This document shows, one piece after another, positions 1 to 26,383 of a stretch of DNA of 26,383 bases (position 1 is its first letter; each line of letters starts with the position of its first letter). The stretch is from a virus. Below the pieces are notes generated by a model. The model did no database searches and had not been told where the DNA came from. It saw nothing but the letters and a program-made list of their open reading frames with translations. The position numbers and the translations under genes are program-made. The stretch lies in IMG/VR virus record IMGVR_UViG_3300032224_001105, positions 1 to 26,383 of that record. One strand, given 5' to 3'.

Positions 1-990
1 AACTCTGCTTATGGTGCTCTTGGTAGCCAGTATTTCCGCTTTTATGATTTACGAATGGCTCTTGGCGTCACTACTGCTGGTCAGTTGTCTATTCGGTGGA
101 TTGAAGCTAAGATAAATGCCTACATGAACAAACTCCTTGGTACAGAAAAAGATTATGTAATCGCTTCTGATACCGATTCAATCTATCTCCGTATGGGTGA
201 GTTGGTTGACAAGTTCATCAAAAACAAGTCTGACAAACAGAAGGTCATCTCTCTCATGGATAAAATCTGTGAAGAAAAACTACAACCATATATTGATAAA
301 TCATACGAAGAGCTGGCTGATTATGTTCACGCTTACGAACAGAAGATGCAGATGAAACGTGAAGGTCTATCTGACAAAGGTATTTGGACTGCCAAGAAAC
401 GATATATTCTAAACGTATATAATAATGAAGGTGTTCAGTATGCTGAACCACACATGAAGGTGATGGGACTTGAAATGGTCAAGTCATCCACACCTGCGGC
501 CATCCGTGAAAAGATGCAAGAGTCTATTAAGATTATGATGACAGGTGAAGAAGAAGATATTCACCGCTTCATTGAAAGTTTCAGAGAAGAATTCAAAAAA
601 TTACCTGCGGAAGATATTTCTTTCCCAAGAGGCATAAATGGGTTAGCTAAATATTCCGATAATGCCACTCTTTACAAGTTGGGTACACCGATCCACGTTA
701 AGGGTGCTATACTTTACAATCACTATTTGAAAGAGTATAATCTCACAAAGAAATACCCTTCCATCAAAGAAGGTGAGAAGATTAAATTTACTTATTTGAA
801 AACACCTAATCATTTTAAAAATACAGTAATATCTTATCCATCTAGATTGCCTAAAGAATTCGAATTGCAAAAGTATATTGATTATGATATGCAATTCGGT
901 AAAGCATTTATAGAACCATTAAAAGTCATACTTGATTGTATGGGTTGGACAACAGAAAAAATTAACACTATAGAGGACTTTTTTAAATGA
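1..990 (+). CDS. 43: DNA polymerase, family B (T4 gp43-like), 3' part
   Basis: This is the C-terminal part (329 residues) of the replicative DNA polymerase; the start lies upstream of the window, and T4 gp43 is about 900 residues. The frame is open from base 1 and begins at the family B motif NSAYG (KxxxNSxYG, motif B of the palm and fingers). Next comes motif C, SDTDS, at bases 166-180, whose two aspartates bind the catalytic metals, and then KKRY near base 394, the thumb-side motif of family B enzymes. The last residues, IEDFFK, fit the sliding-clamp binding tail expected at the C-terminus of gp43. The exonuclease domain is not in view. The stop overlaps the next start (ATGA), so the following membrane protein is probably translated by coupling. 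Family assignment is firm; clamp binding is inferred. Confidence 0.96.
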   Translation, partial: NSAYGALGSQYFRFYDLRMALGVTTAGQLSIRWIEAKINAYMNKLLGTEKDYVIASDTDSIYLRMGELVDKFIKNKSDKQKVISLMDKICEEKLQPYIDKSYEELADYVHAYEQKMQMKREGLSDKGIWTAKKRYILNVYNNEGVQYAEPHMKVMGLEMVKSSTPAAIREKMQESIKIMMTGEEEDIHRFIESFREEFKKLPAEDISFPRGINGLAKYSDNATLYKLGTPIHVKGAILYNHYLKEYNLTKKYPSIKEGEKIKFTYLKTPNHFKNTVISYPSRLPKEFELQKYIDYDMQFGKAFIEPLKVILDCMGWTTEKINTIEDFFK

Positions 991-2039
991 TATACTTAAC
1001 CTTTCTAACAGCAATAGCTCTGTCTGCTGTGGCAGAGTTTTATTCTGTTGTCGGTTTGGCATCAATATTTCCTGGATCTTTTTGGCCTATCGTATTGATG
1101 GGTGCGGTTCTAGGTGTCGCCAAACTGGTGACAATATCATGGTTGTATAGAAATTGGAAAACAACCAATCTTTTATTGAAAACGTATTTGACTACAGCCA
1201 CAGTTATTTTAATGCTCATTACTTCAATGGGCATTTTTGGTTATTTGTCTAAGGCACACTTAGAACATTCTACTGAAATTGGTCCTGTAGCCGATAAAGT
1301 TGCAATGTATGATGAGAAGATTAAAATTTCAAAGGACAATATCGATGCGAACCGCAAAGCGCTTAAACAGATGGATGAAGCTGTGGACCAAGTTATGGGT
1401 CGAAGTACAGATGAAAAAGGTGCCGATAAAGCTGTTGCGATCCGAAGAGCACAACAAAAAGAACGTGGCCGCCTTCAATCTGAGATTGCGGCCGAACAGA
1501 AAACTGTTGCCGCCCTTAATGAAGAAAGAGTACCTTTGGCCAATGAACTACGTAAAGCGGAATCGGATTTTGGGCCGATAAAATATGTGGCAGAATTAAT
1601 TTATGGTAGTGGTGAACGTGATGTAATTGACAAAGCAGTTCGTTTGGTAATAATGTTAATCATGGTTGTATTTGACCCGCTAGCTGTGTTATTATTGATA
1701 GCTGGAAATATCTCTTTAAAGCAGAGAGGTACCGAAGAAGAAAATGGTGTCATTCAATTTTTTGAGAGGGTAAAAAGTCATGCACAAGAACTTGACCGTG
1801 ATGCTGCCGAATTAAAAGTTGAAGAACCAAAAGTTGATGAGTCTATTAAAGTTGACAAAGAAAATTTGGCTACGATAGAAGAAAAACCTGAAAGCATTGT
1901 TATTGATGAAGCTTCGGGTGAAAGTATTCCACCATTGGGTAAATCTAAACGTGGTTTTCCTAATAGAAAAACTAAACAAGTGGAACCTAATTATGATTAT
2001 GAAGCAGAATTTGCATTTAAAAAGAGGACTGAAAAATGA
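987..2039 (+). CDS. Membrane protein with four helices and a central coiled coil
   Basis: The 350-residue protein has hydrophobic segments at about residues 3-28, 32-54, 66-88 and 217-243. A charged stretch at about 100-195, rich in K, E, Q and A, looks like a coiled coil between helices 3 and 4. The tail (about 245-350) is acidic and lysine-rich and probably soluble. No enzyme motif is visible. It overlaps the polymerase stop by 4 bases at its start and the uvsX start by 4 bases at its end, so the three genes are translated as a unit. Comparable membrane or coil-containing proteins are known near these genes in T4-like marine phages, with no assigned role. Possible roles are anchoring of replication complexes at the inner membrane or a lysis-related function; the neighbourhood favours the first. 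The function is unknown. Confidence 0.85.
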   Translation: MIYLTFLTAIALSAVAEFYSVVGLASIFPGSFWPIVLMGAVLGVAKLVTISWLYRNWKTTNLLLKTYLTTATVILMLITSMGIFGYLSKAHLEHSTEIGPVADKVAMYDEKIKISKDNIDANRKALKQMDEAVDQVMGRSTDEKGADKAVAIRRAQQKERGRLQSEIAAEQKTVAALNEERVPLANELRKAESDFGPIKYVAELIYGSGERDVIDKAVRLVIMLIMVVFDPLAVLLLIAGNISLKQRGTEEENGVIQFFERVKSHAQELDRDAAELKVEEPKVDESIKVDKENLATIEEKPESIVIDEASGESIPPLGKSKRGFPNRKTKQVEPNYDYEAEFAFKKRTEK

Positions 2040-3106
2040 GTATACTTGACAAGATTAAAAAGAATAGCAGCATTAAAGATTCTGCTATTCTATCCAAATC
2101 AAAATTTTTTAATGATAAAGATATGATTCCTACGGCCATTCCAGTTATCAACGTAGCATTGTCTGGTAAACTGGATGGTGGTTTAACACCAGGTCTTACA
2201 ATGTGGGCAGGTCCATCCAAACATTTTAAGACTGCCTTCTCGCTATTGATGGCCAAATCTTACTTGGACAAATACCCCGATGCGGCTCTCTTATTTTATG
2301 ATTCTGAGTTTGGTACTCCTCAGTCTTATTTCGATTCATTTGGAATTGACACTAATAGAGTTCTGCACACACCTCTTACGGATATTGAACAATTGAAGTT
2401 TGATGTTATGGCACAGCTGACTAATTTGGAACGTGGTGATAAGTTGATTATCATCATCGATTCAATCGGAAACCTTGCCTCAAAAAAGGAAGTGGAGGAT
2501 GCACTAGCCGAGAAATCAGTTGCTGATATGTCCCGTGCCAAGCAAGTTAAGAGTTTGTTCCGTATGGTAACACCTCATCTATCACTCAAAGATATTCCAA
2601 TGGTTGTTGTCAATCACACATACAAAGAGATTGGTATGTTCCCTAAAGATATCGTTGGTGGTGGTACAGGTTCATATTATAGTGCCGATAATATTTTTAT
2701 TATTGGCCGTCAACAAGAAAAAGAAGGTACCGAAATTGTTGGGTACAACTTCATTATAAACGTAGAAAAGTCCCGTTATGTTAAAGAAAAATCTAAAATC
2801 CCTGTTACAGTACTTCATGATGGTGGTATTAGCAAGTGGTCTGGCTTACTTGATATTGCACTCGAATCCGGACACGTTATCAAGCCTAGCAATGGTTGGT
2901 ATTCAAAAGTAGATAAGGATAGTGGTGAGATAGAAGATAAGAAATTTCGTATTAAAGAAACTGACACCAAAGAGTTTTGGTTGCCAATTCTTAAACAGAA
3001 GTCTTTCCGTGATTACGTAGAAGATAAGTATCGTATTGCTTCTGGTGAAATTATGATGAAAGATATTGAAGAAACTTTTGAGGTAGAAACAACAAACGGA
3101 GAATAA
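2036..3106 (+). CDS. uvsX: UvsX RecA-like recombinase
   Basis: UvsX coats single-stranded DNA and drives strand exchange in T4-type recombination-dependent replication and repair. The 356-residue product has the Walker A loop GPSKHFKT at 59-66, which closely matches the GPSKxFK form of T4 UvsX rather than the usual GxxGxGKT. Walker B, LIIIIDSIG, lies at about 137-145, and a glycine-rich loop (IVGGGTGSYY, near 207-216) fits the DNA-binding loop 2 region. It is somewhat shorter than T4 UvsX (about 390 residues). The ATG at 2036 overlaps the upstream stop and has a GAGGA-type ribosome site just upstream. Its position between gp43 and gp41 supports the call. Confidence 0.96.
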   Translation: MSILDKIKKNSSIKDSAILSKSKFFNDKDMIPTAIPVINVALSGKLDGGLTPGLTMWAGPSKHFKTAFSLLMAKSYLDKYPDAALLFYDSEFGTPQSYFDSFGIDTNRVLHTPLTDIEQLKFDVMAQLTNLERGDKLIIIIDSIGNLASKKEVEDALAEKSVADMSRAKQVKSLFRMVTPHLSLKDIPMVVVNHTYKEIGMFPKDIVGGGTGSYYSADNIFIIGRQQEKEGTEIVGYNFIINVEKSRYVKEKSKIPVTVLHDGGISKWSGLLDIALESGHVIKPSNGWYSKVDKDSGEIEDKKFRIKETDTKEFWLPILKQKSFRDYVEDKYRIASGEIMMKDIEETFEVETTNGE

Positions 3107-3107
3107 T

Positions 3108-3350
3108 ATGAGTGACGAAGAATCAAAAATCAAACATTCTAAACGTATTCTCAAAACTGATAATGCAGTTAAAAAACAAGTTAAGATTGCAAAAGAGTTT
3201 GGTGTTCCAGTTAAAGAACCACACAAATTTGCCAAACATCATGCTATGAATTGTGGTAATCCAAAATGTCATATGTGTGGTAACCCAAGAAAAATTTGGG
3301 GTGAAAAAACAATCCAAGAAAAAAAATTCGATGAGGTAACAGATGACTGA
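3108..3350 (+). CDS. Small conserved phage protein with a Cys/His cluster
   Basis: This 80-residue, lysine-rich protein has a compact cluster of possible metal ligands: H44, H45, C49, C54 and C57 (C-x4-C-x2-C), followed by a basic stretch NPRKIWGEKTIQEK. The pattern suggests a small zinc-binding knuckle, perhaps one that contacts DNA or RNA. I recall similar proteins with a KCxxCxNPRK-like core in other T4-like environmental phages, but no known function. A GGAG ribosome site precedes the ATG, and the next gene starts within its last codons (8-base overlap). Being between uvsX and the helicase suggests a link to replication or recombination. Metal binding is inferred from spacing only. Confidence 0.85.
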   Translation: MSDEESKIKHSKRILKTDNAVKKQVKIAKEFGVPVKEPHKFAKHHAMNCGNPKCHMCGNPRKIWGEKTIQEKKFDEVTDD

Positions 3351-3666
3351 AGGTATAGATTATTGTTTCATTTATCCAAAAGAAGATAAAGAATCCGTTC
3401 ACATTAAATTACTTGACGGTCCTTACAAAGATACAACATACAAATATGGCAAAGTTAAATTTGAGGAAAAAGATGGCCTCATGTATTTACTTTTCGTTTA
3501 TGATGTGTTAGAATCTGTAGTAGTCAAGCCACGTAAATTAGAAAAAGATGGTGATTTTAAAAATTATATTGGTGACTTATTGGTAGAAATAATGTCAAGC
3601 AATTTAGAACAGGATATTATTGATGAAGCTGGAACAGACGATACTGAAAACCCTGATTTACGATGA
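3343..3666 (+). CDS. Conserved hypothetical protein between uvsX and helicase
   Basis: This 107-residue protein has no motif I recognise. It is mixed alpha/beta in appearance: alternating hydrophobic strands in the first 70 residues (for example VHIKLLDGPY and MYLLFVYDV), then a helix (YIGDLLVEIMSS) and an acidic tail. It may be a small beta-barrel-like domain. The start overlaps the previous gene by 8 bases. Its last 44 bases overlap the helicase start in another frame, which is long for this tightly packed region. T4 has gene 40 and other small genes in the comparable place, but I see no basis for equating them. Confidence 0.8.
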   Translation: MTEGIDYCFIYPKEDKESVHIKLLDGPYKDTTYKYGKVKFEEKDGLMYLLFVYDVLESVVVKPRKLEKDGDFKNYIGDLLVEIMSSNLEQDIIDEAGTDDTENPDLR

Positions 3667-5008
3667 AGATTATTTGCGAAAAGTCCTCCCGTTTCTTAAA
3701 CCCGAATATTTCGCTGAGAGTTCCGACCGCACGTTGTACAATTCAATCAACGAATTCGTACAGACGTACAATTCTTCACCAACGATTGAAGCACTTACAT
3801 TGGCCGTCCAAGAAAGGCGAAATCTTACAGATGATGAAGTGGAAAAGTGTAAAACTAGTTTACAAGAGATTGCATCATCTTCACATGAAGGATCAGAACT
3901 TCAATGGCTTGTTGATAGAACGGAAAAATTCTGTCAAGAAAAAGCCATTTACAATGCTGTATTGGGGGCAATTTCTATACTTGACGGGAAGGACAAAAAC
4001 GCCGAGAAAGGTGCGATTCCCTCTTTATTATCGGATGCGTTGGCTGTAAGTTTTGATAACTCGGTTGGCCATGACTATTTGGAGAACTCAAATGAACGAT
4101 ATGAATTCTACCATAGAAAAGAAGAACGGATTCCTTTTGACCTCGACTACTTCAATAAGATTACTAAAGGCGGTCTTCCTGCTAAAACTCTTAACATCGC
4201 TCTTGCTGGTACCGGTGTTGGTAAGTCTCTTTTCATGTGTCACGTTGCTGCTGGTTGTATGGTACAAGGTAAAAATGTCCTGTATATCACTATGGAAATG
4301 GCTGAAGAAAAGATTGCTGAACGTATAGATGCAAACTTACTGAATGTTACCATCGATGATTTGATGGAGTTACCTAAAGATTTATATGACAAAAAAGTTG
4401 CCCGTGTTCGTGGTATGACTACTGGTAAATTAATTATCAAAGAATATCCAACCGCATCGGCTTCTTCAACACACTTCAGAACATTACTCAATGAACTCAA
4501 TCTTAAAAAGTCTTTTACTCCTGATATTATTTTTATTGATTATCTCAATATTTGTTGTTCAGCCAGAATCAAAGCAGGAGCAAGCGTTAATTCTTATACC
4601 TATGTCAAAGCCATTGCCGAAGAATTGCGAGGCTTGGCAGTTGAGTTCGGAGTCCCAATTGTATCTGCTACACAAACCACAAGATCCGGCTTTTCTAGTT
4701 CTGACCCCGGACTCGAAGATACCTCTGAATCTTTTGGTCTGCCAGCCACAGCTGATTTGATGTTTGCTTTGATTTCTTCCGAAGAACTGGAAGAACTAGG
4801 TCAAATGATGGTCAAACAATTGAAGAATCGTTACTCCGACCCAACACATTATAAAAGATTTACGATTGGTGTTGACAGAGCAAAAATGAAACTGTATGAT
4901 GTTGAACAATCAGCACAAAATGGTTTGGCTGATGCTGGACACAATAAACCATTAAACACTTTTGGTGACCGTGAAAAGACTAGTAAATTTAGTGGATTTA
5001 AAGTATGA
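3623..5008 (+). CDS. 41: Replicative DNA helicase, DnaB family (T4 gp41-like)
   Basis: This is the hexameric 5'-3' helicase that unwinds DNA ahead of the fork and works with the primase. The 461-residue product is close to T4 gp41 (475). The small N-terminal helical domain is followed by the RecA-like motor domain with Walker A AGTGVGKS (about 195-202), Walker B IIFIDYLN (about 302-309) and a downstream SATQTTR stretch, as in DnaB helicases. I chose ATG 3623 because AGGA at 3611-3614 sits 8 bases upstream; a TTG immediately before it would add one residue. The start lies inside the preceding gene (44-base overlap), and the stop overlaps the next start. Confidence 0.95.
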   Translation: MKLEQTILKTLIYDEDYLRKVLPFLKPEYFAESSDRTLYNSINEFVQTYNSSPTIEALTLAVQERRNLTDDEVEKCKTSLQEIASSSHEGSELQWLVDRTEKFCQEKAIYNAVLGAISILDGKDKNAEKGAIPSLLSDALAVSFDNSVGHDYLENSNERYEFYHRKEERIPFDLDYFNKITKGGLPAKTLNIALAGTGVGKSLFMCHVAAGCMVQGKNVLYITMEMAEEKIAERIDANLLNVTIDDLMELPKDLYDKKVARVRGMTTGKLIIKEYPTASASSTHFRTLLNELNLKKSFTPDIIFIDYLNICCSARIKAGASVNSYTYVKAIAEELRGLAVEFGVPIVSATQTTRSGFSSSDPGLEDTSESFGLPATADLMFALISSEELEELGQMMVKQLKNRYSDPTHYKRFTIGVDRAKMKLYDVEQSAQNGLADAGHNKPLNTFGDREKTSKFSGFKV

Positions 5009-6111
5009 ATTTAACATTTGAAGATGCAGTCCATGTTGCTAAAGTATTCGAAAATTATTTTGGTAACTTTGACCGCATCGATGAATATATGCGTGACCAA
5101 AAGTTGGCATCACTACATGAAATACCAACTTCATTATTTCCACCCGAGGACGATTTGTTCTCGGATTTTTCTATGCATCCAAAAGATATGGACTTTGAGG
5201 TCTGTGAAATTGCCAATGAGACATGGGAAACATTACTTGCCATTACCAGTTCTCATGTTAACATCCGACCAGTTGGTCGTAGTATCCATTTGGCAGTCAA
5301 GGAAAAGAATACAGGAAAGTTCGTAGGATTCATTCGGTTGGGTTCACCTGTAATCAACTGTAAACCACGAAATGAGATGCTTGGCCAAGTGTTTACGCAA
5401 GATCCTGACCGTGCCAGACGATTCAATGATTCATCTATGATGGGTTTTGTTATCGTACCATCACAACCATTTGGTTATAATTATCTTGGTGGTAAACTTC
5501 TAGCAGCAATCTGTACCTCACATGAAGTCCGTGAGATTGTGAATAAAAAGTATGGTATGAATCTATGTTTATTTGAAACTACCAGTTTGTATGGTAGTTC
5601 TAAGACTGTATCACAATATGATGGTATGAAACCATATATTCGTTATAAAGGTTTGACTGATTCTGATTTTCTACCAATGATGCATGGTAAAGCATATTCA
5701 GAATTACGTGATTTCGTTGAGAGTAGAGTTGGCAAACTTGTAGATGAAGATGCATCAAGTAAGAAACTCAAAACATCCATGAAAATAATTTCCTTGGCCA
5801 AAGCATCATTAAAGAGTGATAAAGACGCTTTAAGTGCCTTTAATGCAACAATAGAGAAAGCCAAAGGTCTGACTGAGCAGAAACGTTATTACATTTCCGA
5901 CTATGGATTTAAGAATATGGTTGATTATGTTAACTGTAAAACCGATACATTGGTACCAGGTGAAAACTATGAAAAGCACAAACTGGTAAACTTGATTGAG
6001 TGGTGGAGAAACAAAGCAGTTAATCGTTATACTACATTACAGAGTGAAGGACGTTTGCGTGACGAACTAGAGGTATGGACTTCTGGTAAAGAGATTCAAA
6101 TTATTAGATAA
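5005..6111 (+). CDS. DUF4338 (DruA-like) domain protein
   Basis: The 368-residue protein contains a block at about 88-215 that reads like the DUF4338 domain of DruA, part of the Druantia antiphage system. It has a VGFIRLGSPVI strand (107-117), a PRNEMLG stretch (121-127), an N-x-x-x-MGFVIVPSQPFGYNYLGG segment (141-163), a helix AAICTSHEVREIVNKKYG (167-184), and LFETTSLYGSS (189-199), which corresponds to the LxETFxD...G..Y part of DUF4338. An N-terminal helical region and a C-terminal basic helical region flank it. It overlaps the helicase stop by 4 bases, which suggests a replication or DNA-processing role rather than defence. The resemblance is by eye and needs a profile comparison; the molecular function of the domain is not settled. 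Confidence 0.75.
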   Translation: MNLTFEDAVHVAKVFENYFGNFDRIDEYMRDQKLASLHEIPTSLFPPEDDLFSDFSMHPKDMDFEVCEIANETWETLLAITSSHVNIRPVGRSIHLAVKEKNTGKFVGFIRLGSPVINCKPRNEMLGQVFTQDPDRARRFNDSSMMGFVIVPSQPFGYNYLGGKLLAAICTSHEVREIVNKKYGMNLCLFETTSLYGSSKTVSQYDGMKPYIRYKGLTDSDFLPMMHGKAYSELRDFVESRVGKLVDEDASSKKLKTSMKIISLAKASLKSDKDALSAFNATIEKAKGLTEQKRYYISDYGFKNMVDYVNCKTDTLVPGENYEKHKLVNLIEWWRNKAVNRYTTLQSEGRLRDELEVWTSGKEIQIIR

Positions 6112-6114
6112 ATA
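6107..6114 (+). promoter_or_regulatory. Possible late promoter, GATAAATA
   Basis: GATAAATA overlaps the end of the DUF4338-like gene, 20 bases before the next ATG. T4 late promoters use TATAAATA, and related phages tolerate other first bases. The expected start site would be near 6120. It is weaker than the sites at 19150 and 24551, and it lies among replication genes, so it may be chance. Confidence 0.35.
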
Positions 6115-6134
6115 CTTTTATTTGAGGACTTTTG

Positions 6135-7229
6135 ATGGCATACACTTTCTTTCCTGAATCTGCTACGGAAATAAAAACAACTTTAAAGAAGCAGGATAAG
6201 GCCAAAGTTGATGATATTATTAACCTATTCACTTATCTTAAATTAAAGTATAAAACGGTAAAAGCTCCAGTCAATATTGACCCAATGAAAATTTCAAAGG
6301 TCAATGTGACTAGAGAACTTCAACCTATGATTGACTTGCCTAAGATTAAAAGAGAATCAAAGATTAGTAAAATAACAATCAAGTTTGGTTCTGGTTCTTC
6401 TGGTGGTCGTGGTGTTAAGAACAAAGGTAATTTGTATGAAGGTCTTTTGGCTGATGCATTACAGAAATGGTGGAACGGTGAAACGATTACTGACGTTTCG
6501 ATGATGAATACAATCAACGATATTTCAAAGTTACATAATTTAAAAAAGTGTACAGACTTAGAAGTTAAATCTGTTGGTGAATTAAATAACAAAAGACCAT
6601 TCGTTTACAGTCCAAAAATTCTAATATCGTCACAAATTCCTGTACATGATAACAATCTGGGGCCCGTTGTATCAGACATTACATTAATTTGTACCGATAA
6701 GAATAAAAAGAAACGTGAGATTTATTTGAGTTTGAAATCTGGAACAACAGTAACATTCTTTAACTCAGGTATCAGAACTGTATTGACACCGCAGGAAATT
6801 AAAGCAGGTAAAATTACCAATGAGAACGGACTTAAATTGTTGAAGATGTTTAATATCAATGATGCATTATTTTGTGATGTATATAATGGTAAAGTTAAAC
6901 AAGCATACAGCGAAGATGTTTGGAAAACTATGAACAATCAACAGAAAACGGATTTGAAAGATTTTCTAAAGTCCGGTATTGGTAAAGGTTTTACAATCGT
7001 ACATAAATTGACCGGAAAAACAAAAGTCTATGAAATCGATGATACATATATGAATGAGGCTGCAACACCTAAATCTTGTAAAGTATTTTATGGTGGTAAA
7101 TCAGGTACAGGTAAACGTATTGATATTGAAATTGAAACAGGACATTATATTCTAAAACTTAATATGCGTGATACGCAAGGTGGTGATGGTTATCCTACCC
7201 GTATGATGTGTGACTACTCTTACTTATAA
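6135..7229 (+). CDS. Unknown protein with a possible PD-(D/E)XK nuclease core
   Basis: The 364-residue protein has a lysine-rich N-terminal part, then GNLYEGLLADAL (98-109), a helix with a glutamate of the type found before nuclease cores. After it come VVSDITLI (178-185) and, about ten residues on, REIYLSLKSG (194-203). An aspartate at a strand start followed by a strand ending in S-L-K resembles PD-(D/E)XK variants where the second acidic residue is replaced. A phage nuclease acting in recombination or repair would fit the neighbours. The C-terminal half shows no known motif. ATG 6135 is chosen because GAGG at 6124-6127 is well spaced; a TTG one codon upstream is less likely. The gene call is firm, the fold call tentative. 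Confidence 0.8.
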   Translation: MAYTFFPESATEIKTTLKKQDKAKVDDIINLFTYLKLKYKTVKAPVNIDPMKISKVNVTRELQPMIDLPKIKRESKISKITIKFGSGSSGGRGVKNKGNLYEGLLADALQKWWNGETITDVSMMNTINDISKLHNLKKCTDLEVKSVGELNNKRPFVYSPKILISSQIPVHDNNLGPVVSDITLICTDKNKKKREIYLSLKSGTTVTFFNSGIRTVLTPQEIKAGKITNENGLKLLKMFNINDALFCDVYNGKVKQAYSEDVWKTMNNQQKTDLKDFLKSGIGKGFTIVHKLTGKTKVYEIDDTYMNEAATPKSCKVFYGGKSGTGKRIDIEIETGHYILKLNMRDTQGGDGYPTRMMCDYSYL

Positions 7230-7231
7230 AA

Positions 7232-7513
7232 ATGGCACTAATAGACTTTGACAAACTAGCAAAAGAATATGAGAACACCGAAAATGATTTCGGTTTCTCC
7301 GCTATATCAGAAGAAGAATATAATTCTGTAATCAACAAAACGGCAGAAACTGCTGATGACTTTAAGGCTCGCCTTGCAGAGGTTGAAAAGATTATAATTC
7401 CATTCTTAACAAAACTCCACTCGACTGGAGATAAAGAATACATATATTGGCCTAATAGAAAACCTATTATCGAAAAGCAAATAGAAAGAATTTTGAAACT
7501 CACAAAAAATTAA
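7232..7513 (+). CDS. Small conserved phage protein
   Basis: This 93-residue protein has an acidic N-terminal half with the phrase FGFSAISEEEY and a C-terminal helical half ending in YIYWPNRKPIIEKQIERIL. I recall small proteins with a FGFxAxxEEE segment and a YIYWPNR segment in other T4-like environmental phages, with no known function. It starts two bases after the preceding stop and ends three bases before the first glycosyltransferase, so it is the last gene before the glycan island. No catalytic motif is visible. Confidence 0.82.
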   Translation: MALIDFDKLAKEYENTENDFGFSAISEEEYNSVINKTAETADDFKARLAEVEKIIIPFLTKLHSTGDKEYIYWPNRKPIIEKQIERILKLTKN

Positions 7514-7516
7514 ATT

Positions 7517-8224
7517 ATGACCGCTACTGTTATTATACCCGTGACTGGCACTCCAGAATGTGCTGAAGCAATTGATTCTGTACTCAATCAATCTTATCCT
7601 ACAACTTGTTATGTCGTTTGTGATGGTGATAAGTTCAAGCCCAAAGTGATGACAATCCTAAGTGAACGATTGTGTAATAAAAATCTCAAAGTCTGTTATC
7701 TACCAATAAATGTTGGTGCCAATGGTTTTTATGGCCATAGAACTTATGCCGCCTTTACACATTTGGTTGATACAAAATATGTAATGTACTTAGACCAAGA
7801 CTGTTGGTTGGACAAAGACCATGTTGAGAACTGTGTCAAAACAATTGAAGAACAACAATTGGACTGGTGTTATTCACTCAGAAAAATCTATACTAAAGAA
7901 GGTGAATATATCTGTAATGATGATTGTGAATCTTTAGGAAGATGGCAAAGTTATCACAATATCAATCATATTGACACAAATAGCTATTGCATTAAAACAG
8001 AAGTTGCGATAAAATTAGCATCTGCATGGCATGGTGGTTGGGGACAAGACAGAGTATTTTTACAAACAATAGCACAACACTTCCAAAAATGGCATTGCAC
8101 AGGCAAGTATACCACTAATTATCGTGTAGATGGTGGCCAAGGTTCTGTTAATGGGGAATTCTTCTTAAAAGGAAATCAAATAATGAAACAACGTTATGGA
8201 GAAAATTTCCCATGGAAGAAATAA
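7517..8224 (+). CDS. Family 2 glycosyltransferase (GT-A fold)
   Basis: The 235-residue protein transfers a sugar from a nucleotide donor. It begins with the GT2 strand TVIIPVTGTP and SVLNQSYP (21-28, the usual SIxxQxxP motif), then CDGD (35-38), and the DxD metal site YLDQDCW (91-97, DQD at 93-95). A later GGWGQDRVF segment (near 172-180) occupies the place of the acceptor-side ED/QD motif. It lacks membrane helices, so it is probably a soluble cytoplasmic enzyme. It is the first gene of the glycan island and overlaps the next gene by 13 bases. Donor and acceptor cannot be told from sequence. Confidence 0.9.
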   Translation: MTATVIIPVTGTPECAEAIDSVLNQSYPTTCYVVCDGDKFKPKVMTILSERLCNKNLKVCYLPINVGANGFYGHRTYAAFTHLVDTKYVMYLDQDCWLDKDHVENCVKTIEEQQLDWCYSLRKIYTKEGEYICNDDCESLGRWQSYHNINHIDTNSYCIKTEVAIKLASAWHGGWGQDRVFLQTIAQHFQKWHCTGKYTTNYRVDGGQGSVNGEFFLKGNQIMKQRYGENFPWKK

Positions 8225-8970
8225 TTAATAAACATGATTGGTTGGAATTGTCTAAACAATTTTTAAATGCTGAACCATTCAATCATGTTGTAATTGACAA
8301 TTTCTTTCATGAAGATTTTGCAATTAAGATATTTGAAAGTATGCCAGATTATAGTCAAGTTGATGTTAATTATAACAACGTGGCTGAAAAGAAAAAACTA
8401 TCTGATAACTGGCACAAATTTCCAAAAAGTGTGTACACAGCTTTCTTTAATCTAGTCTCAACAAAGTTTGTTGAATCTATGAGAGAACTTACACAACAAG
8501 AAGAACTAGAAGCGGATTATGGTTTGCATGGTGGTGGAGTACATATGCATAAGACAGGTGATTATCTAAACGTACACCTAGATTATGACATTCATCCTAA
8601 AGTTCCTATGAAACGTAAATTGAATATTATCATTTATATGACACCTGAATGGGAAGAATCATGGGGCGGCCATATTGAAATGTGGTCACATGATGAATCA
8701 ACGCAACAACCAAAAGAGTGTATTAAGAAGATTGCACCACTATTCAATCGAGCAGTAATCTTTGATACAACACAAAATTCATGGCACGGTGTCGGTGTAT
8801 CACAACCATTGATACCACCAGTTGGAGTTTTCCGAAAGAGTTTGGCTGCATATTACGTTGTTCCAACCGAACACACAGTCGGTAGAAATAGAGCATTGTT
8901 TATGCCACGACCAGAACAAAAAGATGATAATAATGTTATGGAGTTTTGCTTACAGAGAGCTGGATTATGA
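8212..8970 (+). CDS. 2-oxoglutarate/Fe(II) dioxygenase (prolyl 4-hydroxylase-like)
   Basis: The 252-residue protein carries the facial triad of 2OG-Fe(II) oxygenases: H122 and D124 in VHLDYD, and H192 in NSWHGV, with R208 (VFRKSLAAYY) placed to bind 2-oxoglutarate. The GGHIEMW strand (152-158) before the distal histidine is typical of the P4H-like branch. It would hydroxylate a protein side chain or a sugar using oxygen and 2-oxoglutarate. Being inside the glycan island, it may hydroxylate the glycosylation acceptor residue or a sugar; either is inference. The ATG has a GGAGA site about 9 bases upstream and overlaps the end of the GT2 gene; the next gene starts at its stop (ATGA). Confidence 0.88.
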   Translation: MEEIINKHDWLELSKQFLNAEPFNHVVIDNFFHEDFAIKIFESMPDYSQVDVNYNNVAEKKKLSDNWHKFPKSVYTAFFNLVSTKFVESMRELTQQEELEADYGLHGGGVHMHKTGDYLNVHLDYDIHPKVPMKRKLNIIIYMTPEWEESWGGHIEMWSHDESTQQPKECIKKIAPLFNRAVIFDTTQNSWHGVGVSQPLIPPVGVFRKSLAAYYVVPTEHTVGRNRALFMPRPEQKDDNNVMEFCLQRAGL

Positions 8971-9767
8971 AACAAGTAAATGTATTGGTAGTTGGTGCCA
9001 ATAGTTTTATTGGCAAAGAATTTAATGATATATTTCATTATGAGAGAGTACACTTCAAAGAACTATATCGTTATAATTTGAAATACTATGATGTGGTGGT
9101 CAACTGTGCATTACACCCACTATATAAAATACAAGAGTATGATGAAAGATATGATATAGATTATCAAGTTGGTAAAAAAGCATACGAAGCTGGTTGTCAT
9201 TATGTTATGTTATCAACTAGTAAAGTTTATGCACCAAGCATGAATTTATCCACATACACAGAAAATACACCAGTTGAACCTTTTGACCATTATGGTAAAA
9301 ACAAATTAATAACTGAAATAAAATTGTTGGGACAATATGCAGATAAGCTGACCATACTCAGAGGTTCAAACATTTTTGGTTTTGAATATGGTAGAAACTC
9401 TTTTATGGGTTACTGTATGTCACAACTTGTAAATGAGGGTAAAATCACTTTAACAATTAATCCAGATGTTCGTAGAGATTTTCTTTATGTGGAAGATGCG
9501 ATAGATATCATGCATCGTGTCTGTGAAGTGCAGCCATTGGGAGTATTCAATTTAAGTTCTGGTGTAGGCACACCAATTAAAGTATTGATTGATAACGTCA
9601 TTAAAGGTTATGATTATGGTGGTTTTGTAGACGTTAAAGATAACAAGTTTGAACGACAATTTGCAATGGATAATACTAAACTTAAAAATGCATTAGACAT
9701 GGAAATAGGTTCATTTGATTTTAAAAAGATTTGTTTGGGATTAGGAAAAAGATTATGCAGGATTTAG
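8967..9767 (+). CDS. NAD-dependent epimerase/dehydratase (extended SDR)
   Basis: This 266-residue protein has a Rossmann start VLVVGANSFIG (6-16), a serine in MLSTSKVY (81-88) and the YxxxK pair Y109/K113. A DFLYVEDA stretch follows, as in nucleotide-sugar epimerases and reductases. It is shorter than typical epimerases (about 310-330), as many sugar 4-ketoreductases are. I start it at ATG 8967, which forms ATGA with the upstream stop; a TTG 21 bases earlier is in frame but less likely. It may set the final stereochemistry of a deoxysugar made by the dehydratase and RfbH-like enzyme further on. The substrate cannot be read from sequence. Confidence 0.86.
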   Translation: MKQVNVLVVGANSFIGKEFNDIFHYERVHFKELYRYNLKYYDVVVNCALHPLYKIQEYDERYDIDYQVGKKAYEAGCHYVMLSTSKVYAPSMNLSTYTENTPVEPFDHYGKNKLITEIKLLGQYADKLTILRGSNIFGFEYGRNSFMGYCMSQLVNEGKITLTINPDVRRDFLYVEDAIDIMHRVCEVQPLGVFNLSSGVGTPIKVLIDNVIKGYDYGGFVDVKDNKFERQFAMDNTKLKNALDMEIGSFDFKKICLGLGKRLCRI

Positions 9768-10612
9768 TGATTTCGGCAATCTCAGGTTACAACTTTGAGA
9801 AGATTAAACATTGGGTACATTCACTTGAACGAACTGGTTATGATGGTCGTAAGGCCATGATAGTACATAATGTTACCGATGATACAATTAAAAAACTACA
9901 GAACCACGGTTTTGAAATTCTATTTACAAGTGAAAAGAGAAACGCAAATGATGATGGATATCATTTTGCAGATAACTTCACATATCAAGTACCACATACA
10001 AGACATTATTTCCATTGGTTGTTCTTAAAAAATATGAAAGACATTCGGTATGTTATTTCTACCGATGTTGATGTAGTATTCCAATCTAATCCATCGGAAT
10101 GGTTGGAGAAGAACCTAGATAATAAGAGATTGAACTATGGTTGTGAAGGTCTGAAATATAAAGATGAGGCATGGGGTAACCAAAACATGATGGAGTGTTT
10201 TGGACCTGTTATACATAATTATATGAAAGACACACCAATCTATAATGCTGGGTCTATGGCAGGTGAATATAAAACGTTTGTTGATTATTCACTTGCAGTT
10301 TGGTTGACGATTGCAAACAGTCAGCATCCAACACCAGACCAAGCAGGTGTCAATCTAGTGTTATCGCTTGAACCTTATAAATCAATTACAAAGTTCAATG
10401 ACCATGACACAAATTGGGCTTGCCAATGTGGTACCACGGTAGACCCAAGTAAGATAGATGGTTTTAGACCCAACTTGTTGAGTCCAGAACCATATTTTGA
10501 TGGTGAATATGTTTATAACAGTAAAGGTGAAAAATACGTTCTCGTACACCAATACAATAGAGTGCCTGAATGGAAGGCAAGAATTGAGAGAAAATATGAA
10601 AATAGGATTTAA
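9755..10612 (+). CDS. Glycosyltransferase-like protein, GT-A type with DVD motif
   Basis: The 285-residue protein begins with a strand VISAISGYN and has a clear DxD-type metal site in VISTDVDVVFQSNP (100-113, DVD at 104-106). A PDQAGVNLVL stretch (about 198-207) resembles the DQxxxN region of DxD transferases that act on cell-surface or protein acceptors, and a late histidine in VLVHQYN could be the metal-binding H near the C-terminus. It was not placed in a numbered GT family. ATG 9755 is preferred over a TTG 24 bases upstream because GGAAAAAG precedes it. Its last 17 bases overlap the cytidylyltransferase gene. Confidence 0.8.
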   Translation: MQDLVISAISGYNFEKIKHWVHSLERTGYDGRKAMIVHNVTDDTIKKLQNHGFEILFTSEKRNANDDGYHFADNFTYQVPHTRHYFHWLFLKNMKDIRYVISTDVDVVFQSNPSEWLEKNLDNKRLNYGCEGLKYKDEAWGNQNMMECFGPVIHNYMKDTPIYNAGSMAGEYKTFVDYSLAVWLTIANSQHPTPDQAGVNLVLSLEPYKSITKFNDHDTNWACQCGTTVDPSKIDGFRPNLLSPEPYFDGEYVYNSKGEKYVLVHQYNRVPEWKARIERKYENRI

Positions 10613-11093
10613 TTGTTCGTGTTTCGACTTGTTTCATGCAGGTCATGTTGCGATGCTTAAAATGGAAAAAGACTTGTGTGACTATCTAAAAGTTGCATTA
10701 CAAGTTGATCCAACTATTGACCGTCCTGGTCTAAAAAACAAACCTATTCAATCAATGTATGAACGCTACATTCAATTGCAAGCGTGTAAGTATGTTGATG
10801 AAATTTTGGTATATGACACCGAAGCAGATTTGTTGAATCTCATTAAAACACAAGATATGGATATTCGTTTCCTTAGTGAAGAATATTTGAATCGTGATTT
10901 TACAGGTAAACAATATTGTATGGACAATGGTATTGAAATTCATTATCACAAACGTCAACACTCATTCAGTACGTCTGAATTGAGAAATAGAATTTATGAA
11001 ATTGAAATCGCTAAGCGACAAGAAAAAAATGTGGTAGATATTCCACAATATTCAATACATTTGACCAACGCTAAATTACAGTCCGAAAAATGA
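10596..11093 (+). CDS. Cytidylyltransferase-like protein (TagD/GCT type)
   Basis: This 165-residue protein belongs to the HxGH nucleotidylyltransferases: FDLFHAGHVAML (10-21) carries HAGH at 14-17, and FSTSELRNRI (124-133) matches the second signature, ISTTxxxxRI. The middle segment, ERYIQLQACKYVDEILVY (56-73), is like glycerol-3-phosphate cytidylyltransferase (TagD). The likely reaction joins CTP (or ATP) to a phosphorylated polyol or sugar. It is not the RfbF type that makes CDP-glucose. I begin it at ATG 10596; an in-frame upstream ATG at 10497 would add 33 residues lying wholly inside the preceding gene. The overlap with the next gene is 4 bases. Confidence 0.86.
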   Translation: MKIGFNCSCFDLFHAGHVAMLKMEKDLCDYLKVALQVDPTIDRPGLKNKPIQSMYERYIQLQACKYVDEILVYDTEADLLNLIKTQDMDIRFLSEEYLNRDFTGKQYCMDNGIEIHYHKRQHSFSTSELRNRIYEIEIAKRQEKNVVDIPQYSIHLTNAKLQSEK

Positions 11094-11914
11094 GTAATGA
11101 TATCAGCATTGTAACTGCCTTTTTTGATATTGGTAGAGGAAACTTACCTCAATCAAAACATGGTAGAGTTTTGCCACACTATCAACACAGGTCGGTAGAT
11201 ACTTATTTTGATTTTTTTAGTAAACAAGCTAAACTACAAAATGAAATGACTATCTATACGACCGAAGATTTTGCGAGTCGTGTTTATGATATTCGTAAAC
11301 AATATGGTTTGGAAAAGTTGACCAATATTGTTACAATGAAATCCTATTTACCCGATGATATGCATGAAGTGAAAGCTAAGATTGAAGAAATCATGGCCTC
11401 ACCTGAATATTATGGTAAAGTAACCAATCCACAATTGATTGAATATTGGCACTCTGATTATGTTCTGGTGAACATTTTTAAATCTCTATATGTGTGTCAT
11501 GCCATTCAAAACAAATTTGCAACAAACGATGTTACTGCATGGATTGATTTTGGTTATGTGAGAAACGATAGTGCTATGCCACCATCAAACAAGTGGGCTT
11601 ATCCTTTTAATCCAAACAAAATTCATTTCTTCAATATTCGACCAATTGAACAAGAAAGACCCATCGATAGTATCATCTACACAGGTGATGTATACATTCA
11701 AGGATGCCACATGGTTGCTGGAACCAAGATGTGGGACGAATTACGTCAATTGATTATGGGAAGTCTCCATGTATTATTGAATCACAATCTGATTGATGAT
11801 GACCAGACATTATTGTTAATGTCATACTTGTCTAAACCAGAATTGTTTGAATTGAGATATGTTGACCCATCCGATTGGTTTATCATCTTTAAAAATTACA
11901 ACACATATGCTTAA
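11090..11914 (+). CDS. HtrL/YibB-like protein, probable glycosyltransferase
   Basis: The 274-residue protein shows the hallmarks of the HtrL/YibB family: the opening IVTAFFDIGRG (7-17), then YWHSDYVLVNIFKSLYV in the middle, then AWIDFGYVRND, in which the aspartate follows a strand as in GT-A metal sites. Members are found in LPS and capsule loci, including WlaTC-like proteins, and are thought to be glycosyltransferases. It overlaps both neighbours slightly and belongs to the same transcript. No membrane segment is present. Family recognition is good; enzymatic specificity is unknown. Confidence 0.86.
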   Translation: MSNDISIVTAFFDIGRGNLPQSKHGRVLPHYQHRSVDTYFDFFSKQAKLQNEMTIYTTEDFASRVYDIRKQYGLEKLTNIVTMKSYLPDDMHEVKAKIEEIMASPEYYGKVTNPQLIEYWHSDYVLVNIFKSLYVCHAIQNKFATNDVTAWIDFGYVRNDSAMPPSNKWAYPFNPNKIHFFNIRPIEQERPIDSIIYTGDVYIQGCHMVAGTKMWDELRQLIMGSLHVLLNHNLIDDDQTLLLMSYLSKPELFELRYVDPSDWFIIFKNYNTYA

Positions 11915-12647
11915 TATAATTTCTCCACGTATTCATAATCTAGGTGATTTTGCACATTGTTTACCTGCACTTTCTGGTTTATATAAAAAAACTGGAGATA
12001 GAATGGTGTTTGGTATCTGTGACAGACTTCAACGCTTCAAAGGCCTCAAAGAAATATTGAAAGCCCAAGAAATGTTTTATGATGTAATGTTCATGCATGA
12101 AATTAAAAGTATGCCAAATTATATGGTAGTCGATGATTCAGGTAGTGATGGTGATTATCGTTTGAGTGCCGGTGTGGTACACAAATATGGAAACTTTATA
12201 AAGCAGAATTATAAGATTGATTTTCAAATTGATGATGATTTTGAATTGCAAGTTCCGGAAATGGTTGTGGAAGATGTGGGGGATAAAATTTTAGTTGGAG
12301 ACCGATGGTCAACCAAAGATGCACCTGATGTTGATGATAGACGTTTATCCAATTTAATTGAAGGTTCTGGTATACTAGATGGTTTGCCTACGCACTATCT
12401 TGATTATACAAAAGACTTGGTGTATAATTGTAACTTGATTAAATACAACAATAGACCATTAGTTACAACCTTTACTGGTATTGCCATTATGGCTGACTTG
12501 ATGAAGAAAAGAACTGTTGTTGTATATGATGACGATATGATTAATTGGAACAATAAACCAATTATGAACACATTTGATGCACACTTTTATAAAGATAGAA
12601 AAAGCTCAGTTTACTATATTAAGGCACTTGACACAAGTATATTATGA
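11907..12647 (+). CDS. GT9-like (heptosyltransferase-type) protein, first of a pair
   Basis: The 246-residue protein opens with IISPRIHNLGDFAHCLPAL (4-22), matching the GLGDxLxxLPAL motif of GT-B family 9 transferases that act on LPS cores. Near the end, PLVTTFTGIAIMADLMKKRTVVVYD (from about 200) corresponds to the TGxxHLAxxLxxPTVALFG motif, although the usual histidine is missing. It is shorter than bacterial heptosyltransferases (about 320-350). ATG 11907 overlaps the previous stop by 8 bases; an upstream in-frame start at 11859 lies inside the previous gene and lacks a site. Loss of the histidine raises the possibility of a partner role with the next gene. Confidence 0.7.
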   Translation: MLNIISPRIHNLGDFAHCLPALSGLYKKTGDRMVFGICDRLQRFKGLKEILKAQEMFYDVMFMHEIKSMPNYMVVDDSGSDGDYRLSAGVVHKYGNFIKQNYKIDFQIDDDFELQVPEMVVEDVGDKILVGDRWSTKDAPDVDDRRLSNLIEGSGILDGLPTHYLDYTKDLVYNCNLIKYNNRPLVTTFTGIAIMADLMKKRTVVVYDDDMINWNNKPIMNTFDAHFYKDRKSSVYYIKALDTSIL

Positions 12648-13357
12648 TTATTAACATAGAACCCCACAACTTTGGTGGGCCAGTACGTAACGGCGATATA
12701 ATTGCCGTATTGAATTTTTATATGTGGTTATCAGAACAACCACCGCATTATCGTGATATTAAATTTCATATTCCTGATAGGGCAATACAGCAATCAGATT
12801 ACATAATCAGATTTCGTAATTGGTTGAATGATAATGTTTCTTTCCTTTCTGCTGAACCAGGTCAAAGTAATTTGAATATGCAGAATGTCAATCTTTGGGA
12901 TTTAAGGTCACTAACTGGTGATAAACTTATCCTAGACTTCAATAAACCAATCAAAAAGAAAATTGTGATTGCGCCATTATTTGATGGTCCATATAACACA
13001 TATCGTAATTGGTCAGTTCCAATGTTTGAGTCTATCATTCAACATTATTCAAAAGATGAATACAAAGATTATGAAAAAATTATTTGTGCCAAGAATGACG
13101 CACTATCAACCTTTTATGATGGTTGGAAAAATAGTTATGACTTTATTGAAAATATAGAACACATTGTTGATTGTAGTCATTATGTTGGTGGTGATACTGG
13201 AACATCACACTTTGCATCCGTATTACCTAAAAAAGAAAAATTAAATTATTATTATGGGTCTGTAGGACTACTGCATACCACTCCTTTCTATGCATTGCAG
13301 GGAAAAGGAAATATTAATATGTTTCACAATAACAATTGGAGATTGGATTTGTTATGA
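12644..13357 (+). CDS. GT9-like (heptosyltransferase-type) protein, second of a pair
   Basis: The 237-residue protein has a GT-B C-terminal half. KKIVIAPLFDGPYNTYRNW (107-125) corresponds to the strand and PxxxxxxKxW region of GT9 enzymes, and CSHYVGGDTGTSHFAS contains the DTGxxHxA signature that binds the nucleotide-sugar. The N-terminal opening GGPVRNGDIIAVLNFY resembles the GxLGDxL loop. The start overlaps the previous stop (ATGA). This copy retains the signature histidine that the preceding protein lacks. It probably transfers a sugar to a lipid-linked or surface glycan; the donor is unknown. Confidence 0.74.
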   Translation: MIINIEPHNFGGPVRNGDIIAVLNFYMWLSEQPPHYRDIKFHIPDRAIQQSDYIIRFRNWLNDNVSFLSAEPGQSNLNMQNVNLWDLRSLTGDKLILDFNKPIKKKIVIAPLFDGPYNTYRNWSVPMFESIIQHYSKDEYKDYEKIICAKNDALSTFYDGWKNSYDFIENIEHIVDCSHYVGGDTGTSHFASVLPKKEKLNYYYGSVGLLHTTPFYALQGKGNINMFHNNNWRLDLL

Positions 13358-14001
13358 GAATTTATAGAAAAATGTTGGAACACCTTGGTGGTTATTTGTA
13401 TCAGGACAAAATGACAGGACCACTACCTGATTATTCCGCAACATATTCGAAACAAAGATATGACACTTATACCACAAACGATAGAATGTCTGAATTGCGA
13501 TTCAATCTATTGACCAAAGTAATTAAATCATTCAATACACTTACTGACTTTGGTTATGGTAATGGAGCATTTCTACACCATTGTATCAAGAAAGGTAAGA
13601 TAACATATGGTTTTGATATTTCAGATTATCCGACACCTATGGGTTCTTTGAAAATCAATAATGTAAATGATTATGAAGTTGATGTGATGACTTTTTATGA
13701 TTCACTTGAACATCTTCCTGAAATGGATTTGATGCCGTTTCTCCGTGATTTAAAAACAAAATATATTTGTATTTCTGTACCTTGGTATCACGAAGAACAA
13801 GGAAAAGAATGGTTTATGGATTGGAAACACCGTAGAGAAAATGAACATCTGCATCATTTCGATTCACATGGTTTGATTAATCTACTTAACTTTTCTGGAT
13901 ATAAAATACTTTATTTGGGTAATGAAGAAGATGCAGTAAGAACTCCTGTTGATGACCTACCTAATATATTAACTGTTATTGCAAGAAAATTGGAGAAGTG
14001 A
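13354..14001 (+). CDS. SAM-dependent methyltransferase, class I
   Basis: This 215-residue protein has the SAM-binding motif I DFGYGNG (65-71), an acidic residue at the end of the second strand (FDIS, D88), and motif DSLEHLP (116-122), which is typical of Methyltransf_23-type enzymes. HHFDSHGLINLLNFSGY (167-183) is the usual helix before the final strands. Such enzymes in glycan clusters O- or C-methylate sugars; the same fold also caps LPS chains. The ATG overlaps the preceding stop (ATGA); an upstream TTG at 13336 is unlikely. Substrate unknown. Confidence 0.87.
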   Translation: MRIYRKMLEHLGGYLYQDKMTGPLPDYSATYSKQRYDTYTTNDRMSELRFNLLTKVIKSFNTLTDFGYGNGAFLHHCIKKGKITYGFDISDYPTPMGSLKINNVNDYEVDVMTFYDSLEHLPEMDLMPFLRDLKTKYICISVPWYHEEQGKEWFMDWKHRRENEHLHHFDSHGLINLLNFSGYKILYLGNEEDAVRTPVDDLPNILTVIARKLEK

Positions 14002-14002
14002 T

Positions 14003-14680
14003 ATGAATGATATGGCAATCGTAATCGCTGCATACACCTATGGTGCAACACCTGAGGTTGAAGCAGCTAAAAGATACATGACCAAAACATTGGTCAAAAA
14101 TGCAAAGAAATCTGGTTATCATGTGTGTTTAACTACGCACTCAACCATCGATGAAGAAACACAGAAGATGTGTAACACATACATCTATGATGAAAACAAC
14201 AGTTTCAAAGTAAATGGAATTCCAACTATGGATCACATTCATGGTTATGGTGTTGCTCACTTGGTTGCTGTACACAATGCAATCAATGTATTGGAGAGGA
14301 TGGGTATCAAATACATTCTTAAATTATGTTATGATAATATTCCAAATATTGACTACAAAGAATTGATTGAGAAGTGTCGTGCAACAGGCAAGAGAGCTGT
14401 TACTGCAAAGTGGGGTAATGATGTAACACTTGGTGACCATATGTACTTTACAGAAATTGAATTTCTAAAAGAGACATTCAACTTAGGTGAAATCTGGCGT
14501 GCTGATAAATTTGCACATCTCGGTGGAGATATGGAGTATGTTTGGTTTGATTCTGTTGCAGAAAAAGGTAAGCTGAGTGACATTCACTTAGTTGAAAATT
14601 ACCACGACTTTTTAGGTTTTGACATCCTTCAATTCTGTGAAGGTGGTGGCATCCACATCAACAACTATCCATTCGAATGA
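14003..14680 (+). CDS. Probable glycosyltransferase-like protein, family not recognised
   Basis: The 225-residue protein looks like a GT-A fold: a first strand AIVIAAYTYG (4-13), a helix-rich part, then KYILKLCYDNIPNID (around 103-117) where a DxD-type acidic pair would sit, here YDN. Later AHLGGDMEYVWFD and a C-terminal EGGGIHINNYP give a histidine near the end. It lacks a textbook DxD motif, so the activity is inferred mainly from fold impression and neighbours. ATG 14003 has GGAG seven bases upstream (13992-13995). It starts right after the methyltransferase stop and overlaps the next gene by 4 bases. Confidence 0.68.
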   Translation: MNDMAIVIAAYTYGATPEVEAAKRYMTKTLVKNAKKSGYHVCLTTHSTIDEETQKMCNTYIYDENNSFKVNGIPTMDHIHGYGVAHLVAVHNAINVLERMGIKYILKLCYDNIPNIDYKELIEKCRATGKRAVTAKWGNDVTLGDHMYFTEIEFLKETFNLGEIWRADKFAHLGGDMEYVWFDSVAEKGKLSDIHLVENYHDFLGFDILQFCEGGGIHINNYPFE

Positions 14681-15357
14681 AAACAATTAGCGTAACTGTT
14701 ATTGATACTCTTAATTATACACCAAGTATCAAAGCCCTAAGAAAGACACTTGAAACACTAGGTGATAAAATTATCTCTGTTTATTGGTTTAGTGACATTC
14801 CTTTTCCTGAACCAATAGATACAAAAATTTTTTGGACAAAAATACCACGAATTACAAGTTACAATGATGAGTATGGTAATATTACGTTAAAAATTTGTCC
14901 ACTTGTTTGTATTGAAGATTTCAATTTAATTATTCACTCTGATGGTTTTGCGGTCAATAAAGATGCATGGACTGATGAGTTTTTTGAATACGATTACATT
15001 GGTGCAACATGGCAAGATGGTCGTGTTGGTAACGGTGGTTTTTGTTTAAGGTCACGTAAGTTGTATCAAGCATTAAATAAAATGAATGTTAATTTTGCGA
15101 CAGAACAGTTTGGCGATATGATACATAATCCAGACTATCATGTAATTACAAACGGACAGTATCTCATTCCAGAAGATAATGTTATTTGCAAAATATATAG
15201 AAGTGAGTTAGAAACAAAATACGGAATCAAATTTGCACCACCACATATTGCAAATAGATTTAGTGTTGAACACAATTACAACCATGAATGGGTTGGAAGA
15301 AGTTTAGGGTTTCATGGTAAACATGGCATTGCAAAAAATTATGGAGTTGAGTTATGA
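14677..15357 (+). CDS. DUF5672-like glycosyltransferase-type protein
   Basis: The 226-residue protein reads like DUF5672: LIIHSDGFAVNKDAWTDEF (90-108), YDYIGATW (110-117), VGNGGFCLRSRKLY (122-135), then PEDNVICKIYR and a late GFHGKHG. The family occurs in glycan loci and has a GT-A-like plan, with the SDG segment in the place of the metal motif and GNGGFxLR as an acceptor-side loop. It is part of the continuous overlapping run (4-base overlaps on both sides). Activity is inferred from family and context; the sugar is unknown. Confidence 0.83.
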   Translation: MKTISVTVIDTLNYTPSIKALRKTLETLGDKIISVYWFSDIPFPEPIDTKIFWTKIPRITSYNDEYGNITLKICPLVCIEDFNLIIHSDGFAVNKDAWTDEFFEYDYIGATWQDGRVGNGGFCLRSRKLYQALNKMNVNFATEQFGDMIHNPDYHVITNGQYLIPEDNVICKIYRSELETKYGIKFAPPHIANRFSVEHNYNHEWVGRSLGFHGKHGIAKNYGVEL

Positions 15358-16085
15358 ACAGAATTAAGGTATACATTCATGCAATGGACTTGCCTGGTGG
15401 TAAAGAAATTTTAGAAGAGCAGATAGAATTGCTTGAAAGAACAGGCCTTGCTGACGAAGCAGAAGAAATCAATTTGATGTTGCATTTCAATGAAAAAAAC
15501 TTTGAATGGATTGAAGAAAGATGGGAAAATAAAACCAATGCTATTTTTCACTTATTTGATGAAGGTTATAAAGAATGGTATGAAGGAACAACCATTCAAC
15601 ACATTCAGGAATGTGCCCACGCAACAGAAGATGATTACTATGTTCTTTGTATGACCTCTAAAGGAATCTCACACGGACCTGGTGGTCACCAAAACTGGCG
15701 TCACTATATGCAATATTTTAATGTTGATAAATGGAAAGAGTGTGTACAAAAATTAGATGAAGGATATGATACTGTAGGCGCAGCATATTTGCCTGACCCT
15801 CCTTATGGTTTCTATCCAGGTACTTTCTTTTGGGCAAAAGCATCATATATTCGTAAATGCCGTAGACTGTTGCCTCCACCAGAGGCAGATTTCAAACCGC
15901 AATTTGAAGGACAACCACATCATCGATTCGACATGGAATGTTGGATTGGTAGTGGTAAACCTAACTGGTATGAAATGCATCCAGGTCCTAGTGGCCGTTG
16001 GTACTCACCCGCCTCATATTACAGGAATGATATTGTAGAAGAACCAAAACCTGCTGGTCTTTGGTCGTATAGAACGGAGTCATAA
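15354..16085 (+). CDS. Glycosyltransferase-like surface-glycan protein
   Basis: The 243-residue protein has segments shared by a widespread but poorly named glycosyltransferase-like group: HQNWRHYMQYF (112-122), YDTVGAAYL (139-147), and YPGTFFWAKASYIRKC (153-168), which corresponds to the HxSGNFWWAxxxY motif of capsule and LPS proteins. An acidic DDYY (93-96) may stand in for the metal site. The C-terminal third has the phrases FEGQPHHRFDMECWIG and PSGRWYSP. It abuts the dehydratase gene with no spacing. Exact specificity is unknown. Confidence 0.75.
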   Translation: MNRIKVYIHAMDLPGGKEILEEQIELLERTGLADEAEEINLMLHFNEKNFEWIEERWENKTNAIFHLFDEGYKEWYEGTTIQHIQECAHATEDDYYVLCMTSKGISHGPGGHQNWRHYMQYFNVDKWKECVQKLDEGYDTVGAAYLPDPPYGFYPGTFFWAKASYIRKCRRLLPPPEADFKPQFEGQPHHRFDMECWIGSGKPNWYEMHPGPSGRWYSPASYYRNDIVEEPKPAGLWSYRTES

Positions 16086-17039
16086 ATGATACTAGTAACA
16101 GGTGGTGCAGGATTTATTGGAGGTAATTTTCTATATTATCTCTATAATAATAAATTGACCAACAAGGTTGTATGTGTAGACAATCTGACATATGCTTCAA
16201 ATATCGATTACATTCAACCATTAATCGATAAAGGTTTTGTAATTTTTGAAAAGGCAGATATTGCTAGTAAAGAAGATATACAAAGAATCTATACTACATA
16301 TAATCCTACACGTATCATTAATTTTGCAGCTGAAAGTCACGTTGACAATTCTATCAATGATTATGAACCATTCATACATACAAATATTTTAGGCACAATC
16401 AACTTAATGCAAAATGCATTATCATTAAAAGGCCTACAGAGATTCATTCACATTTCAACTGATGAGGTATATGGAAGTTTGAGTTTGTCTGACGAACAAG
16501 GATTCAATGAGACCACACAATACAATCCAAACAATCCATATTCTGCATCTAAGGCATCTAGTGACCATTTTGTGAGAGCATTTCATAAGACTTATGGTCT
16601 GCCTGCAATCATTACAAATTGTTCAAACAATTATGGACCAGGACAAAACACAGAAAAGTTTATACCGACAATTATCACTAAGGCTCTAAACGATGAAAAA
16701 GTTCCAGTTTATGGTGATGGTCTATATGTAAGAGATTGGTTATTCGTATTGGATCATTGTAAAGGTATCTACATGGTATTACAGAATGGTAGAATTGGTG
16801 AGAAATATAACATTGGTGGTGGTACAGAGTTGCCAAATATAGAAATTACACGTACAATACTGGATAAACTAGGCAAACCACACAGTTTGATTGAAATGGT
16901 AAAAGATAGACCAGGACATGATAGACGTTATTCTATTGATTGCACTAAAATCACCGATGAATTAGGATATAAACCTGACTATGATATGAAAACTGGACTT
17001 GAATTGACGATAAAGGAATTTTTAAATGAACACAAATGA
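16086..17039 (+). CDS. Nucleotide-sugar 4,6-dehydratase, RmlB-like
   Basis: The 317-residue protein is an extended SDR with GGAGFIG (6-12) for NAD binding, the dehydratase triad region STDEVYG (124-130; T125, D126, E127) and YSASK (152-156). VDNLTYA (31-37) after the second strand and NYGPGQ further on are classic for dTDP-glucose 4,6-dehydratase. It converts an NDP-glucose into the 4-keto-6-deoxy form, the entry point to deoxysugars. RmlA, RmlC and RmlD are not in this window. Because the next gene is of the RfbH type, which works on CDP-sugars in known pathways, the nucleotide actually used here is uncertain. The next gene overlaps it by 14 bases. Confidence 0.93.
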   Translation: MILVTGGAGFIGGNFLYYLYNNKLTNKVVCVDNLTYASNIDYIQPLIDKGFVIFEKADIASKEDIQRIYTTYNPTRIINFAAESHVDNSINDYEPFIHTNILGTINLMQNALSLKGLQRFIHISTDEVYGSLSLSDEQGFNETTQYNPNNPYSASKASSDHFVRAFHKTYGLPAIITNCSNNYGPGQNTEKFIPTIITKALNDEKVPVYGDGLYVRDWLFVLDHCKGIYMVLQNGRIGEKYNIGGGTELPNIEITRTILDKLGKPHSLIEMVKDRPGHDRRYSIDCTKITDELGYKPDYDMKTGLELTIKEFLNEHK

Positions 17040-18312
17040 TTTGATTAATCAACTGGCTACTACAGTTCAACCAAAATATGTAAAGAATTATGATGAATAT
17101 AAAGAGGGTGATTTCATTCAATACTCTGGTCAACTTTGGGATGAAAATGAAATGCGAGCCGCACTTGATACACTTTTGAATGGAAAGTGGATTACATCAG
17201 GTGAAAAAGTTGCACAGTTTCAAATGAAGTTCAGTAAGAAGTTCAATGTGAAAAATGCACACATGGTTAACTCTGGTAGTTCTGCCAACTTGGTGATGAT
17301 TACTGCATTGAAGCACTACATGAAGTGGAAAGATGGCGATGAAATTATTGTTTCACCTGTTGGATTTCCCACAACTATCGCACCGATTGAACAGAATGGT
17401 TTGAAATCAGTATTCATTGACATTGAATTGGATACTTTGAATTTTGACCTAACCAAGATTGAAGAAAAGATTACACCACGAACCAAAGGTATTTTCGTAT
17501 CACCTGTTCTTGGTAATCCTCCTGACATGGATGTATTGCGTAACATTTGTACCAAACATGGCATTCTACTGATTGGTGATAACTGTGATTCATTAGGTTC
17601 CAACTATGGTGGTAAGATGTTGACTGACTACTACTATTGCTGGTCCACATCGTTCTATCCTGCACATCATATCTCTACAGGAGAAGGTGGAATGGTTTGT
17701 ACTGATGATGATGGTCTGATTGCTATAATGCGTTCTGTATCTTGGTGGGGTCGTGATTGTTATTGTGTCGGCTCTAACAATCTTTTGGAATGTGGCACCT
17801 GTGGTAATCGTTTCGATGAATGGTTGAACAACTATAATGGTATTGTTGACCACAAGTATATTTTTTCTACAATGGGTTATAACTTGAAACCACTAGACCT
17901 GCAAGGCGCTATTGGTATTGAACAGTTAAAGAAATTTGAATTCATCGATGAGAAGCGCCGTGATTACAAAAATAAGGTGCAGAAATTTATTGAAGATAAC
18001 ATTAAAGAAGTAAGAGTTATTAACTCCTTAGACAAAGGTGACCCATCTTGGTTTGGTGTGCCAATCTATTGTGAATCACAACAAGTAAAAGAAAAATTGG
18101 TTGCACACTTTGAAGCTAATAAAGTACAAACACGTAACTATTTTAGTGGTAACATCCTACTGCATCCTGGTTATGAACACTTAGATGACTTTAGAAAGTA
18201 TCCTAACTCTAATCTGGCATTGAGTAATGTATTCTTTGTTGGTTGTTCTCCTCTGTGGAACGAAAAGATTCTGGCTTATATTGAGAAAGTGTGTAAAAAA
18301 TGGAACGATTAA
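17026..18312 (+). CDS. RfbH/E1-type 4-keto-6-deoxyhexose 3-dehydrase
   Basis: The 428-residue protein is a DegT-fold PMP enzyme in which the usual lysine is replaced by histidine: SFYPAHHISTGEGG has H214 at that place, the mark of the C-3 dehydrase E1/RfbH. The iron-sulfur ligands also fit: C187, then C245 exactly 57 residues later, then C247, and C256 (C259 nearby), in a CYCVGSNNLLECGTCG loop; in E1 the spacing is C-x57-C-x-C-x7-C. The enzyme removes the C-3 hydroxyl with a reductase partner, leading to 3,6-dideoxyhexoses such as abequose, paratose or ascarylose. No E3-type reductase is seen, so the host may provide electrons. AAAGGA at 17011-17016 supports the start. Confidence 0.93.
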   Translation: MNTNDLINQLATTVQPKYVKNYDEYKEGDFIQYSGQLWDENEMRAALDTLLNGKWITSGEKVAQFQMKFSKKFNVKNAHMVNSGSSANLVMITALKHYMKWKDGDEIIVSPVGFPTTIAPIEQNGLKSVFIDIELDTLNFDLTKIEEKITPRTKGIFVSPVLGNPPDMDVLRNICTKHGILLIGDNCDSLGSNYGGKMLTDYYYCWSTSFYPAHHISTGEGGMVCTDDDGLIAIMRSVSWWGRDCYCVGSNNLLECGTCGNRFDEWLNNYNGIVDHKYIFSTMGYNLKPLDLQGAIGIEQLKKFEFIDEKRRDYKNKVQKFIEDNIKEVRVINSLDKGDPSWFGVPIYCESQQVKEKLVAHFEANKVQTRNYFSGNILLHPGYEHLDDFRKYPNSNLALSNVFFVGCSPLWNEKILAYIEKVCKKWND

Positions 18313-19154
18313 TCAATGTATTTGGTGGTCGTGGTTTTGTTGGTAAAAAGTACTGCGAACTAACCCCAGATATCTTGTGGGTTAATTCAAGGGATGATTA
18401 TGTTATAAAATCAAACAACACACATCCACTTGATATTGTATATTTCATATCCACAATTGATAATTACAATGTACATACAAACCCATACATAGACATAGAT
18501 ACCAATCTGACAACCATGATAAAGGTTTTGGAGTCTTGTAAAGGTAAGAATGTCTGTTTCAATTTTATCAGTTCTTGGTTCGTTTATGGTGATGTAGAGT
18601 TGCCTGCGAAAGAAGAAGCACATTGCAGTCCTAAAGGATTCTATTCAATCACCAAACGTACCGCAGAACAACTTCTAATTTCCTATTGTGAGACTTTTGG
18701 TATCAGATATAGGATTCTGCGTTTGGGTAATGTCTTGGGTGCTTCTGACAGTAAGGTTTCCAAAAAGAAAAACGCACTCCAGTACATGATTAATGAGATT
18801 GTAGAAGGTCGTGATGTTAGTTTGTATGATGGTGGTATGATTTATCGAGACTATATTCATGTCGAGGATGTCGTAAAAGCTATTAATCTGGTACTCGCAA
18901 ATGGCGAATTTGATACCACATACAATATTGCAAACGGCGTTCCCGTTTACATTAGAGATGTTATGGAATATACAATTAAGAAAACTGGTTCTCAGTCTAA
19001 GTTAATTGATATTCCGACCGTAGATTTTCATAAGATTGTACAGACAAAAAATATGGTTCTGGATGTATCTAAATTGAGGTCTTTGGGTTACGTAGAACAA
19101 TACGATATTTACGAAATTATAGACTCTTTACTTGTCGGTAAAAAAGTTATATAA
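18300..19154 (+). CDS. NAD-dependent epimerase/reductase (extended SDR), last gene of the island
   Basis: This 284-residue SDR has GGRGFVG (9-15), SSWFVYG (91-97) and Y115/K119 (YSITK), followed by YRDYIHVEDV. It follows the RfbH-type dehydrase with a 13-base overlap, the position where a CDP-3,6-dideoxyhexose 4-reductase or 2-epimerase (abequose, paratose or tyvelose type) would be expected. Length fits such reductases. An alternative is a general nucleotide-sugar epimerase. The stop codon lies inside a late promoter, so the end of the island and the start of the late module are joined at this point. Confidence 0.87.
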   Translation: MERLINVFGGRGFVGKKYCELTPDILWVNSRDDYVIKSNNTHPLDIVYFISTIDNYNVHTNPYIDIDTNLTTMIKVLESCKGKNVCFNFISSWFVYGDVELPAKEEAHCSPKGFYSITKRTAEQLLISYCETFGIRYRILRLGNVLGASDSKVSKKKNALQYMINEIVEGRDVSLYDGGMIYRDYIHVEDVVKAINLVLANGEFDTTYNIANGVPVYIRDVMEYTIKKTGSQSKLIDIPTVDFHKIVQTKNMVLDVSKLRSLGYVEQYDIYEIIDSLLVGKKVI

Positions 19155-19157
19155 ATA
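19150..19157 (+). promoter_or_regulatory. Late promoter TATAAATA at start of late module
   Basis: A perfect T4-type late promoter element, TATAAATA, overlaps the stop codon of the SDR gene. In T4 this element covers roughly -13 to -6, which would put the RNA start near 19163, about 42 bases before the next ATG. The following genes look like virion or head-internal proteins, as expected for late transcription. Confidence 0.8.
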
Positions 19158-19195
19158 ACTCCAGGCAACCAAAGTGTGTTGCATTTCTATGGAGT
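19158..19195 (+). promoter_or_regulatory. Leader hairpin that can cover the ribosome binding site
   Basis: Two nested stems can form: ACTCC (19158-19162) with GGAGT (19191-19195), and GCAAC (19165-19169) with GTTGC (19178-19182). The outer stem pairs the Shine-Dalgarno GGAG that lies 10 bases before ATG 19205. Its 5' arm is just upstream of the predicted late RNA start, so it exists only in RNA read through from the glycan island. T4 genes e, soc and the I-TevI gene use this arrangement to block early translation. Confidence 0.6.
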
Positions 19196-19204
19196 AAACT
19201 TTCA

Positions 19205-20395
19205 ATGTTATCATTTAAAACCTTCTTAAAGGAAGAGGCCGAGGGTGGCGAACTCAAGCATATTCACCATGCTGAGGACCGCCCTCTAATGCATGGCCAT
19301 GCTGGATTTGAACACGCCCACGAAGCTCTGATGAAGGCTCATGCACACATGACTTCAGGTGCGAAAAGTAGTAATCTTACGATGAAATATGATGGTTCTC
19401 CATCAATCGTTTTCGGTCATCACCCTAAAAATGGTAAGTTTTTCGTTGCTACCAAATCTGCCTTTAATAAGAATCCAAAGATTAATCACACCGAAAAAGA
19501 TATTGACAAGAACCACGGACACGCTCCTGGTTTAGCCGCATCTCTGAAACACGCACTCAAACACCTACCAAAAGTAACACCAAAACACGGTGTCTACCAA
19601 GGTGATTTGATGCATCATGCAGACACTAAACACCTACACGAAGGCGTTCTCGTAGAAGCCAAAGGTAGTAAAGTCTCTTTTACACCAAATACTATCACTT
19701 ATACCGCCCACGGCAAAGAAGCTGATAAGATTAAAAAATCTAAGATTGGTGTGGTAGTACATCACAAATATAGTGATGATATGAAACACGCTTCTCCTCA
19801 TGTTGACCATGAAAACTTTAAAGAACATCCAGATGTTCATATTCATGGTGCGGAACATGATACAAGCAAAGTGAAACATTCACCCGAGAACGAAAAGAAG
19901 TTTCAATCTCATATGGCAGCTGCCAAAGAAATCCATGACACACATGGTCACAAAATGTATGATGCGGTTCACCCAAAACATAGTGGTGAAACTGGCCACC
20001 TGTCAACCTACATAAACAAGACAGTTAGACACGATGAAGTTCCTTCCGTTAAGGGTTTCAAAGAACATCTAAAAGATGTACACGAAAAACAAGCATCAAA
20101 AGTTAAAACTGAAAGGGCGAAAGCTGAGAAGACCGGCGAAGGCGCAAAACAAATTGCCCACGTTGAAAAGAATAAATCACATTATGGAAACTTATTTGGA
20201 ATGCATCATCATTTACACCAAGCTAAAAATGCTTTAGTTAGTTCCTTAGAAACACATGAGGGACACTACCAACATCATATTGAAGGTAAGAAATCAAAAC
20301 CAGAAGGTTTTGTTGTACACCACGCAAACGAACCAACTAAATTAGTCAATCGTGCAGAATTTGCTAAACAAAATCTGTTAAAAGTACGTAAATGA
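19205..20395 (+). CDS. His-rich nucleotidyltransferase/ligase-fold protein with capsid-targeting-like N-terminus
   Basis: The 396-residue protein contains elements of the ATP-dependent ligase / capping-enzyme fold: KYDGSP (61-66), with K61 as the likely AMP-linked lysine (motif I KxDG), GVYQGDLMH (129-137), and near the C-terminus PEGFVVHH (366-373) and KLVNR (379-383), fitting motifs IV and V. It is very histidine-rich (about 54 by hand count). The N-terminus MLSFKTFLKEE resembles the T4 internal-protein targeting peptide with an L-x-E cleavage site at LKE. It is the first gene after the late promoter and overlaps the next gene by 4 bases. It may seal or cap nucleic acid, possibly from inside the virion; substrate unknown. 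I recall related proteins labelled DUF6267, which I could not verify. Confidence 0.82.
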   Translation: MLSFKTFLKEEAEGGELKHIHHAEDRPLMHGHAGFEHAHEALMKAHAHMTSGAKSSNLTMKYDGSPSIVFGHHPKNGKFFVATKSAFNKNPKINHTEKDIDKNHGHAPGLAASLKHALKHLPKVTPKHGVYQGDLMHHADTKHLHEGVLVEAKGSKVSFTPNTITYTAHGKEADKIKKSKIGVVVHHKYSDDMKHASPHVDHENFKEHPDVHIHGAEHDTSKVKHSPENEKKFQSHMAAAKEIHDTHGHKMYDAVHPKHSGETGHLSTYINKTVRHDEVPSVKGFKEHLKDVHEKQASKVKTERAKAEKTGEGAKQIAHVEKNKSHYGNLFGMHHHLHQAKNALVSSLETHEGHYQHHIEGKKSKPEGFVVHHANEPTKLVNRAEFAKQNLLKVRK

Positions 20396-22284
20396 AGTCA
20401 TTTTTAGATTTAGTAAAAGAACAGACCTCAAGTGAGAAACACCATGTTTTCACTTTTGGTAGGATGAATCCGCCTACCACAGGCCATCTGAAGCTGATTG
20501 ATAAGGTAAAAGAAGTTGCAAAAAAACATAATGCAACTCATTCTGTTGTAACATCACATTCTCAGGATGCGAAAAAGAATCCATTGTCAGCCTCAGAGAA
20601 AATAAAACATCTTAGTAGATATTCTCCTGGTACGCATTTTGAAGCTTCATCTAAAGAACATCCAACATTTCTACACCATGCGGAAAAATTACACAAACAA
20701 GGTGTAACACACTTACACATGGTGGTTGGTTCTGACCGTGTGCATGAAATGAAAGATAAATTGCACAAGTATAATGGTACACATAAAGGTGCATTATACA
20801 ATTTCAAAAAGATTACAGTACATTCCGCAGGTCACCGTGACCCTGATGCGGAGGGTACATCTGGTATGTCTGGTACCAAAATGCGTGAACACGCTAAGAA
20901 TAAGAATCATGCTGAGTTCCGTAAAGGTGTTCCTGCTCACGTATCTGATGCCCACGTAAAAGAATTAATGCACGATACTCGTAAGGGTATGGGACTGCAT
21001 GAGTCTGTAGACCGTGGATTATTTAAAGCCATATTCATTACTGGTGGTCCAGGTTCTGGTAAAGATGTTATCATACGTGAAGCAATTCCAGATGCTAGAA
21101 CTACAGAAATTAATTTAACACAAGCATATGCCTATCTGGCAGATAAACAAAAGTTGTCGGAGAAAACAGATAACTATCGTTTGGAAGCCATTCGCAATCG
21201 TGGTCCATTGGTTATTAATGGACCGGCAGATTCTTCTGATGAGATTTCTTATGTAAAAGAAGAACTAGAAGAACTTGGTTATTCTACTGTTATGATATTT
21301 GTTAATACAACAAACGAAGTCAGTCAGGAAAGAAATACAAAATTGTCCAGAATGATGGTTGAATCAATCCGTTTTGATAAATGGAAAAAATCACAGGACA
21401 ACAAACAATACTACTTGGATATGTTTGAGTCTCTAATTGAATTCAATAACAATTCAACATATGAGTGTTTAGAAGAAGATATTACTGACACCTATCAAAA
21501 AATAAATACCTTTATCGATGATGTAACCTTCAAAGAAAATGCACATTCTTGGTTGGAAAGTCATGGTAAGTTAAGTTTGTTAATTAATAAATTCTTTAAG
21601 GATGAAAATTATGTTCCAGAAACTTCTAAGTATATTCAAAAAATCAGAGAAAAGCGAGAGCCAAAACTCCACAAAGGTGGATCAGGTCGAGCAGAATCTC
21701 CCTCCGACATCCCAGCCGATAATCGTGCAGGAGACCCCAACTCAGGAAACATCAAGTGGGACGCCCCTAAACGTAGAGGTGACTACATCTTCAGAACCTA
21801 CAGCGAGTCCGAGCAACCAAAAGTCCAAACCAGGCCAGACCCGAAAGAAAGCAACTTCTCCAAGGACAAAGAAAAAGTAAAGCTTAAGAAGTTTGGTGAT
21901 AAGACATTAAGTGCTAACCGAACAGTTAAAGCGGATGGATTAAGCTCAGAGTGGAGTCTCCGTACAACAGGTACAGGTTTGACAGGTGGTGCAGGTCTAG
22001 GTAATCAGACATATAGTGAAGAAGAAGAATATAGTAATGCGAACCCAGCAACTACAGCAATGCCTTCTGGTGGTTCTTCTAATCCTTTAAGTAGTGAATA
22101 TACTAGTAAAAAGGATTTCCGAAAGTTTAGAAAAGTTAAAGAATCTTGGATGGATCCAGGTGACAATGAAATGGGTGTAGGTGGAACACTTGGTGGTTCT
22201 ACAAAGAAAGAACCCATGCTCTCATATAAAGATCCTGGTCGAAAAGTCATCACGTATTTTAAAAAGAAAAAGGCAAATAAATGA
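20392..22284 (+). CDS. Nucleotidylyltransferase-kinase fusion with long disordered tail
   Basis: The 630-residue protein has three parts. Residues 18-170 form a HxGH-type nucleotidylyltransferase: FGRMNPPTTGHLKL (TTGH 29-32) and GMSGTKMREHA (158-168), the second signature, as in NMN adenylyltransferase or cytidylyltransferases. Residues 213-400 form a P-loop kinase-like domain beginning FITGGPGSGKD (215-225). Residues 405-630 are low-complexity, with charged and glycine/serine-rich stretches. The N-terminus MKSFLDLVKEQ resembles the capsid-targeting peptides of this module. A pairing of these two activities suggests NAD or nucleotide metabolism, as in NadR-like proteins, but the substrate is not certain. 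Codon use turns C-ending at 21661-21860, where another frame is open. Confidence 0.85.
   Translation: MKSFLDLVKEQTSSEKHHVFTFGRMNPPTTGHLKLIDKVKEVAKKHNATHSVVTSHSQDAKKNPLSASEKIKHLSRYSPGTHFEASSKEHPTFLHHAEKLHKQGVTHLHMVVGSDRVHEMKDKLHKYNGTHKGALYNFKKITVHSAGHRDPDAEGTSGMSGTKMREHAKNKNHAEFRKGVPAHVSDAHVKELMHDTRKGMGLHESVDRGLFKAIFITGGPGSGKDVIIREAIPDARTTEINLTQAYAYLADKQKLSEKTDNYRLEAIRNRGPLVINGPADSSDEISYVKEELEELGYSTVMIFVNTTNEVSQERNTKLSRMMVESIRFDKWKKSQDNKQYYLDMFESLIEFNNNSTYECLEEDITDTYQKINTFIDDVTFKENAHSWLESHGKLSLLINKFFKDENYVPETSKYIQKIREKREPKLHKGGSGRAESPSDIPADNRAGDPNSGNIKWDAPKRRGDYIFRTYSESEQPKVQTRPDPKESNFSKDKEKVKLKKFGDKTLSANRTVKADGLSSEWSLRTTGTGLTGGAGLGNQTYSEEEEYSNANPATTAMPSGGSSNPLSSEYTSKKDFRKFRKVKESWMDPGDNEMGVGGTLGGSTKKEPMLSYKDPGRKVITYFKKKKANK
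21501..21508 (+). promoter_or_regulatory. Possible internal late promoter AATAAATA
   Basis: AATAAATA lies inside the fusion gene, about 100 bases before the ATG of the nested frame at 21611. It matches a relaxed NATAAATA late element. It could serve the nested frame or the genes downstream, or be chance in AT-rich code. Confidence 0.25.
21611..21880 (+). CDS. Possible overprinted small gene nested in the fusion gene (+1 frame)
   Basis: An 89-residue frame lies wholly within the fusion gene, shifted by one base. It has a well spaced ribosome site, AAGGA at 21598-21602, eight bases before its ATG. The product begins MFQKLLSIFKK, an amphipathic start of the kind that docks on membranes, continues as a Ser/Thr/Pro-rich linker and ends in a basic tail (TSPRTKKK). 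The host frame here uses mostly C-ending codons, unlike all neighbouring genes; that puts C at the middle codon position of the nested frame, giving its S, T and P. This can mean selection on the nested frame, or merely that C-ending codons create such a frame. An in-frame ATG at 21602 is too close to the site. Confidence 0.35.
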   Translation: MFQKLLSIFKKSEKSESQNSTKVDQVEQNLPPTSQPIIVQETPTQETSSGTPLNVEVTTSSEPTASPSNQKSKPGQTRKKATSPRTKKK

Positions 22285-22496
22285 TATCTTTCAAAGACTT
22301 TATTACCGAAAAGGTAGATAAACAAGATTCTATAACAATGGACATTCCTCTTTTAATACGTGTATTAGAATTGGCCAGAGAGGATGTTAAGAGTGATATG
22401 GAATTACATCGTATTACCGAAAGATTAATTAGTATTCGTAAAAAAGGTATGCTGACAATGGATCATTATAATTTCATTGCTGGTTCAAGAAAATAA
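22281..22496 (+). CDS. Small conserved phage protein with capsid-targeting-like N-terminus
   Basis: This 71-residue protein starts MISFKDFITEK, close to the T4 internal-protein peptide (MKTYQEFIxEA type), with an I-x-E cleavage site at ITE. The rest is a helical segment DIPLLIRVLELAREDVKSD followed by LHRITERLISIRKKG and LTMDHYNFI, which I recall as a conserved small phage domain. It overlaps the fusion gene by 4 bases. If the peptide is cut, about 60 residues remain, which would be a small internal head protein. Function unknown. Confidence 0.82.
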   Translation: MISFKDFITEKVDKQDSITMDIPLLIRVLELAREDVKSDMELHRITERLISIRKKGMLTMDHYNFIAGSRK

Positions 22497-22512
22497 GAAT
22501 TAGGAGACACAA

Positions 22513-23454
22513 ATGTTCGCAAAAGATAAAGTATCACAATCATTAGTTGACGCAGTTAATAAAGTTCTCGGTGAAGATAAAGTTGAGCCGAAGCAAACTG
22601 AAACTACACCACAACAGTTAGATGAAGCAAGCAATGTTAAAATTGCAACATCTACTGGCACTAAAGTGTTGGGTCACAGATATGGTAACTCAGCAAAAAC
22701 CCACCGTGATTTAATGGCAGATCCATTTGCTGGTGCAAAAGGACCAAAATCTGGAGAGTTAGAAAAGATTGAGAAAGAAAAGAAAAAAGAACGCTCAATG
22801 GATGAAGAACTCAAAGGTGGACAAACCAAAATTGACAAAAATCATAACAACAAAATTGATGCACAAGATTTCAAAATTCTACGTGGCCAAAAAAAGTCTT
22901 TGACCAAGATGAAAGAACAACTTGATGAACCAGTATTAGATGAATTGATTAATGAAGTTCTTTCCAAAGATGCTTCTGCTTATGATTACATTCACGATTT
23001 TGTTCATTCAGACAATCCTAAATTTGCAGGTAAATCTAAGGCTAAACGTAAAGAAATGGCTTTGGCAGCGTACTATGCAAAACAACGTAACGAAGAAGTT
23101 GACCTTGAAGAAGGTATGATGGATGCAGTAAAATCTGGTGTGAAAAAAGTTCTGAGTAAAGTTGGTGGTGGGTCTGATGAGGACCAACGTAAAGATTTAC
23201 AACGTAAAATGGGTGTTCCACAAACTGGTAAAAAACCAGTACAAAAAGAAGAAGCTGAACAACCTAAACAACGTAAAAGAACTACAGATACATTGGCTGG
23301 CCGTGTAGGAGGTGGGTTAGATAACCAACATAGCAGTTATAAAGTTGGATTGAAGGCAGAAGAAAGTAAGCCACTCTCTTTAGCTAAAGAAGTTGCTAAA
23401 AAAGCATACAAAAAAATTAAAACAGAAACTATGATGGGTAAAATCTCCAATTAA
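22513..23454 (+). CDS. Lysine-rich probable head-internal or core protein with EF-hand-like loop
   Basis: The 313-residue protein is rich in K, E and Q and looks mostly disordered or helical. It has a 12-residue EF-hand/dockerin-like loop at 108-119: D108, N110, N112, I115, D116, D119 (DKNHNNKIDAQD). A second block, ASAYDYIHDFVHSDNPKFAG (154-173) followed by KRKEMALAAYYAKQR, is a recurring module I recall in T4-like marine phages. Several L/I-x-E sites (LGE, LDE, INE, LEE) could be cut by a gp21-type head protease. AGGAG at 22503-22507 precedes the ATG. A scaffold/core or packaged role is inferred from composition and module context; no enzyme motif is seen. Confidence 0.8.
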   Translation: MFAKDKVSQSLVDAVNKVLGEDKVEPKQTETTPQQLDEASNVKIATSTGTKVLGHRYGNSAKTHRDLMADPFAGAKGPKSGELEKIEKEKKKERSMDEELKGGQTKIDKNHNNKIDAQDFKILRGQKKSLTKMKEQLDEPVLDELINEVLSKDASAYDYIHDFVHSDNPKFAGKSKAKRKEMALAAYYAKQRNEEVDLEEGMMDAVKSGVKKVLSKVGGGSDEDQRKDLQRKMGVPQTGKKPVQKEEAEQPKQRKRTTDTLAGRVGGGLDNQHSSYKVGLKAEESKPLSLAKEVAKKAYKKIKTETMMGKISN

Positions 23455-23462
23455 GGTTTACA

Positions 23463-24542
23463 ATGAAAAAATTCAAAGATATTAGAATTAAAGTAAACCC
23501 TGCACCTAAGGCAACTTTTGGCACCAACCCAAAGGATCCTTGGTCTGCGAAATATAATATTGCAGAAGGTTTACTGGATCAATATTTGGCATCTAAAGGT
23601 TTTGACCCCCGTGTAATAACACCAAATCAAAAGGTGTCTTATGCAAAATCATCTGCTTTTATTAAATGGAAGCAAGACCGCATGGCACATCATGTACAAG
23701 GTGAATCATACAATGGTCCAAGAGGTGATAAATTGATTGCTCGTTCTCATGCAGCATACAGAGCTGGCGACAAAGAAACTTCTAGTCGTGCTCATAAATT
23801 GGCAATGAAAGCTGGAGAAAAATACAGAAGTGATCCTGTTAATAGAGAAAAAGCAATTGCTCATATAATGTCTGGTGCAAAAGCTGATTACAATAAACCA
23901 GGAAGAAATTGGACAGGAGATTCTGTTGAATATCCTGAAGATACAAATGTCATTTCTGAGATTAGTGATGCAACTTTGAATAGTTATAAAGAGAAAGCCA
24001 AGAAATCGGCTGATGATTTATCATCTAAAGGTCAACATAAGAAGTCCACAGACCGCTGGATGGGTGTTATGAAGGCAACAGGTAAACAAATTGAAAAGAC
24101 TACTGCTAGTATCAAAAAGCATCTGAATAAAGAAGATACATGGCAAGATAGTTATGCTGCAACACAAACTGTTGGTCAAGAAATCAAAAGTGATGACCCA
24201 CCAACATTCAGCAAAAATAAGAAATTAAAAGTCACAAAAGAAGATGTGATGAAATCGGCACGTATCATTAAATCAATCTATAAAAATAAAAAAGTGGCTG
24301 AAGAAACTTATGATTGGGAAAAAGATGATAAGTCGGTTAAGACATATGGGAAAAAACCTACTATGTCAGTACAAGCGAAAGAGAAAAGCTTTGGAGAGAA
24401 TAAGCCAGATGCTGCAGCAATTATGTCTGGAGGAAAAACCCTTACAGGTGATAAACGTGACACAATTGAAATCGATCCAATGATGAAAGTTCGTCCTGGT
24501 TCAGTAGTCTTTACGCCTGCAAGCAAAAAGAGCCCACAATAA
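23463..24542 (+). CDS. Basic modular phage protein, probable virion component
   Basis: The 359-residue protein is lysine-rich. Recognisable pieces are an N-terminal part with KYNIAEGLLDQYLASKG, a central helical part (RSHAAYRAGDKETSSRAHKL and KAIAHIMSGAKADY), then ISEISDATLNSYKEKAKKSA (about 163-182), with a nearby KHLNKED, which resembles a repeat-type module I recall in marine T4-like phage proteins. The last third is disordered and ends in VRPGSVVFTPA. The N-terminus MKKFKDIRIKV is only weakly like the targeting peptides of its neighbours. AAGG at 23454-23457 is its site. The stop lies within a late promoter element. Virion role is inferred from position only. Confidence 0.78.
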   Translation: MKKFKDIRIKVNPAPKATFGTNPKDPWSAKYNIAEGLLDQYLASKGFDPRVITPNQKVSYAKSSAFIKWKQDRMAHHVQGESYNGPRGDKLIARSHAAYRAGDKETSSRAHKLAMKAGEKYRSDPVNREKAIAHIMSGAKADYNKPGRNWTGDSVEYPEDTNVISEISDATLNSYKEKAKKSADDLSSKGQHKKSTDRWMGVMKATGKQIEKTTASIKKHLNKEDTWQDSYAATQTVGQEIKSDDPPTFSKNKKLKVTKEDVMKSARIIKSIYKNKKVAEETYDWEKDDKSVKTYGKKPTMSVQAKEKSFGENKPDAAAIMSGGKTLTGDKRDTIEIDPMMKVRPGSVVFTPASKKSPQ

Positions 24543-24545
24543 ATA
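24538..24545 (+). promoter_or_regulatory. Second late-type element AATAAATA overlapping a stop codon
   Basis: AATAAATA overlaps the stop codon of the preceding gene and lies 6 bases before the perfect TATAAATA at 24551. The pair may act as tandem late promoters for the virion protein gene, or this copy may be a weaker bystander. Confidence 0.4.
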
Positions 24546-24550
24546 GAAAA

Positions 24551-24558
24551 TATAAATA
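24551..24558 (+). promoter_or_regulatory. Late promoter TATAAATA before the virion protein gene
   Basis: A perfect T4-type late element 36 bases before ATG 24595. By T4 spacing the RNA would begin near 24564, exactly at the start of a stem-loop. It serves a single-gene unit that ends in a strong terminator. Confidence 0.82.
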
Positions 24559-24564
24559 GAACCA

Positions 24565-24577
24565 TAACCAAAGGTTA
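24565..24577 (+). promoter_or_regulatory. 5'-terminal stem-loop of the late mRNA
   Basis: TAACC (24565-24569), loop AAA, GGTTA (24573-24577) forms a five-pair hairpin starting one base after the predicted RNA start. Hairpins at the very 5' end are known to protect bacterial mRNAs from decay. The ribosome site AGGAG (24581-24585) stays free just downstream. Confidence 0.55.
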
Positions 24578-24594
24578 ACAAGGAGATTAAAAAA

Positions 24595-25245
24595 ATGTCA
24601 CTATGGTCAAATAACGATAATGCCAATAGTAAACCACACTTTCCGGAACTACGTCAGGTATCTCCAGTAAGTTCGTTGACTACAGCAAATTCCACAGCGG
24701 CTGGAGCAAACTCTATCATTTTCGCACAAATCGGCGGTGCAAATTCAATTCCATCAACAATTTCTGTTGGTGATTTTGTTTACACTTCAGGTGGAAGCTT
24801 ATCTAGATTTCCTGACGGAAGTTTTATGGATGACAATGATATTACTTTCTTCAGGTCTAATAATACAATTCGTACTATCGATAGTGCTAATGCCAAAATT
24901 ACATTAGCAAACGTAGTTATTACTACAATTGCAAGTAGTTCTACAGTATGGTTTGCAAACAACATAGTTAAGTCTGGTGTTCCAGCAAATACTTACTCAG
25001 ATACTATTATGGTAACTGTTGGACGTATGGCAAACACACAAGGCACAACATACGGTGGTGGTTCAAACGTTTCAAACACACAACTTGGTGCTGTTAACCA
25101 AGGTTGGAATTTGATTAAGTTTAAGACAAACAACGATGGTACAAAACGTTTCCTCAAAGAAACACTTGTTGTTATTGCTAATACCGTTGCATACAACGTT
25201 TCATCTGCCAATACAAGCTCTAACGCTGTATTTGGTGGTGTATAA
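24595..25245 (+). CDS. Probable abundant virion structural protein
   Basis: The 216-residue protein is beta-rich, with many N, T, S and G residues, few lysines and no cysteine, as in phage tail or capsid-decoration proteins. It starts MSLWSNNDNANSKPHFPEL; I recall similar LWxNxD...SKP openings in virion proteins of marine T4-like phages. A later GWNLIKFKTNNDGTKRFLKE followed by TLVVIAN looks like a conserved C-terminal strand pair of that group. It has the best expression signals in the window: a perfect late promoter, a 5' hairpin, AGGAG 9 bases before the ATG and a terminator right after the stop. This points to high late expression. Its place in the particle is unknown. Confidence 0.82.
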   Translation: MSLWSNNDNANSKPHFPELRQVSPVSSLTTANSTAAGANSIIFAQIGGANSIPSTISVGDFVYTSGGSLSRFPDGSFMDDNDITFFRSNNTIRTIDSANAKITLANVVITTIASSSTVWFANNIVKSGVPANTYSDTIMVTVGRMANTQGTTYGGGSNVSNTQLGAVNQGWNLIKFKTNNDGTKRFLKETLVVIANTVAYNVSSANTSSNAVFGGV

Positions 25246-25252
25246 TTAAAGT

Positions 25253-25278
25253 GGGGTACCTAACGGTACCCCTTTTAT
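25253..25278 (+). terminator. Rho-independent terminator
   Basis: A perfect eight-pair stem, GGGGTACC (25253-25260) and GGTACCCC (25265-25272), with loop TAAC, is followed by TTTTAT. It lies 8 bases after the virion protein stop and is the clearest terminator in the window. The next ATG follows only 9 bases after the stem. Confidence 0.9.
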
Positions 25279-25281
25279 ACT

Positions 25282-25668
25282 ATGTTTGAAAATTTGAATG
25301 ACGATAATTTTTTGATGTTCGCAATGAAATGCTACGCATCACCTAATTGTTTAATGTCCGAATTTGACGGAGATATGAAGCGTACCAAGTATCTAAAGAG
25401 ATTATTCCGCAGATACAAGGTCACTAAGAACCTCAAAGAAAGACTGATTCTCAACCATATCATTTTATTGAACAATGTTTTTGGTCCAGAAGTAACATCG
25501 AGAATTTTGTTCTATAAAATCGATGAACGTGATTATGATATATTGAAAACATTTTTGATGTACTTGAATATAATGCCGGATGTGGTAGTTGGTATAAATG
25601 GTAAGAATATATACTCATCAGATATACCATTAGAAACAAATATTGCAGAAATATTAACAAAGATATGA
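25282..25668 (+). CDS. Conserved T4-like phage protein of unknown function
   Basis: The 128-residue protein is helical, with MFENLNDDNFLMFAMKCY at the start, then FDGDMKRTKYLKRLFRRY and LKERLILNHIILLNNVFG, and a C-terminal DILKTFLMYLNIMP. I recall this family in many myoviruses, including enterobacterial ones, without a known role. No convincing Shine-Dalgarno sequence precedes the ATG, since the terminator stem ends only 9 bases before it; the start is still favoured because the N-terminal phrase is conserved in the proteins I recall. The stop overlaps the next start (ATGA). Confidence 0.84.
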   Translation: MFENLNDDNFLMFAMKCYASPNCLMSEFDGDMKRTKYLKRLFRRYKVTKNLKERLILNHIILLNNVFGPEVTSRILFYKIDERDYDILKTFLMYLNIMPDVVVGINGKNIYSSDIPLETNIAEILTKI

Positions 25669-26255
25669 AGTCATTCAAACAATACCTAAATGAAAATTGC
25701 TGTTGTGTAACGGCATTGGAAAAAGGTTTAAAAAAATTAAATAAGCACGACTACGATTCAATTAATGAATTGATGATGGATATTTCCAAAAAAGGTAATA
25801 CTACTGGCAAAGCTTTGCATGACGATTTTGTGGCCAAACATGGAAAAACTCCAGATGAGTGGATTAAACAAAATTTAAAAGAAGATTTACGCAAGTGGTT
25901 TAAGCAAAAATGGGTTCGCATGGACACCAAAGGAAATATTAAAGGCCATTGCGCCAGAGATCCAGGTGAAGGCAAACCAAAATGTTTACCACAATCTAGG
26001 GCACAAGCTCTAGGTAAAGAAGGTCGTGCTGCAGCAGCTCGAAGAAAACGCAGAGAAGATCCTAATCCAGAACGCCGTGGTGCACCAATTAACGTTAGAA
26101 CGGAAAGTGCGGCCGCAGCAATCGCTGCAGCTACAGCAATAGCAAAGAAAAAATCTGGTAATTATGATTCTGAAGGATTTAGAAAAACTCCATACAAAAA
26201 TCCAAATCACCCTTTGAGAAAAAGTAATTCGCAGAGAGAGAAAGAACAAAAATGA
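25665..26255 (+). CDS. Basic small-domain protein with capsid-targeting-like N-terminus
   Basis: This 196-residue protein begins MKSFKQYLNENCCC, another T4 internal-protein-like peptide, with an L-x-E site (LNE) before an unusual run of three cysteines (12-14). A compact domain follows at about 76-145: KWVRMDTKGNIKGHC, then GKPKCLPQSRAQAL and KRREDPNPERRGAPINV, with C96 and C107. I recall this KWVR...GKPKCLP domain in many phage proteins. An alanine-rich helix (148-160) and a basic tail end the protein. It overlaps the upstream stop by 4 bases and the next start by 4 bases. It may be a DNA-associated internal head protein; that is inference. Confidence 0.8.
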   Translation: MKSFKQYLNENCCCVTALEKGLKKLNKHDYDSINELMMDISKKGNTTGKALHDDFVAKHGKTPDEWIKQNLKEDLRKWFKQKWVRMDTKGNIKGHCARDPGEGKPKCLPQSRAQALGKEGRAAAARRKRREDPNPERRGAPINVRTESAAAAIAAATAIAKKKSGNYDSEGFRKTPYKNPNHPLRKSNSQREKEQK

Positions 26256-26383
26256 AAACATTTAAACAATTTACAGAAGAAGCTGAAAATTTAGAAGAAA
26301 AGAATGTTCCTACTAGTCCAGAAAAATGGGCTAGAGCAAAAGCTGCTGCTAAATCTAAATTCGCTGTTTATCCTTCCGCTTAT
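26252..26383 (+). CDS. Capsid-targeting-like small protein, 5' part only
   Basis: Only the first 44 residues are present; the window ends inside the gene. The start MKTFKQFTEEAENLEE is the closest match in this window to the T4 internal-protein peptide MKTYQEF-x-x-EA. It continues with SPEKWARAKAAAKSKFAVYPSAY, a segment I recall in many phage proteins (KSKFxVYPSAYAN). It overlaps the preceding stop (ATGA). By analogy it would be targeted to the prohead and trimmed by the head protease. The rest of the protein is not visible. Confidence 0.8.
   Translation, partial: MKTFKQFTEEAENLEEKNVPTSPEKWARAKAAAKSKFAVYPSAY

Follow-up and report, generated by a model that had tools for sequence, protein, structure and literature searches.

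A T4-type late promoter element stands at the end of a series of sugar-nucleotide genes in the IMG/VR virus record IMGVR_UViG_3300032224_001105 and is followed, after a short leader, by a gene encoding a DUF6267 protein (Table 1). The question raised by this locus is what the leader does. The stretch of DNA analyzed, referred to as the window, comprises 26,383 bases from a T4-like uncultured phage and is probably a genome fragment. The named phages with the nearest UvsX were C48C1 (66.5%), followed by a Stenotrophomonas phage (63.3%). With best matches at this level, no named phage in that collection is a close member of the lineage. A preliminary description had proposed that RNA reading through from the sugar-nucleotide genes folds over the Shine-Dalgarno sequence of the DUF6267 gene and is blocked, whereas RNA initiated at the late promoter lacks the 5′ arm of the helix and escapes, following the logic of the T4 genes e, soc, and I-TevI. 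Comparison of related loci points to another element, a hairpin located between the arms of that helix. We favor, as the probable but not firmly established reading, that positions 19150 to 19205 form the leader of a late operon with a hairpin at the 5′ end of the mRNA, probably bound by a protein, supplemented in a minority of cases by an extra outer helix.

Table 1. Features of the leader and of neighboring genes in the window.
Feature	Position	Strand	Basis
Upstream gene, NAD-dependent epimerase/dehydratase family, last of the sugar-nucleotide genes	18300..19154	+	ORF list; Pfam PF01370, E 6.4e-31
Late promoter element TATAAATA, T4-type	19150..19157	+	Sequence; box kept in relatives
Outer helix, 5′ arm ACTCCA	19158..19163	+	Sequence and fold; 5 of 6 bases precede the predicted +1
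Predicted late RNA start (+1)	19163	+	Inferred from T4 box-to-start spacing
Conserved RNA hairpin, stem GCAAC/GTTGC, loop CAAAGTGT	19165..19182	+	Comparison of loci; covariation
Outer helix, 3′ arm TGGAGT, holding Shine-Dalgarno GGAG (19191-19194)	19190..19195	+	Sequence and fold
DUF6267 protein gene (396 aa), N-terminus MLSFKTFLKE	19205..20395	+	PF19782, E 2.3e-95
Downstream gene, capsid-targeting-like start MISFKDFITE	22281..22496	+	N-terminus
Downstream gene, capsid-targeting-like start MKSFKQYLNE	25665..26255	+	N-terminus

Late promoter and predicted start of the late RNA

The perfect late element previously seen to end at 19157 is present, TATAAATA occupying positions 19150 to 19157, and the stop codon of the epimerase-type gene (19152-19154) falls within it. 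No terminator-like site is listed on the + strand from 14000 up to the late box. Together, these two features agree with the read-through context assumed in the preliminary description. The window contains two exact copies of TATAAATA, each between + strand genes, a copy number not above the chance level (mean of 2.87 in shuffled sequences). The second late box is at 24551; among the fetched loci, a gene starting with MSLWSN or MSLWGN occurred in the window alone. Of the 80 relatives identified by protein similarity (the best 80 of 166), 79 carried a box of the form [TG]ATAAATA ahead of the gene.

In T4, the T at -13 is the first base of the late box, which hence extends from -13 to -6. This numbering places +1 at 19163, and the late start proposed earlier is thus predicted at the same base. 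The T at -13 of T4 late boxes is given in the available part of the source (PMC2988020).

Outer helix over the Shine-Dalgarno sequence of the window

The pairing of ACTCC (19158-19162) with GGAGT (19191-19195), on which the earlier proposal was built, was confirmed and extends to a helix of 6 bp between ACTCCA (19158-19163) and TGGAGT (19190-19195). GGAGT does contain the Shine-Dalgarno sequence of the gene at 19205. Folding of both transcripts was predicted; the minimum-energy fold of RNA with the 5′ arm included the helix, and RNA starting at 19163 lacked it. In a test made after the site had been picked, 43 of 20,000 7-mers drawn at random from the window paired equally well with the 3′ arm. 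The whole-fold stability of RNAs carrying the 5′ arm was not unusual (z of -0.6 to -1.1). The proposed block at the ribosome site of the read-through RNA is consistent with the 6 bp covering GGAG, but opening of the Shine-Dalgarno sequence is predicted to cost only 1.5 kcal/mol more in the read-through RNA than in the late RNA of the window.

Outer helix among relatives

Outer pairing was evaluated in 123 distinct leaders, obtained from the protein-found loci (best 80 of 166) and from the DNA-pattern matches listed. The difference in opening cost between read-through and late RNA had a median of about 0 and reached at least 1.5 kcal/mol in 17 of the 123 leaders; the pairing was therefore not one kept by related phages. 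The closest protein relative among the matches listed (L003, 93%) had four outer pairs, including one G-U. An outer helix of 8 bp was predicted in L136, and outer helices of other sequence in L017 and L133.

Pairing was compared with a control in which the 3′ arms were permuted among leaders. These tests used 118 leaders, 5 with arms longer than 11 nt being left out, and their statistics ignore ancestry. With kinship ignored, mean outer pairing was slightly above that of the shuffles (7 of 1000 reached the real value), and the mean for the 50 leaders with a pyrimidine-rich 5′ arm exceeded all 1000 shuffles. The remaining 68 leaders, with fewer than three pyrimidines in the first five arm bases, paired at the shuffled level (862 of 1000 reached it). 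The excess in mean pairing was gone when a single sequence was kept per 5-nt arm, the real value being reached by 245 of 1000 shuffles for the 25 pyrimidine-rich arms and by 711 of 1000 for all 43. Again ignoring kinship, pairing scores of at least 10 were found in 20 of 118 leaders versus 15.9 expected (reached by 234 of 2000 shuffles), and scores of at least 12 in 12 of 118 versus 5.7 expected (5 of 2000). Four leaders (the window, L017, L133, and L136) scored at least 15 versus 1.5 expected (92 of 2000), and shuffling within arms of equal first two letters never reached this number (0 of 2000; kinship ignored). Paired and unpaired leaders could not be told apart by their distance to the upstream gene (median of 56 versus 62.5 nt; upstream ORF within reach in 103 of 118).

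Arm shuffling and opening energies rule out the outer helix as a conserved element and leave it as a weak, lineage-specific feature. Since the median difference is about 0 and strong pairing is limited to a minority, hiding of the Shine-Dalgarno sequence is not what evolution keeps. The pairing is real in the window and has perhaps been selected in a few lineages. Shine-Dalgarno hiding in read-through RNA may accordingly operate in some lineages, including that of the window, without being the conserved design.

Structure and conservation of the inner hairpin

The inner hairpin (19165-19182), which is the conserved part of the leader, was not mentioned in the preliminary description. Located between the outer-helix arms, it reads GCAAC-CAAAGUGU-GUUGC in RNA and comprises 18 nt, with a 5-bp stem formed by GCAAC (19165-19169) and GTTGC (19178-19182) and the 8-nt loop CAAAGTGT (19170-19177).

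A first set of loci, coding for close relatives of the DUF6267 protein, was chosen by protein and not by hairpin (best 80 of 166). All 80 contained the hairpin; in 79 of them, the box and hairpin immediately preceded the gene. In the remaining locus, L015, both were located one gene further upstream, another gene intervening. A second protein-led set was obtained with a divergent relative as the query (best 80 of 121). The hairpin was again present in 80 of 80 loci, with the box and standard loop in 64 and a variant in 16. At the same place, the 16 variant loci harbored TAGT-CACAGYGT-ACTA, that is, a replaced stem with a nearly unchanged loop, behind a degenerate box with no clear TATAAATA.

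Across 79 of the best 80 of 166 loci, identity to the window was 0.97 for the loop, 0.95 and 0.96 for the two stem arms, and 0.58 and 0.67 for the flanks. Identity at fourfold sites of the gene was 0.49 (80 loci, best 80 of 166). The comparison of 0.95-0.97 with 0.49 indicates that the hairpin is conserved beyond the neutral rate at these aligned positions.

Covariation was analyzed in 104 distinct 28-nt rows that had been pre-chosen for at least four of five pairs, which biases the resulting figure of 99.2% paired. Two-sided changes occurred at all five stem pairs. They filled 27 cells versus 2.4 in shuffles, none of 500 shuffles reaching 27, and versus 0 to 8 in control structures slid along the alignment. 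One of the five covariation measures, further pair types, gave 8 versus 6.7 and was reached by 84 of 500 shuffles. Related rows inflate the covariation signal of this set. For the hairpin, the paired percentage is weaker evidence than the two-sided changes and the two sets chosen by protein. Stem variants breaking a pair were ACAAC/GTTGC, GTGAC/GTCCC, and GTAAC/GATAC.

The near-fixed loop had the consensus CA-N-AG-Y-GT, with CAWAGUGU as the loop form. Assuming T4 spacing, 116 of 123 leaders had their stem start between +3 and +5 (+3 in the window); in the other 7 it lay further down, at +6 to +18. The pair probability of the stem in the predicted late RNA had a median of 0.93 and exceeded 0.5 in 107 of 123 leaders. 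Taken together, the alignments suggest that both the shape of the hairpin and the letters of its loop are under selection.

Distribution of the hairpin

A DNA-pattern search of viral loci for the late box and loop provided at least 117 new loci, and 117 of the 119 pattern matches among those listed had a five-pair stem. Nearly the same pattern, slightly wider at the last base, had 118 matches in bacterial and archaeal genomes, with five pairs in none and four pairs in 7. A viral scan for stems without C at the second position found 62 places. Five pairs were present in 24, all of them GTAAC/GTTAC and each before an ORF; most of the others resemble chance matches. In total, the fetched viral loci contained 307 hairpin places in 305 loci, corresponding to 219 distinct 300-nt contexts.

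Each of seven long records contained exactly one copy of CAWAGTGTRYTRC. In three of these records, the hairpin was present at 1 of 11, 1 of 7, and 1 of 5 of the late-box stretches read. A generic late leader was ruled out by this occurrence at one late-box stretch per record.

No late-box-plus-loop match was found anywhere in nine named phage records with a DUF6267 gene (0 of 9), and the hairpin was absent before that gene. These nine, one of which is a single-cell genome, were our choice from 462 matching records. Since they have the gene without the motif, the hairpin is not needed for a DUF6267 gene as such.

A DNA search of the phage collection with positions 19148-19215, which has low power for an 18-nt motif, found two chance-level matches (E 6). 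Rfam gave no match at the gathering score in the window, nor any up to E 5 in 19000-19300, and a known RNA family was ruled out on this basis. No published description of the element was found in the titles and abstract openings searched.

Genes behind the hairpin

The capsid-targeting signal of T4 consists of 10 residues, of which residues 4 and 7 serve targeting and residues 8 and 10 (L/I-x-E) serve cleavage, according to the available part of the source (PMC9026906). Among the 17 proteins compared, M1, F4, L8, and E10 were invariant and F7 was present in at least 90%. The N-terminal 10 residues of the DUF6267 protein fit the T4 rule, and packaging of this protein in the phage head is predicted from that N-terminal motif alone. 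The structure model of the protein had low confidence (mean pLDDT of 56). The protein had no match in the PDB by sequence, and its model had none at E ≤0.001 in a fold search. Its KYDGS string resembles a nucleotidyltransferase motif.

A capsid-targeting-like start was found behind the hairpin in 208 of the 219 distinct contexts with a loose pattern and in 201 with a strict one. Of the 11 other contexts, three (L136, L186, and L190) combine a normal hairpin with a different type of start; the remaining 8 come from the pattern scan and, with four pairs each, resemble chance matches. In the reverse approach, distinct ORFs with a strict start were collected from the set of loci available for this count. 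The box and hairpin were present in 107 of 110 DUF6267 genes. For the 55 other ORFs, both were present in 14, the box alone in 1, and neither in 40. Several of these 40 are located directly behind a DUF6267 gene, as seen from their upstream letters, which are the end of that gene. The gene behind the hairpin is not always of the DUF6267 type found in the window, and the leader seems to single out the opening gene of a unit coding for head-targeting-like proteins, the operon order being presumed. The 80 bases upstream of the gene at 25665 contain no late box or hairpin. A weaker capsid-targeting-like start also occurs at 20392 in the window.

Alternative explanations

The main rival to a protein-binding hairpin is a pure stabilizer of the 5′ end of the late mRNA, which would slow 5′-end-dependent decay with no specific partner. 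Stems close to the 5′ end protect mRNA, and in 116 of 123 leaders the stem begins within the first few nucleotides of the predicted late RNA, which fits such a role. Mere stabilization would not need the near-fixed loop CA-N-AG-Y-GT, however, and the hairpin is missing from the other late-box stretches read in the three related records; we consider this explanation unlikely. Somewhat less likely still is that the outer helix ACTCCA/UGGAGU is the functional element, hiding the Shine-Dalgarno sequence in read-through RNA and losing its 5′ arm at the late start, with the inner hairpin only aiding its formation. The perfect 6 bp of the window, the 8 bp of L136, and the different sequences of L017 and L133 are in its favor, as are the modest excess of strong pairings (12 of 118 versus 5.7), the behavior of the 50 pyrimidine-rich arms relative to the shuffles, and an upstream gene that overlaps the box with no listed + strand terminator-like site before it. 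Against this stand the small predicted gain in the window and its absence at the median of the 123 leaders, the 68 leaders that pair at the shuffled level yet keep the inner hairpin, the loss of the mean-pairing excess with one sequence per arm, and an upstream-gene distance that does not distinguish paired leaders from unpaired ones.

The remaining two explanations appear to us improbable, to a similar degree. The inverted repeat GCAAC-N8-GTTGC could be a DNA element bound by a dimeric protein beside the late promoter. Its distance to the promoter is fixed, and symmetric changes in the half-sites would preserve a DNA palindrome as they preserve an RNA stem, but the 8-nt spacer is asymmetric and yet conserved. 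Moreover, 4 of 104 rows keep the RNA pair while breaking the DNA repeat (GCGAC/GTTGC, GCAGC/GTTGC, and GTAAC/GTTGC), a further 4 breaking the pair too, and 16 loci combine a different stem with nearly the same loop. The hairpin could alternatively act as a weak intrinsic terminator or as a promoter-proximal pause or antitermination signal, since 19165-19182 is on the list of terminator-like sites and is promoter-proximal in a multi-gene unit. The stem has just 5 bp, however, and five T residues in the 8 nt after it are found in only 5 of 123 leaders (TTT in 27 of 123). An intrinsic terminator proper, with a G+C-rich stem and a U run, was rejected on the 5-bp stem and on the U run, which is not conserved.

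Comparison with known systems

In the T4 genes e, soc, and I-TevI, and also in segB and mobE of Aeh1, the late start escapes hairpins at the ribosome site, as described in the available parts of two sources (PMC3014915, PMC2988022). The window resembles these genes, as far as those sources describe them, in the location of the late box at the 5′ arm, in a putative read-through RNA with both arms, and in a predicted late RNA without the 5′ arm. It differs in that the outer helix is weak and is not kept by most relatives, and in that the conserved hairpin leaves the Shine-Dalgarno sequence uncovered and stays in the predicted late RNA. The T4 logic invoked in the preliminary description is supported by the sequence for the promoter, the geometry, the read-through context, and a helix that could form in read-through RNA alone, and fails on conservation: with a near-zero median difference in opening cost among 123 leaders, it is not supported as the main function.

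The translational operator of T4 gene 43 has 18 bases, with the loop -UAAC- in T4 and RB69 according to the accessible part of the source (PMC3014915). The hairpin described here is likewise an 18-base hairpin upstream of a start codon. In contrast to that operator, its loop is CAWAGUGU and it is located before late genes with capsid-targeting-like starts; neither the loop motif nor the location of the gene 43 operator was found at the loci examined. The first 10 residues of the DUF6267 protein fit the capsid-targeting rule as do those of the T4 internal proteins IPI-III and Alt, in the portion of the source available (PMC9026906). Unlike these proteins, the body is here DUF6267 or another type, and packaging is predicted from the N-terminus only.

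Discussion

Comparison of sequences shows a covarying stem, a loop that hardly varies, a constant spacing from the late box, a single match per record in seven long records, and an association with genes having capsid-targeting-like starts; the start site of the RNA, protein binding, an effect on expression, and packaging in the head are inferred. The near-fixed loop on a covarying stem resembles a site read by a protein, and the fixed distance to the late box suggests that the hairpin acts in the late RNA. We propose that transcription from a gp55-type late promoter starts at about 19163 and that the late RNA would begin 2 nt before the 18-nt hairpin (5-bp stem, 8-nt loop CAWAGUGU). In this RNA, a trans-acting protein, probably encoded by the phage, would recognize the hairpin and, once bound, control stability or translation of the late mRNA. 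Even without such a protein, a stem this close to the 5′ end would shield the RNA end. The outer helix may additionally damp translation of read-through RNA in the window and in a minority of relatives.

A more speculative extension, which we consider unlikely but worth stating, is that the hairpin is a gene-class tag at the 5′ end of the late mRNA, read by a phage protein that would tie the synthesis of head-packaged proteins to head assembly, either by controlling translation or by having these proteins made locally at the prohead. An RNA tag linking cargo synthesis to head assembly was not found described for T4 in the literature examined, as far as the available parts of these sources go.

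A late box followed, usually after 7-9 nt, by a hairpin with the loop CAWAGTGT already makes a strong search pattern for genes with capsid-targeting-like starts. A large set of uncultured T4-like phages (219 distinct contexts, eight of them probably chance matches) retains this structured RNA, with hardly a letter changed, where a late unit led by genes with head-targeting-like signals begins. Control of T4 late genes has mostly been described at the level of the promoter. If the hairpin binds a protein, it would add a further level to late control, one linked to the packaging of cargo. If this is true, the leader would mark, in metagenomes, the genes of proteins that are packaged in the head and possibly injected.

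DUF6267 protein and other elements of the window

The string MKYDGSPS of the DUF6267 protein is invariant across 17 relatives and is reminiscent of KxDG, the motif I found in RNA ligases and ATP-dependent ligases. The confidence of the structure model of the protein was too low for testing the fold behind this likeness. Behind the second late box of the window lie a small hairpin, TAACC-AAA-GGTTA, and a Shine-Dalgarno sequence, AAGGAG. No gene sharing the start of the gene behind this box was found among the fetched viral loci. Further downstream, a stem located between a gene ending at 25245 and a gene starting at 25282 is, judging from its sequence, likely to be a terminator.

Coordinates of the features in the window and in the fetched loci
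Feature	Position	Remarks
MKYDGSPS-encoding segment	19382-19405	
Second late box and downstream elements	24551-24600	
Candidate terminator	25253-25272	+ strand, with an entry for either strand in the terminator-like listing; perfect 8-bp stem, then TTTT
Doubled leader	L112:264-1420	copies 1.1 kb apart
Second kind of late leader	L203:1-262	
Second kind of late leader	L220:1-232	

Leader variants in the fetched loci

The leader composed of the late box and hairpin is present twice in L112, preceding two different genes, whose products start with MLTFLSFLGE and MRTFKSLLKE; copies are spaced likewise in L142. L203 and L220 display a second kind of late leader, in which a strong hairpin unlike the standard one directly follows TATAAATA; the folds, each spanning 62 nt, have energies of -17.5 and -14.1 kcal/mol. 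In L203, the product of the gene behind this leader begins with MTSISLFPQWEQL and resembles a small heat-shock protein. Upstream of the match, L257, L277, L282, L283, L289, L294, and L297 harbor TACTAAATA in place of the standard late box and TAGT-CACAGYGT-ACTA in place of the standard hairpin. In this lineage, TACTAAATA may be either a promoter of another type or a diverged late promoter.

Follow-up and report, generated by a model that had tools for sequence, protein, structure and literature searches.

A common N-terminal peptide in a block of late genes

Why do late genes that lie in a row in one T4-like aquatic phage, and encode otherwise unrelated proteins, begin with the same short peptide? 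We have analysed this question in a window that is an entire virus record of 26,383 bases. An earlier note had claimed that five late proteins in a row share an N-terminal peptide, and all five are found, each with an ATG start in the ORF translations: MLSFKTFLKEE at 19205, MKSFLDLVKEQ at 20392, MISFKDFITEK at 22281, MKSFKQYLNEN at 25665, and MKTFKQFTEEA at 26252, where the ORF continues past the contig end. The first ten residues, called the tag below, are encoded on the plus strand by 19205..19234, 20392..20421, 22281..22310, 25665..25694, and 26252..26281, respectively. The common start of all five ORFs is M-x-[ST]-F-x-x-[FLY]-x-x-E. That is, positions 4 and 7 are aromatic or hydrophobic and position 10 is Glu in every tag (F4, F/L/Y7, E10), and the wording "near-identical" in that note was generous. 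Position 8 is L or I in three of the five, where the L/I-x-E site is exact as had been claimed: LKE (19205), ITE (22281), and LNE (25665). The tag of 20392, aliphatic at position 7, has V at position 8 (VKE) and that of 26252 has T (TEE), while T4 processing prefers L or I; position 11 is often not Ala.

In T4, genetics has assigned positions 4 and 7 to head targeting and positions 8 and 10 to protease processing (Mullaney and Black, reviewed in PMC9026906). The positions on which our search rule is built coincide with these targeting and processing residues, and T4 ipII and ipIII begin with MKTYQEFIAEA. We consider it very likely that the shared peptide is a capsid-targeting sequence of the T4 type that serves as an exchangeable label for cargo, with cleavage and injection being inferred.

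The description of the genes as late also finds support. The tagged block is preceded, at a distance of 55 nt, by a T4-type late promoter TATAAATA (19150..19157, plus strand). Of 53 relatives, 46 have TATAAATA at 48–56 nt upstream of the 19205 orthologue, the background frequency being 0.0076 per 100 nt. Since this promoter is conserved ahead of the block, late expression is supported, although transcription itself is inferred from the promoter. A second, late-promoter-like TATAAATA site is found at 24551..24558 (plus strand), 44 nt upstream of 24595. In addition, the leader of the block contains a short hairpin GGCAACCAAAGTGTGTTGC (19164..19182, plus strand) with compensatory changes; 99.3% of cells are paired, and its covariation score was reached by none of 500 shuffles.

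This conserved hairpin at the first tagged gene, together with the repeated sequence at the start codons, might suggest that the similarity merely reflects constraints acting where late mRNAs begin, for translation initiation or repressor binding, without any protein function. Such an explanation is very improbable in our judgement. Comparison of the 19205 protein with 23 distinct relatives shows that F4, F/Y7, L8, and E10 are retained, the first two in all 23, while positions 2, 3, 5, 6, and 9 are variable. Leu8 is written with all six Leu codons, and Phe and Glu with both of theirs. As these four residues are kept and Leu8 uses all six codons, selection on the tag acts at the peptide level. 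It is these residues, not the start codon or the Shine-Dalgarno sequence, that are conserved, and neighbouring late genes lack the peptide.

Specificity of the tag in the window and beyond

The strict rule that we have used follows T4 genetics and demands an aromatic residue or Leu at position 4, an aromatic one at 7, a hydrophobic one at 8, and Glu at 10. A first strict pattern, in which S/T was needed at position 3, gave zero matches in HTVC008M and Melnitz and missed MQGFKTFLSEA and MKNFKNHIAEE of Melnitz; after this failure the rule was rebuilt on the T4 functional positions. It matches 3 of the 9 block genes and none of the 23 other genes of the window. A relaxed rule, fitted post hoc, matches 5 of 9 versus 0 of 23 (hypergeometric 6e-4). 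With a profile trained on T4 and cyanophage sequences only, the window being excluded, 22281, 19205, and 25665 rank first, second, and third of the 32 window genes.

Two near-complete relatives, G001 and G002 (176 and 172 kb), were used for the genome-wide view. The strict rule finds 3 and 1 ATG-ORFs in them, respectively, all inside the late block, which is not what one would expect if the tag sat equally on early, non-virion proteins. The relaxed rule adds, in each, the cytidylyltransferase and one short out-of-block ORF. As no more than four positions of the motif are fixed, one may still think of chance, or of a weak amphipathic N-terminus that is frequent among AT-rich phage genes. We can practically discard this, for only 2 of 911 internal Met 11-mers match in S-CREM2, the strict matches in the 176-kb relative all lie within the block, and the canonical tag, searched as a DNA pattern, hits at least 120 IMG/VR loci versus 1 for the scrambled control.

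Among the IMG/VR matches listed, 122 of 123 are true N-termini, and 95 of 120 loci are T4-like. The carriers with recognised domains comprise NMNAT/kinase, SAM lyase, protein kinase, GNAT, and nucleotidase proteins, and small basic proteins also occur. That adjacent genes have the peptide in common could also point to recent gene duplication, with the five being paralogues that diverged downstream of the N-terminus. This can hardly be upheld, because the mature parts belong to unrelated families in the window and to at least 36 unrelated families, counted as clusters, among the IMG/VR matches listed. Besides, one family occurs in both forms: DUF6267 proteins have the tag in the window lineage and in Melnitz and lack it in S-SZBM1, S-CRM01, and S-SM1. 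HTVC008M shows hardly any clean tag, so the use of the label varies among phages.

Proteins encoded in the block

The first carrier is a DUF6267/phrog_455 protein of 396 aa (19205..20395, plus strand; Pfam 2.3e-95, PHROG), with a predicted cut after LKE. Its AlphaFold model has a pLDDT of 85.5, with residues 6–17 being of low confidence. Ligase-like motifs (K61-x-D-G, E367-G-x-V, and K379) are present with residues invariant among relatives, and on these motifs the protein may be a ligase-like nucleotidyltransferase. A fold search with the model gave no significant match, and ligases appeared only among the weak ones. The reading of DUF6267 as a proven RNA ligase was dropped, since the motifs fit but PDB profile and fold searches gave no significant match.

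The second carrier (20392..22284, plus strand) consists, by profile and fold searches, of a cytidylyltransferase/NMNAT-like domain (about residues 15–205), a P-loop kinase-like domain (about 210–390), and a disordered tail. The HxGH-type nucleotidyltransferase motif FGRMNPPTTGH is almost fully invariant in 26 relatives, Pfam CTP_transf_like scores 28.2 bits against a cut-off of 21, and Foldseek matches NadD with E 7e-5. The assignment as an NMNAT-like and kinase-fold enzyme is firm, and its substrate is unknown. Among its relatives, F4 is kept in 27 of 27 and E10 in 24 of 27. Two of the carriers had been taken as enzymes, then, with good reason for 20392, while for 19205 the evidence is only suggestive.

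The remaining genes of the block, all on the plus strand, are of both kinds. The ORF at 22281..22496 encodes a 71-aa protein with the domain VDKxDxxTxDIPLLIRVLEL; its tag is not common to its relatives, in which the same domain lies inside longer untagged proteins. Four untagged proteins follow, of 313 aa (22513..23454), 359 aa (23463..24542; it starts MKKFKDIRIKV, with F4 present and E10 absent), and 216 aa (24595..25245), and a DUF7207 (phrog_407) protein (25282..25668; Pfam 1.6e-35). The 24595 protein is probably the counterpart of the cyanophage "virion structural / S-layer" proteins, e.g., S-SZBM1_136, as judged from its N-terminus (MSLW/MALW) and position. The tag returns on a basic 196-aa protein assigned to phrog_727 by PHROG (25665..26255), several relatives of which keep MKTFKQYLDE, MKTFKQFMNEA, or MKSFKSFINE, and on the last ORF (26252..26383), of which only the start is available and several relatives keep MKSFKKFTEE, MKTFIEFINEA, or MKSFKEFREE.

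Tagged proteins in cyanophage virions

Published mass spectrometry has detected the cytidylyltransferase/NMNAT in the virions of S-SM1, S-CREM2, S-SCSM1, and S-SZBM1. In all four cyanophages checked, the detected copy is tagged: MKKFSAFLNEA in S-SM1_190, MKNFSSFLTEA in S-CREM2 gp154, MKSFLQFLKEA in S-SCSM1_91, and MRFRQFIIEA in S-SZBM1_140. We regard these virion data, which are independent of the window, as the decisive support for the proposal. Virion proteomes lacking such proteins would have contradicted the proposal, and this is not what the four proteomes show. In S-CREM2, a SAM hydrolase, a kinase, and a Cas9-annotated protein detected in the virion are also tagged. Actually, the tag is found there on 5 of 52 virion proteins versus 1 of 167 others (p = 0.003), and within the virion set on 5 of 28 non-structural versus 0 of 24 structural proteins. 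A sixth case, the Cas9-annotated gp12, has RFASFMAEA after a short N-terminal extension; neither Pfam nor NCBIfam recognises gp12, and we do not rely on its label.

The head machinery is also encoded in such phages. Homologues of gp20, gp21, gp22, and gp23 are present in G001 and G002, and a gp21-type prohead protease and a gp22-type core also in HTVC008M, Melnitz, S-CREM2, and S-SZBM1; the window fragment stops short of those genes. The capsid proteins of S-SZBM1, Melnitz, and S-CREM2 all have a candidate L-x-E site (LTE or LSE, then A) at the corresponding position.

Overall, the earlier claim that tagged enzymes and basic proteins are packed in the head is well supported for the relatives and only inferred for the phage of the window, for which there is no proteome. 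Co-purification of such enzymes is possible, as the authors of two of the proteomes caution. No N-terminal peptide data on trimming after L/I-x-E were found for such phages, and no trimmed peptide has been shown. Since untagged proteins of the homologous block are also found in virions (S-SZBM1_136 and S-SZBM1_139; S-SCSM1_89, 90, 92, and 93), the tag is not the sole route into the virion.

The peptide might bind the scaffold and aid head assembly, with the proteins being assembly factors or scaffold ballast instead of delivered cargo. T4 IPIII does affect head morphogenesis (PMC9026906), small basic proteins are among the carriers, and the carriers are encoded in the late block. We regard this possibility as unlikely, because those carriers whose domains are recognised are enzymes for which no role in assembly is evident, and because the cargo differs among phages while the head machinery is common.

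Proposed function and significance

If the peptide is a T4-type targeting sequence, the tagged proteins would be made late in infection from the 19150 promoter and, by inference from T4, docked through the aromatic residues 4 and 7 onto the gp22-type prohead scaffold core. The gp21-type protease would then cut after E10 and free the mature proteins inside the head, from which they may exit together with the DNA, to be active in the new host as soon as infection begins. In T4, the peptide has been shown to send a foreign protein into heads, with the cargo injected (PMC9026906). The label would be swappable, being carried by unrelated proteins and absent from some homologues. The putative cargo here includes the NMNAT-like and kinase-fold enzyme, the DUF6267 protein, and small basic proteins. 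Its likely use, in NAD or nucleic-acid repair and in counter-defence on entry, is the least certain step.

More generally, it seems fairly probable that aquatic T4-like phages share a swappable 10-residue head-loading code on dozens of unrelated effector families, by which the injected proteome of uncultured phages is readable from sequence. These families may include NMNATs, PNK-like kinases, SAM lyases, protein kinases, and acetyltransferases, and possibly ADP-ribosyltransferase-like and ligase-like proteins. The tag as such has been described for T4. In the literature searched, no account was found of how widely aquatic T4-like phages use it.

The injected protein sets of phages are usually unknown, and it takes laborious proteomics to find them. 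If our proposal for the tag is right, those of thousands of uncultured aquatic phages could be listed from sequence alone, and the puzzling "contaminant" enzymes in cyanophage virions would gain an explanation. The NMNAT/kinase enzymes would also be candidates for first-minute effectors, which might, e.g., restore the NAD that host defences destroy.

Comparison with known systems

The closest known system is that of T4 IPI, IPII, and IPIII, which likewise have an N-terminal peptide of about 10 residues with aromatic residues at 4 and 7, L/I at 8, and E at 10. In both cases the genes are late, a gp21-type protease and a gp22-type core exist (here in relatives), and the carriers are otherwise unrelated. 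On the other hand, the tagged cargo here includes recognisable enzymes, whereas that of T4 consists of small restriction inhibitors, and the hosts of the tagged phages are cyanobacteria, methylotrophs, SAR11, and unknowns. In the window, position 8 is weak in two tags, position 11 often departs from Ala, and cleavage is unproved.

A further comparison is with the ADP-ribosyltransferase Alt of T4, an enzyme that is packaged in the head and cleaved by gp21. However, the N-terminus of Alt is different, with 6 residues ending in ITE, Alt also undergoes C-terminal processing, and the window proteins are not ADP-ribosyltransferases. The virion NMNAT/cytidylyltransferases and kinases of S-CREM2, S-SCSM1, S-SZBM1, S-SM1, and S-CRM01 belong to the same enzyme families as the cargo here; the reports on them noted no targeting peptide and left contaminant status open. 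MuF-fused, polyvalent, and giant-phage ejection proteins also load effectors into heads, but by large domains or long propeptides, mostly of more than 100 residues, compared with the 10-residue tag here, and the giant-phage protease motif is S/A-x-E, unlike the L/I-x-E of the T4-type tag.

Tag peptides and gene layout

The window spans an entire IMG/VR virus record of 26,383 bases. It has the proteins and gene order of a T4-like myovirus, and its closest named records are S-SZBM1, pelagiphage HTVC008M, Syn10 and syn9. A sugar/glycosyltransferase cluster lies after the genes for DNA polymerase, UvsX and helicase, and the tagged block starts behind it at 19205. The cluster (7517-19154, ~15 ORFs for glycosyltransferase, sugar-nucleotide and methyltransferase-like proteins) has no counterpart at the equivalent place in HTVC008M, Melnitz or S-SZBM1.

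All five tagged N-termini claimed by the earlier note, at 19205, 20392, 22281, 25665 and 26252, have been confirmed, and they share F4, F/L/Y7 and E10. A strict rule based on T4 requires an aromatic residue or Leu at position 4, an aromatic residue at 7, a hydrophobic one at 8 and Glu at 10; 3 of 9 block genes satisfy it and none of the 23 other window genes. A relaxed rule, which is a post hoc fit, matches 5/9 and 0/23, respectively. The background rate is 2 in 911 internal Met 11-mers of S-CREM2. When the window genes are scored with a profile built solely from T4 internal proteins and virion enzymes of cyanophages, 22281, 19205 and 25665 take the first three of 32 places.

The tag is conserved at the peptide level. 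Comparison of the 19205 protein's 23 distinct relatives shows invariant residues at 4, 8 and 10, F or Y at 7, and variation at 2, 3, 5, 6 and 9; all six Leu codons are found at Leu8. The AlphaFold model of this protein has low confidence at residues 6-17, as would be expected of a removable leader.

Late promoter and confinement to the block

The T4 late promoter sequence TATAAATA occurs twice on the plus strand, 55 nt upstream of 19205 and 44 nt upstream of 24595. In 46 of 53 relatives it is conserved ahead of the 19205 gene, at a distance of 48-56 nt, compared with a background density of 0.0076 per 100 nt. Between this promoter and the 19205 start lies a conserved leader hairpin, GGCAACCAAAGTGTGTTGC (19164-19182), with compensatory changes in relatives; TAACCAAAGGTTA near 24565, after the second promoter, resembles it.

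The earlier note would have been refuted by the same peptide occurring equally on early, non-virion proteins. This is not observed in the two relatives available as near-complete genomes, of 176 kb and 172 kb: strict matches are limited to ORFs of the block, and under the relaxed rule the only additions are the cytidylyltransferase of each relative and a single short ORF per genome outside the block. In Melnitz (MZ577097), a RimK-like ATP-grasp protein outside the late block (82-1131, start MTQKFSQFITEEPKE) is likely tagged.

Predicted cargo proteins

The suggestion that two carriers are enzymes holds for the 20392 protein, in which a cytidylyltransferase/NMNAT-like domain and a P-loop, kinase-like one form a fusion. 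By Foldseek it matches NadD enzymes as well as adenylate or polynucleotide kinases (E 7e-5 to 1e-3), though the model is overall only fair (pLDDT 63). For the 19205 protein (DUF6267) there are only motifs: K-x-D-G, E-G-x-V and a later K are all kept and recall DNA/RNA ligases, an identity that neither profile nor fold searches confirm. In relatives the 22281 domain is located within longer untagged proteins, so the tag seems to have been added to the 22281 protein. The 25665 protein is basic (phrog_727). Function of the tagged cargo is inferred.

Virion evidence from cyanophages

Cytidylyltransferase/NMNATs have been detected in virions of S-SM1 (PMC3037559), S-CREM2 (PMC10665884), S-SCSM1 (PMC9602691) and S-SZBM1 (PMC9146016). 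All four carry the tag (MKKFSAFLNEA, MKNFSSFLTEA, MKSFLQFLKEA and MRFRQFIIEA, respectively), and for these homologues the absence from virion proteomes that would have spoken against the earlier note is not found. S-CREM2 virions also contain four further tagged proteins, a SAM hydrolase (MKDFDSFLEEF), a kinase (VKRFDAFLTEE), gp13 (MKDLHSFLTEQ) and gp136 (MQTFSMFFSED), together with the Cas9-annotated gp12 (RFASFMAEA at residues 18-26; L012:7704-10313), in which Pfam and NCBIfam recognise no Cas9 domain. In this phage 5 of 52 virion proteins are tagged versus 1 of 167 others (p = 0.003), and none of the 24 structural proteins. DUF6267 homologues of S-SZBM1, S-CRM01 and S-SM1 are untagged, and that of S-SZBM1 is absent from the S-SZBM1 virion list.

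Two proteome studies cautioned that such virion enzymes may be contaminants (PMC10665884, PMC9602691); we disfavour this because the enzymes are tagged. That the window phage itself packages its tagged proteins is our inference, as is their injection.

Spread of the tag

A DNA pattern encoding MK-x-F-x-x-F-[LIM]-x-E-A was found at 120 or more IMG/VR loci, versus 1 for a scrambled-order control. Among the matches listed, 122 of 123 are preceded by an in-frame stop no more than 30 codons away, and the downstream sequences form 36 unrelated clusters. At least 95 of the 120 loci listed have a T4-like core gene nearby, within a short flanking stretch only. The tag is carried by many unrelated families, including cytidylyltransferases, DUF6267, P-loop kinases with Zeta-toxin or polynucleotide-kinase matches, DUF5661, DUF6321, a GNAT acetyltransferase, a DPBB protein and a 5'-3' deoxyribonucleotidase.

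Cyanophage cytidylyltransferases, kinases and Cas9-annotated proteins (S-CREM2 gp12 and gp14, S-SCSM1_91, S-SM1_190, S-CRM01_128c and kinase, S-H34, S-B68) have another N-terminal module, of ~38 residues (LGLxxDGHGxWxDPxTGxxVARTxxGxLxF), behind the tag, as do many IMG/VR carriers, e.g., locus L098; the module is missing from the window. It may be an extra head-packaging or DNA-binding element. Small tagged proteins at three further loci (L032:3736-4152, L093:1085-1594, L049:1208-1858) have a YHGTxxxxAxxIxxxGF-like sequence recalling ADP-ribosyltransferases; the two tested have no Pfam matches.

Comparison with T4

In a literature search with most subscription journals outside its scope, we found no report of the targeting sequence in marine phages, cyanophages and pelagiphages included, and no proposal that it explains the enzymes in their virions. 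The sequence itself has already been described in T4, and its use by T4-like phages to load varied proteins has been suggested by a reviewer (PMC9026906).

T4 gp21 cleaves after L/I-x-E (PMC9026906). Both near-complete relatives encode gp20, gp21, gp22 and gp23 homologues, and in S-SZBM1, Melnitz and S-CREM2 the capsid protein carries LTE or LSE, with Ala next, where such a site would be expected. This suggests that the protease preference is the same; cleavage of the tag after E10 is inferred. In T4 IPIII, the first 10 residues are enough for head targeting, which depends on residues 4 and 7, and processing depends on 8 and 10 (PMC9026906). In the T4 record, ipII and ipIII read MKTYQEFIAEA and ipI reads MKTFKEFT...ITEA. 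The window tags match the functional positions of the T4 targeting peptide, all five at 4, 7 and 10 but only three with L/I at 8, where the other two have V and T.
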